Source: Micromonosporaceae bacterium
GTDB lineage: Bacteria; Actinomycetota; Actinomycetes; Mycobacteriales; Micromonosporaceae
NCBI GenBank assembly: GCA_009377645.1
Contig: WHTQ01000001.1
Location: 62,001 to 126,000 of the forward strand
Reading direction: 5' to 3'
DNA length: 64,000 nucleotides
Shown here: piece by piece, positions 1-64,000 of the stretch
Position numbering within the stretch: the stretch's first letter is position 1
How the letters are laid out: every line of letters begins with the position of its first letter
Program-made: the position numbers and the translations under genes
The notes under the pieces: generated by a model
The model's input: only the letters and a program-made list of their open reading frames with translations
Databases searched by the model: none
Told to the model about the DNA's origin: nothing

Positions 1-1
1 C

Positions 2-826
2 CCGGTGACCCGGCACCCCACGGTGCTGGCCTCCGCCGCCGCCAGCGTCGACGCACTGTCCGGCGGCCGGACCGTGCTCGGCGTGGGAGCCGGGGACAGC
101 GCGGTCCGGATCCTCAGCGGGACCCCGGCCCGGGTGGACCAGATGCGGGCCGCGGTGGAGACCATCCGCACCCTCACCGGCGGCCACCGCCAGCCCGGAC
201 CGCCCCCCTACCGGATCCGGACCGCGCAGGGCCGGCCGGCGCCGGTCCCGGTCTACCTGGGGGTGACCGGCCCGCGGATGCTGCGGCTGGCCGGCGAGCT
301 GGCGGACGGCGCCATCCTCATGTCCGGGGCCGGCGACGAGAGCATCCGGTACGCGCTGTCGCACCTGCGGGAGGGGCTGGCGCGGGCCGGCCGCCGGCCG
401 GAGGAGCTCGACGTGGTGGTCGGGCTCCGCTGCTTCCTGGGCGACCCGGAGCAGATGCGGGAGCAGGCCCGCCCGTTCGCCGCGAAATACCTGCTGCGCT
501 CGCCCGACGCGGTGGCCGCCGCCGGGGTCCAGCAGGTCCCGCGCGACTACCGCGAGCTGGCCGAGACCTACCCCGACCTGGTCCACAGTGAAGACTGGGA
601 GGCCGCGGTGCGGGCCTGCCGGTGGGTCCCCCACGAGGTGCTGGAGCAGTTCTGCGCGGCGTTCATCGTCGGCCCGGACACCGGCGCGATCCGCCGCACC
701 CTGCACCGGCTCCACCGGCACGGGGTGTCGCACGTCATGCTGATGGACTACGCCTCGTACGCGTACCCGTCCGGCCTGGCCGCCGCGGTCGCCCGGGACG
801 TCCTGCCGTCCCTGGCCGCCGGCTGA
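2..826 (+). CDS. LLM-class flavin/F420-dependent oxidoreductase (5' partial)
   Basis: Bacterial-luciferase-like (TIM-barrel) oxidoreductase using FMNH2 or F420. The visible part begins with the family stretch TRHPTVLASAAASVDALSGG followed by RTVLGVGAGDS, then the later strand VPVYLGVTGPRMLRLAGELA and ADGAILMSG. Members are usually 320-350 residues; about 274 are present, so the N-terminal strands and the true start lie left of the window (the frame is open to base 2, and the GTG at 5 is internal). It is convergent with the minus-strand hydantoinase gene, 11 bp away, so it is not part of that operon. Substrate unknown; family call firm. Confidence 0.85.
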   Translation, partial: PVTRHPTVLASAAASVDALSGGRTVLGVGAGDSAVRILSGTPARVDQMRAAVETIRTLTGGHRQPGPPPYRIRTAQGRPAPVPVYLGVTGPRMLRLAGELADGAILMSGAGDESIRYALSHLREGLARAGRRPEELDVVVGLRCFLGDPEQMREQARPFAAKYLLRSPDAVAAAGVQQVPRDYRELAETYPDLVHSEDWEAAVRACRWVPHEVLEQFCAAFIVGPDTGAIRRTLHRLHRHGVSHVMLMDYASYAYPSGLAAAVARDVLPSLAAG

Positions 827-837
827 CCGGCCCCGCG

Positions 838-2223
838 CTACCTGCCGCGGGTCCCGACCGCCCGCCGCAGGTAGCGCGCCGGGCCGGAGCGGGGGAGGAT
901 CTCGCCGTCCTCCATCACCAGCTCGCCCCGCGCCACCGTCAGCACCGGCCAGCCCCGGAACGTGACTCCCTCGTAGATGCTGTACGGCGCGCCCGACCGG
1001 TGCCACTGCGCGGAGACGGTCTTCTCCAGCTCCAGGTCGAGCAGCATCAGGTCGGCGCACATCCCCGGCGCGATCGCGCCCCGGTCGGTCAGGCCGAAGA
1101 TCCGGGCCGGCCAGCCGGCGGTCAGCTCGGCCACCCGGCGCAGGTCGAGCCGGCCCTTGCCGACCCCCTCGGACAGCAGGACCGGGAGGGTGTGCATCAT
1201 GTTCGGGAAGCCGGCCGCGGCGTCCCAGATCGACCCGTCCAAGCCCTTCAGCTCCAGTGGCTTGGCACCGTGGTCACTGCCCATGCAGGTGACTCCGGCG
1301 TCGGCCAGCCCCTGCCAGAGCCCATCGTTGTCCACACTGGTCCGCACCGGTGGGTTCACCTTGGCCAGGTAGCCGGCCTCGCTGTCCTGGGTGTGGGTCA
1401 GGTAGTGGGCGCAGGTCTCGGCGTGGATCGTGGTCCCGCGGGCGGCGGCGTCCCGCACCGCCGCCAACCCGGCCGCCGAGCTGAGGTGGACCACGTACAG
1501 CGGGCATCCGGTCTGCCGCGCGAACATCCCGGCACGCTGGATGTTCTCCGCCTCCGCGATCGACGGGGAGGTGAGCGACCAGCTCGCCAGCTGGTCGTCA
1601 CCGCGCCCCTGCTCGCGCCACTGGCGCCGCATCCGCCAGATGATGTCCTGGTTCTCGGCGTGGACCAGCGCGGTGCCGCCGAGCTCGGCCACCCGGTCGA
1701 ACCCCTCCAGCAGGTAGCCGTCGTCGACTCCCCGCTTCACCATCGAGCCCGGCTCCGGGTCCCGGCGGCCCATGAAGAACTTGAAGCTGGAGACTCCGAA
1801 GTGATCGGCGTACCGGGCGACCGAGGAGAGCTGCTCCTCAGTCATCAGGGTGAGGTGGATCGCGAAGTCGACCAGCGAGTTCTCCTGGTACTTCGGGATC
1901 AGCTCGTCCAGGTAGTCGTAGTCGTCGAACGAGCGCTCCATCTTGACGAACGACGTCACCCCGCCGAGCACCCCGTGCGCCGTCTCGGTGGCCAGCTCCC
2001 GCTCCGGCTGGTCGGGGGTGACGTACCCGGTGTGCACGTGCGGGTCGATCACCCCCGGCAGCAGCGGCCGGCCCTGCGCGTCGACCGTGCGCCGGGCCGG
2101 TGGCCGGTCCACCGTGGTGCTCACGCTCACGATCCGTCCCTCGTGGATGCCCACGTCCGCCCGGACCGGCGGTTGGAACGGGTTGACGACCAGTGCGTCC
2201 ACCACCAACAGGTCCAGCTTCAT
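838..2223 (-). CDS. Dihydropyrimidinase / D-hydantoinase-like cyclic amidohydrolase
   Basis: 461-residue zinc amidohydrolase predicted to open a cyclic amide (dihydropyrimidine, hydantoin or similar) to an N-carbamoyl or carboxyl product in the cytoplasm. The binuclear-metal site is complete: HVH at residues 62-64, carboxylated lysine K149 in SSFKFFMG, H189 (LVHAEN), H247 (VVHLSS) and D318 (MGSDHG). Length is typical for the family. ATG start preceded by GGGGGACGCGAG. It is the last gene of the 22-gene minus-strand block and lies 13 bp after the nitrilase-fold gene, the classic hydantoinase/carbamoylase pair. Allantoinase-type or dihydropyrimidinase substrates cannot be separated from sequence. 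Confidence 0.88.
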   Translation of the reverse strand: MKLDLLVVDALVVNPFQPPVRADVGIHEGRIVSVSTTVDRPPARRTVDAQGRPLLPGVIDPHVHTGYVTPDQPERELATETAHGVLGGVTSFVKMERSFDDYDYLDELIPKYQENSLVDFAIHLTLMTEEQLSSVARYADHFGVSSFKFFMGRRDPEPGSMVKRGVDDGYLLEGFDRVAELGGTALVHAENQDIIWRMRRQWREQGRGDDQLASWSLTSPSIAEAENIQRAGMFARQTGCPLYVVHLSSAAGLAAVRDAAARGTTIHAETCAHYLTHTQDSEAGYLAKVNPPVRTSVDNDGLWQGLADAGVTCMGSDHGAKPLELKGLDGSIWDAAAGFPNMMHTLPVLLSEGVGKGRLDLRRVAELTAGWPARIFGLTDRGAIAPGMCADLMLLDLELEKTVSAQWHRSGAPYSIYEGVTFRGWPVLTVARGELVMEDGEILPRSGPARYLRRAVGTRGR

Positions 2224-2236
2224 CTCGCGTCCCCCA

Positions 2237-3172
2237 TCAGGCCAGGTCGGTCTCGGTCAGCAGGCCGTAGATCTCCGGACGCCGGTCCCGCATGTAGTGG
2301 TAGCGGTGCGGGTAGGCGGCCACCTCGGCCAGGTCCAGCTCGGTGCGGACGTGCACCCCACCCCGGTCCAGCGGTCCCTCGGAGCGCAGCTCGCCGGCCG
2401 GCGAGATCACCAGGCTGCGGCCGGAGAAGGTCCGCTCGCCCTCCAGCGTCTCCTCGCCGCCCTTGTTGACCGCGACCACGTACACTCCGTTCTGGACCGC
2501 CGCGGTCCGCAGCTCGGTGTCCCAGGTCGCGGCCCGGTGCCGCAGGAAGATCGCCACGAAGACGAACACGATCTCGGCTCCCTGCAACGCGAGCATCCGC
2601 CAGCTCTCCGGGAACGAGCGGTCGTAGCAGATCAGCGCCCCGACCGTGCCCACGTCGGTGGGGAACACCGGGAAGCCCGGGCCGGGCCGGAAGAAGAACT
2701 TCTCGTTCGTGCCCGGGTTGGCGCCGTAGTTGTCGGAGATGTGGTTCTTTCGATAGCACGGCACGGACCGGCCCGACGGCAGCCGACCCGGCACCAGCTC
2801 CCCGTCGCGGTCGATCAGCACCGCGCTGTTGTAGAACGTCCGGCCGGGCCCGCCGCGCTCGAAGAACGGCACCCACAGATGGGTGCGATGCTCCCGGGCC
2901 AGCGGCGCGAACGCGTCGACCACCTCGCCGGCGGTCAACGCGTAGTCGAAGTAGCGCGCGTCGTTGGTCCCGCAGAAGTACGGAGTGGTGGCCATCTCCG
3001 AGAACGCCAGGAAGTCGGTCGGGCCGCCGGCGGCGAGCGCCTCGGCGGCGAGCGACCGCAGCTCGGCGATGCAGTCGGCCGGCGCCGCAGTGGTCCCCGG
3101 GTTCTGCACCGCGATCACCTTCACGCCGTTGCCATCGCCGGCGCCGGTGCCGGTGCCGGTGCCGGTGCTCAT
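2237..3172 (-). CDS. Carbon-nitrogen hydrolase (N-carbamoyl-amino-acid / beta-ureidopropionase type)
   Basis: 311-residue nitrilase-superfamily amidase. The catalytic triad is visible: E59 (FSEMATTP), K142 (YRKNHI) and C182 (ALICYDRSFPE). The neighbouring hydantoinase suggests hydrolysis of an N-carbamoyl intermediate to amino acid, CO2 and ammonia. The open frame runs far upstream, but the start is the ATG at 3172, preceded by GGAGGCACG and overlapping the PrpD stop as ATGA. The first ten residues (MSTGTGTGTG) come from a hexanucleotide repeat and are not part of the conserved fold. Similarity is also compatible with aliphatic amidases; the pathway role is inferred from context. Confidence 0.87.
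   Translation of the reverse strand: MSTGTGTGTGAGDGNGVKVIAVQNPGTTAAPADCIAELRSLAAEALAAGGPTDFLAFSEMATTPYFCGTNDARYFDYALTAGEVVDAFAPLAREHRTHLWVPFFERGGPGRTFYNSAVLIDRDGELVPGRLPSGRSVPCYRKNHISDNYGANPGTNEKFFFRPGPGFPVFPTDVGTVGALICYDRSFPESWRMLALQGAEIVFVFVAIFLRHRAATWDTELRTAAVQNGVYVVAVNKGGEETLEGERTFSGRSLVISPAGELRSEGPLDRGGVHVRTELDLAEVAAYPHRYHYMRDRRPEIYGLLTETDLA
3143..3166. repeat. Hexanucleotide tandem repeat GCCGGT x4 at a gene start
   Basis: Four perfect GCCGGT units (read on the plus strand), with an imperfect GCCGGC unit next to them. They encode the Thr-Gly run just after the start codon of the nitrilase-fold gene. Copy changes would keep frame but alter N-terminal length and the mRNA close to the ribosome binding site. 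Confidence 0.9.
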
Positions 3173-4563
3173 CGTGCCTCCGTTCCGGCCGACCGCAGCT
3201 GGCCGCCGAGCTCGCCGAGATCGGCCAGCCGGGGCAGCCGGTCCACCACCGCCCGCAGCTCGCCGGCCGGCCCGCGCACGCAGTCCTGGACCTTGCTGTC
3301 CAACCAGGACCGGGGCAGCTGCCGGTCGGGCGACCCGACCGGCTGCGCGATGCCGCGGCGCAGCGTGCGCCCGTCCCGCAGCCGGACCGTCACCCGCGCC
3401 CCGAAGTCCCGGCCGTCCATCTCCGGTGAGCCGGCGGTGGCCTCGGGGTCGGCCACCACGCTCACCCGGGCCATCAGCTCCCGCAGGTCGGGCCGGGCCA
3501 GCTGCTGGTCGCCGAAGCTGCCGACGTCGACCCGGCCGTCCAGCAGCGCGAACGCCGCGCAGGCCTGGACCGAGAATCGGGCCTGGTCCCCGGTGTCCGG
3601 GTCCGGCCGGTTGGTGTGCGGCAGCCGGCGCGCGTGCAGGGCACACTCGACCGACGCGACCTCCGCCGCGGTGAACCCCGCCTCCTCCCGGAGCTGGAGC
3701 ACCGCCTCGATGGTGGTGTGGATGGAGCCGCAGCAGGGCCACGCCTTGCGCAGCCCGATCCCCGGCGTGACCACCTGCCAGGTGCCCGGTTTCCGGTGGC
3801 CGCGGTCACCGTCCCCGGCCGGGTCCGCGGCCCGGCCGTCGAAGACGGTCCGGAACCCCTGCCGCGCCTCGAACGCGCCCGGGTTGGCGGTGAGCCCACG
3901 ACCGGCCAGCACCGCCGCGGTGATCCCGCCCTCGCCCGCCCGGCCGCAGTGCAGCGGCTTCGTGCCGGTGCCGAAGTTGGCCTTGATGCCGGAGGCGGAC
4001 GAGGCCGCGATCGCGAACGCGGTCGCGGTCTGCGCCCGGGTCAGCCCGTACAGCCGGGCCGCCGCGGCGGCCGCCCCGAACACCCCGATCGTGGACGTGG
4101 GATGGAACCCCTTCTCGTAGTGGGACGGGTTCATGGCCTCCGCGATTGCCAGGATGCACTCGTACCCCACCACGTAGGCGGCCAGCGCCTCCACCCCCGG
4201 GGCCCCGACCTCCTCGGCCACCGCCAGCGTGGTGGGGACCAGGATCGCGCTGGTGTGCCCGCCGAACCCGAGCAGGGTGGCGTCGTCGAAGTCCTCGGCG
4301 TGGGCGCAGGTCGCGTTCACCAGCGCCGCCGTGGCGGCGCTGGTGCCGTCCCCGCCGACCACGCTCGACCGGCCCCGGCCGCCCAGCTCGGCCGCCGCTC
4401 CGGCCACCACCGCCCCGGCCGGTGCCCGCCGGCCGGCGACCATCACCGCCACCGTGTCCAGATAGGACTCCTGTGCGGCGGCGACCGCCTCCGGTGGCAG
4501 GTCCTCGGCCCGGGTCGCGGTCACTACCTCGGCCAGCTCATCGAAGTAGGCCATCCCGGACAC
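3169..4563 (-). CDS. MmgE/PrpD family protein
   Basis: 464-residue member of the MmgE/PrpD family (2-methylcitrate dehydratase, iminodisuccinate epimerase, cis-aconitate decarboxylase and many uncharacterised relatives). Family landmarks are present: HAEDFDD near residue 89, FGGHTSAILVPTTLA, HYEKGFHPTSTIGVFG, and KPLHCGRAGEGG. The family acts on polycarboxylates and related C-H acids without metal. Its 3' end overlaps the carbamoylase start by 4 bp and its start overlaps the isochorismatase-fold gene by 26 bp, so translation is probably coupled. A second MmgE/PrpD gene at 43987-45375 also sits beside a hydantoinase-like gene. The true reaction is unknown. Confidence 0.88.
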   Translation of the reverse strand: MSGMAYFDELAEVVTATRAEDLPPEAVAAAQESYLDTVAVMVAGRRAPAGAVVAGAAAELGGRGRSSVVGGDGTSAATAALVNATCAHAEDFDDATLLGFGGHTSAILVPTTLAVAEEVGAPGVEALAAYVVGYECILAIAEAMNPSHYEKGFHPTSTIGVFGAAAAAARLYGLTRAQTATAFAIAASSASGIKANFGTGTKPLHCGRAGEGGITAAVLAGRGLTANPGAFEARQGFRTVFDGRAADPAGDGDRGHRKPGTWQVVTPGIGLRKAWPCCGSIHTTIEAVLQLREEAGFTAAEVASVECALHARRLPHTNRPDPDTGDQARFSVQACAAFALLDGRVDVGSFGDQQLARPDLRELMARVSVVADPEATAGSPEMDGRDFGARVTVRLRDGRTLRRGIAQPVGSPDRQLPRSWLDSKVQDCVRGPAGELRAVVDRLPRLADLGELGGQLRSAGTEAR

Positions 4564-5164
4564 CTCCGTCCACCGGGACCTCCGCCCAGGGCAGGACCCG
4601 GCTGAACCGCGGGAGGACGCTCTCCACCGCGTACCGGTGCGCCTCCTCCGAGTACGATGCGCAGGCGTCGCTGACGACGATGACGTCCACGTCCCGGTCG
4701 TACGCGTCCCGCACGGTGGTCTCCACCCCGACGTTGGTGAAGATCCCGCCGACCAGCAGCAGGCGTACCCCCAGCGCCCGCAGGTAGACCTCCAGCGGGG
4801 TGGCGTAGAAGGCGCTGACCCGGCGCTTCACGATGTCGATGTCACCGTCCTGCCGGGACAGCGGCGCGACCAGCTCGGCGCCGGGTGTGCCGGCGACCAG
4901 CCGGGGCCGGTCCGGCTGGGTGCGGCGGCGGCCCGCGTCGGTGTCGGCACGCGGCGCGTCCCGGTTGCCGGGCAGCCGCTCGACCCTGACCCAGATCACC
5001 GGCACCCGGTTCGACCGGGCCCAGGTGGCCGCCACCGCCGCGGTACGGACGGGCCCGTCCGCCCACGGGTGCAGCCCGCCGCTGCCATCGCCGGCGATGT
5101 CGTTCTGGAAGTCGATCAACAACAGCCCGAGACCGCCTCCCGGGACCCGCTCCTGCTCACTCAT
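4538..5164 (-). CDS. Isochorismatase-fold hydrolase lacking the catalytic cysteine
   Basis: 208-residue isochorismatase-like protein. D18 (LLIDFQND) and K113 (DIVKRRVSAF) of the Asp-Lys-Cys triad are present, but the Cys position in the TNVCVExT-type motif is glycine (TNVGVETT, G146). Cys-containing members are amidases such as nicotinamidase, N-carbamoylsarcosine amidase and RutB. Members with Gly include true isochorismatases/vinyl-ether hydrolases (EntB, PhzD type) and other uncharacterised proteins. Context would suggest an amidase, but the missing nucleophile argues against thioester chemistry. It overlaps the next MaoC-type gene by 8 bp. Confidence 0.82.
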   Translation of the reverse strand: MSEQERVPGGGLGLLLIDFQNDIAGDGSGGLHPWADGPVRTAAVAATWARSNRVPVIWVRVERLPGNRDAPRADTDAGRRRTQPDRPRLVAGTPGAELVAPLSRQDGDIDIVKRRVSAFYATPLEVYLRALGVRLLLVGGIFTNVGVETTVRDAYDRDVDVIVVSDACASYSEEAHRYAVESVLPRFSRVLPWAEVPVDGGVRDGLLR

Positions 5165-5693
5165 CTCCCGCCTCCTCTGTCAGCTCGTCATCGGGGGGAC
5201 GGTCGGCCGGGACCGGCCGGACCGGGCCCTCCCCCCGCTGGTAGACCATCACCGTGCGATGGAAGGTCAGCACGATCTCGCCCTTCTGGTTGAGGGCCCG
5301 GGTCCGCACCCGGACGATCCCGGTGCTCGGGCGGCTCTTCGACTCGCGCACCGACAGCACCTCCGACTCGGAGTAGATGGTGTCGCCCTCGAAGACCGGA
5401 TGGACCAGCCGCACGTCGTCCCAGCCCAGGTTCGCGAACACGTTCTGGGACACGTCCATCACGCTCTGGCCGGTCGCCACCGCGAGGGTCAGCGCCGAGT
5501 TGACCAGCGGCTGCCCGTGGGCGGTCTGGCTGGAGTAGTGGTGGTCGATATGGAGCCGGGCGGTGTTCTGGGTCAGCAGCGTGAACCACATGTTGTCGGC
5601 GGTCGTGATGGTCCTGCCGATGGGGTGCTCGTAGATGTCGCCCACCACGAAGTCCTCGAGGAAGCGCCCTTCCCAGCGGTGTCGGTCGGTCAT
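5157..5693 (-). CDS. MaoC-family (R)-enoyl-CoA hydratase-like protein
   Basis: 178-residue single-hot-dog MaoC protein expected to hydrate or dehydrate a 2-enoyl/3-hydroxyacyl-CoA. Recognisable elements: EDFVVGDIYEHPIGRTIT at the start, DNMWFTLLTQNTARLHIDHH in the region holding the catalytic Asp/His pair, HGQPLVNSALTLAV, and VHPVFEGDTIYSESEV. The frame is open far upstream, but the ATG at 5693 overlaps the stop of the preceding CoA-transferase-like gene as ATGA, fixing the start. Mesaconyl/methylmalyl-CoA hydratase relatives share this layout, so the acyl group is unclear. Confidence 0.86.
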   Translation of the reverse strand: MTDRHRWEGRFLEDFVVGDIYEHPIGRTITTADNMWFTLLTQNTARLHIDHHYSSQTAHGQPLVNSALTLAVATGQSVMDVSQNVFANLGWDDVRLVHPVFEGDTIYSESEVLSVRESKSRPSTGIVRVRTRALNQKGEIVLTFHRTVMVYQRGEGPVRPVPADRPPDDELTEEAGDE

Positions 5694-7012
5694 AGAACCA
5701 CCCTCTTTCCGGTGTCGGCCGCGGCCGGACGGGTACCGTCCGCGGCGGGGATGTGCGGACTGGCGAGCGCGGCCGCCCCCTCCAGGCTGAGCTGGAGGTG
5801 GCCGCCGGAGACGCCAGTGAGCAGGCACGCCTGCAGGACCAACAACCCCCACGCCCCCAGCAGCGGGTCGGCCCAGGGCAGCGCGGCCAGTGGCCGCCGG
5901 CCGCCGGCCCACAGCAGCCCGGCCGCCGCGGCCGCCTGCTCGCCCAGCCCGGGGGCGCCGTCGTCGGGCGGGTCGAACGCGGTCAGGGACAGGCGCAGCA
6001 GCTGCGGCGCGCGGGTCTCGAACCACCGCTTGGTGAACCCGAGCTGGGCCAGCGCCCGGGGCGTGTAGGCGTAGACGAGCACGTCCGCGTCCCGCAGCAG
6101 GGCCGCCAGCGCGGTCCGGCCGTGCGGGGTCCGCGCGTCCAGCGTCCGGCTCTGCTTGCCCTGGCCGAACCGGGCCGCCGCACCGGGTCCACCCGGTCGC
6201 TCGACCCGGACCACCCGCTCGCCGCCGTGCGCCAGCTGCTGGCACAGCCACGGCCCGGCCCACAGCGGGGTCCAGTCCACGATGGTCCGCGGGCCGCGGC
6301 GGCCCGGCCGCGCGCCGGCCGCCCGCAGCGGCGACTGGAGCCGGACCGCCGGGGGACGCGCCGGGCCGGGGCGGACGGCGCCGACCAGCAGACGGCACTC
6401 CCGCGCCACCCGGGTGACGTGGTCGACCGGCAGGTCGGCGATCCGGCCGCCGCCCTGCCGAAGCACCGCGTGGAGCAGCCGCCGGTCGTCGCCGTCCCGC
6501 CACCGGGCGACCACCCAGCCGTCGCCGCACCGGAGAGTCTCGACATCGGATGGTGGTTGCTCCGGCAGGCCGGCGACCAGCCCGGCGGCGGTGCCGGCCG
6601 GCTCCAGCAGGGAGGCCGGCCCACCGGAGCCGATCCCGCGCAGCGCCGCCCCGGCCACCCGCAGCGCCAGGTAGGTGGTGGCCACCGGCCACCCCGGGCC
6701 GCGCCGGTCCCCGGCCCGGACGGTGGCCGCGGTGACCCCCGCCTGCCGCCGGACCGCCGCCTCGCCGCGCCAACCCGGGAGCACGACCAGGTGCTCCCGG
6801 CCGTCCTCGGCCCGGAGCCGGAGCGTCTCCGCACCGCCGTCGAGCCGGAGCGTCTCCGCACCGCCGTCGGAACCGGTGGCCGCCGCTCCCAGCCCGCCCA
6901 GCAGCGACCCGGCGCGGGCGGCCGGGCCGGCCGGGTGGCCGGAAGTCACGACCGACCAGCCGGACAGCAGGCGGCCGGGCAGCAGCGGCTCAGGCGATCG
7001 GCGCAAGCTCAC
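5690..7012 (-). CDS. Degenerate CoA-transferase family III (CaiB/BaiF-like) protein
   Basis: 440-residue protein made of two partial CaiB/BaiF-like halves. The C-terminal half starts at about residue 225 with VDWTPLWAGPWLC and RVVRVERPGG, the typical CoA-transferase N-terminus, and ends soon after HLQLSLEGAAAL. That last motif is where active members read VDVSxxDA, so the aspartate that carries the acyl group in formyl-CoA transferase (Asp169) is Gly here. The N-terminal half carries weaker remnants (HPAGPAARAGSLLGGLGA, LRCGDGWVVARW). GTG start; 23-bp overlap with the amidohydrolase gene. It may be a structural or non-catalytic partner, or decaying. Confidence 0.7.
   Translation of the reverse strand: MSLRRSPEPLLPGRLLSGWSVVTSGHPAGPAARAGSLLGGLGAAATGSDGGAETLRLDGGAETLRLRAEDGREHLVVLPGWRGEAAVRRQAGVTAATVRAGDRRGPGWPVATTYLALRVAGAALRGIGSGGPASLLEPAGTAAGLVAGLPEQPPSDVETLRCGDGWVVARWRDGDDRRLLHAVLRQGGGRIADLPVDHVTRVARECRLLVGAVRPGPARPPAVRLQSPLRAAGARPGRRGPRTIVDWTPLWAGPWLCQQLAHGGERVVRVERPGGPGAAARFGQGKQSRTLDARTPHGRTALAALLRDADVLVYAYTPRALAQLGFTKRWFETRAPQLLRLSLTAFDPPDDGAPGLGEQAAAAAGLLWAGGRRPLAALPWADPLLGAWGLLVLQACLLTGVSGGHLQLSLEGAAALASPHIPAADGTRPAAADTGKRVVL
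6815..6868. repeat. Perfect 27-bp tandem duplication inside the CoA-transferase-like gene
   Basis: Two identical adjacent 27-bp units (6815-6841 and 6842-6868) duplicate nine codons in frame, giving DGGAETLRL twice in the N-terminal part of the 5690-7012 protein. It looks like a recent slippage event and agrees with relaxed constraint on that half. Confidence 0.92.
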
Positions 7013-8477
7013 CTCCGTCGACGACTCCGGACACTGCCAGCTCGGCGCCGGCCCGCGGGTCGCCGTCCAGCAGCACCGCCGCCCCCGGACCGCCGGGCGC
7101 CAGCCGCCCGTACCCGGCCCGGCCCAGCCCCGAGTGGTCGGCCGCCCAGGTGGTCAGCGCGCTGAGCGCCTGGGACCAGCTCAGCGCCTCGTCCGGGCCG
7201 ATGGTCCGGCCCGCCGCGGTGACCCGGGACCGGGCCGCGTGGAACGCCCGCACCGGCTCCACCGGGCCGGCCGGGGCGTCCGAGCCGACCGCCAGCCGTA
7301 CCCCGGCGCGCAGCCAGGAGGCCAGCCGGTAGAGCCCGTCCCCGCCCGGCGCCACCTCCTCGGCGAGGTGGCGGTCGCCGTGCGCGGACACGAACGACGG
7401 GTGGGTCACCACCACCGCGCCGAGCCGGGCCAGCCGGTCCAGCCACTCCGGCGGGCACACCGCGGCGTGCTCGATCCGCAGCCCCCGCCGGTGCCGCGGC
7501 GGCACCGCCTCGGCGGTCCCGATCACCGCCGCGAGGGTCTCCACCTCGGTGCAGTGGACCGCGACGTCGAAGCCGCGCCGCCAGCTGGCGGGCAGGGTCT
7601 CGGCGAGCTCCTGCGCCGAGCCGGGCATGAGCTTGTGCCCGGTCACCGGCACCGGCGGGGCGGCCAGCGCGGCCGAGGGGGCGGCCAGCGCGGTGACCCG
7701 CTGGCGGACCAGCCCGTCCGCCCGCCACCGCGCCAGCGCGGCCAGCTCGGCGCCGCCGTTGGTGCAGGTCGCGTCGGCCATCCCGAGCACCCCGTGCCGC
7801 CGCAGCTCCGCCGACCAGCCGGCCAGTGCTCGGGCGAAGTCGGCCTCGCCGGTGAGCCGCCCGGCGGCCCGCCGGAACCAGCCGGTGTGGTCCACGATCT
7901 GCCCGGTCGGGGCGCCGGTGGGGTCCCGCTCGACCTCCGGACCGGCGCCGCCGTCCCGGCCGGCCACCCCTAGCGCCGCCAGCGCGGCGGTGTTGACCGA
8001 CCAGGCGTGCAGCGACCGGTGGCGGATCCGGACCGGAACGCCGCCGCTGGCGGCGTCCAGCTCGCTCCGGCGGGGCGGCCGGCGCTCGGCCAGGTGCTCG
8101 GGCTGCAGCCCCCAGAACGACCGCCAGCCGGCGCCGGCCCGGCAGCCGGCCGCCACCTCGGCCAGCAGCTCGCCGATCGACCGGCACCGGCTCACGTCCC
8201 GGTACGCGGACCGGGCCGCGCTGGCCCGGACGTGCACGTGCGCGTCCACGAAGCCCGGCACCAGCCAGCGGCCGGCCGCGTCGACCCGGGGCGCCCCGGC
8301 CGGCAGGCTCGACTCGACCTCCGATCGGCCGCCCACCGCGCTGACCCGGCCGGCAGCGTCGACCCCCAGCGCACTGCCCGCCACGCCGGTCCCGGCGCCG
8401 GCCCACACCACCGCGTTGACCACCGCGAAGGGTGCGGGCACCGGCTCGCCGGGCCGGACCGGGCGGGCGGCGCTCAC
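6990..8477 (-). CDS. Amidohydrolase family protein (YtcJ-like)
   Basis: 495-residue metal-dependent amidohydrolase of the YtcJ type. HVH at residues 80-82 (FVDAHVHV), IEHAAVCPPEW and the late LAVGSDAPAGPVEPV supply the metal ligands; an insert carrying NTAALAALG and GQIVDHTGWF is typical of this subfamily. It would hydrolyse an amide, a deaminable C-N bond or a related bond; substrates of the subfamily are mostly unknown. The start is the GTG at 8477, forming a GTGA overlap with the acyl-CoA synthetase stop; in-frame sequence further upstream is only that gene in another frame. Confidence 0.82.
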   Translation of the reverse strand: MSAARPVRPGEPVPAPFAVVNAVVWAGAGTGVAGSALGVDAAGRVSAVGGRSEVESSLPAGAPRVDAAGRWLVPGFVDAHVHVRASAARSAYRDVSRCRSIGELLAEVAAGCRAGAGWRSFWGLQPEHLAERRPPRRSELDAASGGVPVRIRHRSLHAWSVNTAALAALGVAGRDGGAGPEVERDPTGAPTGQIVDHTGWFRRAAGRLTGEADFARALAGWSAELRRHGVLGMADATCTNGGAELAALARWRADGLVRQRVTALAAPSAALAAPPVPVTGHKLMPGSAQELAETLPASWRRGFDVAVHCTEVETLAAVIGTAEAVPPRHRRGLRIEHAAVCPPEWLDRLARLGAVVVTHPSFVSAHGDRHLAEEVAPGGDGLYRLASWLRAGVRLAVGSDAPAGPVEPVRAFHAARSRVTAAGRTIGPDEALSWSQALSALTTWAADHSGLGRAGYGRLAPGGPGAAVLLDGDPRAGAELAVSGVVDGGELAPIA

Positions 8478-9961
8478 CGGAACAGCTCCACCAGCTGGCG
8501 CCGGAGCAGCTTGCCGGTGTCCGAGTAGGGAAGCTGGTCGGCGCGCAGGAACCGGGCCGGGACCTTGAACGAGCTCAACCGCTCCCGCGCCCACCCGGTC
8601 AGGGTGGCGTCGTCGACCGGCGTGGCCAGCACCACCACCGCCCCGACCACCGCGCCCCACTCCGGGTCGGGGATGCCGACCGCGGCCACGTCCCGCACCG
8701 CCGGGTGCTGGCGCAGCACGGCCTCCACATCGGCCGGCGCGATGTTCTCGCCACCCCGGATGATCATGTCGTCGGCCCGCCCGAGCAGGAACAGGAAGCC
8801 CTCGTCGTCCAGGTATCCCCGGTCCCCAGTGACGAAGTAGACGTCCGGCCCGGCGTCCCGGCGCGACCGGTACTCGCCGCTGACCTGCGCGCCGCGCACC
8901 GCCACCTGGCCCGCGGCGCCGGCCGGCAGCGGCCGCCGGTCCTCGTCGAGCACCGCCAGCGACACGCCGGGCAGGGCCCGGCCCACCGATCCCAGCCGCG
9001 CCTGGACCCGCGGGTCGGCGCTGTCCAGCGCGGCCCGGTGGTCGTCCGGCCCCAGCACGGCGATGGTGGAGCTGGTCTCGGTCAGGCCGTACGCGTTCAC
9101 GAAGCCGACCCGGGGCCCGAACCCGGCCAGCGCCCGCCGGATCAGCGGCTCGCCGCACGGCCCCCCGCCGTACGCGAGGTGGCGCAGCTGGCCGGGTGCC
9201 CCGTGCGGGTCCCGCTCCAGCTCGTCGACGATCCGGGCCAGCATGGTGGGCACCACGAAGGCGTGGGTGACCCGCTCCTGGCGGGCGAGCGCCAGCCAGT
9301 CCGCGGCCGAGAACCGGGGCAGGAAGACCATCCGGCGCCCGGCGTACAGGGCGGTGACCACCCCCATCACCCCGGCGATGTGGTACGGCGGTACGGCCAC
9401 CAGCGCGGTCTCGCCGTCGGCCGCGGCACCCGGCTCGGCCGAGCCGACCACATAGGAGGTGAGGTGCCGGTGCCGGAGCAGCACCGCCTTCGGGCGGGCG
9501 GTGGTCCCGCTGGTGTAGAGGCTGACCGCGACCTGCTCCGGGTCCACGTCGGGCAGCTCGGTGTCCAGGTCCGGCGGGTCGGGGTCGAACGACACGACCT
9601 CCCGGCCGGCGGCCAGCGCCCGCGCCCGGTCGCGCATGCCGGGACCGTGGCCAAGCAGCGCCGGACCCAGCCCCGCCAGCAGCGGCCCGAGCGCGTCGTC
9701 CCGCAGCCGGTAGTTGAGCGGCGCGAAGGTCAGCCCCGCCAGGCCGCTCGCGTACAGCGCCTCCACGAACTGCGGCCCGGCCTCCCCGAGGTAGGCCACG
9801 GTGCCGGCGCCGGACCGGGCCGCCCGGCCGGACAGCTCCCCGGCCCGGCGCTGCGCCCGCGCCGCGAACCCGGCCACGTCCCACCGCCGGCCGGCGGCCG
9901 CCAGCGCGGGCCGGTCCCCGGCCACGCTGACCGCGATGTCCAGCAGGGTGGCGAGGTTCAT
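8474..9961 (-). CDS. AMP-dependent acyl-CoA synthetase
   Basis: 495-residue adenylate-forming ligase that activates a carboxylic acid to its CoA thioester via an acyl-AMP. The AMP-binding P-loop YTSGTTARPKA is at 149-159, GYLDDEGFLFLLGRADDMII and RGGENIAPADVEAVL mark the hinge, and the C-terminal catalytic lysine is K484 in YSDTGKLLRRQL. All key residues are intact. The stop overlaps the amidohydrolase start (GTGA) and the start overlaps the enoyl-CoA hydratase gene by 4 bp. It probably performs the first activation step for the operon substrate, with the CoA-transferases acting later. Acid specificity unknown. Confidence 0.9.
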   Translation of the reverse strand: MNLATLLDIAVSVAGDRPALAAAGRRWDVAGFAARAQRRAGELSGRAARSGAGTVAYLGEAGPQFVEALYASGLAGLTFAPLNYRLRDDALGPLLAGLGPALLGHGPGMRDRARALAAGREVVSFDPDPPDLDTELPDVDPEQVAVSLYTSGTTARPKAVLLRHRHLTSYVVGSAEPGAAADGETALVAVPPYHIAGVMGVVTALYAGRRMVFLPRFSAADWLALARQERVTHAFVVPTMLARIVDELERDPHGAPGQLRHLAYGGGPCGEPLIRRALAGFGPRVGFVNAYGLTETSSTIAVLGPDDHRAALDSADPRVQARLGSVGRALPGVSLAVLDEDRRPLPAGAAGQVAVRGAQVSGEYRSRRDAGPDVYFVTGDRGYLDDEGFLFLLGRADDMIIRGGENIAPADVEAVLRQHPAVRDVAAVGIPDPEWGAVVGAVVVLATPVDDATLTGWARERLSSFKVPARFLRADQLPYSDTGKLLRRQLVELFR

Positions 9962-11133
9962 GCCGGTCCGCCGTCCCGGGCAAGCTGCCGGGCGGCCCGG
10001 CGCAGCTCAGGCACCAGCGCGTCGGCGGGCACCACGCCGTCCACCAGGCCCCAGGCGCGGGCGGTGGCGGCGTCCACCGGCTGCCTGGTGACCACCATCT
10101 GCAGGGTGCGGTGCCGGCCGATCCGGGCCGGGAGGCTGACCGTCCCGCCGGCGCCCGGCACCAGGCCCATCCCGGCCTCGGGCAGCCGGAAGGTGGTCTC
10201 CGGGGTGGCCAGCAGCACCCGCGCGAACGCGGGCAGCTCGACCCCCGCGCCGACGCAGGCCCCGTGCGCGCCGGCCACCAGGCGCCCGGAGAGCCGGCGC
10301 AGCCGGCGCGGCACCGACCGGGCAAGCCGGAGCCGGTGGCCGTCCACCCCGCCGGCGACGGTGCCGAACTCGTCCAGGTCACCGCCGGCGCAGAACGACC
10401 GGCCGGCGCCGCGCAGCACCACCGGGCGCCCCGCCGGGCCGGCGGCGACGGCGTCGAGGGCGTCGCACAGCTCCTCGCGCATCCGCGCGTCGAACGCGTT
10501 GCGCCGGTGCGGTCGGGACAGCACCAGCTCCACCCGGTCCGCGCCGTCCCGCACCGCCACCCGGGATCCGGGCTCGGCGTCCCGGGCGCGGCCGGCCCGG
10601 CCCACCAGCCAGGCCAGGTGCTCCGGGCCGCCCTGCAGGGTCGAGTAGGCCAGCGACTCGCCGGTCAGCGAGGGCCGGGGAGCGCGCAGCAGCTGCGCGG
10701 CCAGCAGGCACGCGTCGGGCGCCGCCCGGATCCGGTCGACCCAGCCCGCCAGCACCCCGGCCAGCCCGGCCGGGTCGGACTCCAGGTTGAACAGCCGGTC
10801 ACCGGCGCCGGTCCGGGACCCGACCCGCACCCGCAGGTCGCAGCCGGCGATCACCGGCCGGACCGCCGGCGGCACGTGGTCTGCCCGGACCACCCCGACC
10901 GTGACCAGCGGGCTGCCGGCCAGGTGCCCGGCGGCGACGCCCGGGCCGGCCGCGGCGGCGGCCAGCCAGCCGGCCAGGTCGCCGGCGACCACCGCCACCC
11001 CGGCGCGGTCCGCCGCCCGCGGGTCAGCCAGGTCCCACGGCGCCACCGGCGCGGCCAGCGCGGCCGGGCCGATCGTCAGTCGCTCGACGGAATCCGGCGC
11101 ATGTCGAGCGGCCGCATCGGTTGCCGGCAGCAT
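9958..11133 (-). CDS. Enoyl-CoA hydratase/isomerase with N-terminal extension
   Basis: Crotonase-fold protein of about 391 residues, some 130 longer than a standard enoyl-CoA hydratase. The C-terminal 200-plus residues carry the fold: RSFCAGGDLDEF (oxyanion hole), GACVGAGVELPAFA and FRLPEAGMGLVPGAGG, with both catalytic glutamates. The N-terminal region looks like a worn crotonase half (CLLAAQLLRAPRPSLTG). The start is uncertain: ATG at 11133 has a GGAGGGGGG sequence about 9 nt upstream but overlaps the mini-protein gene by 58 bp; a CTG at 11079 would form a CTGA overlap. Active hydratase chemistry is likely. Confidence 0.78.
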   Translation of the reverse strand: MLPATDAAARHAPDSVERLTIGPAALAAPVAPWDLADPRAADRAGVAVVAGDLAGWLAAAAAGPGVAAGHLAGSPLVTVGVVRADHVPPAVRPVIAGCDLRVRVGSRTGAGDRLFNLESDPAGLAGVLAGWVDRIRAAPDACLLAAQLLRAPRPSLTGESLAYSTLQGGPEHLAWLVGRAGRARDAEPGSRVAVRDGADRVELVLSRPHRRNAFDARMREELCDALDAVAAGPAGRPVVLRGAGRSFCAGGDLDEFGTVAGGVDGHRLRLARSVPRRLRRLSGRLVAGAHGACVGAGVELPAFARVLLATPETTFRLPEAGMGLVPGAGGTVSLPARIGRHRTLQMVVTRQPVDAATARAWGLVDGVVPADALVPELRRAARQLARDGGPA

Positions 11134-11249
11134 ATGAACGCACCCCCCTCCGACTCCTTCACGCACAGCAGCGTCCCCCCGCAGCTGGCGCACTCGTAGC
11201 GCTTGCCGAGCTTCGCCCCGGGCCCGGCACCCGGCTGCCCGCCGGTCAT
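11076..11249 (-). CDS. Desulforedoxin-like mini-protein (CC type)
   Basis: 57-residue protein with KRYECASCGGTLLCV and FICCRQPM, that is C20-x2-C23-x16-C40-C41 followed by PM. This matches the desulforedoxin / desulfoferrodoxin N-domain pattern (CxxC ... CCGxxM), which binds one iron or zinc with four cysteines as a small, usually dimeric, fold. An extra C29 is present. ATG at 11249 forms an ATGA overlap with the upstream paralogue. It sits between CoA-transferase and enoyl-CoA hydratase genes, so a structural or redox role with those enzymes is possible. Metal and function are not proven. Confidence 0.72.
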   Translation of the reverse strand: MTGGQPGAGPGAKLGKRYECASCGGTLLCVKESEGGAFICCRQPMRPLDMRRIPSSD

Positions 11250-11467
11250 GAGTGCCCCTCCTCGTCCAGGTAGGCGCCGTCTGCGGCGTCTCCGGTGGCC
11301 GGCGGGTGGGCCCGCCGGCCGGCCCCGCTGACCGGCACCAGGTCCTCGCCGTGGCACCGGGCGGTGCCCGTACCGCGCCGGGTCACCACCGCCTCCGCGC
11401 CGCAGGCCGGGCATTGCAGCTTGACCCCCATCACCGACATGTTGCCCTCGCCTGGGCGCTCCGGCAT
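11246..11467 (-). CDS. Desulforedoxin-like mini-protein (CH variant)
   Basis: 73-residue paralogue of the adjacent mini-protein. LQCPACGAEAV and ARCHGEDLVPV give C19-x2-C22-x15-C38-H39-G-E-D-L, the same spacing as desulforedoxin C-x2-C-x15-C-C-G-E-D-M but with His replacing the fourth Cys. The residues after about 45 look unstructured. ATG at 11467 has a GGAG sequence 6 nt upstream; an internal ATG at 11440 is an alternative. A mixed Cys3His metal site (zinc or iron) is inferred. Paired with the CC-type gene by a 4-bp overlap, suggesting the two act together. Confidence 0.7.
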   Translation of the reverse strand: MPERPGEGNMSVMGVKLQCPACGAEAVVTRRGTGTARCHGEDLVPVSGAGRRAHPPATGDAADGAYLDEEGHS

Positions 11468-11489
11468 CGTCCACTCCCTCCACTCCCCG

Positions 11490-12656
11490 TCACTGCAGGA
11501 CTCCGGTCTCGACCAGGTGCGCGTAGTCGGCCGCGGACCGGCCGAGCAGCTCCCGCACCACGTACTCGTTGTCCTCCCCCATCAGCGGCGCCCGGCCGAC
11601 CTGGCCGGTCTCCCCCCACCACAGCCACGGTTCCCGGTAGACCATCTCCCAGCCGATCACCGGGTGCTCGGTCTCCAGGTAGGTGCCGCGGCTGCGGTAG
11701 TGTGGGTGGTGGAACCGGTCCCCGGCGTCGGTCACCGCGCCGGCGGCGACGCCGGCCGCCTGCAGCACCTCCATCGCCTCGACGTGGTCCCGGTCCAGGC
11801 ACCAGCCGGACAGCGCCTGCTCGATCGCCTCCGGCGTCCCGGCCGGATCGACCCCCAGCAGCTCGGCGATTCGCCGGAGGTCCTCCGGCCCCTCGGCCTG
11901 GACGGTCACCCAGCTGTCCTCGCCCCGGCAGCGCAGGCAGGCCTGGAACGCCTCGCCCCCGTAGCCGCCGTTGCCCACCACCGGCGGGTCGCCGCCGAGC
12001 AGGTCGACCGCCACCACCGCCTCGCCGACCGTGGCCAGGCCGGCCTCCAGCTGGGACACGTCGATGTGCTCGCCGAGGCCGGTCTGGTTGCGCCGGTAGA
12101 TCGCGGCGAGCAGCGCGAACGCGCCGTGCAGGCTGGCGTTCGGGTCCGGGTACGCCTGCTGGATGCCGATCGGCTCCTCGCCCGGGTAGCCGGCCAGCGA
12201 GTCCAGCCCGGAGTACGCGGCGATGGTGGACGCGTAGCTGCGCAGCTCCCGCAGCGGTCCCTGCTGCCCGCCGCCGGACAGCGACAGCATCACCAGGTCC
12301 GGCCGCTGCTCGGCCAGCCGCTCGTAGCCGAGCCCGGCCCGGTCCAGCACTCCCGGCGCGAAGTTCTCGATCGCCACGTCGCAGTGCCGGACCAGCTCCA
12401 GGATCAGCTCCCGGCCGGCGTCGCTGCGGAAGTCCACTGTGAGGCTGCGCTTGCCGCGGTTGACGTTGTGGAACATCGGCTGCTGCTCCGGGTCCGGCTC
12501 GGTGCCCACGATCGGCCGGCCGACCCGCATGTAGTCCAGCCGCTTCCGCGTCTCGACCTTGATCACCTCGGCCCCGAGGAAGCCGAGCATCTGCCCGGGC
12601 ACCGCCCCGGCCCAGACCCAGCCGAAGTCGAGCACCCGCACCCCGTCCAGCCTCAT
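11490..12656 (-). CDS. CoA-transferase family III, W-type subunit
   Basis: 388-residue CaiB/BaiF-family protein that moves CoA between carboxylic acids. N-terminal RVLDFGWVWAGAVPGQ, LGAEVIKVE, VAIENFAPGVLDRAGLGY and LVMLSLSGGGQQGP are typical. At the active-site position it has Glu (IDVSQLEAG, E204) in place of the usual Asp, a variant common in this family. It overlaps the next transferase gene (12653-13801) by 4 bp. Together they resemble the two-subunit benzylsuccinate CoA-transferase (BbsE/BbsF) arrangement. Its closest relative here, by N-terminal pattern, is the 14982-16181 protein. Confidence 0.88.
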   Translation of the reverse strand: MRLDGVRVLDFGWVWAGAVPGQMLGFLGAEVIKVETRKRLDYMRVGRPIVGTEPDPEQQPMFHNVNRGKRSLTVDFRSDAGRELILELVRHCDVAIENFAPGVLDRAGLGYERLAEQRPDLVMLSLSGGGQQGPLRELRSYASTIAAYSGLDSLAGYPGEEPIGIQQAYPDPNASLHGAFALLAAIYRRNQTGLGEHIDVSQLEAGLATVGEAVVAVDLLGGDPPVVGNGGYGGEAFQACLRCRGEDSWVTVQAEGPEDLRRIAELLGVDPAGTPEAIEQALSGWCLDRDHVEAMEVLQAAGVAAGAVTDAGDRFHHPHYRSRGTYLETEHPVIGWEMVYREPWLWWGETGQVGRAPLMGEDNEYVVRELLGRSAADYAHLVETGVLQ

Positions 12657-13801
12657 CGCCCCTCCTCCCGGACCGGCACCGGACCCGGCGGGGTGAGCGA
12701 CGCGGTGCGGAACCGGAACGGTGGCCGGGGGGCAGTGACCGGCACCCCGGTCCCGCCCTCGAAGGTCTCCAGGCACCCCCGCTCCCGCAGCGCCGGATCG
12801 TCGCGCACCTCGCTGACCGTCTGCACCTGGGCGGCCGGGATCTTCCGCCGCCGGCACTCGGCGGCGATCTCGGCCCGGGTGCGGGCCATGAACCACGGCG
12901 CCAGCGCCGCGTCCACCGCGTCGCCGTGCTCGTCGTTCATCGCCCGCCGGGAGCCGAACGGCCGCTCGGCGTACCAGTCGGCCTTTCCGACCATCTCCAG
13001 GAACTCGCGGTACTGGTGCTTCTCCGAGGCCTGGATGGCGATCCAGCCGTCCTGGCACCGGAACAGCTGGTGCGGGTACGGCGCGCCGAGTACCCGGTGG
13101 CCGTAGCGCCCCCGGACCCGGTTGCCGAACAGGTACGCGACCAGGGTGGTGCCGGTGTGGACGGTGGCCCACACGTCGGTGACCGACACCTCCGCCACCG
13201 CCGGCTCTCCGGCCGGCCGGTCCGGCGCGGACTCGCCCGCCGGGCCGCACAGGTGGCCGAGCACCGCGATCCCGGCGATCAGCCCGCCCTGCACCGCGCC
13301 CTGCATCAGCGGGATCTTCAGCGGCGGCCGGTCCGGCTGCCCGATCGCGACGTTCACCCCGCCGAACGCCGAGGTCACGATCTCCGGGCCGCGGTAGCCG
13401 GCGTACTGGCCGGACTCGCCGAACGGGCTGATCAGCGCCACCACCCGCACCGGGAGCCGGCGGACCAGCTCGTGGTCGATGCCGAGCGCGGCCCGGCGGG
13501 CCGGCTCCAGGTCCACAATGCACGCGTCCGCGCCCTCGCACAGCCGCACCAGGTCGGCCCCGGTGGCGATGCCGGCCACCGGCTTCCCCTCGTTGAAGTA
13601 GTCGAACGCGGCGGTGGTGTGGCGCCCGTCCGCCCGGTGCGGGAACGAGCCGCGGTGGCGCAGCGGGTCACCCTCGCCCGCCTCCAGCTTCACCACCTCG
13701 GCGCCCAGCCGGCGCAGCAGCTTGCCGGCGTAGCCGCCGGCCCCGCGCTCGCTGAGCTCGACGCAGCGCAGCCCGGCCAGCGGGTGGACCGGCCCGGTCA
13801 T
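12653..13801 (-). CDS. CoA-transferase family III, K-type subunit
   Basis: 382-residue CaiB/BaiF-like protein. It opens with LRCVELSERGAGGYAGKLL and GAEVVKLEAGEGDPL and lacks the W-x-x-AGP stretch of the W-type partner. The active-site Asp is present as D209 in EVSVTDVW. PFGESGQYAGYRGPEIV and FGGVNVAIGQPD follow the family. ATGA overlaps at both ends couple it to the W-type gene (11490) and the MaoC gene (13798). The same AGKLL / GAEVVKLE signature returns in the 16214-17416 protein, implying duplication of a K/W pair. Confidence 0.86.
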   Translation of the reverse strand: MTGPVHPLAGLRCVELSERGAGGYAGKLLRRLGAEVVKLEAGEGDPLRHRGSFPHRADGRHTTAAFDYFNEGKPVAGIATGADLVRLCEGADACIVDLEPARRAALGIDHELVRRLPVRVVALISPFGESGQYAGYRGPEIVTSAFGGVNVAIGQPDRPPLKIPLMQGAVQGGLIAGIAVLGHLCGPAGESAPDRPAGEPAVAEVSVTDVWATVHTGTTLVAYLFGNRVRGRYGHRVLGAPYPHQLFRCQDGWIAIQASEKHQYREFLEMVGKADWYAERPFGSRRAMNDEHGDAVDAALAPWFMARTRAEIAAECRRRKIPAAQVQTVSEVRDDPALRERGCLETFEGGTGVPVTAPRPPFRFRTASLTPPGPVPVREEGR

Positions 13802-14982
13802 GACCCACCGCCGTCCCGGCGCGGGGCGGTTCGGCTGGGCAGCGCCACCGTCGCCAGCCCCGGCATGGTGCGCTCGCCGAGCTGGTTCTCGCCCCACACC
13901 TCGCAGTCGACCAGCCACCGGTCGCCGTCCTGGTAGGTCGAGGTGACGGTGCCCTTCAGCCAGGTGGTGTCGCCGATCACGTTGAACCCGCGCAGCTCGG
14001 CCCGCAGCCGGACCAGCCGGCCCAGGTCGCCCATCCAGTTGGTCAGCAGCGTGGCCAGCCAGGAGATCCGCTGCGGCCCATAGTCGTACGCGCCGGGCGC
14101 CCCCAGCCCCTTGGCGGTGCTCGCCTGCATGTGGCCCAGCCCGGTGTACTCCACCCCGGCGCCGCGAGCCTGCCGGAAGTAGTGCGCCGGGTGCCGCTTC
14201 GCCTCCCGGAGCAGTACGCCGTGCGAGCCGCGGGACCGGCCGACCCCGATCAGGTAGGCGGTGATGTCCATGTGGCTCAGCGGGCCGCGGACGATGGCGG
14301 GCAGCGCTTCGCCGGCGGTCACGTCCTCCACGTACCGCGGCTCGCCGCCCCGGATGCCCGACTCCTCCGCCCCACTGAGGTGCTCGATCTCGTCCAGCTG
14401 CGCCTCGGGGTAGTCGTGCCGGGACGGCCGGTCCGCCGGCTGCTCCTGCTTGTCCTCCTTCTTGTCCGCAGTGGACTTCAGCCGGTCGCGCTCGTGCCGG
14501 GTGCTCCACCCCTCGGCCACCGCGACCAGCTCGTCGCGCTGGTTGAAGTAGCTGGTCTCGGTCCGGGTCAGCACCAGCCGGGAGGACAGCCGGCTGGACT
14601 TCTCCTCCACCCCGGTGACCCGCTCGGTGCAGGCGATCTGGTCGCCCGGCTTCACCTGCCGGAACCACCGCCAGTCGTTGCCCCCGAAGAACCCGTGCAC
14701 CCCGGGCAGGCCGAACCGGGTCCGTCCCGGGTAGTGCCGGGCGTACGGGAAGCACGGGTGCGCGACGATCCCGCCCCACCTGGTCCAGGTCGCGTACTCG
14801 GGGTCGCGGAACAGCGGGTTGAGGTCCCCGATCCCGTTGACGAAGTTGCGCAGCGTGTCGGGCGTGGCGAACCGGACGAACCGCTCGGTGCGCAGCTCCC
14901 GCCCGACCAGGGCGTACAGCTTCTCCAGCGCCTCGTCGGTGATCCGGCCCCGCGGCTCGGCCGGCTGCTGGTCACGGTCCAT
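13798..14982 (-). CDS. Two-domain MaoC-like dehydratase (FAS1-type N-domain)
   Basis: 394-residue double-hot-dog protein. The N-terminal part (about 1-165) is of the FAS1-like dehydratase type: GIGDLNPLFRDPEYA, RWGGIVAHPCFPYARHY and KPGDQIACTERV. A charged linker (DKKEDKQEQPADRPSRHDY) joins it to a C-terminal MaoC-like half with LSHMDITAYLIGVG and GPQRISWLATLLTNWMGD. Expected activity is hydration/dehydration of a bulky acyl-CoA. It lies exactly between two CoA-transferase pairs, with TGATG and ATGA overlaps to its neighbours. The start is fixed by the ATG at 14982. Confidence 0.82.
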   Translation of the reverse strand: MDRDQQPAEPRGRITDEALEKLYALVGRELRTERFVRFATPDTLRNFVNGIGDLNPLFRDPEYATWTRWGGIVAHPCFPYARHYPGRTRFGLPGVHGFFGGNDWRWFRQVKPGDQIACTERVTGVEEKSSRLSSRLVLTRTETSYFNQRDELVAVAEGWSTRHERDRLKSTADKKEDKQEQPADRPSRHDYPEAQLDEIEHLSGAEESGIRGGEPRYVEDVTAGEALPAIVRGPLSHMDITAYLIGVGRSRGSHGVLLREAKRHPAHYFRQARGAGVEYTGLGHMQASTAKGLGAPGAYDYGPQRISWLATLLTNWMGDLGRLVRLRAELRGFNVIGDTTWLKGTVTSTYQDGDRWLVDCEVWGENQLGERTMPGLATVALPSRTAPRRDGGGS

Positions 14983-16181
14983 CAGTGCAACACCTCGCTG
15001 GTCTCCAGCTCGTCGATCTCCTCGTCGGACAGACCGAGGACCTGCCCGTACACGTACCGGTTGTCCTGCCCGATGCTCGGCGACCACTGCACCGGCGGCA
15101 GCGCGGACCGGCTGAACCGCCACGGCGGCCCGACGCTGAGGTGCTCCCCCCGCTCCGGGTCCCGGGCCATCCTGACCGTCCCCCGCTCCCACAGGTGCGG
15201 GTCGCGCGCCAGGTCCTCCCCGCTCATCACCGGCACGGCGGGGATCCCCCGCTGCTGCAGCGCGAACGCCGCCCCGTACGGCCCCCGGCGGCTGGTCCAC
15301 CCGGACAGCGCAGGGTCGATGTCGGCCCGCCGGCCGGCCCGGCCGGCGACCGTCCCCAGTGCCGGGTCGACCGTCCACTCCGGCCGTTCCAGCAGCCCGC
15401 ACAGGCGCTGCCAGGACTCCTCCGTGCGGACCGAGACCGCCACCCACCGGTCGGTTCCCGCGCACCGGTAGACCCCGCTGGGCTCGGCTCCGGCCTCCCG
15501 GTCGCCGGTGCGCTCCGGTGCCCGGCCGGAGACCGTCCGCTCGACGAACGCGTGCCCGGCCAGCAGCGTGGCGGCGTCCCGGTTCGCCAGGTCGACGTAC
15601 TGGCCGCGGCCGGTCACCTGCCGCTGCCGCAGCGCGGCCAGCACCGCGAAGGTGCCGAACAGCCCGCAGACGTGGTCCATCGGGTTGCGCATCTCGACCG
15701 GCGGTCCGTCCGGGTAGCCGCCGAGGCTGCTCAACCCGGACAGCGCGCTGAACAGCGGGGCGTACCCCGGCCGGGCGGCGTCCGGACCCTGCTGCCCGTT
15801 GGCGGACAGCGACACCATCACCAGGTCCGACCGGCGGGCGCTCAGCACCGGGTAGTCCAGCCCCAGCCGGGCCATCACCCCGGGGCGGAAGTTCTCCACC
15901 ACCACATCGGACCGGGCGGCCAGCTCCCGGGCCAGCTCCTGCCCGCGCGGGGTACGCAGGTTCAGCGAGGCCGACAGCCGGTGGGACAGCAGCTGGTCGA
16001 ACGCCGGGACGTAGTCCCGACCGTAGATGGGGTGCTCCTTGCGGTGAGTGTCCCGCTTGGTGCGGCTCTCGATCCGGATCACCTCGGCACCGAGCATCCC
16101 GAGCATCAGGGTCGCGAACGGGCCGGCCGCGTACCACGAGAAGTCCGCGACCCGTACCCCCTGGAGTGGCCTGCGCGCCAT
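14982..16181 (-). CDS. CoA-transferase family III, W-type subunit (second copy)
   Basis: 399-residue CaiB/BaiF-family protein. N-terminal VRVADFSWYAAGPFATLML, GAEVIRIESRTKRD, VVVENFRPGVMARLGLDY and VMVSLSANGQQGP resemble the 11490 protein closely in layout. Active-site Asp is D202 (YVDLANRDAAT). The ATG at 16181 has GGAGGCGGGA directly upstream and is preferred over the GTG at 16217 that forms a GTGA overlap with the previous gene. Both are possible. Likely partner of the 16214 K-type protein in a hetero-oligomeric transferase. Confidence 0.87.
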   Translation of the reverse strand: MARRPLQGVRVADFSWYAAGPFATLMLGMLGAEVIRIESRTKRDTHRKEHPIYGRDYVPAFDQLLSHRLSASLNLRTPRGQELARELAARSDVVVENFRPGVMARLGLDYPVLSARRSDLVMVSLSANGQQGPDAARPGYAPLFSALSGLSSLGGYPDGPPVEMRNPMDHVCGLFGTFAVLAALRQRQVTGRGQYVDLANRDAATLLAGHAFVERTVSGRAPERTGDREAGAEPSGVYRCAGTDRWVAVSVRTEESWQRLCGLLERPEWTVDPALGTVAGRAGRRADIDPALSGWTSRRGPYGAAFALQQRGIPAVPVMSGEDLARDPHLWERGTVRMARDPERGEHLSVGPPWRFSRSALPPVQWSPSIGQDNRYVYGQVLGLSDEEIDELETSEVLH

Positions 16182-16213
16182 TCCCGCCTCCGTTCCGGCT
16201 TGCTGGGTGCGGC

Positions 16214-17416
16214 TCACAGCGCACCCCGCGACCGCAGCCCGTCGATCTCGGCCGCCGACATGCCGAGGTAGCTGCCGTAGATCTCGGTGGTGTGCTCCCC
16301 CAGCCCGGGCGCCGGCCGCTCGTCGATCGGCTCCCCGCCGGTGCCGAGCCGGAACGGCATCCGGGGGTAGCTGCCCGGCCCGGCCCGCGGGTGGTCGATG
16401 CGCTGGAACGACCCGCGCTCCCGCGCGTGCGGGGTCGCCATCGCCTCGTCCACGTCGTAGTACGGCGCGATCGGGCAGGCAGAGGTCTGCCCGATCGCGG
16501 CGAGCTGGTCCCGTTTGCGGGTGCGCATCCACTCCCGGAGGTGCTGGTTGACCTCCCGGCCGTGGCGGGCTCGGTCCCGGCCGGTGGCGAACCGCTCGTC
16601 GGCGGCCCACTGCGGGTTTCCCATCAGCCCCACCAGGTCTTGCCACTGGTGCTCCTCCAGCGGCAGCACCTCGACGTAGCCGTCGGCGCAGGGCATCACG
16701 CCGCCGAAGGTGAACCCGCGGCTGGCGGTGGTCTCCAGCACCCCGTCGAAGAACCGCATCACCGGCAGGTGGTTGAGCGAGAGCTGGGCGTCCTGGGCGG
16801 AGACGTCGACGAACTGGCCCCGCCCGGTGTGGTCGCGGTCGAGCAGGGCGGCCAGCGCCCCGGTCGCCGCGGTCAGCCCGGTCTGGTAGCCGGCGAGGTG
16901 GCCGCCGGCGCCGACCGGCGGCCGGTCCGGGAACTGCTCGTGGAGCAGGCCCGCGCCCAGCAGGTAGCCCTCGCCGCCGGCGTGGAAGATGGTGTGCTCG
17001 CTGCCGGCGAAGCCGTGGTACGGGCCGGTCGCGCCGAACGGGCTGGTGGCCACCACCACCAGCCGCGGGAACTGTTCCGGCAGCCGCTCCACAGGCAGCT
17101 CCGGGCTGTGCTCCACGCCGTGCTCCTCGGCCAGCCCGGTGGTGTCGACCAGCAGCACGTCGAAGCACGGGAGCAGCCGGTAGAGCAGCTCCCGGCCGTC
17201 CGGGTGGGCCAGGTTGGCGGTGACCGCCCGCTTGCCGGTATTCAGGAACAGGAACAGCGCCGGATCCGGGCCATCCGGGTCCCGGGTGGGGTCCCCGGCC
17301 GGGTACCGCTCGAGCTTCACCACCTCCGCCCCGAACCCGGCCAGCAGCTTGCCGGCGAACGCCGCGCTGACCTGCCCCGACACCTCGAGGACCTGCACAT
17401 CGCCGAGCATGGTCAC
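16214..17416 (-). CDS. CoA-transferase family III, K-type subunit (second copy)
   Basis: About 400 residues, CaiB/BaiF family. It opens VQVLEVSGQVSAAFAGKLL then GAEVVKLERYPAGDPT, matching the 12653 protein. SPFGATGPYHGFAGSEHT and HTGRGQFVDVSAQDAQLSLN follow; the active-site Asp is D207 counted from the inner ATG. The GTG at 17416 sits 6 nt after GGAGG, whereas the ATG at 17410 is 12 nt away, so GTG is preferred. First CoA-transferase translated in the operon, 34 bp after the alcohol dehydrogenase gene. Confidence 0.87.
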   Translation of the reverse strand: MTMLGDVQVLEVSGQVSAAFAGKLLAGFGAEVVKLERYPAGDPTRDPDGPDPALFLFLNTGKRAVTANLAHPDGRELLYRLLPCFDVLLVDTTGLAEEHGVEHSPELPVERLPEQFPRLVVVATSPFGATGPYHGFAGSEHTIFHAGGEGYLLGAGLLHEQFPDRPPVGAGGHLAGYQTGLTAATGALAALLDRDHTGRGQFVDVSAQDAQLSLNHLPVMRFFDGVLETTASRGFTFGGVMPCADGYVEVLPLEEHQWQDLVGLMGNPQWAADERFATGRDRARHGREVNQHLREWMRTRKRDQLAAIGQTSACPIAPYYDVDEAMATPHARERGSFQRIDHPRAGPGSYPRMPFRLGTGGEPIDERPAPGLGEHTTEIYGSYLGMSAAEIDGLRSRGAL

Positions 17417-17450
17417 TGCGCTCCTCCCGTCCGGGTACGGCCGCCGCCGG

Positions 17451-18482
17451 TCATGGTGTGAGGACCCACTTCCCGAAGCCGTCGCGGGACTCCAGCCGCT
17501 GGTGGACCTCCCGCACCTCCGGCAGCGGGCGGACCTCGCAGATGGTGGGGGTGAGCACGCCCTCGCCCACCAGCCGCAGCACCGAACGCACGTCCGCGGT
17601 GGTGGCCCGCCGGGCGCCCACCACCCGGATCTCCCGGCGGAACAGCTCCACCAGGTCCAGCGGCACCACCTCGCCGGCGTGCGCACCCACCACGATCATC
17701 GTTCCGCCGACCGCGAGCGCCGCGAGCGCGTCCTGGAAGATCTCCCCGCCCGCGGTCTCGCACACGTAGTCGACCGGCCGGCCGATCCGGCGTACCCCGT
17801 CGACCAGGCTCTCGGCCCGGTAGTCGATCCCGGCGTCGGCCCCGGCGGCCAGGCACCGCGCGACCCGCGCGGCCGAGCCGGCCGCCGCGATCACGGTGGC
17901 GCCGCACCCGGCGGCGACCTGGAGCGCCGCCGTGCCCACCCCGCCGGCCGCCCCGGTCACCAGCACGGTGCTGCCGGGCGGCACCCGGGCCAGCCGGACC
18001 AGCGCGTGCCAGGCGGTGCCGAAGGCGATCTGGGTCGCCGCCGCGTCGACGTGGCTGACCACCTCCGGCAGCGGCACCAGCCCCCGCTCCGGCACCGCCA
18101 CCAGCTCGGTGTAGCCGCCGCCGATGTTGACCCCGGGCAGCAGGGCGGCCGGGCAGTTGTTGTCCTCCCCGCGGACGCAGTAGTCGCACCTGCCGCACGA
18201 GATGTGGGCGCGCACCAGCACCCGGTCGCCCACCCGGGTGTGCGCCACCCGGTCGCCCAGCTCCACCACGTCACCGGCGATCTCCCGGCCCAGGGTGTGG
18301 GGCAGCGGGATGTCGTAGCGGGACCGGCCGCGCCGGATGTCGAGGTCCAGGTGGTTCACGCCGCACGCCCGGACCCGCACCAGCACCTGGTCCGCGACGG
18401 GCACGGGCGCCGGCCGGTCCACCAGGTCCAGCACGGCCGGCCCCCCGAACCGCTCGAAGCTGGCGGTCAGCGTACCGGTCAT
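17451..18482 (-). CDS. Zinc-type alcohol dehydrogenase / MDR oxidoreductase
   Basis: 343-residue medium-chain dehydrogenase. VRACGVNHLDLDIRRG and LPHTLGREIAGDVVELG form the catalytic domain; the structural-zinc loop CGRCDYCVRGEDNNC has all four cysteines; the Rossmann motif is VTGAAGGVGTAALQVA. Probable NAD(P)-dependent oxidation of a hydroxy intermediate produced by the hydratases of the operon. ATGA overlap with hydantoinase B upstream. It could be a quinone/enoyl reductase by the GAAGGVG form, but the zinc loop favours alcohol dehydrogenase. Confidence 0.87.
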   Translation of the reverse strand: MTGTLTASFERFGGPAVLDLVDRPAPVPVADQVLVRVRACGVNHLDLDIRRGRSRYDIPLPHTLGREIAGDVVELGDRVAHTRVGDRVLVRAHISCGRCDYCVRGEDNNCPAALLPGVNIGGGYTELVAVPERGLVPLPEVVSHVDAAATQIAFGTAWHALVRLARVPPGSTVLVTGAAGGVGTAALQVAAGCGATVIAAAGSAARVARCLAAGADAGIDYRAESLVDGVRRIGRPVDYVCETAGGEIFQDALAALAVGGTMIVVGAHAGEVVPLDLVELFRREIRVVGARRATTADVRSVLRLVGEGVLTPTICEVRPLPEVREVHQRLESRDGFGKWVLTP

Positions 18483-20158
18483 CCCGGCCCGCCCTCGGTG
18501 GCCGCGGTCAGGTAGCCCCGCACCACGTCCCGCTCCCGCAGCTCGGGCCGGCGGCCGGCCGGGGCGCCGTACCCGCCGCCCCCGGGGGTCCGGTAGGTGA
18601 GCACGTCGCCGGGCGAGAGCACGGCCTCCTGGTGCCCGTCCACCAGCACCCCGTTGATCAGGACCTCGCCGCGGGCGCCCGGCTCGCCGCCCTTCACCCC
18701 GGCCGGCGCGCGGTGCAGCCGGCCCGGGTAGACGCAGAAGGTGACCGGCCGGTCCGGGTCGATGTCCCCGTCGGCCGGCACCCGGATCCGGAACTCCTCG
18801 CCCAGGCCGCCCCGGGTGGTGCCGGCCCCGCCGGAGCCGGCCCGCAGCGCCCGCTCCTCGACGATCAGCGGGGTCTCGGTCTCGATCACCTCGGTCGGGA
18901 TGTCCCGCACGTTGGGCGGGAACGCCACCGCCGAGACCCCGTCCCGGTCCGGGCGGGCGCCCAGCCCGCCCATCGCGTGCGCGTTGAGCAGGAACGGCCG
19001 CCCGTCCCGGCGGGTGCCGGCGACCGTGAACAGCCACACCGGGCAGGCGCCCGACTCGGCCAGCACCTTCTCCGGGACCGCGTCCGCGAACGCCGAGAAC
19101 AGCATGTCCGGGATCCGCAGGCCGACGAAGTGCCGCCAGTGGCAGGCCGCCGGGTAGCGGGCGTTGAGGATCGACCCGACCGGCGCGGAGATCTCCACCG
19201 GCCGGTACGAGCCGTCGTTGTTGGGCAGGAACGGCGCGACCGCCAGCTTCACCCCCAGGACCGTGTACGCGCGGGTGTAGTTGAGCACGCAGTTGATCGG
19301 CTTGGAGACCTGCGGCGAGGTGCCGGCGAAGTCGATGGCCACGGTGCCGTCCCGGACCACGATCCGGGACACCAGCCGGAGCGGCTGGCCGGCGTCGTCG
19401 CGCTGCTCCAGGTCCGCCTCCCCGGCGTACTCCCCGTCGGGCAGGGTGCGGATCGCGTCCCGCATCTGCCGTTCGGTGGTCCGGATGATCGCCTCCGCCG
19501 CCCCGTCCAGGGTCTGGAGGCCGAACATGTCCATCGACTCCAGCACCCGCTCGATCCCGACGTGGGTGGCGGCCACCTGCGCCCGGATGTCGCCCAGCAC
19601 CTTCTCCGCGAACCGCACGTTGAGCGCGATCGTGTCCACGATGTCCTTGCGCGGCCGGCCCGCCACGTACATCTTCAGCGGCGGCAGCAGCAGCCCCTCC
19701 TCGTAGACGGTCCGGCTCTCCGGGGAGGCCATCCGCCCGCCGATGTCCATCTGGTGGGCGGAGGTAACCACCATCCCGACGAAGCTGCTGCCCCGGTAGA
19801 TCGGCGAGGCGGCGTACAGGTCGTTGTTGTGGCCGCAGCCGATCCACGGGTCGTTGGTGATCACGACGTCCCCGGCCGACAGGTCCGCCGGGCCGAACCG
19901 CCGGAGGATCTCGCGTCCCAGGTACGGCATCGCTCCGATGTGTCCGGTCGCGGACTCGGACGACTGCGCCAGCATGTTGCCGTGGTGGTCGAAGATGCCG
20001 ACCGAGTAGTCGTGGTTCTCGCGCAGCACCGTCGAGAAGCCGGTCCGGGCGATGCTGTACCCCACCTCGTCGGCGATCGACAGGAACCGGGTCCACAGTG
20101 CCTCCAGCCGGATCTGGTCGATCCCGGCCACGCCCCCCGCGTCGTGTTCGTCAGTCAT
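18479..20158 (-). CDS. hyuB: Hydantoinase B / 5-oxoprolinase beta-like subunit (HyuB)
   Basis: 559-residue HyuB-family protein, partner of HyuA in ATP-dependent cyclic-amide hydrolases (N-methylhydantoinase, 5-oxoprolinase) and in acetone/acetophenone carboxylases. Typical stretches are YSIARTGFSTVLRENHDYSV, IFDHHGNMLAQSSE, AGDVVITNDPWIGCGHNNDL and the Gly-rich C-terminus RTPGGGGYGAP. Length matches hydantoinase B rather than the larger acetone carboxylase subunits. It is 12 bp downstream of hyuA. In this operon it adds an ATP-driven ring-opening step beside two metal-dependent amidohydrolases. Confidence 0.87.
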   Translation of the reverse strand: MTDEHDAGGVAGIDQIRLEALWTRFLSIADEVGYSIARTGFSTVLRENHDYSVGIFDHHGNMLAQSSESATGHIGAMPYLGREILRRFGPADLSAGDVVITNDPWIGCGHNNDLYAASPIYRGSSFVGMVVTSAHQMDIGGRMASPESRTVYEEGLLLPPLKMYVAGRPRKDIVDTIALNVRFAEKVLGDIRAQVAATHVGIERVLESMDMFGLQTLDGAAEAIIRTTERQMRDAIRTLPDGEYAGEADLEQRDDAGQPLRLVSRIVVRDGTVAIDFAGTSPQVSKPINCVLNYTRAYTVLGVKLAVAPFLPNNDGSYRPVEISAPVGSILNARYPAACHWRHFVGLRIPDMLFSAFADAVPEKVLAESGACPVWLFTVAGTRRDGRPFLLNAHAMGGLGARPDRDGVSAVAFPPNVRDIPTEVIETETPLIVEERALRAGSGGAGTTRGGLGEEFRIRVPADGDIDPDRPVTFCVYPGRLHRAPAGVKGGEPGARGEVLINGVLVDGHQEAVLSPGDVLTYRTPGGGGYGAPAGRRPELRERDVVRGYLTAATEGGPG

Positions 20159-20170
20159 GCCGCCCCCGTC

Positions 20171-22261
20171 TCACGAGATCTCGATCAGGAAGTGCCCGCC
20201 GGCCAGCCGGACCACGGTCGCGTCCGAACCGGCCACCACACTTGTCTCCGCCTGCTCGATGATGCAGGGGCCAGGCACCGTGGTGCCCTCCGGCAGCAGG
20301 TCGCCGACCACCACGGCGAACTCCGCCCACTCGTTGGTCGCCAGGTCGTACGCCGGCCGGGTGCCGGTGGTGGCGGTCCCGGCGACGGTCGCCGCGGCAG
20401 TGCCCGACCAGGGCACCCCGCGGTCGACCGCCTCCCCCCGTACCCGCACCCGGACCAGGTCCAGCGGCACGTCGTCGTACGTGTAGCCGTACTGCCGGGA
20501 GTAGGCCGCGTCGAACGCCTGCCGGACCCACTGCGCGGTGAGCTCCTCCGGCCGCTCGCACAGGTCCAGCGGCACGGCGTAGTCCTGCCCGCTGTAGCAG
20601 GCGTCGATCTCGGCGTGCAGCCGCACCTCCCGACCGGGAGCGGCCAGCTCCAGCGCGTCGCTCACCTCGTCGGCCAGTTCCTGGCGGGTCGCGAACACCT
20701 CGGCCGGGGACACCGCGTCGAACCGCACCCGCAGCGCCCGGCTGGCCAGATAGGACACCGGCGCCACCATGAACCCCAGGGCGGAGGCCAGCCCGGCCGC
20801 GTACGGGACGATCACCCGCCCGATGCCCAGCTTGCGGGCCAGGCCGTAGGCGTGGACCGGCCCGGCGCCACCGGAGGCGACCAGCGTCCGCTTGGTCCTG
20901 TCGACCCCCCGCTCGGCCAGGTAGCTGCTGATCGCCGCGGCCATGTTCTCGTTGACGATGTCGTGGATGCCGAACGCCGCCCGGTGCAGGCTCAGCCCCA
21001 GCGGCTCCCCGACCCGCGCGAGGATCGCCCGCTCGGCCAGGCCGGCGTCCGGGTGCAGCCCGGGCCGCCGGAAGCTGTCCGCCGAGACGAAGCCGAGCAC
21101 CAGGTCGGCGTCGGTGACGGTGGGCTCGGTGCCACCGCGGCCGTAGCCGGCCGGACCCGGCTCCGCCCCGGCGCTGCGCGGGCCGACCCCCAGCAGCCCG
21201 CGCTCGTTGACCGCCGCGATGCTGCCGCCGCCGGCTCCGATCTCGACCAGGTCCACCGCCTCGACTCCGACCGGCAGGCCGCTGCCCTTGCGTAGCCGCA
21301 GCATCCGGGCCACCTCGAACTCGTTGGTCATCGGGACCGTGCCACCGGAGACCACGCACGCCTTGGCGGTGGTGCCGCCCATGTCGAACGCGATCACGTC
21401 GTCCTCACCGGCCTGCCGGCCGGCGTGGACGGCGGCCAGCACCCCGGCCACCGGCCCGGACTCGATGATCCGCACCGGGAACGCCTTCGCGGTCTCGGTC
21501 GAGAGCACGCCACCGGACGAGTGCATGAGCAGCAGCCGGCCGCGGGTGCCGCGCTCGGCCAGCCGCGACTCCAGCGAGGTCAGGTACCGGCTGACCAGCG
21601 GCCGGGAGTACGCGTTGATGGCGGTGGAGCTGGTCCGCTCGAACTCCTTCAGCTCCGGCAGCACGTCCGAGGACAGCGACACCGACAGCTCCGGCGCCAC
21701 CCGGGCGAGGATGTCCCGGGTCGCCCGCTCGTGGTCGGGCCGCAGGTACGAGTGCAGGTAGCAGACCGCCACGCTCGCCACGCCCAGCTCCGCCAGCCGG
21801 GCCGCGACCGCCGCGATCTCGTCCTCGTCCACCGGGGCCAGCTCCGCCCCGTCGCTGCGCAGCCGGGCACTGACCTCGAACCGCAGCTCCCGCGGGATCA
21901 GCGGCTCACGGTGGTCGCCGCGGATGTCATAGACCTCGTTGCGCTTGTGCCGGCGCAGCTCCAGCACGTCCCGGAACCCGCGGGTGGTCAGCAGCGCGGT
22001 CGGCGGACCGGTCCGCTCGATCACCGCGTTGATCACCAGGGTGGTGCCGTGAATGATGTGCTCGGCACCGGTCAGCGCGTCCGGCACGTCCCGGACCAGA
22101 TCCTCCAGCCCGCGCATGATCCCGACCTCCGGCTGCTCCGGGGTGGTCAGCTCCTTGCGCCGGACCACCGCGCCGGTGTCCGTGCTGACCAGCACGAGGT
22201 CGGTGAAGGTGCCACCCACGTCGATCCCGATCCGGTATCGCGGCCGCTCCGCCACGCTCAT
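20171..22261 (-). CDS. hyuA: Hydantoinase A / 5-oxoprolinase alpha-like subunit (HyuA)
   Basis: 696-residue ASKHA-fold ATPase subunit. Phosphate loops are GIDVGGTFTD (residues 12-21) and FDMGGTTAKA near residue 295. HGTTLVINAVIER, GFRDVLELRRHKRNEVYD, SINAYSRP-type sequence (TAINAYSRPLVSRYL) and VASGGAGPVHAYGLARKLG are characteristic of HyuA. The start ATG at 22261 overlaps the ABC ATPase stop as ATGA, so import and ring opening are translationally linked. N-methylhydantoinase, 5-oxoprolinase or a related carboxylase activity cannot be separated by sequence alone. Confidence 0.9.
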   Translation of the reverse strand: MSVAERPRYRIGIDVGGTFTDLVLVSTDTGAVVRRKELTTPEQPEVGIMRGLEDLVRDVPDALTGAEHIIHGTTLVINAVIERTGPPTALLTTRGFRDVLELRRHKRNEVYDIRGDHREPLIPRELRFEVSARLRSDGAELAPVDEDEIAAVAARLAELGVASVAVCYLHSYLRPDHERATRDILARVAPELSVSLSSDVLPELKEFERTSSTAINAYSRPLVSRYLTSLESRLAERGTRGRLLLMHSSGGVLSTETAKAFPVRIIESGPVAGVLAAVHAGRQAGEDDVIAFDMGGTTAKACVVSGGTVPMTNEFEVARMLRLRKGSGLPVGVEAVDLVEIGAGGGSIAAVNERGLLGVGPRSAGAEPGPAGYGRGGTEPTVTDADLVLGFVSADSFRRPGLHPDAGLAERAILARVGEPLGLSLHRAAFGIHDIVNENMAAAISSYLAERGVDRTKRTLVASGGAGPVHAYGLARKLGIGRVIVPYAAGLASALGFMVAPVSYLASRALRVRFDAVSPAEVFATRQELADEVSDALELAAPGREVRLHAEIDACYSGQDYAVPLDLCERPEELTAQWVRQAFDAAYSRQYGYTYDDVPLDLVRVRVRGEAVDRGVPWSGTAAATVAGTATTGTRPAYDLATNEWAEFAVVVGDLLPEGTTVPGPCIIEQAETSVVAGSDATVVRLAGGHFLIEIS

Positions 22262-23340
22262 GCCCGCCTCCCCTGCCCGGCCGGGATCGCGCTGGCGGCG
22301 GCCGGCTCCCATCGCACGAAGACCTCGTCGCCCGGCTGCCGGCGCTGCCCGTCCGACCCGGTCAGCAGGTGGAGCGCCCGGCCGTCCTTCAGCCGGCAGG
22401 CGTACCGGATGCTGGCGCCGGTGAACGTCGCGGTCTCGACCGCCGCCGGGAGGCCGTTCGCCTGCCCGTCCGGCTCCCCGATGTGGAGGCTCTCCTCCTT
22501 CACCGTGACCAGCACCCGCTCCCCGGCTCCGAGCCGGTCGGCGGCGCGGCTCCGGACCGGGCCGAGCTCGTCCACCACCACCTCGCACAGGCCGTCCCGC
22601 ACCCAGCTGACCGTCCCCGGCAGCAGCACCGCGTGCCCGACGAAGTCGGCCACGAACGCCGTCTGTGGGCTCTTGTAGACACTGACCGGGTCGCCGACCT
22701 GCTCGATCCGCCCGTCGTTCATCACCGCGATCTCGTCGCTGATCGACAGCGCCTCCTCCTGGTCGTGCGTGACGAACACCGTGCTGGTGCCGATCTCCAG
22801 CTGGATCCGGCGGACCTCCTCGCGCATGTCCTTGCGCAGCTTCGCGTCCAGGTTGCTCAGCGGCTCGTCCAGCAGCAGCACCGCCGGCCGGAACGCGAGC
22901 GCCCGCGCTAGCGCCACCCGCTGCTGCTGCCCGCCGCTGAGGGCGGCCGGGTGCCGGGGGGCGAGCGCGGCCAGCCCCACCAGGTCCAGCGCCTCACCGA
23001 CGCTGCGCCGGACCTCCTGCTCGCCGGCGTGTCTGGCCCGCAGCCCGTACGCCACGTTGTCGTAGACGGTCAGGTGCGGGAACAGCGCGTAGCTCTGGAA
23101 CACGAAGCCGATCTTCCGCTTGTGCGCCGGCAGCCGGGTCACGTCCCGGTCCCCGACCCGGATCTCCCCCGCGGACGGCTGCTCGAACCCCGCGATCAGG
23201 CGCAGCGTCGTGGTCTTGCCACAGCCGCTCGGTCCCAGCACCGCGAGCATCTTGCCGTCGGGCACCCGGAGCGACACCTGGTCGACGACGACGTTGCCGC
23301 CGAACGCGCAGGAGACTCCGGTCAGCGTTACCTCCGCCAC
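22258..23340 (-). CDS. ABC transporter ATP-binding protein (spermidine/iron type)
   Basis: 360-residue importer ATPase of the PotA/FbpC type. Walker A GPSGCGKT at 36-43, Q-loop FVFQSYALFPHLTV, signature LSGGQQQRVALARAL, Walker B VLLLDEPLSNLD, H-loop VFVTHDQEEAL, then a C-terminal regulatory OB (TOBE) domain of about 120 residues. GTG start with AAAGGTGG upstream. It energises the fused permease encoded next to it. Polyamine, ferric iron, phosphonate or an amide substrate are all possible for this family. Confidence 0.92.
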   Translation of the reverse strand: MAEVTLTGVSCAFGGNVVVDQVSLRVPDGKMLAVLGPSGCGKTTTLRLIAGFEQPSAGEIRVGDRDVTRLPAHKRKIGFVFQSYALFPHLTVYDNVAYGLRARHAGEQEVRRSVGEALDLVGLAALAPRHPAALSGGQQQRVALARALAFRPAVLLLDEPLSNLDAKLRKDMREEVRRIQLEIGTSTVFVTHDQEEALSISDEIAVMNDGRIEQVGDPVSVYKSPQTAFVADFVGHAVLLPGTVSWVRDGLCEVVVDELGPVRSRAADRLGAGERVLVTVKEESLHIGEPDGQANGLPAAVETATFTGASIRYACRLKDGRALHLLTGSDGQRRQPGDEVFVRWEPAAASAIPAGQGRRA

Positions 23341-23359
23341 GGCTGTGCCACCTTTCTGC

Positions 23360-23391
23360 CCGGGTCACTCATGAGCCGGGCCACTCATGAG
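23360..23391. repeat. Direct repeat of 16 bp at the ABC permease/ATPase junction
   Basis: CCGGGTCACTCATGAG is followed at once by CCGGGCCACTCATGAG (one difference). The two copies span the permease stop codon and the short leader of the ATPase gene, and each copy carries a potential TGA stop in the minus-strand frames. Probably a small slippage duplication; no function evident. Confidence 0.8.
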
Positions 23392-25256
23392 GTCGTGAAG
23401 CGTTGCAGGCCGACCACCCGGTGCAGGAGGAGCGTGAGCACCACCGAGATCCCGGCCAGGATGGTCGCGAACGCCGCCAGGTAGCCCGGCTGGTAGGACT
23501 GGGAAACCTGCGAGAACAGGAAGATCGGCAACGGCTCGGCGCCCGGCGAGGACAGGAACAGGGACACGGCCACGTTGATGAACGACATGACCGTGGCGTA
23601 GAGCGCCGCCACCACGATGGTCGGCCGGAGCAGCGGGAGGATCACCTTGACCAGGGTCCGCAGCCGGCCGGCGCCCAGCGAGCCGGACGCCTCCACCACG
23701 CTCCAGTCCAGCCCGTAGATGCCGGAGGCGATCGAGCGGGTCGCGAACGGCACCGTGATCAGCAGGTGGCCGAGCATCAGCACCAGCAGGCCGCGCGGCA
23801 CCTCGACGATGACCGCGTACCGCAGCAGCGCGATGCTCAGCACGATCTGCGGGACCAGCAACGGGACCAGCAGCAACGAGGTCAGCGTCTCCCGGTTGAA
23901 CCGGCGCTGGGAGGCGATCAGCAGGCCGGACGCGAGCGCGAGGACGACCGAGATGGCGGTGACCGTGACCGCGATCAGCACGCTGCGCGAGAACGAGCGC
24001 CAGTACTCGGTGAACCCGAAGATGCCCCGCATCCACTCGAGCGTGAACCCGTCCGGTGGCCAGGCGGCCGACGGGTTGCGGGTGAACGCGGTGACGCCGA
24101 CCAGCAGCAGCGGCAGGATGATGAACAGCACGACCGCGCCGGCGTAGACCGTCCCGACCAGCCGGGGCAGCCGCAGGTCGGGCAGGAAGCGCAGCGAGAG
24201 GGTGTGCACCAGGCCGGACCGGACCGGACCGCTGCCGCGCCGGCGCTTCCGGGAGCCGGAGCGGGACCCGCGACCGAGGCTGCGGGTGCCCTGCCGGCTC
24301 ATCACCAGCGTGACCACCAGCACCAGCACCATCAGCACCACCGCGCTCGCGGACGCGAACGACCAGTCGATAGCGACGTTGATCTTCTGGTAGATGAGCG
24401 TGCTCACCACCACCACGCCGGGCGAGCCGATCACGCTCGGCGTGACGAACGCCGTGATGGACAGCAGGAACACCGCGAAGCTGCCGGCCACGATCCCCGG
24501 CGCCGAGTTGGGCAGGGTCACCGTCGCGAACCGCCGGGCCGGACCCACCCCCAGCGAGCTCGCCGCCTCGGAGAGGTTCTTGTCGATCGACTCCAGGCTG
24601 GCGTAGATCGGCAGGACCATGAACGGCAGGTAGATCTGGGCCAGCGCCAGGATCACGCCCGGCTGCGTCCCGAGCAGCCGCACCGGGGAGTCGACCAGCC
24701 CGCTGCCGGTCAGGATCGAGTTGAGCAGCCCGCCGTCGGACAGCCAGGTGAGCTGCCCCAGGGTCCGCACGTTCGGGTCGGTGAACAGCGGCGCCACCAG
24801 CAGGACCAGGATCAGCCCCTGCACCCACGGCCGGACCCGGGTCATCCGCAGTGCCACCGGGTACGCGAGCACGACGCACAGCAGGGTCGTCGCGATCCCG
24901 ATCACGAGCGTGGTGACCAGGACCTCGGCGTAGAACGGGTCGGTGAACAGCTCCACATACTGGGTGGGCGACCAGTCCACCGTGACCTGCCCGGCGTCGG
25001 TCGTGCCGAGGCTGGTCACCACGATCCCGACCAGCGGGACGAGAAACACCACCAGGTAGAGCGCCAGCTGCGGCGACAGCCCGAACAGCAGCCACCACCC
25101 GCCACCGCGCTGGACCGGGCGGGGCGCCCCCCCGCCCGGCCGGCCCCCAGCCGGGCCGTGGCCGAGCCCCACCGGAGTCAGCGCCGGAGCGGCCGGCGCG
25201 GCCGGCGCTGGTTCGGCCAGCGCCGGCCGCCCACCGGGAGGCGTCTCACGACTCAT
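23385..25256 (-). CDS. Fused ABC transporter permease (two permease modules in one chain)
   Basis: 623-residue integral membrane protein with two MetI/PotB-C-like modules, each with about six membrane segments. Coupling EAA loops are at about 230-250 (EAASSLGVGPARRFATVTLP) and about 525-545 (EASGSLGAGRLRTLVKVILP). The first 50 residues are Pro/Ala/Gly-rich and hydrophilic, and a basic linker (SRSGSRKRRRGSG) near 331-343 separates the modules. Fused permeases of this kind occur in FbpB-type iron importers. ATG start; 35 bp after the SBP gene. Confidence 0.9.
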   Translation of the reverse strand: MSRETPPGGRPALAEPAPAAPAAPALTPVGLGHGPAGGRPGGGAPRPVQRGGGWWLLFGLSPQLALYLVVFLVPLVGIVVTSLGTTDAGQVTVDWSPTQYVELFTDPFYAEVLVTTLVIGIATTLLCVVLAYPVALRMTRVRPWVQGLILVLLVAPLFTDPNVRTLGQLTWLSDGGLLNSILTGSGLVDSPVRLLGTQPGVILALAQIYLPFMVLPIYASLESIDKNLSEAASSLGVGPARRFATVTLPNSAPGIVAGSFAVFLLSITAFVTPSVIGSPGVVVVSTLIYQKINVAIDWSFASASAVVLMVLVLVVTLVMSRQGTRSLGRGSRSGSRKRRRGSGPVRSGLVHTLSLRFLPDLRLPRLVGTVYAGAVVLFIILPLLLVGVTAFTRNPSAAWPPDGFTLEWMRGIFGFTEYWRSFSRSVLIAVTVTAISVVLALASGLLIASQRRFNRETLTSLLLVPLLVPQIVLSIALLRYAVIVEVPRGLLVLMLGHLLITVPFATRSIASGIYGLDWSVVEASGSLGAGRLRTLVKVILPLLRPTIVVAALYATVMSFINVAVSLFLSSPGAEPLPIFLFSQVSQSYQPGYLAAFATILAGISVVLTLLLHRVVGLQRFTTS

Positions 25257-25291
25257 GCTGCCGGCTCCTCAGGCGTTCCCGGTGCGGGTGC

Positions 25292-26341
25292 TCATCCGGC
25301 CATCTCGCGGGTCCACCGGTCGGACCAGTCGGGGCGGACCCGGGCCAGCGTGGAGTAGTCGAGCACGACCAGCTCCGACGGGTCGGGCAGCAGCTCCTGG
25401 GTCTCGGCGTCGACCGTGACGCCTTCCCGGCTCGGCACGAAGTAGTGGGTCTCGGCGAACTCCTTCTGGAACGGCTCGTCGAGCATGTAGCCGACCGCCT
25501 TGCGGGCCAGCTCCGGGTTGTTCGCCCCGACCGGAATGCAGGCCACGTTGCCCATCAGCGCCCCGCCCTCGGTGGGGGTGACGAAGTCGACATCGGCCGA
25601 ACCCTCGAACTTGAACTGCCACGCGAACGACGACGAGGACACCGCGATCCAGATGTCCTGCGCGTCCCACAGGCTGTTGGTGTCGTTCTCCGACGAGTAC
25701 TGCAGGACCAGCCCGTCCCGGAGCGCGGTGAGCCGGTCCCAGACCGGGTCTACGTTGTCGAGGTCGTCGTTGGCGTACATCTGGGCCAGCATCGCGATGA
25801 ACGCGATCCCGTTCGCGTTCTTCCCCGGATCCGGAACCGCGACGTGGCCGGCGTACTCCGGGTTCCAGAGGTCCTCGAAGGAGGTCGGGCGGTCGATCTT
25901 CGCCGGGTTGTACCGCAGCCCCAGGTTGAAGGCCGACGCCACGTAGCCGCCGTTCACGGCGAAGTCGTGGATCTGGTCGACGTTCGGCACGGACGGGTCC
26001 GGCTCCTCCAGCACCCCGTCCTCGACGCCCTTCACGGCGTCCCAGATCGCCAGCATCGCGACGTCCAGCGACGGCTGGTTCCGCTCCGCGTACACCTTGC
26101 TGACCCGTTCGCCGCCGGTGCCCAGCGCGAGGGTGACGTTCGCGTCGTCCTCCGCCTCCAGCCGGTCCGCCACGTGCGTCCGGTAGACCGGCTCCTGTGG
26201 ACCGCCGTAGACCCCGAGAACGATGTCCCGGCCGCCGGACCCGCCTCCCGACCCACACGCGGCGGCGACCGAACCGATTGCAATGCCTCCCCCAGCCAGA
26301 CCCATCAGCCGCAACAGTTCGCGGCGCGGCAGCTGTCCCAT
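25292..26341 (-). CDS. Extracellular solute-binding protein, Tat lipoprotein (spermidine/putrescine type)
   Basis: 349-residue PotD/FbpA-like receptor. The N-terminus has a twin-arginine motif (PRRELLRLMG, residues 5-14) and a lipobox ending VAAAC with C29, so it should be a folded, Tat-exported lipoprotein on the outer face of the membrane. FDLAMLAIWD-type sequence (LDVAMLAIWDAVKGVEDG), YNPAKIDRPTSFEDLWNPEY and ARKAVGYMLDEPFQKEFA follow the family. ATG start with GAGAGGGGAAGTCC upstream. It is the first gene of the 22-gene block and has its own promoter candidate. Confidence 0.91.
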   Translation of the reverse strand: MGQLPRRELLRLMGLAGGGIAIGSVAAACGSGGGSGGRDIVLGVYGGPQEPVYRTHVADRLEAEDDANVTLALGTGGERVSKVYAERNQPSLDVAMLAIWDAVKGVEDGVLEEPDPSVPNVDQIHDFAVNGGYVASAFNLGLRYNPAKIDRPTSFEDLWNPEYAGHVAVPDPGKNANGIAFIAMLAQMYANDDLDNVDPVWDRLTALRDGLVLQYSSENDTNSLWDAQDIWIAVSSSSFAWQFKFEGSADVDFVTPTEGGALMGNVACIPVGANNPELARKAVGYMLDEPFQKEFAETHYFVPSREGVTVDAETQELLPDPSELVVLDYSTLARVRPDWSDRWTREMAG

Positions 26342-26373
26342 GGACTTCCCCTCTCGGGTGAAACGAGCCGGTG

Positions 26374-26404
26374 CTATTAGCCCCAGCGCAGGACACGGAG
26401 TCAA
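26374..26404 (-). promoter_or_regulatory. Candidate promoter of the 22-gene minus-strand block
   Basis: Read on the minus strand: TTGACT (26404-26399), 19-nt spacer, TAATAG (26379-26374); an 18-nt spacing to CTAATA is an alternative. The ATG of the solute-binding protein gene is 33 nt further on. The -35 overlaps the stop codon of the GntR gene, so the block can be transcribed apart from the regulator. Confidence 0.55.
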
Positions 26405-27081
26405 TGAAATAACATGCTCCGTGGGTCCATCTTTATCTTTAGATTCTCGAAAAGCGCCACGGCGGCGTCGACGACGTGCGTGTTGAGAACCTTCCGGACG
26501 GCTTCTTTGTCGCGCCCGGCAAGGGCGTCGGCAATTTCCTTGTGCTGCCGTACGGACCGTTCGAGCTGGGAAGGAACAGCCAGTGGGGTGACTGGGGGTA
26601 TCCCGGACCACAGGCTCTCGATAAACTTGTTCAGCCGCAGGGACCCACTCAACCGGTAGATCTCGAAATGGAACCTGCGATTCAGCTCGATGTAGAGATT
26701 GGCGTCGCCGGCCGCCTCGGCGGCCTCCCGCTCATAGGTCTTGATCCGGTCGACGTCAGCGTCGCTCACATGGTCGATCGCCATCGCCGCGGCCTGCGGT
26801 TCGACCAGTGCGCGCAAACTGTAGACCTCGGAGAGCTCCTGGCTGTCGATCCGCTTGACGTAGTAGCGACCACGACGGTCGCAGGTGACCAGGCACTCTG
26901 CCTCCAGCCGCCGCAGCGCGTCCCGGACCGGTGCCCGGCTGGTGCCGAGCATGGCGGCGACCTTGGCCTGCACCAGCGGCCCGTCGCCGAGCCGACCTTC
27001 CAGGGCAGCGCGGCGCAGCGCCGCGTACGTCACTGCGCCAAGTGACTCCCGCTCCAGCGGAGAGAGCCCTCCGGGGTCCAT
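26401..27081 (-). CDS. GntR-family (FCD/FadR-type) transcriptional regulator
   Basis: About 226-residue regulator with an N-terminal winged helix (LGAVTYAALRRAALEGRLGD, then SRAPVRDALRRLEAECLV) and a C-terminal all-helical FCD ligand domain (LRALVEPQAAAMA, ELNRRFHFEIYRLSGSLRL, HKEIADALAGRD). FCD members usually repress catabolic operons and are released by a carboxylic-acid ligand. It lies 59 bp upstream of the ABC/hyu operon on the same strand, so that operon is the natural target. ATG at 27081 was chosen; a GTG at 27090 is possible. No strong ribosome binding site precedes either. Confidence 0.88.
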   Translation of the reverse strand: MDPGGLSPLERESLGAVTYAALRRAALEGRLGDGPLVQAKVAAMLGTSRAPVRDALRRLEAECLVTCDRRGRYYVKRIDSQELSEVYSLRALVEPQAAAMAIDHVSDADVDRIKTYEREAAEAAGDANLYIELNRRFHFEIYRLSGSLRLNKFIESLWSGIPPVTPLAVPSQLERSVRQHKEIADALAGRDKEAVRKVLNTHVVDAAVALFENLKIKMDPRSMLFH

Positions 27082-27120
27082 GACTGTCACTCACCACCAG
27101 CCGCTCGTGACACTCCGTTC

Positions 27121-27140
27121 GTCGACGGTCGTCCGTCGAC
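27121..27140. promoter_or_regulatory. 20-bp palindrome, candidate GntR operator
   Basis: GTCGACGGTCGTCCGTCGAC is an inverted repeat with perfect 8-bp arms (GTCGACGG / CCGTCGAC) around a 4-bp centre. It lies just downstream of a promoter candidate for the GntR gene, the position expected for autorepression. No second copy was seen before the solute-binding protein gene. Confidence 0.6.
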
Positions 27141-27147
27141 AGGCGAC

Positions 27148-27177
27148 ATCGTAAGCACGCGGTGATCGATGACGCAA
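27148..27177 (-). promoter_or_regulatory. Candidate promoter of the GntR gene
   Basis: On the minus strand: TTGCGT (27177-27172), 18-nt spacer, TACGAT (27153-27148). The GTCGACGG-N4-CCGTCGAC palindrome starts 7 nt past the -10, so a bound repressor would cover the transcription start. Confidence 0.5.
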
Positions 27178-27287
27178 GCGGAAGTGGCTGCTCAATCGCG
27201 CAGGAGGGTCCATCCGGCGCCGGACGGGTACCCGGACGTACGACCGCGGCGTCACCGCTATGGCCGACCCCAGGCCGTCCGAACCGC

Positions 27288-27363
27288 CGGACAGCAGGCG
27301 CTTACCCGGACAGCAGGCGCTTACCCGGACAGCGGGCGCTTACCCGGACAGCGGGCGCTCACC
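27288..27363. repeat. 19-bp tandem repeat, four copies
   Basis: Unit CGGACAGCAGGCGCTTACC, four adjacent copies (27288, 27307, 27326, 27345). Copies 3 and 4 carry A-to-G in the AGCAGG part and copy 4 one more T-to-C. Each unit contains a short inverted repeat AGC(A/G)GGCGCT. Lies 35 bp after the SDR stop codon on the minus strand. Confidence 0.93.
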
Positions 27364-27397
27364 CGGTGACCAGCGCCCGCCGTGGCGGGCCGCGACA

Positions 27398-28150
27398 CTA
27401 GGCACGCCACTGCGTGCTGCCACGCCGCGCCACCATCACGTGCGGCACCACGGCCCGGGACGACAGCCGGGTCAGGCCCGCTACGAGCTCCGCGACGTCC
27501 GCGGCCTGGATCATCTCGTTCGGAGCGACCTCGTCGTGCTTCCAGGCGCTCATGTCCGTGTCGACGTAGCCGGGCGAGATGGCGGTGGCGCTTACCCCAC
27601 CGTGCGACTCCTCCACGTTGACGGACTGGCAGAGCGAGATCAGCGCCGCCTTGGTCGCCGCGTACGCAGCCAGCCCCGGCTCCGATGCAACCCCGGCCAT
27701 GGACGAGATAGCCACCACCCGTGCCCCGCGGTCCGGGTGCTTCGAGGCGGCCGCCCGCAGGCCCGGCAGGCACTCCTGAAGCAGGGCGAGCGAGCCGCGC
27801 AGGTTCACCGCGACCTGCCGGTCGAAGCGGTGCAGCGGGTAGTCCGCGAGTAGCCCCGCGGTGCCGACCCCCGCGCAGAGGAGCAGCAGTCCGACCGTCC
27901 CGAATCGGTCGACGTGGCCGCGGGCTAGAGCCCGCACGTCGCTCTCCACCGCCATGTCGGCGGCGGCGACGCGCACCTCCACACCGGTACCACCCAGCTC
28001 CCGCGCGACCGCGCGCAGGGCATCGTCATTGCGGGCACTGAGGGTGAGGTGGTAGCCACTGTCGGCGAGGCGCTGGGCGATCGCTTTCCCGATGCCCCGG
28101 GTCGCCCCGGTGACCAGCGCATTGCCCGGACACGCCGGAGAGCCGCTCAT
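27398..28150 (-). CDS. Short-chain dehydrogenase/reductase (SDR)
   Basis: 250-residue classical SDR. NAD(P)-binding TGATRGIG at 14-21, CAGVG at 92-96, catalytic S149/S150, Y163 and K167 (AISSMAG ... YAATK), and ISPGYVDTDMS. Likely oxidation or reduction of a keto/hydroxy acyl intermediate. It is translationally coupled (ATGA) to the acyl-CoA dehydrogenase and, with the CoA ligase and kinase nearby, would correspond to LvaD in the levulinate (4-oxopentanoate) pathway, which makes the 4-hydroxyacyl-CoA. That mapping is inference. Confidence 0.88.
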   Translation of the reverse strand: MSGSPACPGNALVTGATRGIGKAIAQRLADSGYHLTLSARNDDALRAVARELGGTGVEVRVAAADMAVESDVRALARGHVDRFGTVGLLLLCAGVGTAGLLADYPLHRFDRQVAVNLRGSLALLQECLPGLRAAASKHPDRGARVVAISSMAGVASEPGLAAYAATKAALISLCQSVNVEESHGGVSATAISPGYVDTDMSAWKHDEVAPNEMIQAADVAELVAGLTRLSSRAVVPHVMVARRGSTQWRA

Positions 28151-29331
28151 GACGCAGGCCGCTGCGCGCGGGCCAGGGCGCGCCGCGCGATGGCGGCGCG
28201 GTGCGCCTCGGACGGGCCGTCGTAGATGCGGAAGGCACGGATCTCGGCGTAGATGCGGCCGATGACCGAGTCCTCGGTGATGCCCCAGCCGCCAGCCAGC
28301 TGCACCGCCCGGTCCACGACTCGGCCGGTGGCCTCGCTGATGAACACCTTGGCCCGCGACGACTCCTCCGTGCTCTTCCCGCCCTGGGCGACCTGCCACA
28401 CCGTCTGCCACAGCAGCGCCCGGCTCGCCGCGATGTCGATCTCGTTGTCGGCGATGAGCTGCTGGGCCATGCCGAGCGTGCCGAGGGTCGCGCCGAACAG
28501 CGACCGCTCGCCGGCTCGCCGCAGCGCCAGGTCGTGCGCGCGGCGCGCGAGCCCCAGCCACCGCATGCAGTGGGTCAGCCGGGCCGGCACGAGCCGCGCC
28601 TGCGCGTGGGCGAGGCCGCGGCCGGGCTCGCCGAGCACCGCGTCGTCACCGACGAACAGGTCCCGCAGCTCGACCCGGCAGTGCCCGCCGACCGTCATCG
28701 TGTCGATCGTCCGGATCCGCTCGGTGACCCGCCAGCCCGGGTTGTCGGCATCGACGAGGAACATCGTGGCGCCCGGTGCGTCGCCGCCCTCGGCACGGGC
28801 CATGACAATGGCGAACGCCGCACCGTCCGCGCCCGAGATGAAGATCTTCTCACCCTCGATGAGCCAGCCGTCCGGTCGCCGACGCGCGATGGTGGCCAGC
28901 GCGGACGGGTCCGACCCGGCACCGGGCGGCGGCTCGGTCATGGCGAAGCACGACCGGGCCCGGCCCGCCACGAGCGGGCGCAGGTGGCGCTGCTGCTGCG
29001 CCGGCGAGCCGACGAGTGAAAGCAGGTGCATGTTGCCCTCGTCGGGCGCGGCACAGTTCATCGCCAGCGGGCCGAGCGGGCTGTAGCCGGCCTCCTCCAG
29101 CAGCAGTGCGGTGGTCAGGAAGTCGGTCCCGCCCCCACCGAACGCAGCCGGCGCCTGCGGCGCGAACACCCCCGCGGCACGCGCGAGGTCCTGCAACCTA
29201 AGTCGCAAGGCGTCGTCGACTCCACCCGCGAGAGCCGCCTTCTCCGCGGGCACCACCGCCTCCGCGACGAAGCGGCGCACCTTCCGGCGGTACGCGTCCG
29301 CGTCGGCCGGTATCGAGAAGTCGATCGGCAC
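28147..29331 (-). CDS. Acyl-CoA dehydrogenase, ACAD10/11-like
   Basis: 394-residue FAD-dependent acyl-CoA dehydrogenase fold. FAMTEPPPGAGSDPS (FAD/substrate loop), FISGADGAAFAIVMARAEGG, QLAGGWGITEDSVIGRIYAE and the C-terminal FRIYDGPSEAHRAAIARRAL. The DGPxExHR ending is typical of ACAD10/11-type enzymes, where the usual YEGT-type glutamate is replaced. These can turn 4-phosphoacyl-CoA into an enoyl/3-hydroxyacyl-CoA. A separate APH-type kinase gene lies at 31767. GTG start, with GGAGGATCCG upstream and a TetR-type operator 21 bp before the start. Confidence 0.88.
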   Translation of the reverse strand: MPIDFSIPADADAYRRKVRRFVAEAVVPAEKAALAGGVDDALRLRLQDLARAAGVFAPQAPAAFGGGGTDFLTTALLLEEAGYSPLGPLAMNCAAPDEGNMHLLSLVGSPAQQQRHLRPLVAGRARSCFAMTEPPPGAGSDPSALATIARRRPDGWLIEGEKIFISGADGAAFAIVMARAEGGDAPGATMFLVDADNPGWRVTERIRTIDTMTVGGHCRVELRDLFVGDDAVLGEPGRGLAHAQARLVPARLTHCMRWLGLARRAHDLALRRAGERSLFGATLGTLGMAQQLIADNEIDIAASRALLWQTVWQVAQGGKSTEESSRAKVFISEATGRVVDRAVQLAGGWGITEDSVIGRIYAEIRAFRIYDGPSEAHRAAIARRALARAQRPAS

Positions 29332-29351
29332 CGGATCCTCCTCCCCGACCT

Positions 29352-29365
29352 ACCGACTAGTCGGT
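29352..29365. promoter_or_regulatory. TetR-type operator (perfect palindrome)
   Basis: ACCGACTAGTCGGT, a perfect 14-bp palindrome in the leader of the acyl-CoA dehydrogenase/SDR operon. The same half-sites (ACCGAC-N2-GTCGGT) recur at 32873 and 33080 and, with one mismatch, at 29457. Two related TetR genes (31117, 42437) are the obvious candidates to bind it. Confidence 0.78.
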
Positions 29366-29403
29366 CGATCCTCGTTCGACGAAAACGCTCGCATCCTATC
29401 TTG

Positions 29404-29431
29404 CAGCCTGTCAAGGCTGGTTGACAGGCTG
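29404..29431. promoter_or_regulatory. Long inverted repeat in the divergent promoter region
   Basis: CAGCCTGTCAA, six bases, then TTGACAGGCTG: perfect 11-bp arms. It lies between the two TetR-type sites, and its right arm supplies the TTGACA -35 box of the plus-strand promoter. Candidate operator for a second regulator, placed to act on both divergent operons. Confidence 0.72.
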
Positions 29432-29450
29432 GCCGGCCACTTCCTATGAT
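29421..29450 (+). promoter_or_regulatory. Promoter of the acyl-CoA synthetase/TetR/kinase operon
   Basis: TTGACA (29421-29426), 18-nt spacer, TATGAT (29445-29450): close to the SigA consensus. The acyl-CoA synthetase GTG is 49 nt downstream of the -10. Confidence 0.75.
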
Positions 29451-29456
29451 CGGTCG

Positions 29457-29470
29457 ACCGACTGGACGGT
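29457..29470. promoter_or_regulatory. TetR-type operator, one mismatch, at the transcription start
   Basis: ACCGACTGGACGGT matches ACCGAC-N2-GTCGGT except for one base in the right half. It begins 7 nt after the -10 box, where a repressor would block RNA polymerase. It overlaps the small palindrome CGGTCGACCG (29451-29460). Confidence 0.55.
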
Positions 29471-29498
29471 CGGACGGGTCGCCACCGCGGGAGGCGCT

Positions 29499-31106
29499 GT
29501 GATCAGCGATGCGAACCACGTCCCGTTGAGCCCGCTCACCTTCCTCACCCGGGCCCGACGGGCCTTCCCCACCAAAACCGCCGTGCTCGACGCCGACGGC
29601 ACCGAGGTCACGTACGAAGCGCTGGCCGCCGACTGCGACGCGCTGGCCGGAGCCCTGCGGGCCGCGGGCGTACGCCCTGGCGAACGGGTCGCCGTGCTGG
29701 ACCTCAACAGCCGCTGGCTGCTCGCCGCGCACTTCGGCGTGCCGGGGGCACGGGCCGTCCTGGTGGCGCTGAACACGCGCCTGGCCGCGTCGGAGTACCG
29801 CGACATCCTGGCGCACTCGCAGGCGCGGGTGCTGCTGGTCTCGCCGGCACTCGTACCCGCTCTGGGCGTGGCGGAGGCCGCCGACCTGCCCGTCGACTCG
29901 GTGGTTCTGCTGCCGGGTGACGCCGACGTGACCCTGCCCGGGGCGGAGCCGTTCGGGCAGTGGCTGGCGCGCGCCGACGGGGCCCCGATGGAGCACCCGA
30001 GCGACGAGAACGACATGATCGCCGTCAACTACACGAGCGGGACCACGGGCCGGCCCAAGGGCGTCGTCTATACCCACCGGGGCGCGTACCTGAACGCGGT
30101 CAGCATCGCCCTGGAGCTCGAGCTCACGCCCGCCAGCACCTATCTGTGGACGCTGCCGATGTTCCACTGCAACGGATGGTCGCTGACCTGGGGCGCGACG
30201 GTGGTGGGCGCCACGCACGTCTGCCTCGCCGCGTTCGACGCCGGGCGGGCGCTGGACCTGGTCGACCGCCACCCGGTGACCCACCTGTGCGGCGCACCGG
30301 TGGTCCTCAGCGAGCTGGCCCGGGCCGGCATCCGCAGCGGCTTCGTGGCCCGCCGGACCGTCCGCGCGGCGGTGGGCGGGGCGCCGCCGACGAAGGAGAC
30401 GATCGCCGCCGTGCAGGCCATGGGGCTGCACGTGACGCACCTCTACGGCCTGACGGAGACGTACGGGCCGTCCCTTGTGTGCGAATACCAGCCGGGCTGG
30501 ACGGAGCTGCCCGCCGCCGAGCTGGCGCAGCGAATCAGCCGGCAGGGCGTGCCGACGGTCTCCGTCGCCGAGGTGCGGGTCGGGGACGGGAATGCCCGGC
30601 CGGTGCCCGCCGACGGGCGAACCGTGGGCAGGATCCTGGTGCGCTCCAACACGGTGATGGCCGGCTATCTGGGCGACGAGGAGGCGACCGCGGAGGCGCT
30701 CCGCGGCGGCTGGTTCGACACCGGCGACCTGGGCGTGACCCACCCCGACGGGTACATCGAGCTGACCGACCGGAGCAAAGACGTGATCATCAGCGGGGGC
30801 GAGAACATCGCCTCGGTCGAGGTGGAGAAGGTCCTCGCGGCACACCCCGACGTCATCGAGGCGGCTGTGGTGGCGGTCCCCGACCAGCGCTGGGGCGAGC
30901 GGCCGGTCGCGTTCGTGGCCACCGCCCGGGAAGCCCTCACCGAGGCCGAGCTGATCGACTTCGTACGCGCCCGGCTCGCCCACTTCAAGGCCCCGGACCG
31001 GGTGTACTTTCAAGCGTTGCCGAAGACGTCGACCGGGAAGGTACGCAAGCACGCGCTGCGCGAGCTGGCCCGCTCCGGCCGCCCGGATGCCGCGCCCGAG
31101 ACCTGA
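29499..31106 (+). CDS. AMP-dependent acyl-CoA synthetase (medium/long chain FadD-like)
   Basis: 535-residue adenylate-forming ligase. P-loop YTSGTTGRPKG at about 178-188, LYGLTETYGPSLVCEYQPGW, GWFDTGDLGVTHPDGYIELT, SKDVIISGGENIASVEVEKV and catalytic K514 in KTSTGKVRKHAL, all intact. The GTG at 29499 is preceded by GGGAGG with correct spacing; the frame is open further upstream but crosses the promoter. It should form the CoA thioester that the kinase and ACAD-like dehydrogenase use (LvaE-like role, inferred). First gene of a three-gene operon. Confidence 0.91.
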   Translation: MISDANHVPLSPLTFLTRARRAFPTKTAVLDADGTEVTYEALAADCDALAGALRAAGVRPGERVAVLDLNSRWLLAAHFGVPGARAVLVALNTRLAASEYRDILAHSQARVLLVSPALVPALGVAEAADLPVDSVVLLPGDADVTLPGAEPFGQWLARADGAPMEHPSDENDMIAVNYTSGTTGRPKGVVYTHRGAYLNAVSIALELELTPASTYLWTLPMFHCNGWSLTWGATVVGATHVCLAAFDAGRALDLVDRHPVTHLCGAPVVLSELARAGIRSGFVARRTVRAAVGGAPPTKETIAAVQAMGLHVTHLYGLTETYGPSLVCEYQPGWTELPAAELAQRISRQGVPTVSVAEVRVGDGNARPVPADGRTVGRILVRSNTVMAGYLGDEEATAEALRGGWFDTGDLGVTHPDGYIELTDRSKDVIISGGENIASVEVEKVLAAHPDVIEAAVVAVPDQRWGERPVAFVATAREALTEAELIDFVRARLAHFKAPDRVYFQALPKTSTGKVRKHALRELARSGRPDAAPET

Positions 31107-31116
31107 GAGAGGCGAC

Positions 31117-31770
31117 GTGCCCAGTCCAGACACGCTCCGGAGCGAGCCGCCGGCGGTGAGCGCGGCGGACGCACGGCGTACCAGGATCATCGACCTCGCC
31201 GCGGAGCTGTTCGACCAGCACGGGTACGCGAAAGTCTCGATGGAGCAGATCGCGGTCGCTGCCGGTGTCGCCAAACCCACGCTCTACCACTACTTCCGCG
31301 GCAAGGACCAGATCCTGCGCGGCATTCACGAGTCGTTCATCGACGTGCTCCTCGAGCAGCAGGAGGAGCGCCGCCGCCTCGGGCTCGCCCCGGCCGACCT
31401 GCTGCTCGGCGCGATGACCGACATCTTCGGGCTGATGGAGACCCGGCGGGGCCATGTCCGGGTGTTCTTCGAGCACCACCGGGAGCTGCCACCGGCGGTA
31501 CGGGAGCAGATCCGCACCAAGCGCAACCGCTACCAGCTCCTGGTGCGGGAGGCGCTGGCCGAGGGCATCGACTCCGGTCAGTTCCGTGCGGTTGACCCCG
31601 ACACCGCGACGCTGGCCGTGTTCGGGATGTGCAACTGGGCGTACCAGTGGTGGCGCCCGAACAGCGGAGCCGGCAGCGCCCACACCGCCCAGAAGATGTG
31701 GGACCTCGTCCTGCGCGGCCTGCTCGCCGGGCCGGACTCGCGCTCGCCGGCGCCGGCGCCGGCGCAATGA
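31117..31770 (+). CDS. TetR-family transcriptional regulator (copy 1)
   Basis: 217-residue TetR repressor. HTH at about 41-60 (SMEQIAVAAGVAKPTLYHYF), preceded by RIIDLAAELFDQHGY. The C-terminal domain has HVRVFFEHHRELPP and FGMCNWAYQWWRP, shared almost word for word with the second TetR at 42437 and typical of KstR-like regulators of acyl-CoA metabolism, whose ligands are often acyl-CoAs. GTG start after GAGAGGCGAC. It ends in an Ala-Pro repeat (APAPAPAQ) from a GCCGGC hexamer run, and its stop overlaps the kinase start as ATGA. Confidence 0.9.
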   Translation: MPSPDTLRSEPPAVSAADARRTRIIDLAAELFDQHGYAKVSMEQIAVAAGVAKPTLYHYFRGKDQILRGIHESFIDVLLEQQEERRRLGLAPADLLLGAMTDIFGLMETRRGHVRVFFEHHRELPPAVREQIRTKRNRYQLLVREALAEGIDSGQFRAVDPDTATLAVFGMCNWAYQWWRPNSGAGSAHTAQKMWDLVLRGLLAGPDSRSPAPAPAQ

Positions 31771-40230: not shown

Positions 40231-41070
40231 ATGTGTGACGCTGCGCTTGCTCGCCTCCCGCTCGGGGATCGGACCGTCGAGTCGCTGTGCGACGGACACT
40301 TCGAACGTGAGCGCAGAACATTCTTTCGAAACGCCGAGGACCACCCATCCGAGGTCACCACGCTCCAGCTCGCCGTTCGGGCATTCCTCGTCCGCGCACC
40401 GGCCTACACGGCGTTGATCGACAGCGGTCTGGGGACTCAGGCCCATCGTCTCGCGGCGCTCGACGGGAGCGGTGAGACTCTGCCGGAGCGCCTGCGCCAG
40501 TTGGGCGTAGCGTCGACAGATGTCGACCTGGTCGTCTACACTCATCTCCACTTCGACCACTTCGGGAGTATCGGCACGCCCGAGCAACCGACCTTCCCCC
40601 TGGCGGAGCACTACATGTCGCGTCGAGAGTTCGTTCACTGGAGAGGACGGCCCGGGCCGCACGGGGAGGCGGTAGCCGAACTGGTCGACCCCTTCGTAGA
40701 GGCTGGGGCGGTCCGATTCGTGGACGAGACCGTCGAGCTGCGGGAAGGGCTGATTGTCTCGATCGCGGACGGCCACACTCCGGGCCACCTGACGGTTCGC
40801 TGCACGGGCAGCTCCGGCAGCTGCGTCTTCATCGGAGACCTGCTTCACCACCCGACGCAGATCACCACCCCTGAGCTGTCGCCAAACGCGGACGAGGACC
40901 CGGAGCTAGCCGAGAGCCGGCGATGGGAGCACCTCTCGCTCCTGGCATCCACGGGGTGGGCCGCGGCATCTCCGCACCTCATGCCAGGACCCTACTGGAC
41001 GGTCCAGAACCGACACGACCGTTTCACCGCCACGTCTCTCGTGCCGCAGAGGGGGCCTGAACAGCGATGA
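40231..41070 (+). CDS. MBL-fold metallo-hydrolase
   Basis: 279-residue metallo-beta-lactamase-fold protein. Metal motif YTHLHFDHFG (H105, H107, D109, H110), DGHTPGHLTVRC and FIGDLLHHP give a full binuclear site. Related to lactonases and thioesterases (N-acyl-homoserine lactonase-like layout LIDSGLG ... HLHFDH). Possible role: opening a lactone or a CoA thioester late in the pathway. 3 bp after the synthetase and overlapping the next CMD gene by 4 bp. Confidence 0.88.
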   Translation: MCDAALARLPLGDRTVESLCDGHFERERRTFFRNAEDHPSEVTTLQLAVRAFLVRAPAYTALIDSGLGTQAHRLAALDGSGETLPERLRQLGVASTDVDLVVYTHLHFDHFGSIGTPEQPTFPLAEHYMSRREFVHWRGRPGPHGEAVAELVDPFVEAGAVRFVDETVELREGLIVSIADGHTPGHLTVRCTGSSGSCVFIGDLLHHPTQITTPELSPNADEDPELAESRRWEHLSLLASTGWAAASPHLMPGPYWTVQNRHDRFTATSLVPQRGPEQR

Positions 41071-41462
41071 CTGAGGATGGCGCCCACCTGCGTGAGCAGG
41101 TCCTTGGCACAGAGCATGTCATCCACACAAGTGCCAGCCCGCTCTCGGCGACCGCCGAGTTCGTCGCGCTCGCCGAGGAGCTCGTCTGGTCGCGCACCTG
41201 GGGGCGGGAGGGCCTGGAGCGAGCGGAACAGTCGACGATCACGATAGCGACGCTGGCAGCGCTCGGCCATGCCCACGAGCTCCGTCTCCACATCTGCGGT
41301 GCGATCCGGAACGGGATCCTTGACGCGGACCACATCGGCCGCATTCTGCTCCACCAGCTCCCATACGTCGGGTTCCCGATCGCCTCGCACGCGCTCGGGG
41401 TGCTGCGGGCTGTGGTCGAGGAGTCGGTGGCAGCGGAAGCAGAGGAGAGAAGTGAACAGTAA
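41067..41462 (+). CDS. Carboxymuconolactone decarboxylase-family protein (PcaC-like)
   Basis: 131-residue protein matching the PcaC pattern: LVWSRTWGREGLERAEQSTI, LAALGHAHELRLHICGAIRN and PYVGFPIASHALGVL. PcaC decarboxylates gamma-carboxymuconolactone; this copy is close enough for the fold but the substrate is not assured. Second CMD-family gene of the operon. ATGA overlap before it and an 11-bp overlap with the aldolase gene. Confidence 0.85.
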   Translation: MTEDGAHLREQVLGTEHVIHTSASPLSATAEFVALAEELVWSRTWGREGLERAEQSTITIATLAALGHAHELRLHICGAIRNGILDADHIGRILLHQLPYVGFPIASHALGVLRAVVEESVAAEAEERSEQ

Positions 41463-42435
41463 ATGCGCGTCGTTGACAGCGGCGTGGTCCGAACCCGGCT
41501 ACATCGCGGTGCTGATGACGCCGTTCTCGTCGAGTGGCGAGATCGACAGGGATGCTGTTCGGGCAAACCTGAGCCGGCTCGAGCGCCTAAGCGTCGTCCG
41601 AGGTGTCTACGTCGGATCCGTCTACCAGCAGTTCACCGCGCTCACGCTTGCCGAGCGGTTCTGGCTCGCTGAGGCGGCCGTGGCCTGGGCGGAGGAGCAC
41701 GGCTGCGAGACGGTCGTGGCAGCGAGCGCGAACGCACTGCCCGAGGCGCGCGCACTTGCCGAGCATGCCAGCGACATCGGCGCCACGGCGACAATGGTCT
41801 GGCCGCCGCTGTTCGGTGAGCGCACCCCCGACGCGGTCACTGACTTCGTCGAAGCCGTCTGTGAGACAAGACCCGAACAGCCTGTGTGCATCTACAGCAG
41901 TGGGCTCGACGAGGTGGGCTTCCACATCAAGCCGCCGCAGCTACAGGAGATCCTGGAGCGCTGCGCGAACGTCGTGGCCGTCAAGGAGGCGTCACTCACC
42001 CTGGGAGGCTACCTAGCCATGCTGCGGACCTGCGGCGACCAGGTCGCCGTTAGTTCGCCACTCGAGGAGTACCATCTCGTCGGCAAACTGCTGGAGCCGG
42101 ACATCGCGCCCGGTGTGCTCCTCGGGAGCTCTCGTGTCCTCTACGCCGACGTCTACTGTGACCACCCGTGCGAGCGGTACGTGGCGGCGATCCGGGAAGC
42201 GGATTGGGACGGGGCTTGGACGGCGGCGAAGGAGATCCTGGATCTAGCCGAGGCGGTCCACAACCCGTTCCTGGCGCGTGGTGGTCACAGCCTGGCAGCA
42301 GCTCGGGAGCTCTTCCGGGAAGCCGGCTTCGACATCGGCGCGGCCAGGCCGCCGTTACGGGACCTGCCACCGAGCAAGGCAGAGGAGCTCCGCCAAGCCG
42401 CCATCCGGTCGCAGCCGGCCCGGGTGGGTGGTTGA
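41452..42435 (+). CDS. DapA/NanA-family aldolase
   Basis: 327-residue class I aldolase of the dihydrodipicolinate synthase family. Schiff-base lysine K178 (VVAVKEAS) and catalytic tyrosine Y148 (CIYSSG) are present. The GTTGE-type substrate loop is replaced by GSVYQQFTAL, arguing against lysine synthesis and for a pyruvate-type aldol or hydratase-aldolase reaction, as in catabolism of aromatic acids. GTG at 41452 after AGGAGAGAA. Last enzyme of the operon before the TetR gene. Confidence 0.87.
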   Translation: MNSKCASLTAAWSEPGYIAVLMTPFSSSGEIDRDAVRANLSRLERLSVVRGVYVGSVYQQFTALTLAERFWLAEAAVAWAEEHGCETVVAASANALPEARALAEHASDIGATATMVWPPLFGERTPDAVTDFVEAVCETRPEQPVCIYSSGLDEVGFHIKPPQLQEILERCANVVAVKEASLTLGGYLAMLRTCGDQVAVSSPLEEYHLVGKLLEPDIAPGVLLGSSRVLYADVYCDHPCERYVAAIREADWDGAWTAAKEILDLAEAVHNPFLARGGHSLAAARELFREAGFDIGAARPPLRDLPPSKAEELRQAAIRSQPARVGG

Positions 42436-42436
42436 G

Positions 42437-43045
42437 GTGGCCCGCCGGAACACGGCCGCCGCGACCAGACAGGCCATCGTCAGCGCAGCAGCCACGCTGT
42501 TCGACCGCAAGGGCTACCACAACGTACGGATGGATGATATCGCCGTGCATCTGGGCCTCAGCAAAGGAGCCATCTACCATCACTTCGCCAGCAAAGATGA
42601 GATCCTCGCCGTCCTCCACGGGGTCTTCATGGACGAGCTGGAGCGGTTGCACGCGTTGAAGGTGACCGGGCTGTCTCAGCCAGCAGAACGCGTGTACGCG
42701 ATCATAGCCAGCGTCATGGAGCTGATGGCGACTCATCGTGAGTACGTGCGCGTGTTCTTCGAACACCACCGAGAACTCTACGAGTCTCGCAAGACGAGCA
42801 TACGCGCTCGGCGGCTGGTCTTTCAGTCAGTGCTGGAGGCCGCGTTGGAGGACGGGGTGCGCGACGGCAGCTTCGTCGCCCACGACCCGAGGACCGTTGC
42901 GCTTAGCATCTTCGGCATGTGCAACTGGTCCTATCAATGGTTCCGCGGCGACATCGACCAGGCGCACCAGGTGTGCGAGGAGATGGCGACACTCGCCCTT
43001 CGCGGGCTCCAAGTCCGCCAGGTGGACGTGCCGACCGGTGCCTGA
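42437..43045 (+). CDS. TetR-family transcriptional regulator (copy 2)
   Basis: 202-residue repressor paralogous to the 31117 protein: RQAIVSAAATLFDRKGY, HTH RMDDIAVHLGLSKGAIYHHF (31-50), YVRVFFEHHRELYE and FGMCNWSYQWFRG. Start GTG at 42437, one base after the aldolase stop region; a GTG at 42428 is possible. It ends the plus-strand operon that begins at the operator-bearing promoter near 33080, so negative autoregulation of the whole operon is likely. Confidence 0.9.
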   Translation: MARRNTAAATRQAIVSAAATLFDRKGYHNVRMDDIAVHLGLSKGAIYHHFASKDEILAVLHGVFMDELERLHALKVTGLSQPAERVYAIIASVMELMATHREYVRVFFEHHRELYESRKTSIRARRLVFQSVLEAALEDGVRDGSFVAHDPRTVALSIFGMCNWSYQWFRGDIDQAHQVCEEMATLALRGLQVRQVDVPTGA

Positions 43046-43053
43046 CTGGCGGG

Positions 43054-43091
43054 GTGAACCGCGCCGGGTCCCGTCGGCAGATCCGGTTCAC
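43054..43091. terminator. Candidate bidirectional terminator
   Basis: GTGAACCG (43054-43061) and CGGTTCAC (43084-43091) form perfect 8-bp arms around a 22-nt GC-rich loop, between the convergent TetR and dehydrogenase genes. No U-tract, as is common in actinomycetes. The right arm includes the dehydrogenase stop codon. Confidence 0.5.
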
Positions 43092-43990
43092 TGAGCACCC
43101 GGCGTGGAGCGATCCGCCCCAGCGGCCGCCGCTCGCAGCGCGGCGACGACCTCCTGGTAGCTACCCGGATCCCGGTCCCGGAAGCGGGTCTCCAGCCCGT
43201 GCTCGGCCGCCCACCGCAAGCGGCGCGCGCCGGCGTCGGCCAGCCACGGCTCGACCCCCACGTCGCGGAGCATCTCCGCGACCTGGGCCAGCTCCGCGCT
43301 GCGCCGGCGGCCATGCCGGGCGGTCCGGCCGAGCAGGTAGTCGGCGAGCTCTTTCCAGTCGGTGGGCAGCGTGCCTTTGATCGACTGCAGCACCCGGTCG
43401 GCGCCACCGAGCGGGACCGCGGCGACCGCGAACTCCAGCAGCAGCGCCTCCAGCCCTTTGATCAGGAGGCTGCGCAGCAGCTTGACGGCGGAGGCCGCGC
43501 CGGGGTCGCCGTCCAAGACCTCGACCTGCAGCCCGATGTCCAGGGTGGCCAGTCGAGCCGCGCCGGGGCCGCTGGCCAGCATCGGGACCCGGTGGCGGTG
43601 CGGCGGGACCGCGGCCATCACGGCCACGTCCACGAACGCCGCGCCGGTCGGCCGGATCACGTCGAACACCCGGCGGACCAGCTCCGGCGAGGTGGAGTTG
43701 AGGTCGGCCACCAGATGGTCGGGGCGCAGCTGGGGCGCCAGCGCCTCGGCCACCGCCACCGCGGCCGCGGACGTGACCAGGCAGAGCACCACCTCCGCCC
43801 GGCTCGCGAGCGATCCGATGTCGGCGGCCACCGCCACCCCGGACCGGTCCGCGGCCGCCCGCAGCGCGCGACCGTCCGGACCGTCGAACCGCAGGTCGTA
43901 CGCGGTGACCGGCACGCCCTGCTCGGCCAGTCCGGCCCCGATGGCGGCGCCGGCCTCGCCGAACCCGACGATCCCGACCCGGGTCGTCAC
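43088..43990 (-). CDS. NAD(P)-binding dehydrogenase (6PGDH/HIBADH-like with DUF1932)
   Basis: 300-residue beta-hydroxyacid-dehydrogenase-type protein. Rossmann motif VGIVGFGEAGAAIG at 5-18; VADLNSTSPELVRRVFDVI and FVDVAVMAAVPPH correspond to the substrate region, and the C-terminal helical domain with AVKLLRSLLIKGLEALL fits DUF1932. GTG start overlapping the MmgE/PrpD stop (GTGA). Likely oxidises a hydroxy acid made in the same operon; substrate unknown. Confidence 0.84.
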   Translation of the reverse strand: MTTRVGIVGFGEAGAAIGAGLAEQGVPVTAYDLRFDGPDGRALRAAADRSGVAVAADIGSLASRAEVVLCLVTSAAAVAVAEALAPQLRPDHLVADLNSTSPELVRRVFDVIRPTGAAFVDVAVMAAVPPHRHRVPMLASGPGAARLATLDIGLQVEVLDGDPGAASAVKLLRSLLIKGLEALLLEFAVAAVPLGGADRVLQSIKGTLPTDWKELADYLLGRTARHGRRRSAELAQVAEMLRDVGVEPWLADAGARRLRWAAEHGLETRFRDRDPGSYQEVVAALRAAAAGADRSTPGAQ

Positions 43991-45375
43991 CGTACCGACC
44001 CGCCCGGCAGGGACCGGACCTGGTCCACCTTGTCCAGCTCCCACAACACATCTAGCAGCCGAGCCGCCAGTGCAGGGCCGAGCTGCGGCACGACCAGCTC
44101 GGTGTACTTGTCCGTCAGCTCGGCGTCGGTCAACGGCAGGTCCGGGTCGCCCCGGCGGGTGGGGGAGAACACCTCGTGCTCACTGCCGTCGTCGAGGGTG
44201 AGGCGGACCCGGGCGCCGCGGCGGCCGGGGAAGGCCCGGTCCAGCTCCGGGTCGACGGCGAGCGTGACCCGCCCGAGCAGCGACCGCAGCGCCGGGTCGG
44301 CGAGCTGGTCGTCGGCGAAGGCGGCCAGCCGGACCGATCCCAGGCGCAGTGCCGCGGCCACGCAGTACTGGATGCTGAACTGGGCCTCGAACGCGGTCGC
44401 CGGGGCCGGGTTGCCGGCCACCTCCAGCGCGGTCCGGTAGGTCGCGACCCGCACCGCCCGGACCCGGTCGGGGTCGACCGGCACGGTCTCCCGCGCCTGC
44501 AGCACCGCGTCGACCGCGGCGAAGGTGTGGCCGCAGCAGGCATGGTTCTTGACGGTCATGGCGGCGATGTGGAAGGTCTCGCCGAGGTCGTCGAAGATCC
44601 CGTCCCAGGACGGCCGGTCGCTCATGGCGGCTCCGAGTCCGGCGTCACCGTCCAGCATGTCCAGAGCGCCGGTGAACCCGCGACCGGCCGCGAGCGCGGC
44701 TAGGCTGCCGGCCTCCGCGGCGTGACCGGCGTGCAGCGGTTTGCTCATGGCGTCGGAGCGGAAGGCTTGCTGCAGCCCGGCCGCCATGGTCGCCGAGGTG
44801 GCCACCGCGTGCGCGAACCCGGCCGGGTCCAGCCGCAGCAGGGTCGCGACCGCCGCCGCCGCGCCGAGTGTCCCGACGGTGCCGGTGGTGTGCCAGAACC
44901 GGTAGTGCGCCGGCTGGATGGTGGCCGCCACCCGGGTCCCGATCTCGAACCCGACCACCACCGCGCGCAGCAGGTCCGCTCCGGAGCTGTCCAGCTGCTG
45001 CCCGGCGGCCAGCGCGGCGGCGATGGTGGGTGCACCGGGGTGGTAGATGCCCTCCCGGAAGATGTCGTCCACTTCGGCGGTATGGGCGGCCGTGCCGTTG
45101 ACCAGCGCCGCGGTGCGCGAGGGCACCCGCTGGCCATCCGGCAGCAGCGCGGCCGGTCCGGTGGTGTGACCGTCCACTAGCGCCTCGCGCAGGATGCGCG
45201 CGGGATCCATCACCCCGCCGGGGACCACCGCAGCGAACCAGTCCACGATGGTCCGCTTGGCGTGGTGGACCACCTCGGCGGGCAGCGGGGCACCCCGCGC
45301 CACCCGCGCGGCCCAGCCGGCCGCTGGGGCGAGCGGACCCGCGAGAGGTCGGTCGGGGCCGGGCGTCGCCCTCAC
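43987..45375 (-). CDS. MmgE/PrpD family protein (second copy)
   Basis: 462-residue MmgE/PrpD protein. HTAEVDDIFREGIYHPGAPT, HYRFWHTTGTVGTLGAAAAV, KPLHAGHAAEAGSLAALAA and NHACCGHTFAAVDAVL are family landmarks. GTG at 45375 forms a GTGA overlap with the dihydroorotase-like gene; the extra upstream open frame is discarded. Like the 3169 copy, it is translationally coupled to a cyclic amidohydrolase operon. Confidence 0.88.
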   Translation of the reverse strand: MRATPGPDRPLAGPLAPAAGWAARVARGAPLPAEVVHHAKRTIVDWFAAVVPGGVMDPARILREALVDGHTTGPAALLPDGQRVPSRTAALVNGTAAHTAEVDDIFREGIYHPGAPTIAAALAAGQQLDSSGADLLRAVVVGFEIGTRVAATIQPAHYRFWHTTGTVGTLGAAAAVATLLRLDPAGFAHAVATSATMAAGLQQAFRSDAMSKPLHAGHAAEAGSLAALAAGRGFTGALDMLDGDAGLGAAMSDRPSWDGIFDDLGETFHIAAMTVKNHACCGHTFAAVDAVLQARETVPVDPDRVRAVRVATYRTALEVAGNPAPATAFEAQFSIQYCVAAALRLGSVRLAAFADDQLADPALRSLLGRVTLAVDPELDRAFPGRRGARVRLTLDDGSEHEVFSPTRRGDPDLPLTDAELTDKYTELVVPQLGPALAARLLDVLWELDKVDQVRSLPGGSVR

Positions 45376-46766
45376 CCCCGGTCCGGGCGCAGCACCCGGC
45401 CGGAACCCGCCTCGGCGGTGACCGTACCGCGCTCGTACAGGACCCGGCCGCGCTGCACCGTGACCACCGGGGCGCCGCGAGTCTTCAGGCCCTCTGTGGA
45501 GGCCCAGCCACACCGGTACAGCGCCCGCTCGGCCGACAGCACCTCCTCGTGGTCCAGGTCAACGACGACCAGGTCCGCGTCGGCGCCGACCCGGATCGTC
45601 CCCTTGCGCGGGTAGTATCCGGCCAGCTTGGCCGGCGCGGTGCTGGCCAGCTCCACCAGCCGCTCGAGCGTGAGCACCCCCTCGTGCACCTTGGTGAGCA
45701 TGAGCTGAAGATAGTGCTGGATCATCGGTTGCCCGCCCGGTGCCGCGTACATGTCGGTCCAGCCGACCTCCTTCTCCTCCCGGGTGTGGGGGCCGTGGTC
45801 GCTGCCAACCACGTCGATGGTCCCGTCCACGATCGCGTCCCACATCGCCGGGTTGTCCTGCTCCGGAACCCAGAAGCCAAGGCAGTACGGCCCCTTCTGC
45901 TCGATCAGGTCCCAGCTGTTGGTGAGGAACATGGCGAACGGGTTGGCCTCCGCGGTGATCGGGCGGCCCTGCTGCTTGGCGCGCCGGATCAGCTCGATCC
46001 CCTCCCGGGTGGCCACGTGCAGGATGTGCAGCCGGCAGCCGGTGGAGCGCTGGAACTCCAGCAGCTGGGCGATCGCGGTGTTCAGCACCACCCCGTCGCC
46101 GTCCCGCAAAGCCCGCGCGTACGAGCGGAAGTCGGTCCCCCACCGCTGCCGGGCGCGGCGGACGAACAGGTCGTACAGGCTCTGGTTGTGCGGGTGTACG
46201 TACAGCGGCAGCCCGGTGCGGGTCACCTCCTCGAAGATCTGGTAGAGCACCTGGTCTTCGGTCACCGAGGTGCCGGGGGGATGTGGGTAGTCGCGCCCGA
46301 TGTCGCGCATCTGCCAGACCTTGAACGCGGTGGCGCCGTGCTCGGCCAGCTCGGCAATCCGCTCCGGGACCACGCCGGAGGCGTTGTGGCCGATGTCGAT
46401 GACGGTCTTGGCGGCGGCGTTGTCGAGGTGGTCGCGGAGCCGCTCGGCGCTGTTGGTCGGCGGGTCGACGTTGGGCATGTCGAAGACGGTGGTCACGCCG
46501 CCGGCCGCGGCGGCGCGGGTGCCGGCGGTGATGTCCTCTTTGTGCGTGTAGCCGGGGTCGCGGAAGTGGGCGTGGGTGTCCACCAGCCCCGGGATCACGC
46601 ACCCGGCGCGGGCGTCGAGCACCCGCCGGGCGGGCAGGTCGGCGGCCTCGCGCGGACCGACCAGCGCCGCCACCGCGCCGTCGCGCACCGCGACGGCGCC
46701 GTCGAACCAGGCGCCGTCCGCCAGGATCCGCGGGGACCTCACCACGAGGTCGAACTGGTCGCTCAC
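45372..46766 (-). CDS. Dihydroorotase/allantoinase-like cyclic amidohydrolase
   Basis: 464-residue amidohydrolase. DTHAHFRDPGYTHKED (H65, H67) is the dihydroorotase/allantoinase signature; K149 (AFKVWQM) is the carboxylated lysine, with H191/H193 (YVHPHN), H250 (HILHVA) and D323 (VVGSDHGPHT). Probably opens a cyclic ureide such as allantoin or a hydantoin. GTG start with GGGAGGG upstream. Its promoter carries a GTAYGC-N4-GTATAC site over the -10 box. First gene of a three-gene operon. Confidence 0.88.
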   Translation of the reverse strand: MSDQFDLVVRSPRILADGAWFDGAVAVRDGAVAALVGPREAADLPARRVLDARAGCVIPGLVDTHAHFRDPGYTHKEDITAGTRAAAAGGVTTVFDMPNVDPPTNSAERLRDHLDNAAAKTVIDIGHNASGVVPERIAELAEHGATAFKVWQMRDIGRDYPHPPGTSVTEDQVLYQIFEEVTRTGLPLYVHPHNQSLYDLFVRRARQRWGTDFRSYARALRDGDGVVLNTAIAQLLEFQRSTGCRLHILHVATREGIELIRRAKQQGRPITAEANPFAMFLTNSWDLIEQKGPYCLGFWVPEQDNPAMWDAIVDGTIDVVGSDHGPHTREEKEVGWTDMYAAPGGQPMIQHYLQLMLTKVHEGVLTLERLVELASTAPAKLAGYYPRKGTIRVGADADLVVVDLDHEEVLSAERALYRCGWASTEGLKTRGAPVVTVQRGRVLYERGTVTAEAGSGRVLRPDRG

Positions 46767-46788
46767 GCGGGCCCTCCCTCAGCTATCT

Positions 46789-46804
46789 GTATGCTACTGT
46801 ATAC
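46789..46804. promoter_or_regulatory. GntR-type operator, site 1
   Basis: GTATGCTACTGTATAC = GTATGC-N4-GTATAC. It overlaps the -10 element of the dihydroorotase-like operon. The same 6-4-6 layout is found at 47556 and 55496. Confidence 0.75.
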
Positions 46805-46826
46805 CTCAGCAGACCGAGGTGGTCAA
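46798..46826 (-). promoter_or_regulatory. Promoter of the dihydroorotase/PrpD/dehydrogenase operon
   Basis: Minus strand: TTGACC (46826-46821), 17-nt spacer, TATACA (46803-46798), near-consensus. The -10 is embedded in the GntR-type operator, giving a clear repression mechanism. Confidence 0.72.
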
Positions 46827-46849
46827 GCCGGCGTGGTCCGGCGGACGAG

Positions 46850-47521
46850 TCAGGCCAGGTCCTGTTCCCACAACCGGAGGCGGACGTCCCGGGCCTCCGT
46901 GAAGTGCACCCGGGCGACCTCGGCCGCCTTCGAGGCATCCCGGTCCGTGATCGCATCCACCAGCTGGCGGTGCTCCAGCAACGCCTGCTTCCACCGGCCC
47001 GGGTACGACAGCGTCGTCACCGGGTAGCGGACCAGATGCAGGTTGAGGCGGCTGAGGACGTCCAGCAACGCCTCGTTCCGGGCCGCCTGCCACACTGCCC
47101 GGTGGAACTCGCGGTTGTAGTCGGCCATCGCGTCGGGGTCGGGGTCGATCTCCTCACCGCGGCGGATCAGCCGTTCCAGCCGGATCAGGTCGAACTTGGT
47201 GTGCCGTTCGGCGGCGAGCCGGGCGGCCGCGGCCTCCAGCACGATCCGCACCTCGTAGATATCGAGAATCTCCTCGGGACTGCGCTCCCGGACCACCAGA
47301 CCACGGTCGCTGCGCGTGATCAACCCGTCGTGCTCCAGCCGGGTCAGCGCCTCGCGGACCGGGGTCCGGCTCACCCCGCACCACTCCGCGACCGAGGACT
47401 CGACCAGCGCCGCGCCGGCTGCCAGCGTGCCGTCCAGGATCGCCGCCTTGAGCTTGTCGTAGGCGGAGTCCTTCGCCACCGCGGGAGCGCTAGGCCCCTT
47501 TCCGGAACCGGAGGTCGCCAT
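46850..47521 (-). CDS. GntR-family (FCD) transcriptional regulator
   Basis: 223-residue regulator: YDKLKAAILDGTLAAGAAL, HTH VSRTPVREALTRLEHDGLI, then an FCD domain (EVRIVLEAAAARLAAERH, DYNREFHRAVWQAARNEALL, EHRQLVDAITDRDASKA). ATG at 47521 lies 9 nt after GAGG; the ATG at 47530 touches GAGG and is less likely. A GTACGC-N4-GTATAC site lies 35 nt upstream, and matching sites lie before two other operons. Ligands of FCD regulators are typically small carboxylates bound via a metal. Confidence 0.9.
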   Translation of the reverse strand: MATSGSGKGPSAPAVAKDSAYDKLKAAILDGTLAAGAALVESSVAEWCGVSRTPVREALTRLEHDGLITRSDRGLVVRERSPEEILDIYEVRIVLEAAAARLAAERHTKFDLIRLERLIRRGEEIDPDPDAMADYNREFHRAVWQAARNEALLDVLSRLNLHLVRYPVTTLSYPGRWKQALLEHRQLVDAITDRDASKAAEVARVHFTEARDVRLRLWEQDLA

Positions 47522-47555
47522 CGTAACCATCCTCGGTATTGGCCCCTATGCGAGT

Positions 47556-47571
47556 GTACGCTCTAGTATAC
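47556..47571. promoter_or_regulatory. GntR-type operator, site 2
   Basis: GTACGCTCTAGTATAC = GTACGC-N4-GTATAC, in the divergent region between the GntR gene and the aldehyde dehydrogenase gene. Longer outer symmetry AGTGTA...TACACT (47554-47574) surrounds it. Confidence 0.75.
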
Positions 47572-47692
47572 ACTGGTGCTCGCCGGGCGCGCAGCAGGAC
47601 ATCTCTATCACAACGGCACACCGTTCATCGACCACGCTGCCACGGTACATTTCAACCGCGGCGCGGTCCAACCAAAGGAGGGCTCGACGGCG

Positions 47693-49111
47693 ATGCGGAC
47701 GCAGTTGTTCATCAGCGGCTCCTGGATGGACGGCGAGAGCGTAGCGGCGGTGGCGGACAAGTTCACCGGGCGGGTGCTGGGCGAGGTGGCACAGGCCGGC
47801 GCGGCGCAGGTACAGCAGGCGGTGGCGGCGCTGGCGGCCGGGCAGCGCCGCGATGTCCCGCCGCCGTACGAGCGGTACGAGATCCTCACTCGGGCCGCCC
47901 GGCTGGTGACCGAGCGCCGGGCCGCCCTGGCCGACACCATGGTGTCCGAGAGCGGCTTCACCCTCGACGACGTGGCCGGCGAGATCGACCGGACCGCGCA
48001 GACGCTGCGTCTGTGCGGCGAGGAGGCCACCCGGATCGCCGGTGAGATGGTCCCGCTGGACGGCGCGCCTGGGGTACGCGACCGGCTCGGGTTCACGATC
48101 CGCCGCCCGGTGGGCGTGGTCTGCGCCATCACGCCGTTCAACTCGCCGCTGAACACCCCCGCCCACAAGGTCGGACCGGCCATCGCGGCCGGCAACGCGG
48201 TGGTGCTCAAGCCCGCCACCTACACCCCGCTGAGCGCCGCCGCGCTGGTGGAGATCCTGCTCGACGCCGGGCTGCCGCCCTCGCTGATCGCCCTGCTGCA
48301 CGGCTCCGGCGCATCGGTGGGCGCCCCGCTGCTCGCGGACCCGCGGGTGGGGTTCTACACGTTCACCGGCTCCACAGAGGTCGGTCACCGGATCCGGGCC
48401 GGCGCCGGGGTACGCCCGACCCAGCTGGAGCTGGGCGGGCTTTCCAGCACCATCGTGTGCGCCGACGCCGACCCGCAGGCGGTGGTGGACCGGTGCATGC
48501 CCGCCGCGTTCCGCAAGGCCGGGCAGGTCTGCACCTCGGTGCAACGCCTCTACCTGCACGAGGACATCCGCGCCGAGGTCACCGACCGGCTGGTCAGCGC
48601 GGTCGAACGGCAGCGCTACGGCGACCCTCACCAGCCCGGCACCCTGACCGGTCCGCTGATCAGCGGCAAGGACGCGGACCGGGTCATGTCCTGGGTGGAC
48701 GAGGCGCTCGCCGCGGGGGCGTCCGCCCTGGCCGGTGGGCGCCGGGACGGGCGGGTGGTCGCGCCGACCGTGCTGGCCGGCGTCTCGGCCAGCAGCCGGG
48801 TGATGTGCCAGGAGGTGTTCGGCCCGGTGGTGAGCCTGCGCAGCTTCACCGACCTGGACCGGGCGGTGGACGAGGTCAACGACACCCCGTACGGGCTGTC
48901 GGCCGGGATCTTCACCAACGACCTGCGCGCCGGCATCCGCGCCGCGGAGCGGCTGCGGATGGGCTCCGTCCACATCAACCAGACCTCCAGCAGCCGGGTG
49001 GACCTGATGCCGTACGGGGGCGTGAAGGAGAGCGGCTTCGGCCGGGAGGGCCCCCGCTACGCGATCCAGGAGATGACCGAAGAACGCCTGGTGACCGTCG
49101 ACTACGGCTGA
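47693..49111 (+). CDS. Aldehyde dehydrogenase
   Basis: 472-residue NAD(P)-dependent aldehyde dehydrogenase. Cofactor/catalytic residues: N150 (ITPFNSPLN), K173 (VVLKPA), E246 (QLELGG), nucleophile C280 (GQVCTSVQR), plus CQEVFGPVVSL and GGVKESGFGREG. The start is the ATG at 47693 after AAAGGAGGG; the open frame extends upstream through the promoter. It stands alone between divergent GntR and convergent ABC permease genes and shares the GntR-type operator. Likely converts an aldehyde to the acid in the regulon pathway. Confidence 0.92.
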   Translation: MRTQLFISGSWMDGESVAAVADKFTGRVLGEVAQAGAAQVQQAVAALAAGQRRDVPPPYERYEILTRAARLVTERRAALADTMVSESGFTLDDVAGEIDRTAQTLRLCGEEATRIAGEMVPLDGAPGVRDRLGFTIRRPVGVVCAITPFNSPLNTPAHKVGPAIAAGNAVVLKPATYTPLSAAALVEILLDAGLPPSLIALLHGSGASVGAPLLADPRVGFYTFTGSTEVGHRIRAGAGVRPTQLELGGLSSTIVCADADPQAVVDRCMPAAFRKAGQVCTSVQRLYLHEDIRAEVTDRLVSAVERQRYGDPHQPGTLTGPLISGKDADRVMSWVDEALAAGASALAGGRRDGRVVAPTVLAGVSASSRVMCQEVFGPVVSLRSFTDLDRAVDEVNDTPYGLSAGIFTNDLRAGIRAAERLRMGSVHINQTSSSRVDLMPYGGVKESGFGREGPRYAIQEMTEERLVTVDYG

Positions 49112-49129
49112 CCGGACGGGACGCAGCGG

Positions 49130-50896
49130 CTACCCGCGCCGCCCCCGGGCCAGGCGGATGCCGATCAGGCCCACCGTGATCGTGATGGCGCACATGACCG
49201 TGCCGAGGGCGGCGCCGCGCTCCAGCGAGCCCTGGGTGCTGTAGCCGAGCAGCAGAATCGACAGCGGCTGGAAGTCGCTGCTGCTGAGCAGTGCCACCGT
49301 GCTGACATTGCGCATGGCGGAGTCGAATGTCAGCAACCCGACCGCCAGGATGGTCTGGCTCAGCAGCGGAGCGGTGATGAACAGGTGGGCGCGGGCCGGG
49401 GACGCCCCGGCGATCCGGGCGGCCGCCTCGTGGTCCGGGCTGATCTGCAGCAGGGCGGACTTCATCTGCTGGGTCCCGACCGACATGTGGTTGACGACCA
49501 CCGCCAGCGCGAGGCCGGCCAGGGCACCGTACATGACCGACCGGAGCGGCGTGGCGAGGAACAGCCACAGCAACCCGAACCCCAGCAGCAGGCCCGGTAC
49601 GCCGGCGGGCACCCACGCCATGCTGTCCACATAGCTGCGACCCGGCAGCCGGGAGCGGATGACGTAGTACGCGGCCAGGAAGTACAGCAGGACGCCGGCG
49701 GCCGCCGCGGCCAGGCCGAGCTGCAGGCTGTCGGTGAACGACGACAGGAAGCGCCGGTCGTTGAGCAACGCCGACCAGTTGTCGGTCGTGTATGGCGGCT
49801 CGATCTGGAAGAACCCGAAGCGGCGCATGAAGGACCCGACGGCCACCGCGGCCACCGGCAGCAGCACCGTGAGAGTGAGGTAGCAAGTCGTGATGCCGAA
49901 CGCGACCCACCGGCCCACCCGGCCGAGCCGGACGACGGTGTCGGAGAAGCCCTTGGCGCCCACCGTGGTGAAGCTGCGCCGGCGGACGAAGTAGCGCTGC
50001 AGCAGCACCAGCAGGACCAGCATCGGGATGAACATCACGCCCAGCGCGGCCGAGATGCCGTACCGGGGCGGGGTCGCCTGCAGCCAGTTGTAGATCTGGG
50101 TCGAGAACACCTGCAGGCCCGCCTGCGGGCCGAGGATCAGCTCGATCTCGAACGCGTTCAACGAGTAGGCGAGACCGAGCAGACCGGTGCTGAAGATCGC
50201 CGGGGCCATCAGCGGCAGGGTGATCAGCAGCGCGGTGCGGTAGCGGCCGGCGCCGGCGGTGCCGGCCGCCTCCTCCAGGGTGGCGTCCATCCGCCGGAAC
50301 ACCGGGATCAGCAGGATCGTCATCACCGGCACGGTGGTGGTCAGGTGCGCCAGGTTGATGCCCCAGAAGCTGAAAATGTTGAGCGGACCGCGTTCGAGGC
50401 TGACCCCCGGGATGCTTCGCACCGCCTCGTTGAGCACCCCGGTCAGCGGGTCGGCCAGCAGGATCCAGCCGAGGGTCACCGAGATCCCGGGGATGAAGAA
50501 CGCTATCCAGAACAGCACCTCCAGCACCCGGCCGCCCGGCATGTCCGTCCGCGCGATAAACCACGCCAGGAGAGTGGCGATCGCCAGCGCGATCGGGATC
50601 CGGGTCAGGCCAAGCTGCAGGGTGGTGCGCATGGCTTCCAGGAACGCCGGGTCGCTGACCCCGTCGGTCCAGTTGGCCAGGCCGAAGCGGGCCGGCTGGC
50701 CGGGAGCGGACAGGTTGAAGGTGTTGACGACCAGGTAGCCCAGCGGGACGGCGACCACCACCGTGATGAACGCCAGCATCGGCAGGCCGCGCAGCCAGCG
50801 CCGGCCCCGCCGCCACAGGTTGCCCGGCCGCGACCCCGGCCGCTCGCCGACCCGGTCGTCCGCCTGCGGGGTGGGCTCCTGCAGGACGACGGTCAC
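49130..50896 (-). CDS. Fused ABC transporter permease (second system)
   Basis: 588-residue two-module permease of the iron/polyamine type. EAA loops LEEAAGTAGAGRYRTALLIT (first half) and HEAAARIAGASPARAHLFIT (second half); about six membrane segments per half. GTG start at 50896 overlapping the ATPase stop (GTGA); the upstream open frame belongs to the ATPase region. Last gene of the YceI/ferredoxin/ABC operon and convergent with the aldehyde dehydrogenase gene, 18 bp away. Confidence 0.89.
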   Translation of the reverse strand: MTVVLQEPTPQADDRVGERPGSRPGNLWRRGRRWLRGLPMLAFITVVVAVPLGYLVVNTFNLSAPGQPARFGLANWTDGVSDPAFLEAMRTTLQLGLTRIPIALAIATLLAWFIARTDMPGGRVLEVLFWIAFFIPGISVTLGWILLADPLTGVLNEAVRSIPGVSLERGPLNIFSFWGINLAHLTTTVPVMTILLIPVFRRMDATLEEAAGTAGAGRYRTALLITLPLMAPAIFSTGLLGLAYSLNAFEIELILGPQAGLQVFSTQIYNWLQATPPRYGISAALGVMFIPMLVLLVLLQRYFVRRRSFTTVGAKGFSDTVVRLGRVGRWVAFGITTCYLTLTVLLPVAAVAVGSFMRRFGFFQIEPPYTTDNWSALLNDRRFLSSFTDSLQLGLAAAAAGVLLYFLAAYYVIRSRLPGRSYVDSMAWVPAGVPGLLLGFGLLWLFLATPLRSVMYGALAGLALAVVVNHMSVGTQQMKSALLQISPDHEAAARIAGASPARAHLFITAPLLSQTILAVGLLTFDSAMRNVSTVALLSSSDFQPLSILLLGYSTQGSLERGAALGTVMCAITITVGLIGIRLARGRRG

Positions 50897-52089
50897 CGGG
50901 ACCACACCGTGACGACGTGCGGGTCCAGCCGGAGGAACACCTCGGCTCCGGCCGCCGGCGGGTGGTGCCGACCCCCGATGAGGACCGTGTCCCGCCCGCC
51001 GACGTCGGCCACGTACTCGATCCGGTTGCCCAGGTAGGCGGTGGAGATGATGGTGGCGCGGACCTGGTTGGGGCCGGGAGTGGCGCCCTCGGCGGGGGCG
51101 GTCATCTCGACGTCCTCCGGTCGGGTGTGGACAGACACCGTAGCCCCGTCGGCGAACCCGGACAGGTCCTGTGCGGTATCGATCCAGGGCTGCCCCAGCG
51201 ACGGATCCTCCAGCCGGATCCGGGCCGCACCACCGGACCGGTCGACCCGGCCGGACAGGATCACCCGCCGTCCCAGGAAGTCCCGCACGAACGGGGTGGC
51301 CGGCCGCTCGTACAGCTCGGCCGGGGTGCCGACCTGCTGGACCTGGCCGTCGCACAGGACCGCGATCCGGTCGGCCAGCGCGAACGCCTCGTCGTGGTCG
51401 TGGGTCACGAACAGCATGCTCACCTCGAGCTCGCGGTTGAGCCGCCGCAGCTCCCGGCGCATCTGCAGGCGTAGCTTCGCATCCAGGTTGGACAGCGGCT
51501 CGTCGAGCAGCAGCAGCTGCGGCCGGTAGACCAACGCCCGGGCGAGGGCCACCCGTTGCTGCTGCCCGCCGGAGAGCTGGTTGGCCCGGCGGTCGATCAG
51601 CTCCCGCATCCCGGTGATCTCGAGGATCTCCGCCACCAGCTCGCGCCGCCGCGCCCGGCGTACCCCCCGCATCCGCAGCGGGAAGGCGACGTTGCCGGCG
51701 ACCGTCATGTGCGGCCAGATCGCGTAGGACTGGAACACCATGGCGATGTTGCGGCGTTCGGCCGGCAGCGACCGCCCGATCGACGCGTCGGCCAGCACCC
51801 GGCCTCCCATCAGGATCTGGCCGCCGTCCAGCGGCTCCAGCCCGGCAACCATCCGCAGGCAGGTGGTCTTGCCGGAGCCGCTCGGCCCGAGCAGCGCGAA
51901 CACCTCACCCTGCCGCACGGTCAGGTCGACGTTGTCGACAGCCCGGACCGATCCATAGTGGCGGACCAGGTTCCGCACCTCGAGCAGTACCTCCGGTAGC
52001 TCCGACGCGGCTGCCGGCGCTGGCGCCGGCGCCGCGGCTGGCGCTGGCGCCGCGGCCGAGCCGCCGGCGGCCTTCCTAGCTATCGACAT
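50893..52089 (-). CDS. ABC transporter ATP-binding protein (second system)
   Basis: 398-residue PotA/FbpC-like ATPase. Walker A GPSGSGKT from G68, FQSYAIWPHMTV, signature LSGGQQQRVALARAL, Walker B LLLLDEPLSNLD, H-loop FVTHDHDEAF, and a C-terminal TOBE-type domain. It carries an unusual N-terminal tail of Ala/Pro repeats (residues 11-29) encoded by near-repeats of GGCGCYGGCGCCGCGG (around 52022-52055). ATG at 52089 after AGGATCAACG. Partner of the 49130 permease and 52122 receptor. Confidence 0.9.
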   Translation of the reverse strand: MSIARKAAGGSAAAPAPAAAPAPAPAAASELPEVLLEVRNLVRHYGSVRAVDNVDLTVRQGEVFALLGPSGSGKTTCLRMVAGLEPLDGGQILMGGRVLADASIGRSLPAERRNIAMVFQSYAIWPHMTVAGNVAFPLRMRGVRRARRRELVAEILEITGMRELIDRRANQLSGGQQQRVALARALVYRPQLLLLDEPLSNLDAKLRLQMRRELRRLNRELEVSMLFVTHDHDEAFALADRIAVLCDGQVQQVGTPAELYERPATPFVRDFLGRRVILSGRVDRSGGAARIRLEDPSLGQPWIDTAQDLSGFADGATVSVHTRPEDVEMTAPAEGATPGPNQVRATIISTAYLGNRIEYVADVGGRDTVLIGGRHHPPAAGAEVFLRLDPHVVTVWSR

Positions 52090-52121
52090 CGTTGATCCTG
52101 TTCGCTGGCCGGCCGGCCCGG

Positions 52122-53261
52122 CTACCCGCCGGTCCCGATCAGGTCGGTGACCAGCTGCTGCGCCGCCGGCTTGCCGGTGGTCAGGAAGTCCCAGGAGTAC
52201 GCGTCGAAGTACTCCGCATCGGGGTCGATGGCTACCTCCTCCGCCCCCTCCGGGACCGGGATGTCCTTGCGGCTGCTGGGCGTGATCGCCGCCTCGTTGT
52301 ACAGCTGGTTGCCCTCGGCGCACACCAGCCAGTTCAGCAGCAGCTCCGCGGCGTTCGGGTGCGGCGGCTGGTCGCTGATGCCGATCACGCCCGACCCGCC
52401 CAGGATCTGTAGCGGCGCCTCCTGCGGCACGATCAGCTCCACCGGAAGGCCCTGCTGGACCGCCACCCGGGCGTAGGTCGGGAACATCGAGATGCCGATC
52501 GCATAGGTACCGCGGGCCACCGCGTCGACCTCCGCCTGCTGGTCCTGCATGACCACCGGCTCCTGGTCGACGTAGAGCTGGCGCACGAACTCCTCGCCGT
52601 AGGTCTCGTACAGGATGCCCACGTCGTTGGCGCCGGCGCCGGCGGAGCGCGGATCGTCCACCACGATCTGCCCCTTCCACTTCGGATCGAGCAGGTCCTC
52701 CCAGGTAGTGATCTCACCCTCCGTGACCAGGTCGGTGTTGATCAGCAGGAAGGTGTTCATGTAGCGCGAAATCTGGAACAGCTTGTCCTGCTCCTGGTCG
52801 ATCCAGGGCGCCTCGTCCAGCACGTAGCTGGACGGCTCCACCAGGGCCGGGTCCAGCACCGAGCTGAGCGAACCGATCCAGCCGTTCTCGTACATCCGGT
52901 TCACGCCGCTGTCCCCACCGCCGCTCCACACGTCGACCGAGTAGACGTTCGCCGCGCGCTCGTTGGCCAGCCGCGCGGTCAGCACCGAGCCGGGCGAGCC
53001 GGTGTACCGCACCTCGACGCCGTACCGCTCGTCGAACGCCGGCGGGATGACCGGATCGATCTGGGCGTTGGACACCGAGCCCACCATCTCCACCACCCCC
53101 TCCTCCTGCGCGGCGGTGACCAGCTCGGAGTCCGGGTCGGGACAGTCTGAAGCGTCCACGGTCGTATCGACGGAGGACCCGTCATCGCCGCCGCAGGCGG
53201 CGGCCAGCGATCCCAGTAACACTGCGGTGACGGCTATCTGCAGGGACTTGTTGTGTCTCAT
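52122..53261 (-). CDS. Extracellular solute-binding lipoprotein (iron/polyamine type, second system)
   Basis: 379-residue FbpA/PotD-like receptor with a Sec signal and lipobox LGSLAAAC (C23). YGVEVRYTGSPGSVLTARLA, TTWEDLLDPKWKGQIVVDDP and HPNAAELLLNWLVCAEG follow the family. Unlike the 25292 receptor it has no twin-arginine motif, so it is exported unfolded. It starts 2 bp after the ferredoxin reductase stop. Confidence 0.9.
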   Translation of the reverse strand: MRHNKSLQIAVTAVLLGSLAAACGGDDGSSVDTTVDASDCPDPDSELVTAAQEEGVVEMVGSVSNAQIDPVIPPAFDERYGVEVRYTGSPGSVLTARLANERAANVYSVDVWSGGGDSGVNRMYENGWIGSLSSVLDPALVEPSSYVLDEAPWIDQEQDKLFQISRYMNTFLLINTDLVTEGEITTWEDLLDPKWKGQIVVDDPRSAGAGANDVGILYETYGEEFVRQLYVDQEPVVMQDQQAEVDAVARGTYAIGISMFPTYARVAVQQGLPVELIVPQEAPLQILGGSGVIGISDQPPHPNAAELLLNWLVCAEGNQLYNEAAITPSSRKDIPVPEGAEEVAIDPDAEYFDAYSWDFLTTGKPAAQQLVTDLIGTGG

Positions 53262-53263
53262 CG

Positions 53264-54634
53264 CTACCTACCTTTGCCAGGCTCGGGAACTACGTCCGGT
53301 TTCGCTCGCAAGCTTCGCGAAGCCGTCTCGGTTTCGCTGGCGTCTTTGCCAGCATCAGATCTCGCACGATGGTTGCCGCGGCCGCCCGCCGCGGCCGCGG
53401 TTCGCGGCTGGGCGGCACCGGAAGGCGAGCCGAGCATGCCGGCCAGCGTCCGGGACACCTCCGCTACCGGTGCCCGCCGCGCCAGCGCCCGGCGGCAGGC
53501 CAGGATTGCCCGCGGCCAGTCCACGGTCACCCCGCCGCGGAGCAGGCCGCCCTTGGAGTAGAGGATCGCGAGCCGGCCGGGCCGGAGCTGGTCGCGGACC
53601 CAGTGGTGTTCGAGGGTGGCGTGCGTCGATCCCGCCAGCTGGACCGTGACGCCGTACTGGTCGCTCCAGACGTAGTCCGCGCCGGGCAGCGGTGGGGTCC
53701 CGGCCGGCTGGGCGATCTGCTGGCCGACACAGGCCGCCTGGTCCACCGCGCTGGTCCAGTGCTCGATCCGCCGGTGGCACCCGTGACCGGGGCTGTACCA
53801 GCGGGCGACATCCCCGACCGCGTACACCGAGCCGGTCCCGTCCGCCCGCCCGCGCTCGTCACAGACCACCCCGTCGTCGACCACCAGTCCGGAGCGGCTC
53901 AGCCAGTCGTCGTTGGGCACGGTGCCGATTCCGACCACCGCGAGGTCGGCGCGGATCACCTCGCCGTCACTGAGCCGGGCCGACAGGCCGGCACCGTCGG
54001 CGACCACCGCCTCGGCGGCGACCCCGAACCGGGTCTCGACGCCGTACCGGCCCGGCAGCCGGGCGAGGTACCGGCCCACCTTGTCGCCGACCAGCCGGGC
54101 CAGCGGTGCCACCAGCGGGTCGACCACGGTGACCGACAGGCCCCGGTCGCGGGCGGTGGTGGCGACCTCGGCGCCGATGAAGCCGCCGCCGATCACGATC
54201 AGCCGCCGCCCGGGCCGCAGCGCCGACCGCAGCGCCCGGGCGTCCGACAGGGTACGCAGGACGAAGACGCGGTCCGGGACCGGCCACGGGGACGGGCGGG
54301 CGCGGGCGCCGGTGGCTACCACGAGCACGTCATAGGCCAGCGCCGCTCCGCCGCTGAGCTCGACCACCCGCCGGCCGGGATCGAGGCTTACCGCGCGCCG
54401 GCCCCGGAGGATCTCGACCCCGAGCCGGTCTGCCTGGCCGGCCGGCAGCAGGCTGAAGTCGTCGGTGGTCCAGGCGCCGGCGAGGAACTGCTTGGACAGT
54501 GGCGGCCGGTCGTATGGGACGAGCGGGTCCTGGTCGACCAGCGTGATCGCGTCCGGGTAACCGGAGGCGCGCAACGCCTGGGCAGTCCGCACGCCGGCCA
54601 CCGACGCTCCGATGATGACGGCCGACCGTGCCAT
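53264..54634 (-). CDS. FAD-dependent ferredoxin reductase
   Basis: 456-residue NAD(P)H:ferredoxin reductase of the Rieske/P450 electron-transfer type. FAD motif VIIGASVAGVRTAQALR, YDRPPLSKQFLAG, VVATGARARPSPWP, NAD motif LIVIGGGFIGAEVATTA and GSVYAVGDVARW. The family ends near residue 410; here about 45 extra residues rich in charged amino acids follow, encoded by less GC-rich DNA with small hairpins. TGATG overlap with the ferredoxin gene, so the two are made together. Probable electron supplier for the Rieske oxygenase at 59572-61445. Confidence 0.9.
   Translation of the reverse strand: MARSAVIIGASVAGVRTAQALRASGYPDAITLVDQDPLVPYDRPPLSKQFLAGAWTTDDFSLLPAGQADRLGVEILRGRRAVSLDPGRRVVELSGGAALAYDVLVVATGARARPSPWPVPDRVFVLRTLSDARALRSALRPGRRLIVIGGGFIGAEVATTARDRGLSVTVVDPLVAPLARLVGDKVGRYLARLPGRYGVETRFGVAAEAVVADGAGLSARLSDGEVIRADLAVVGIGTVPNDDWLSRSGLVVDDGVVCDERGRADGTGSVYAVGDVARWYSPGHGCHRRIEHWTSAVDQAACVGQQIAQPAGTPPLPGADYVWSDQYGVTVQLAGSTHATLEHHWVRDQLRPGRLAILYSKGGLLRGGVTVDWPRAILACRRALARRAPVAEVSRTLAGMLGSPSGAAQPRTAAAAGGRGNHRARSDAGKDASETETASRSLRAKPDVVPEPGKGR
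53312..53352. other. Hairpin-forming segment before the binding-protein gene
   Basis: Perfect 12-bp palindrome GCTTCGCGAAGC (53312-53323) and stem CTGGC...GCCAG (53337-53352), inside the extra 3' end of the reductase gene and just upstream of the SBP start. May serve as an mRNA processing or stability element. Confidence 0.45.
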
Positions 54635-54831
54635 CACTCGTCCTGCACGCTCAGCGCCGAGACCGGACAGCTGCGGACGGCGGCCTCCACACGCGACCGG
54701 TCGGCCTCCGGAACGGACTCCCGCAGCACCAGCACGGTGCCGTCGCCGTCCACGTCGAACACATCGGGGTCGGTCATCGCGCAGTTGCCGTACCCCTTGC
54801 ATAGGTCGCGGTCAGCCTTGACCCACGGCAT
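54634..54831 (-). CDS. Ferredoxin, 3Fe-4S type
   Basis: 65-residue ferredoxin of the actinomycete P450/oxygenase type. VKADRDLCKGYGNCAM gives C11 and C17, and RSCPVSAL gives C55, the three-cysteine pattern that binds a [3Fe-4S] cluster (the second Cys position of 4Fe ferredoxins is missing). ATG at 54831; 20-bp overlap with the YceI gene and 1-bp overlap with the reductase gene. Passes electrons from the reductase to an oxygenase, most likely the Rieske enzyme nearby. Confidence 0.9.
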   Translation of the reverse strand: MPWVKADRDLCKGYGNCAMTDPDVFDVDGDGTVLVLRESVPEADRSRVEAAVRSCPVSALSVQDE

Positions 54832-55432
54832 CGGCTCCGCCCTCCCAGTTGACCGCACCGCCCCCGGTGAGCAGGAGGTCGAAGTAGACCTCGACCGAGT
54901 CGCGTACCCGCAGCCCGAAGTGGAGCCCTTTGAACGGCGTGACCCCCCACCGGGTCTGCACCACCTCGGCGCCACCGCTGATGCGCACGTCCTCGCCCTG
55001 GCGGGTGAACGTGAACCGGACCTCGAGCGGCTCGCTCCGGCCCGCCACGGCGAGACTGCCCGCCAGCGTGCCCTTCCCGAACCCGCCACCGTCCCGGACG
55101 CCCTGCAGCTGGGCACCGCGCGCCGAGAACTGGAGGGTGGGGTGCTCGTGGCCGCGCAACGTTGTGGCGATCCGGTCCCGGATGGACTCCTTGTCCTGCG
55201 GGGTGAGCTTGCGAAGCCCGCCCTGGGCCTCCCGGACGAACAGCGAGCTGATCGGGACGCTGACCGTTACCTCGACCTCGCCCGGGTGCTCCGGGTCGCC
55301 CGCCAATGTGCCGGACCACGATTCCGCCTCCAGCACCAGGTCGTGACCGAGCGCCGACACGACCCCCTCGCGGAACACGTGAAGTCGCAACCAGCCAGAC
55401 TCTGGCCCCAGGGGAAAGCTGCCTCGCGCCAT
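54812..55432 (-). CDS. YceI-family lipid-binding-fold protein
   Basis: 206-residue YceI-like beta-barrel protein. GHDLVLEAESWSGTL, VSVPISSLFVRE, DKESIRDRIATTLRGHEHPT and LQFSARGAQL are family features (polyisoprenoid or amphiphile binding). No signal peptide is visible, so it is likely cytoplasmic, unlike many YceI proteins. ATG with GGAGGTGAGCGTGG upstream. First gene of the operon with ferredoxin, reductase and ABC importer, an unusual partner for a YceI protein; it might carry a hydrophobic substrate. Confidence 0.83.
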   Translation of the reverse strand: MARGSFPLGPESGWLRLHVFREGVVSALGHDLVLEAESWSGTLAGDPEHPGEVEVTVSVPISSLFVREAQGGLRKLTPQDKESIRDRIATTLRGHEHPTLQFSARGAQLQGVRDGGGFGKGTLAGSLAVAGRSEPLEVRFTFTRQGEDVRISGGAEVVQTRWGVTPFKGLHFGLRVRDSVEVYFDLLLTGGGAVNWEGGADAVGQG

Positions 55433-55487
55433 CCACGCTCACCTCCGACCCGGCAAAATGTTGGCGTGCCCGCCGGCATCTCGTTGC

Positions 55488-55516
55488 AGGCTACAGTATA
55501 CGGTCGCATACTGCAA
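55488..55516 (-). promoter_or_regulatory. Promoter of the YceI/ferredoxin/ABC operon
   Basis: Minus strand: TTGCAG (55516-55511), 17-nt spacer, TAGCCT (55493-55488). The spacer contains the third GTAYGC-N4-GTATAC site. Confidence 0.55.
55496..55511. promoter_or_regulatory. GntR-type operator, site 3
   Basis: Plus strand GTATACGGTCGCATAC; on the transcribed-gene strand it reads GTATGC-GACC-GTATAC, the same 6-4-6 motif as at 46789 and 47556. Extended symmetry CAGTAT...ATACTG surrounds it. It lies between the -35 and -10 of the YceI operon promoter. Confidence 0.75.
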
Positions 55517-55552
55517 TGGCCATCGGCGTGCCAGCAAGAGTTTACGCGGTGC

Positions 55553-55568
55553 TAAACCGGTTTAAACC
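55553..55568. promoter_or_regulatory. Overlapping palindromes TAAACCGGTTTA / GGTTTAAACC
   Basis: TAAACCGGTTTA (55553-55564) and GGTTTAAACC (55559-55568) are perfect palindromes sharing six bases, about 40 bp upstream of the YceI promoter -35. The AT-rich arms with a CCGG centre recall LacI-family operators. No LacI gene is in the window. Confidence 0.5.
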
Positions 55569-55576
55569 AGGATGTT

Positions 55577-56539
55577 TCACGAAGGCTCGATCGGCCGGTC
55601 GGTACGGGCCGACCGGTCGATCGCTTCCAGCACCGCGACCCCGTGCACGGCGTCCTCGACCGGGACCGGGAAGGTGGCGCGACCCCGTACCGCGGCCGCG
55701 AAGCACTCCAGCTGGGCGCGCTCCGCGTCCAGCTCCGGCAGCGCCGCCGTCTCCTCCTCACCGGAGCGGTACCGGTAGCTCAGGGTGCGGCCGCGCGTCT
55801 CCACCCACCCGAGCGAGCCGAAGTAGGTGAGCCGCTCGTACGGTGCGGTGGCGCCGGCCGCGGTCAGCAGGCCGCTCACCCCGCTCTCGAACCGGAGCAG
55901 CACCGCCGTGGTGTCGATGATCGCGCGCCCGGTGCCGCGAGAACCCGCGCGGGCGTCCACCGACCGGACCCGGCCCAACAGCTCGATCATCGAGTAGAGC
56001 GGATGATCCGCGAGCGCGCCGGCGAGCAGGTGGGCATCCTCGAGGGCCCAGTGGTCCGGTGGCAGGGTGTGGAACCGGTCGGTGCAGAAGTCGCCCTCGG
56101 CGTGCAGCAGCTCACCGACCTCGCCCGCCCGGACCCGGCGGCGCAGCTCCGCCGCGTTGGGGTAGAAGTACCGGTTGTAGCCCAGCGCGAGCAGCACCTG
56201 CCGCCGCTCCGCCGCCGCGGCCAGCCGGGCGGCGTCCGAACCGGACAGAGCCAGCGGCTTGACCGCCAGGACCGGCTTTCCCGCCTCGATCGCCGCCAGG
56301 GTGTGCTCGGCGTGCAGGCCGGCCGGCCCGGTGGAGATGACCGCCTCGACGGCCGGGTCGGCGACCAGCTCGGCAACCCCCGGGTGCAGGGTGATGCCGT
56401 GCGCGGCCGCGAAGCTGGCCGCCCGGCTCGCCGTCCGGGTACAGCCGGCGACGATCCGGATCTCGGCGCTTCGGCCCTGTACCGACTCGACCAGCTTCCG
56501 GCCCCACGCGCCGAGACCAATCATTCCCGCGTTCAGCAC
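55577..56539 (-). CDS. Gfo/Idh/MocA-family oxidoreductase (copy 1)
   Basis: 320-residue NAD(P)-dependent dehydrogenase. GMIGLGAWGRKL (Rossmann), AVISTGPAGLHAEHTLAAIE, and VLAVKPLAL, where the family EKP motif keeps Lys (K96 region) but has Val for Glu. GYNRYFYPNAAELR and a C-terminal alpha/beta substrate domain follow. Family members include sugar dehydrogenases and LigC, the meta-cleavage semialdehyde dehydrogenase of the protocatechuate 4,5 pathway. GTG start after GGGAGAG; 7-bp overlap with the upstream gene. Last gene of the Rieske operon. Confidence 0.86.
   Translation of the reverse strand: MLNAGMIGLGAWGRKLVESVQGRSAEIRIVAGCTRTASRAASFAAAHGITLHPGVAELVADPAVEAVISTGPAGLHAEHTLAAIEAGKPVLAVKPLALSGSDAARLAAAAERRQVLLALGYNRYFYPNAAELRRRVRAGEVGELLHAEGDFCTDRFHTLPPDHWALEDAHLLAGALADHPLYSMIELLGRVRSVDARAGSRGTGRAIIDTTAVLLRFESGVSGLLTAAGATAPYERLTYFGSLGWVETRGRTLSYRYRSGEEETAALPELDAERAQLECFAAAVRGRATFPVPVEDAVHGVAVLEAIDRSARTDRPIEPS
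55588..55623. terminator. Strong inverted repeat at the 3' end of the Rieske operon
   Basis: Arms CGATCGGCCGGTCGG (55588-55602) and CCGACCGGTCGATCG (55609-55623), 15 bp with one mismatch and a 6-nt loop. It covers the last codons of the Gfo/Idh/MocA gene, just before the promoter region of the next operon. No U-tract; a GC-rich actinomycete-type terminator is the likely role. Confidence 0.6.
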
Positions 56540-57519
56540 GATTCTCTCCCGGTTCCCGGCGCGAGCACCCCGGCTCGCCGCAGCTCCGGCAGCACCGCCT
56601 CGCCGACCAGCTGGAGGCAGTCCTCCCAGTCGGCGAACCTGGCCCGCATGTCCAGCACGACGTGGTCGACCCCCGCCCGGGCCAGCTCGGACAGACCGGC
56701 GACCAGATCCGCCGGGGTGCCCGCCACCAGCAGCCCGGCCGGGGAGGTGACCTCGGCGTTAAGGTACCGCGCGCTCTGGTCGATGATCCGCGGTACGTCG
56801 ACCGCGCGCAGCGCCTCCTGGCGGGTATGTCCGGGGCTGGCCTGCACCACCAGGCCGACCGGCGGCGCGGCCCGGCCCTGCGCGGCGCTGCGGCGCCGGA
56901 GCAACGCCACCCGCTGTTCGGTCACCTCGATCGGTAGCCGGCTCAGCAGCAACCCGTCGAACCGCGCGACGGTGCGCTCGACGGCACGGGTGGTGATCCC
57001 GCCGTACCACAGCTGCGCGTGGGCCAGCGACTCGTCGGCGCTCAGCCGGACCTGGTCGAGCCGGTAGTGCGGGCCGCGGTGGTCGACCGTTCGGGAGGTC
57101 CACAGTGCCCGGATGACGTCCACCTGTTCCTCCAGCAGCCGGCCCCGGCGGGTGGCCGGCAGGCCGGCGGCCACCATCTCCGAGGTCCGGCTCCCGGTCC
57201 CGAGGCCGACGATCAACCGCTCGCCACCGGCCAGCGACGCCAGTGAGGACAGCAACGTCGCCAGGTGGACCGGATGCCGGTGGGGTGCCAGCACGGCGGT
57301 GCCCAGCACCACCCGGCGGGTGCTCGCCGCGGCCGCGGCGAGCACGACGATCGGGTCGACAAAGGTGCCGTCGTCGCCGGGCAGCTCGGGCGGGTAGAGG
57401 AAGTGGTCCCGCACCCAGATCGAGTCGAACCCGAAGCCTTCGATGGGTTCGAGACTGTCCAGCATCCGCGCCGGATAGCTCCGGCTGCCGAAGTGCGGAA
57501 GCAGCACGCCACATCTCAT
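56533..57519 (-). CDS. LLM-class F420/flavin-dependent oxidoreductase
   Basis: 328-residue luciferase-like TIM-barrel protein. LDSLEPIEGFGFDSIWVRDH, VVLGTAVLAPHRHPVHLA and RLIVGLGTGSRTSEMVAAG are family blocks. The ATG at 57519 overlaps the upstream dehydrogenase stop (ATGA); the longer open frame is not coding. F420-dependent reductase or FMN monooxygenase activity cannot be separated. Likely an oxidation or reduction step within the aromatic/heterocycle pathway. Confidence 0.87.
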   Translation of the reverse strand: MRCGVLLPHFGSRSYPARMLDSLEPIEGFGFDSIWVRDHFLYPPELPGDDGTFVDPIVVLAAAAASTRRVVLGTAVLAPHRHPVHLATLLSSLASLAGGERLIVGLGTGSRTSEMVAAGLPATRRGRLLEEQVDVIRALWTSRTVDHRGPHYRLDQVRLSADESLAHAQLWYGGITTRAVERTVARFDGLLLSRLPIEVTEQRVALLRRRSAAQGRAAPPVGLVVQASPGHTRQEALRAVDVPRIIDQSARYLNAEVTSPAGLLVAGTPADLVAGLSELARAGVDHVVLDMRARFADWEDCLQLVGEAVLPELRRAGVLAPGTGRESC

Positions 57520-58754
57520 CGCGCCCACGCCGGCTGCCGGGTCAGCGGCACCTCCTGGCCGCTGCGGGCCGACTCCTCGATCGCGAGGCAGACCTCGACC
57601 GTACCGGTCGCCCACCGCCCGTCGTGCCGCAGCGGGCGGCCGTTGACGACGCCCTCGTACAGCTCCATCAGCTCCGCGGCGCGGCCCGGTGGCTCCGCCC
57701 CGAGGGTCACCTCCCGCCGCTGGTGCTGGTCGTAGATGTACAGTCCGTCGGCCGACTGCCGGACCGCGCCGCGTTCGCAGCTGGCGATGGTGAGCCCGAA
57801 GAAGGGCTGGTGGTGCTCCTGGCCGAACGAGTACCCCCACAGTGCCCACTGCTCGGCCGAGGCGCCCTCGGCACCGTACCGGCCGAGCTCCTTCTGTTCC
57901 TGGAACCGCCGCTCCCGGGCCTCCGGCCCGAGCGCCGCGACGGCTTGGAAGTTCTGGTGCATCGTGACCGAGCGGTCGGGATCGCGGGGCTGGCCCCCTT
58001 CGCCGATCCAGTCGTACAGCTCGGCCACGTCGAAGTAGCCGCGCGCGTCCAGCACCAGGCTGGCGGTGGCCCCGCCCTCGAACTGAAGCAGCGCGCTGTA
58101 GCCGCCGGGACATCCCCGCAGCGGGTCCCAGAAGGTCTGCGCCCGCACCGACCGGGCCACGCCACCGCCGATCTGGCGGGCGATGTCCACCTGGTGCGGT
58201 CCCTGGTTGAGCAGCGGACCGCGGGTGCTGACCAGCTCGGCAGTCGGCCACGGGCGTACGTTGAACTCGTTGTACATCCAGGAGTTCACCATCACCAGCT
58301 CGCCCAGCTCGCCACCGTGCACGATCTCGGCCATCCGCCGGTACGGGGCGCCGAAGCTGTGGGTGTGGCCGGCCAGCAGCAGCACGCCGTGCCGTTCGGC
58401 GGCCGCCGCCATCTCCGCGCACTCGTCCAGGGTCAGCGCGAGCGGCTTCTCGACGACCATGTGCTTGCCGCTGCCCGCCGCGAGCAGCGCGTGCTCGCGG
58501 TGCAGCTCCGGCCCGGTGGCGATGTAGACCACGTCCACCTCGCCGCTGTCGCACAGCTCCTCGGCGGTGGCGTACGACCGGCCATCGAAGTCCTGTTCGA
58601 ACCGCTCCCGGGCGCTGGTGCGCGGGTCCGCCCCGGCCACGAACCGGAACGGCAGATCGGCGATCTCCCAGGGGCGCTGCAGGATCAGGTTCATCGCCTG
58701 GCCCAGGCCGATGAAACCCAGCCTGAGCACCGGCTGGCTGGCGCGCTCGGCCAT
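57516..58754 (-). CDS. Gfo/Idh/MocA-family oxidoreductase (copy 2)
   Basis: 412-residue dehydrogenase. LRLGFIGLGQAMNLIL, YIATGPELHREHALLAAGSG and the intact HMVVEKPLALT with catalytic Lys; NQGPHQVDIARQIGGG in the substrate domain. ATG at 58754 was chosen because it follows the preceding stop by one base; an upstream ATG lies inside the neighbour. Could oxidise a ring-fission semialdehyde in cyclic hemiacetal form, as LigC does; a sugar-type substrate is also possible. Confidence 0.87.
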   Translation of the reverse strand: MAERASQPVLRLGFIGLGQAMNLILQRPWEIADLPFRFVAGADPRTSARERFEQDFDGRSYATAEELCDSGEVDVVYIATGPELHREHALLAAGSGKHMVVEKPLALTLDECAEMAAAAERHGVLLLAGHTHSFGAPYRRMAEIVHGGELGELVMVNSWMYNEFNVRPWPTAELVSTRGPLLNQGPHQVDIARQIGGGVARSVRAQTFWDPLRGCPGGYSALLQFEGGATASLVLDARGYFDVAELYDWIGEGGQPRDPDRSVTMHQNFQAVAALGPEARERRFQEQKELGRYGAEGASAEQWALWGYSFGQEHHQPFFGLTIASCERGAVRQSADGLYIYDQHQRREVTLGAEPPGRAAELMELYEGVVNGRPLRHDGRWATGTVEVCLAIEESARSGQEVPLTRQPAWAR

Positions 58755-58755
58755 G

Positions 58756-59526
58756 TCAGTAGGTCGACCCAACGGGGCCGGCACCGGCGTCCGCGGTCAC
58801 GAACTCCTGGATCAGCCGGTAGGTCTCCTGTGGTGCGTTGCGCAGCAGGCCGCCGTCGGTGCGGGGCCGGATCCACAGCCACGACCCGGGCAGGTTGCGG
58901 TAGAGCAGGAAGGCGTGCTCCGCCGAGTACGCGTCGCCGGGGGCGTCGCCGCGCAGGATGAGCGTCCTGGCGGTGATCTTCCGGGAGTGCTCCCGCAGGT
59001 CGAAGTACTCCTGCCACTCTGGCCGGTCGCGGAACTCGTGGTAGAAGCGGACCGCCTGCTCCCACTGGTCGCCGTGCCAGTCCTGCAGCTGCTTGCGTCG
59101 CTGCTCGGGCATCTTCGCCAGGTCGACCTGGCCGCGGACCCCGGCCTGCGCCGACTCCTCGTTGAACATCACCGGCATGTCGACGATCAGGCACCCGGCG
59201 CGGTCCGGGGTGTCGGCCGCGAACCGCATCGCCACCCGCCCGCCGACGGTCATCCCGTAGATGTTCAGCGGGCCCAGCCCGAGCTCGTCCTGCAGCGCCC
59301 GCAGGTCGTCCACCCAGGCGGTGACCGGGGTGTCCGGACCCACCCGTTCGCTGCGACCGAGGCCGCGCAGGTCCGGAACGATCACCCGGAAGTGCTCGCT
59401 CAACGGCTCGATGTGCCGGCTCAGCTGCCGGCCCGATCCGGCCGCGCCGTGCAGCAGCACCAGCGCCGGGCCGGAGCCGGCCTCCTCCCAGTGATGCCGG
59501 CATCCGTTCAGGACTGTCTCTGGCAT
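58756..59526 (-). CDS. Alpha/beta-hydrolase-fold protein with altered catalytic residues
   Basis: 256-residue alpha/beta hydrolase fold: LVLLHGAAGSGRQLSRHI, FRVIVPDLRGLGRSERVG, nucleophile elbow IYGMTVGGRVAMRFA and TLILRGDAPGDAYS. The elbow reads G-M-T-V-G-G, so the nucleophile position is Thr93 rather than Ser, and the catalytic His position near residues 224-227 reads PRTDGGLL with no His. The acid D194 is kept. Meta-cleavage-product hydrolase context, but classic Ser-His-Asp chemistry is not possible as read. It may be a non-hydrolytic member. 45 bp after the Rieske alpha gene. Confidence 0.82.
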   Translation of the reverse strand: MPETVLNGCRHHWEEAGSGPALVLLHGAAGSGRQLSRHIEPLSEHFRVIVPDLRGLGRSERVGPDTPVTAWVDDLRALQDELGLGPLNIYGMTVGGRVAMRFAADTPDRAGCLIVDMPVMFNEESAQAGVRGQVDLAKMPEQRRKQLQDWHGDQWEQAVRFYHEFRDRPEWQEYFDLREHSRKITARTLILRGDAPGDAYSAEHAFLLYRNLPGSWLWIRPRTDGGLLRNAPQETYRLIQEFVTADAGAGPVGSTY

Positions 59527-59571
59527 GCGACTCCTCCTCGATTGGTGACCCGGCCGTCCCCGACGGCGCGG

Positions 59572-60921
59572 TCAGCTCAGCAGCTCCGCCCAGTAGCGGT
59601 AGAACTGTCGCTGGTTCACCTCCCACACGTACGGCCCGATCAGGCCGGGCAGCGCGTCCACGTCCACCCCTTCTGCGGCCAGCCGCGCCCGCAGCCCCGG
59701 ATCGTCGTCCCGGTCGATGGCCATCGCATAGTGGAACGGCCGCTCCGACGACCGGCGCGCCGCGAGGTTGTCCGAGGAGCGTTCGAAGTTCTCCGAGTCG
59801 TCCGGTGCCAGCATGCCGGCGGCCGCCTGCGCCCCGACGAGCTCGCGCAGGGCGGTCCGCTTGACCACCTCCGGCGCCGCCCGGTCCACCATCGCCCACT
59901 GCCACACATCGGTCACCATCGGCCCGCGCGGGTGCCACTGCAGCAGCCCGGTGCCGAAGATCGCGTTCGGCCCGCTGACCACCGAGAAGTTGGGGAATAC
60001 GTTGATGTTCGAGCACAGGTGCAGCTTGACCGGGTCGTCGCGCTGGAACTCCCGCACCCGGCGGTCGCGCTCCCGGATCCACTCCACCGCCTCCGGTCCG
60101 AGCTGCTCGGCGATCTGCAGCTCGCGGGTGGCATCCTTCGGCTCGGCGCCCACCTTGAGCGCGCCGAGGCCGTGCGCGATCCCGTCCGGGTACCCGACCG
60201 CCACCTGCAGCCGGTCGTTCAGGTTGACCTTCCCGCGCAGGCCCTGCGACTCCTCGGCCAGCACCCGCAGGTAGGAGGCGTGGGTGATCTGCACGTGGTA
60301 GTCGTCGCCCTGGAAGTTCTCGGCCAGCAGCTTCCAGTTCGTCGGCATGGTGTAGCGCTGCCGGCCGCCGACCACCTCCACCCCACCGAGGAACTCCTGC
60401 ACCAGCAGGCGATCCAGGTACCAGCGCAGGTCGCCCAGGTAGCTGTCGAGACCGACGATGTCGGGGTCCCAGGAGGCGAAGATGAAGCCCCCGTACGACT
60501 CCACCCGGGGGGCGCGCTGCAGCCCCCACCCGGCGAAGTCGACCTCGCCGTGGTACCCCTCGCTCAGGAACGGTACGCCGACCAGCTGGCCCGCATCGTC
60601 GTAGCGCCAGCCGTGGAACGTGCAGCTGAAGGCTCGGGCGTTGCCGCGGTCGAACAGGCACACCTTGTTGCCGCGGTGCGCGCACTGGTTCCGGAGCACC
60701 CGGACCCGCTGGTCCTTGCCCCGGATCACGATCACCTCGGTCTCGGCCAGGTAGTTGGTGAGGTAGTCACCCGGCTCCGGGATCTGGCTGTCGTGCCCGA
60801 CGTACAGCCAGGTCTGCCGGAAGATCTGGTCGAGCTCGCGCTGGTAGAGCTCGGGATCGGTGAATATGCCGGTGTCCACCAACCCCTGCCCGGCGTCGAC
60901 TTCCCATGCCGTGGCGGTCAT
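59572..60921 (-). CDS. Rieske non-heme iron oxygenase, alpha subunit
   Basis: 449-residue ring-hydroxylating oxygenase large subunit. Rieske [2Fe-2S] ligands C80-x-H82 (NQCAHRGNKVC) and C100-x2-H103 (FSCTFHGW); mononuclear iron site E201-x4-D206-x2-H209-x4-H214 (ENFQGDDYHVQITH), spacing as in naphthalene dioxygenase. Inserts dioxygen into an aromatic or heteroaromatic ring. ATG at 60921. Beta subunit is upstream; ferredoxin and reductase are in the neighbouring operon. Confidence 0.93.
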   Translation of the reverse strand: MTATAWEVDAGQGLVDTGIFTDPELYQRELDQIFRQTWLYVGHDSQIPEPGDYLTNYLAETEVIVIRGKDQRVRVLRNQCAHRGNKVCLFDRGNARAFSCTFHGWRYDDAGQLVGVPFLSEGYHGEVDFAGWGLQRAPRVESYGGFIFASWDPDIVGLDSYLGDLRWYLDRLLVQEFLGGVEVVGGRQRYTMPTNWKLLAENFQGDDYHVQITHASYLRVLAEESQGLRGKVNLNDRLQVAVGYPDGIAHGLGALKVGAEPKDATRELQIAEQLGPEAVEWIRERDRRVREFQRDDPVKLHLCSNINVFPNFSVVSGPNAIFGTGLLQWHPRGPMVTDVWQWAMVDRAAPEVVKRTALRELVGAQAAAGMLAPDDSENFERSSDNLAARRSSERPFHYAMAIDRDDDPGLRARLAAEGVDVDALPGLIGPYVWEVNQRQFYRYWAELLS

Positions 60922-60935
60922 CGGCTGCTCCCCTC

Positions 60936-61445
60936 TCAGAAGAAGATGGACAGTGCCCGGGAGAGCACCGTCTGGGTGAACTCGACCCGCCGGCTCACCA
61001 GCTGGAACCCGTCCTCGGTGCGGCGCAGCCGGTCGGTGCGGCGGCCGGTGAACATGCTCTCGTGGACGCCGTGCCGGATCTGGACCACCAGGAACTTCGA
61101 CTTCGCCTCGACGGCCCGGTCCAGCAGCTCCCGGGCGGTGACGTTGGTGATCAGCCGGTCCGTGCTCGAGGCCGGGACCTCGACATGGCGCATCCCGGTG
61201 TCCAGCTGGCGGATCCGCAGCCACATCGTCGCCTTGGTCTCGTCCATCAGATGGAACCGGGGGGCGGCGTCCCGGCCGGTCTCGTCGAACCGGCGGTTGG
61301 TGCCCTGCACCGACTCCGCGGCCGGGATAACGTAGTGGAGGTCGTCGGCCAGCAGCGCGTACCAGTCGTGGAACTGCAGCGTGTCGAGCAGCTCGGCCTC
61401 GTGGATGAGGAACAGCTCGACCTCCTCCCGAAGGCTGGCGGTCAT
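60936..61445 (-). CDS. Rieske oxygenase, beta subunit
   Basis: 169-residue small subunit of an aromatic-ring-hydroxylating dioxygenase (SnoaL-like cone fold). LREEVELFLIHEAELLDTLQ, FHDWYALLADDLHYVIPA, RHVEVPASSTDRLITNVTA and FLVVQIRHGVHESMFTGRRT are typical. The ATG at 61445 overlaps the LigB stop (ATGA). Forms alpha3beta3 with the 59572 protein. Confidence 0.9.
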   Translation of the reverse strand: MTASLREEVELFLIHEAELLDTLQFHDWYALLADDLHYVIPAAESVQGTNRRFDETGRDAAPRFHLMDETKATMWLRIRQLDTGMRHVEVPASSTDRLITNVTARELLDRAVEAKSKFLVVQIRHGVHESMFTGRRTDRLRRTEDGFQLVSRRVEFTQTVLSRALSIFF

Positions 61446-62422
61446 CGTGCCACCACTGCCTCGGTCGGGCCGTCCCAGCCGGCCACGGCCATCCCCATCA
61501 GGCCACGGTAGAACGGCTCGTACACCAGGGTTCTGGTCGGCACCGGACCGAGCGCGCCCAGCAGCACCAGCCAGCTGCGCAGCTCGATGTCGCCGTGGTC
61601 GAGCAGGTCCTGCGACGTGAGCCCGCGCAGGGCGGCCAGGTCGCCGGCCCGGAGCCGGTCGATCACCCACCGGTCGAAGTCGACGCTGATCGAGCCGAAG
61701 GAGTGCGGCCCGGTGTAGTGCTTCCAGGGGTAGCCACTGGTGAAATGGGACAGTCCACCGGAGGCGATCACGACCACCCGGGCCGGCTCCGGCCAGCCGG
61801 CGACCGCCCGCGCGAGGCTCTCGCCGAAGGCCACGCACCGCGCCGGCGAGGGCGCCGGCTGGTGCAGGGCGTTCACGAACACCGGCACCGCGGCGACCTC
61901 CAGCGCGCCGATCACGTGCTCGACGATCTGGTAGTGCGCGTGCGAGCTGAGCGCCCCCTCGGCGAACGCCGGTACCGTCGCCACGTCGAACCCGTCGCCG
62001 ACCCCTTGCGCGAGGATCGCCGAGGCGACCGCGGCGTGCGACCGCACGGTCCGGCTCCGGTTCGCGGCCCGGCCGCCGAGGGTGTACGCGTCCCCGGTGA
62101 AGACCGCGATCTGCGGGAGCACCCGGTCTTCCGGGAAGTTCTCGTTCTGGTCGTCCCCGACCAGCAGCACCACGTCCGGCCGCGCCTGCGCGATCCGCTC
62201 ACCCAGGTCCTTGACGCCGTCCCGGATCGCCTTGTACCGGTGCGCGTTCGCCTCCAGCGTCTCGGACTCGATCGCGGCCAGCACCTCGGGGCGCGGGGAC
62301 GGCGGCTGGCCGTACCGGCGCTCGTACGCCGCGGCGATCCGGGCCCGGAAGTCGTCCCACTCGCCCGGCTCCAGGAAGGTCAGCGCGTGGGTGGAGGCGA
62401 ACCCGGCAACGATCGTGCCCAT
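61442..62422 (-). CDS. Class III extradiol ring-cleavage dioxygenase (LigB/PhnC-like)
   Basis: 326-residue LigB-fold enzyme. Probable iron ligands/acid-base residues: H12 (FASTHALTF), SSHAHYQIVEHVIGAL and ASGGLSHFTSGYPWKHY; VVLLVGDDQNENF and PVFVNALHQPAPSPARC support the family. Cleaves a catechol-type product next to the hydroxyls. No separate LigA gene is visible. ATG at 62422; its 5' end overlaps the epimerase gene by 43 bp and has three 12-bp repeats just upstream. Confidence 0.88.
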   Translation of the reverse strand: MGTIVAGFASTHALTFLEPGEWDDFRARIAAAYERRYGQPPSPRPEVLAAIESETLEANAHRYKAIRDGVKDLGERIAQARPDVVLLVGDDQNENFPEDRVLPQIAVFTGDAYTLGGRAANRSRTVRSHAAVASAILAQGVGDGFDVATVPAFAEGALSSHAHYQIVEHVIGALEVAAVPVFVNALHQPAPSPARCVAFGESLARAVAGWPEPARVVVIASGGLSHFTSGYPWKHYTGPHSFGSISVDFDRWVIDRLRAGDLAALRGLTSQDLLDHGDIELRSWLVLLGALGPVPTRTLVYEPFYRGLMGMAVAGWDGPTEAVVAR

Positions 62423-63525
62423 GTGGTCTCCGTCTTAGTCGGATGCTTAGTCGGATGCTTAGTCGGATGGTCGTAGGAGTGGCGCAGCGTCACGCCCGCG
62501 AAGTCGATCGCCGCGCACCGCTGGCGGAACTCCTCGAGCGCCTGCTGGAACTGGTCTTCGGCCGGGTAGTCGAACGGGTCCCCGATCCGCCCTTCGTCCT
62601 CCCCGCCCGGGGTCAGGGGATGCTCCAGGTACCAGGCGACCGTGCGCGCGACGGCCTCCGGGAACCCCACCACGTCGCGGAAGCCGAGCTCGCTCCGGAT
62701 CGCCGTGGTGTCCAGCAGCTTGTGGTGGGTGGGCGGCGGCCCGTCCCGGCCCATCGCCTCGAGGTTGCGGCCGCCGCCCCAGAAGTACGCCGGCCGCCCG
62801 GCCTGGCGCGGGAAGTTCGCCAGCGTCACCTCCGCCCGCATCGCGGCCGCGATCGCCAGCGCCCGCTCGGCGTCGGTCGGGGTGACCTCGTCGGCGACGT
62901 GGTAGATCCGCCCGGCCGCCCGCTCTGGCTGGTCGACCGCCAGCAGCACGGCGTGGGCCGCGTTCTCGACATACGCCCGGCTCTCCAGCGTGAGGCCGCC
63001 GTCCATCACCGGAATCGTCTTCCGGCCGTCCCGGATCCGCCGGATCACGCTCCACTCGCGCGGGGCCAGCTGCCGCGGCCCGTAGAGGTTGGGATACCGC
63101 AGGTGGGTGAGGTTGAAGTCCTTGCCATGCCGGGACAGCAGCTCGTCCTCGGTCTGCTGCACCCGGGCGACCAGCTTGTGCGACACGTCCCGGGCGGCCC
63201 GCTCGGTCGCCGGCCGGGACAGGTCCTGCTGGGCGTACACTGTCCCGCCGACCGTGACCAGCCGCTCGGTGACACCGGCCAGCAGGCCGGCCAGCAGCCG
63301 CAGCCGGCCGTAGGTCGCCACCACCAGGTCGAACCGGCGCCCGGCCAGCGCCTCCCGGACCGGCTCCTCGAAGTGCGGATCGGCGTGCAGGTGCTCGTAC
63401 CGCGCGACGAAGTCGACCTCGTGGCTGCCGCGGTGCAGGATCACCGGCTGGTAGCCGCGCTGCACCAGACCGTCGATGATGTACGGTCCGGTCGGCCCGG
63501 TCCCGCCGATGATAAGTGCCTTCAT
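62380..63525 (-). CDS. NAD-dependent epimerase/dehydratase-family protein
   Basis: 381-residue atypical extended SDR. KALIIGGTGPTGPYIIDGL (Rossmann), LHRGSHEVDFVARYEHLHAD, LRYPNLYGPRQLAPREW and DGGLTLESRAYVENAAHAVL. A clear YxxxK is not seen, so it may be a reductase-like or structural member (isoflavone-reductase/NAD-binding style). C-terminal tail DHPTKHPTKHPTK comes from a 12-bp repeat. The ATG at 63525 overlaps the acyl-CoA ligase stop (ATGA). Confidence 0.82.
   Translation of the reverse strand: MKALIIGGTGPTGPYIIDGLVQRGYQPVILHRGSHEVDFVARYEHLHADPHFEEPVREALAGRRFDLVVATYGRLRLLAGLLAGVTERLVTVGGTVYAQQDLSRPATERAARDVSHKLVARVQQTEDELLSRHGKDFNLTHLRYPNLYGPRQLAPREWSVIRRIRDGRKTIPVMDGGLTLESRAYVENAAHAVLLAVDQPERAAGRIYHVADEVTPTDAERALAIAAAMRAEVTLANFPRQAGRPAYFWGGGRNLEAMGRDGPPPTHHKLLDTTAIRSELGFRDVVGFPEAVARTVAWYLEHPLTPGGEDEGRIGDPFDYPAEDQFQQALEEFRQRCAAIDFAGVTLRHSYDHPTKHPTKHPTKTETTWARSLPGSPPPTR
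62434..62469. repeat. 12-bp tandem repeat x3 upstream of the LigB start
   Basis: CTTAGTCGGATG three times (62434, 62446, 62458). It encodes the repeated HPTK at the end of the epimerase and lies 12-47 bp upstream of the LigB ATG, where a change in copy number would keep frame but shift upstream spacing. Confidence 0.93.
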
Positions 63526-64000
63526 GCCCGGCCCTCCGATTGCTGCGTGGTGTGGACCGCGCCGCTGCGGTCCACCAGCACGCCCGCCGCCACCCGGTCC
63601 CAGGCATCGCGGGTCCCCAGGTCGCGCAGCTGGGTGCGCTGGATCCGCCGGGTGGAGTCGGTGCGGGGCAGCTGGTCGGTGACCCGCACGTACCGGGGGA
63701 CCGCGAACGCCGGCAGCTGAGCCGCCAGGTGTTCGATCAGGCCGATCGGCTCCACCGACATCCCCGGCGCCGGCACCACCGCGACCAGGATCTCCTCGTC
63801 CGCGCCGTCCCCGTCGCGGATCCCGACCGCGGCGCACTCGGCCACCGCCGGGTGCCGGACCAGCTCCGCCTCGATGCTGGTGGGAGAGATGTTCTCGCCC
63901 TTGTGGCGGATGCTCTCCGAGCGGCGCCCGTGGAAGACGTAGCGACCGTCCTCGCAGCGATGCATCAGGTCTCCGGTGTGGAGCCACAGGTTGCGCCACT
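63522..64000 (-). CDS. Acyl-CoA ligase, AMP-binding C-terminal part (5' partial)
   Basis: C-terminal ~159 residues of an adenylate-forming ligase; the frame is open through the right edge (RNLWLHTGDLMHRCEDG precedes the first ATG). Hinge region VFHGRRSESIRHKGENIS and ELVRHPAVAECAAVG match. The C-terminal catalytic-lysine motif reads LPRTDSTRRIQRTQLRDLG, with Arg (codon 63636-63638) where CaiC-like ligases have the second-half-reaction Lys. About 350 residues, including the P-loop, lie outside the window. First visible gene of the Rieske operon. Confidence 0.84.
   Translation of the reverse strand, partial: WRNLWLHTGDLMHRCEDGRYVFHGRRSESIRHKGENISPTSIEAELVRHPAVAECAAVGIRDGDGADEEILVAVVPAPGMSVEPIGLIEHLAAQLPAFAVPRYVRVTDQLPRTDSTRRIQRTQLRDLGTRDAWDRVAAGVLVDRSGAVHTTQQSEGRA

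Follow-up and report, generated by a model that had tools for sequence, protein, structure and literature searches.

Two K/W gene pairs of family III CoA-transferases around a MaoC hydratase gene: probable BbsEF-like heteromers of separate ancestry

A 64,000-nucleotide stretch of DNA from a Micromonosporaceae bacterium (contig WHTQ01000001.1, positions 62,001 to 126,000; hereafter the window) carries four family III CoA-transferase genes around one MaoC hydratase gene. This raises the question whether they encode four enzymes or two, and what two such pairs might do in one operon. The five genes, described in an earlier note, were all found on the (-) strand in the order K1-W1-MaoC2-K2-W2 (Table 1), as part of a run of about 23 genes with the same orientation. 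The spacing was operon-like, with a gap of 32 nt between K1 and W1 and overlaps of 1-4 nt joining W1, MaoC2, K2 and W2. K1, W1, K2 and W2 each have a full-length family III (CaiB/BaiF) domain. They matched Pfam CoA_transf_3 (PF02515) with 238, 320, 203 and 272 bits, respectively (cut-off 23.3), and covered the profile nearly end to end (1-360 of 366). The N-terminal motifs pointed out earlier were also confirmed, AGKLL..GAEVVKLE in K1 and K2 and WYAAG/WVWAG in W1 and W2.

Table 1. Genes of the operon in window coordinates
Feature	Position	Strand	Remarks
Dihydropyrimidinase/allantoinase-like amidohydrolase	838..2223	(-)	
Carbon-nitrogen hydrolase (nitrilase superfamily)	2240..3175	(-)	
MmgE/PrpD family protein	3169..4563	(-)	
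Isochorismatase-type cysteine hydrolase (amidase family)	4538..5164	(-)	
MaoC1, single hot-dog hydratase	5157..5696	(-)	nearest RipB/Ich (itaconyl-CoA hydratase), 191 bits, cut-off 340
Truncated CaiB-like protein, 440 aa	5693..7012	(-)	W-type Rossmann first half only, residues 243-430
Amidohydrolase family 3 protein	6993..8477	(-)	
AMP-forming acyl-CoA ligase	8474..9961	(-)	
Enoyl-CoA hydratase/isomerase family protein	9958..11133	(-)	N-terminal extension
Desulforedoxin-like Cys-rich protein, 58 aa	11079..11252	(-)	21.5 bits, under cut-off 23
Desulforedoxin-like Cys-rich protein, 71 aa	11252..11464	(-)	16.9 bits, under cut-off 23
W2	11490..12656	(-)	second W-type subunit, predicted catalytic, Asp171
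K2	12653..13801	(-)	second, divergent K-type subunit, without catalytic Asp (A169)
MaoC2	13798..14982	(-)	long MaoC/FAS1_DH hydratase, 394 aa, FAS1_DH_region/MaoC match
W1	14982..16181	(-)	BbsF-like (W-type) subunit, predicted catalytic, Asp169
K1	16214..17416	(-)	BbsE-like (K-type) family III CoA-transferase subunit, without catalytic Asp (G176)
Zinc-type MDR alcohol dehydrogenase/reductase	17454..18482	(-)	
HyuB-like subunit (hydantoinase B/oxoprolinase)	18479..20158	(-)	caprolactamase-beta-like, 210 bits, cut-off 1000
HyuA-like subunit	20171..22255	(-)	caprolactamase-alpha-like, 449 bits, cut-off 1000
ABC transporter	22258..26611	(-)	ATPase 22258-23340, permease 23385-25256, substrate-binding protein 25292-26611
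GntR/FCD regulator	26401..27090	(-)	5' end of gene run

The prediction that K proteins group with K and W proteins with W was borne out in a tree of 52 proteins, in which each group lay on one side of a branch. The 21 K proteins, including BbsE, were separated with support 100/100 and the 21 W proteins, including BbsF, with 100/99. Both groups were intact in all 200 bootstrap trees, and the same result was obtained with 75 proteins. Trees in which neighbouring genes were closest relatives were rejected (AU p 0.00095 for K1+W1 and 0.0096 for K2+W2). K1 was sister to proteobacterial K proteins (100/97) and W1 to proteobacterial W proteins (100/99). A recent tandem copy of one pair requires W1 to be sister to W2 and K1 to K2. 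A K1+K2 clade was not rejected (p 0.11), a W1+W2 clade was (p 0.005). The proposed duplication of a whole transferase is thus not supported as a local event: besides the rejection of the W1+W2 clade, the sister proteins of K1 and W1 come from proteobacterial modules in which the orthologous MaoC stands with a single pair. Judging from the trees, the two pairs are separate old heteromer lineages that were brought into one operon.

The catalytic position was set by the numbering of Oxalobacter FRC (Asp169), anchored on 2VJO, in which the Q17A change falls at 17 and position 169 is D. The Asp was found in both W proteins and in neither K protein of the window. Among 77 related pairs it was present in W in 77/77 and in K in 0/77, and is likewise confined to the BbsF-type subunit. 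The title of PDB entry 9FOL reads 'D178-CoA adduct'; the aligned Asp is residue 178 of BbsF, and BbsE has Ala at its own residue 178. An earlier reading of the four active sites as D, D, D and E had to be corrected, as these letters come from a VDVSxxD/E motif that lies some 30 residues C-terminal to the catalytic Asp. Two K-type proteins of other loci (L018 and L021) still have Asp at the catalytic position, so Asp loss does not define the K lineage. K1 and K2 are family members by fold, and would not be catalytic transferases alone.

Domain conservation was compared among orthologs from 63 non-redundant loci. For the Rossmann domain the values were 0.62 in K and 0.76 in W, for the small domain 0.62 in K and 0.48 in W, giving a difference of differences of 0.28 (95% CI 0.25-0.30). 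Single CaiB enzymes from the same loci were intermediate. In these alignments conservation is complementary, W retaining the Rossmann domain and K the small domain, and the pattern extends to window pair 1. Pair 2 falls outside the small-domain argument because K2 is without close orthologs and the small domain is its most divergent part. The suggested likeness to BbsE/BbsF proved real both by sequence and by fold: the W1 model retrieved BbsF chains at ranks 1-3 and the K2 model BbsE chains at ranks 2-4, with BbsF at rank 31, albeit with low TM-scores and medium confidence of the K2 model (pLDDT 70, pTM 0.62). In pairwise scores K1 is not clearly nearer BbsE (118 bits) than BbsF (124 bits).

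The presence of Asp in W only, together with the complementary conservation, agrees with a heterodimer that has a single working site. Each K/W pair is probably one heteromeric transferase of the BbsEF kind, with the Asp on W and K as a pseudo-enzyme subunit. We infer that K and W would form the interlocked dimer typical of family III, with the Asp and the usual CoA-contacting residues on W only. The small domain of K would close the pocket over the Rossmann domain of W, which may be why K retains it. In each heterodimer one site, built from the W Rossmann domain and the K small domain, would then work and the other would be dead. Following the family mechanism, the Asp of W would attack the donor acyl-CoA to give a beta-aspartyl-CoA thioester, from which CoA would pass to the acceptor acid. 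The four products might instead be ordinary homodimeric transferases that merely lie side by side, as homodimers prevail among the family III structures of the PDB and the family III domain is complete in all four. We consider this very improbable, given the K proteins without Asp, the strict K-W adjacency with natural fusions, the complementary conservation, and the fact that BbsEF, the nearest solved relative of W1 by sequence and fold, is a heteromer.

Relatives in other bacteria were found via the MaoC gene, not via K1. In 77 of 84 MaoC loci MaoC, K and W adjoin, with a single pair each and K ahead of W. These modules occur in Alpha- and Betaproteobacteria, e.g. Cupriavidus pinatubonensis plasmid p2, Agrobacterium, Variovorax and Bradyrhizobium, and are annotated merely as 'MaoC family dehydratase' and 'CoA transferase'. 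They share with the window an orthologous MaoC2 (50-55% identical), K1 (about 41-44%), W1 (about 45%), the K-then-W order, and a cysteine hydrolase, a second MaoC and CitE close by; a relative of the cysteine hydrolase adjoins MaoC-K-W in most of these loci. Whereas the window has two K/W pairs, the proteobacterial modules have one, and a branched-chain-type ABC transporter, SDR, HIBDH and lactonase stand in place of HyuAB and hydantoinases. Searches of 150 genomes from the same order and 396 from the phylum gave no K1 ortholog above 36%. A literature search for a cluster with MaoC, a CaiB pair, a CoA ester lyase and a cysteine hydrolase gave no match, and no function of the proteobacterial modules was found. 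K and W are fused in one frame in a Shinella lacus cluster (L029 10022-12586), and further K-W fusions exist. The fusions and the complementary conservation give indirect support to a physical heteromer. In MAFFT alignments of the Shinella fusion, K and W rows were placed on one and the same half irrespective of how they were mixed.

A second genome with two K/W pairs around MaoC was absent from the 84 MaoC loci, and the arrangement was also absent around the nearest W2 homologs and distant MaoC homologs. A pathway with two CoA transfers in succession, one ahead of the MaoC hydration and one following it, as proposed earlier, would add to the heterodimer model without replacing it. It can be likened to mesaconyl-C1/C4 shuffling, with CoA moving either between molecules or within one. 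Distinct pairs flank MaoC in one operon that has a second MaoC and a CitE lyase nearby, and K2/W2 differ most from pair 1 where a difference in specificity would be expected. In about 24 related loci a single CaiB is present in addition to the K/W pair; therefore, two CoA-transferases per cluster are common. However, related clusters manage with one K/W pair, the reaction order is not given by gene order, and W2 is nearer BbsF (134 bits) than the intramolecular transferase Mct (54 bits). On balance successive transfers seem rather unlikely. Somewhat easier to accept, if still short of probable, are two heteromers of overlapping function from different sources, redundant or parallel for several related acids. 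The separate ancestry of the pairs agrees with this, as do the AMP-forming acyl-CoA ligase and the truncated third CaiB-like gene, as in accreted catabolic clusters; the tight packing of the five genes instead suggests a selected unit. The truncated protein retains the catalytic-Asp motif WADPLLG, and profile comparison did not support its first half as a shrunken K. Under the heterodimer model, the divergent K small domains of the two pairs suggest different acyl substrates. That two half-dead heterodimers flanking one hydration move CoA twice, with K subunits as exchangeable specificity lids and retuning via K rather than W, is a doubtful extension.

HyuAB, the nitrilase, the amidohydrolases and the cysteine hydrolase might carry out ring opening and deamidation. 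Because these stand with MaoC hydratases, MmgE/PrpD and a nearby CitE-type lyase, our leading, tentative proposal is that an N-heterocycle is opened to a dicarboxylic acid with a branch or substituent, which the operon channels into CoA-ester chemistry. A plain itaconate cluster was rejected: MaoC1 stays below the Ich cut-off, and the nearest CitE-type lyase, on the opposite strand just outside the window, reached 150 bits (Ccl cut-off 375). HyuAB, of the same superfamily as caprolactamase CapAB and the ATP-dependent hydantoinase, also stayed far below these equivalog cut-offs, and a plain caprolactam cluster was rejected. With HyuAB, amidases, nitrilase and MmgE/PrpD as context in place of bbs/bss, a plain benzylsuccinate cluster was rejected as well.

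The tree and the 77 modules indicate an old K/W design that is widespread and mostly goes under the bare annotation 'CoA transferase'. Asp loss with a kept small domain in K offers a simple testable rule to tell catalytic from pocket-shaping subunits and to annotate gene pairs, and the two pairs of the window may serve as a natural swap experiment. A few anaerobic and autotrophic pathways are known to use heteromeric family III CoA-transferases; SmtAB (succinyl-CoA:malate) and SptAB (succinyl-CoA:o-phthalate), alike by description, are each assembled from two distinct family III subunits. Mct-Meh-Mcl of the 3-hydroxypropionate bicycle shares with the window the logic of CoA-transferase, MaoC-type hydratase and CitE-type lyase in branched C5-dicarboxylate breakdown, but Mct is a homodimer. 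The itaconate/methylsuccinate cluster ict-ich-ccl-mcd-mmgE unites CoA-transferase, MaoC-type hydratase, CitE-type lyase and MmgE/PrpD (PMC12290011). Neither has a counterpart to the N-heterocycle-opening genes of the window, where CitE lies outside the operon. Closest is BbsEF, in which a K-type and a W-type subunit are likewise combined with the Asp only in the latter (BbsF D178), and with which K1/K2 (BbsE) and W1/W2 (BbsF) fall in the tree. Identity is just 24-35%, and the surroundings of the window pairs showed no benzylsuccinate synthase gene. BbsEF serves anaerobic toluene degradation, whereas the window holds two such pairs around a MaoC in a HyuAB/amidase operon.

The K/W genes lie in a minus-strand run of about 23 genes, with a GntR/FCD regulator at one end (27090) and an amidohydrolase at the other (838); most neighbours in the run overlap or are separated by short gaps. 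The window has 72% G+C and belongs to a genome of 4.97 Mb that is actinobacterial as judged by base composition and gene content. Gene order, coordinates and N-terminal motifs of the five central genes had been described correctly in the earlier note, and all five were found. The 440-aa CaiB-like protein is W-like and keeps the catalytic-Asp motif, but lacks the small domain. Its first 240 residues did not match anything, and a single partial relative (40%) was found in another genome of the same order. A Cys-pattern search of the related loci did not reveal a counterpart of the two tiny Cys-rich proteins.

Features of the K/W operon
Feature	Position	Strand	Remarks
K1 (BbsE-like)	16214-17416	-	mid-run, full-length CaiB/BaiF protein
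W1 (BbsF-like)	14982-16181	-	mid-run, full-length CaiB/BaiF protein
MaoC2, MaoC/FAS1_DH hydratase, 394 aa	13798-14982	-	between W1 and K2
K2 (BbsE-like)	12653-13801	-	mid-run, full-length CaiB/BaiF protein
W2 (BbsF-like)	11490-12656	-	mid-run, full-length CaiB/BaiF protein
Cys-rich protein, 71 aa	11252-11464	-	directly after W2, weakly desulforedoxin-like
Cys-rich protein, 58 aa	11079-11252	-	next after the 71-aa protein, weakly desulforedoxin-like
Truncated CaiB-like protein, 440 aa	5693-7012	-	CoA_transf_3 match at residues 243-430 only (profile 5-216)
MaoC1	5157-5696	-	single hot-dog hydratase

The ancestry of the subunits was analyzed with a tree of 52 proteins (mixture models, 200 bootstrap trees). 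One branch (100/100) set apart the 21 K proteins, BbsE among them, and a second (100/99) set apart the 21 W proteins, among them BbsF; all 200 bootstrap trees contained both splits. A second tree of 75 proteins agreed. Thus K groups with K and W with W, as had been predicted. The opposite outcome, adjacent proteins as closest relatives, did not occur, and sister relationships of K1 with W1 (p 0.00095) and of K2 with W2 (p 0.0096) were rejected. W1 and W2 were likewise rejected as sisters (p 0.005); for K1 and K2 this was not the case (p 0.11), K2 being a long branch. In the 52-protein tree, the sister of K1 was a proteobacterial K group (100/97), and that of W1 a proteobacterial W group (100/99). 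Therefore, K and W diverged long ago, and the pairs did not arise by a recent copy within the operon. The proposed duplication of a whole pair is thus replaced by two old pairs.

The catalytic position was set by the numbering of the Oxalobacter enzyme FRC, verified with the engineered Q17A in 2VJO. FRC Asp169 aligned with D169 of W1, D171 of W2, G176 of K1 and A169 of K2, and neither K protein had an Asp within several residues. The active-site letters D, D, D and E reported before had been taken from the VDVSxxD/E segment near FRC 199-203, and that reading is corrected here. FRC Arg104 and the Asn96-Phe97 pair are retained in W1 and W2 and missing from K1 and K2. Counting along the alignments placed an Asp at residue 178 of BbsF, the catalytic position, and an Ala at residue 178 of BbsE; the title of PDB 9FOL reads 'D178-CoA adduct'. 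Among related modules, 77/77 W proteins and 0/77 K proteins carried the Asp. Two K-type proteins from other loci (L018 1492 and L021 1501) still carry it and may form two-site heterodimers.

With a working site in W alone, conservation would be expected in the Rossmann domain of W and in the small domain of K. Conservation was calculated as mean pairwise identity over 63 non-redundant loci. The Rossmann N-terminal part gave 0.617 for K and 0.761 for W, the small domain 0.615 and 0.479. The difference of differences was 0.28 (bootstrap 95% CI 0.25-0.30, an optimistic interval since the loci are mutually related). Single CaiB enzymes from 22 of the same loci lay in between (0.606 Rossmann, 0.516 small domain), as expected for a homodimer using both domains. 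Against their orthologs, K1 (0.425/0.418) and W1 (0.521/0.321) had the same pattern. In K2 (0.343/0.187) the small domain is the most altered part, and pair 2 is too divergent for the pattern to be judged. At the sequence level, this complementary conservation is what a heterodimer with one working site would predict.

Single-chain AlphaFold models were compared by Foldseek. The W1 model (pLDDT 79, pTM 0.76) retrieved BbsF chains at ranks 1-3 and BbsE at 35. The K2 model (pLDDT 70, pTM 0.62) retrieved 4ED9 first, BbsE chains at ranks 2-4 and BbsF at 31. TM-scores of K2 were low (about 0.4-0.45, rmsd 18 A), which probably reflects a different placement of the two lobes in the single-chain model. 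Sequence scores agreed for W1, W2 and K2; K1 was about equally near BbsE and BbsF.

Relatives reached through the MaoC gene (50-55% identical) came from 79 genome loci and eight plasmids; five of the plasmids were read. MaoC, K and W were neighbours in 77/84 loci, K before W, with MaoC directly upstream within 115 nt in 76 of them. The remaining seven include two short contigs ending near MaoC (L038, L050). Each module held one pair, and two pairs around MaoC were found among none of the 84 loci, only in the window. Genes for a cysteine hydrolase, a second MaoC, a CitE-type lyase and a separate single CaiB are often present at these loci as well. In Shinella lacus (L029 10022-12586, +), a single 855-aa open frame beside MaoC encodes a K-W fusion, which offers a single-chain target for structural work on the heteromer; further K-W fusions exist. 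The window's genome also encodes a fusion of two CaiB proteins, W before K (L011 2075-5491, -; 1139-aa frame), the K half without Asp. A Dormibacterota MAG locus (L028) has relatives of MaoC2 (55%) and MaoC1 (60%) with PrpD and malate synthase. No CoA-transferase pair was found at this locus; an ATP-grasp/CoA-ligase gene lies upstream instead; the hydratase can thus be combined with a CoA-activating enzyme of another kind.

Upstream of the K/W genes are HyuA/HyuB, nearest to caprolactamase but far under its cut-offs. Caprolactamase is an ATP-dependent lactam hydrolase (PMC6061476). Downstream follow a nitrilase-type hydrolase, two amidohydrolases, a cysteine hydrolase, an Ich-like MaoC and an MmgE/PrpD protein. 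A gene for a RipC/Ccl-like CitE lyase precedes the window by at most 2.2 kb and runs in the opposite direction to the operon (L009 9864-11762, +); two more MmgE/PrpD genes lie upstream of it. A separate cluster of this genome (L013 2978-8234) holds an Ich-like MaoC (51% to MaoC1), CitE and a single CaiB whose nearest relatives are glutarate/mesaconate transferases. Most economically, the operon would open a nitrogen-containing ring and process the CoA esters of a substituted dicarboxylic acid. That the two K/W pairs carry out two CoA transfers, as suggested before, remains a hypothesis; they may work one after the other, in parallel or redundantly. The known heteromer BbsEF acts on a 2-substituted succinate. 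In pseudomonads, Ich, Ccl, a CoA-transferase, an acyl-CoA dehydrogenase and an MmgE/PrpD isomerase together degrade itaconate and methylsuccinate (PMC12290011).
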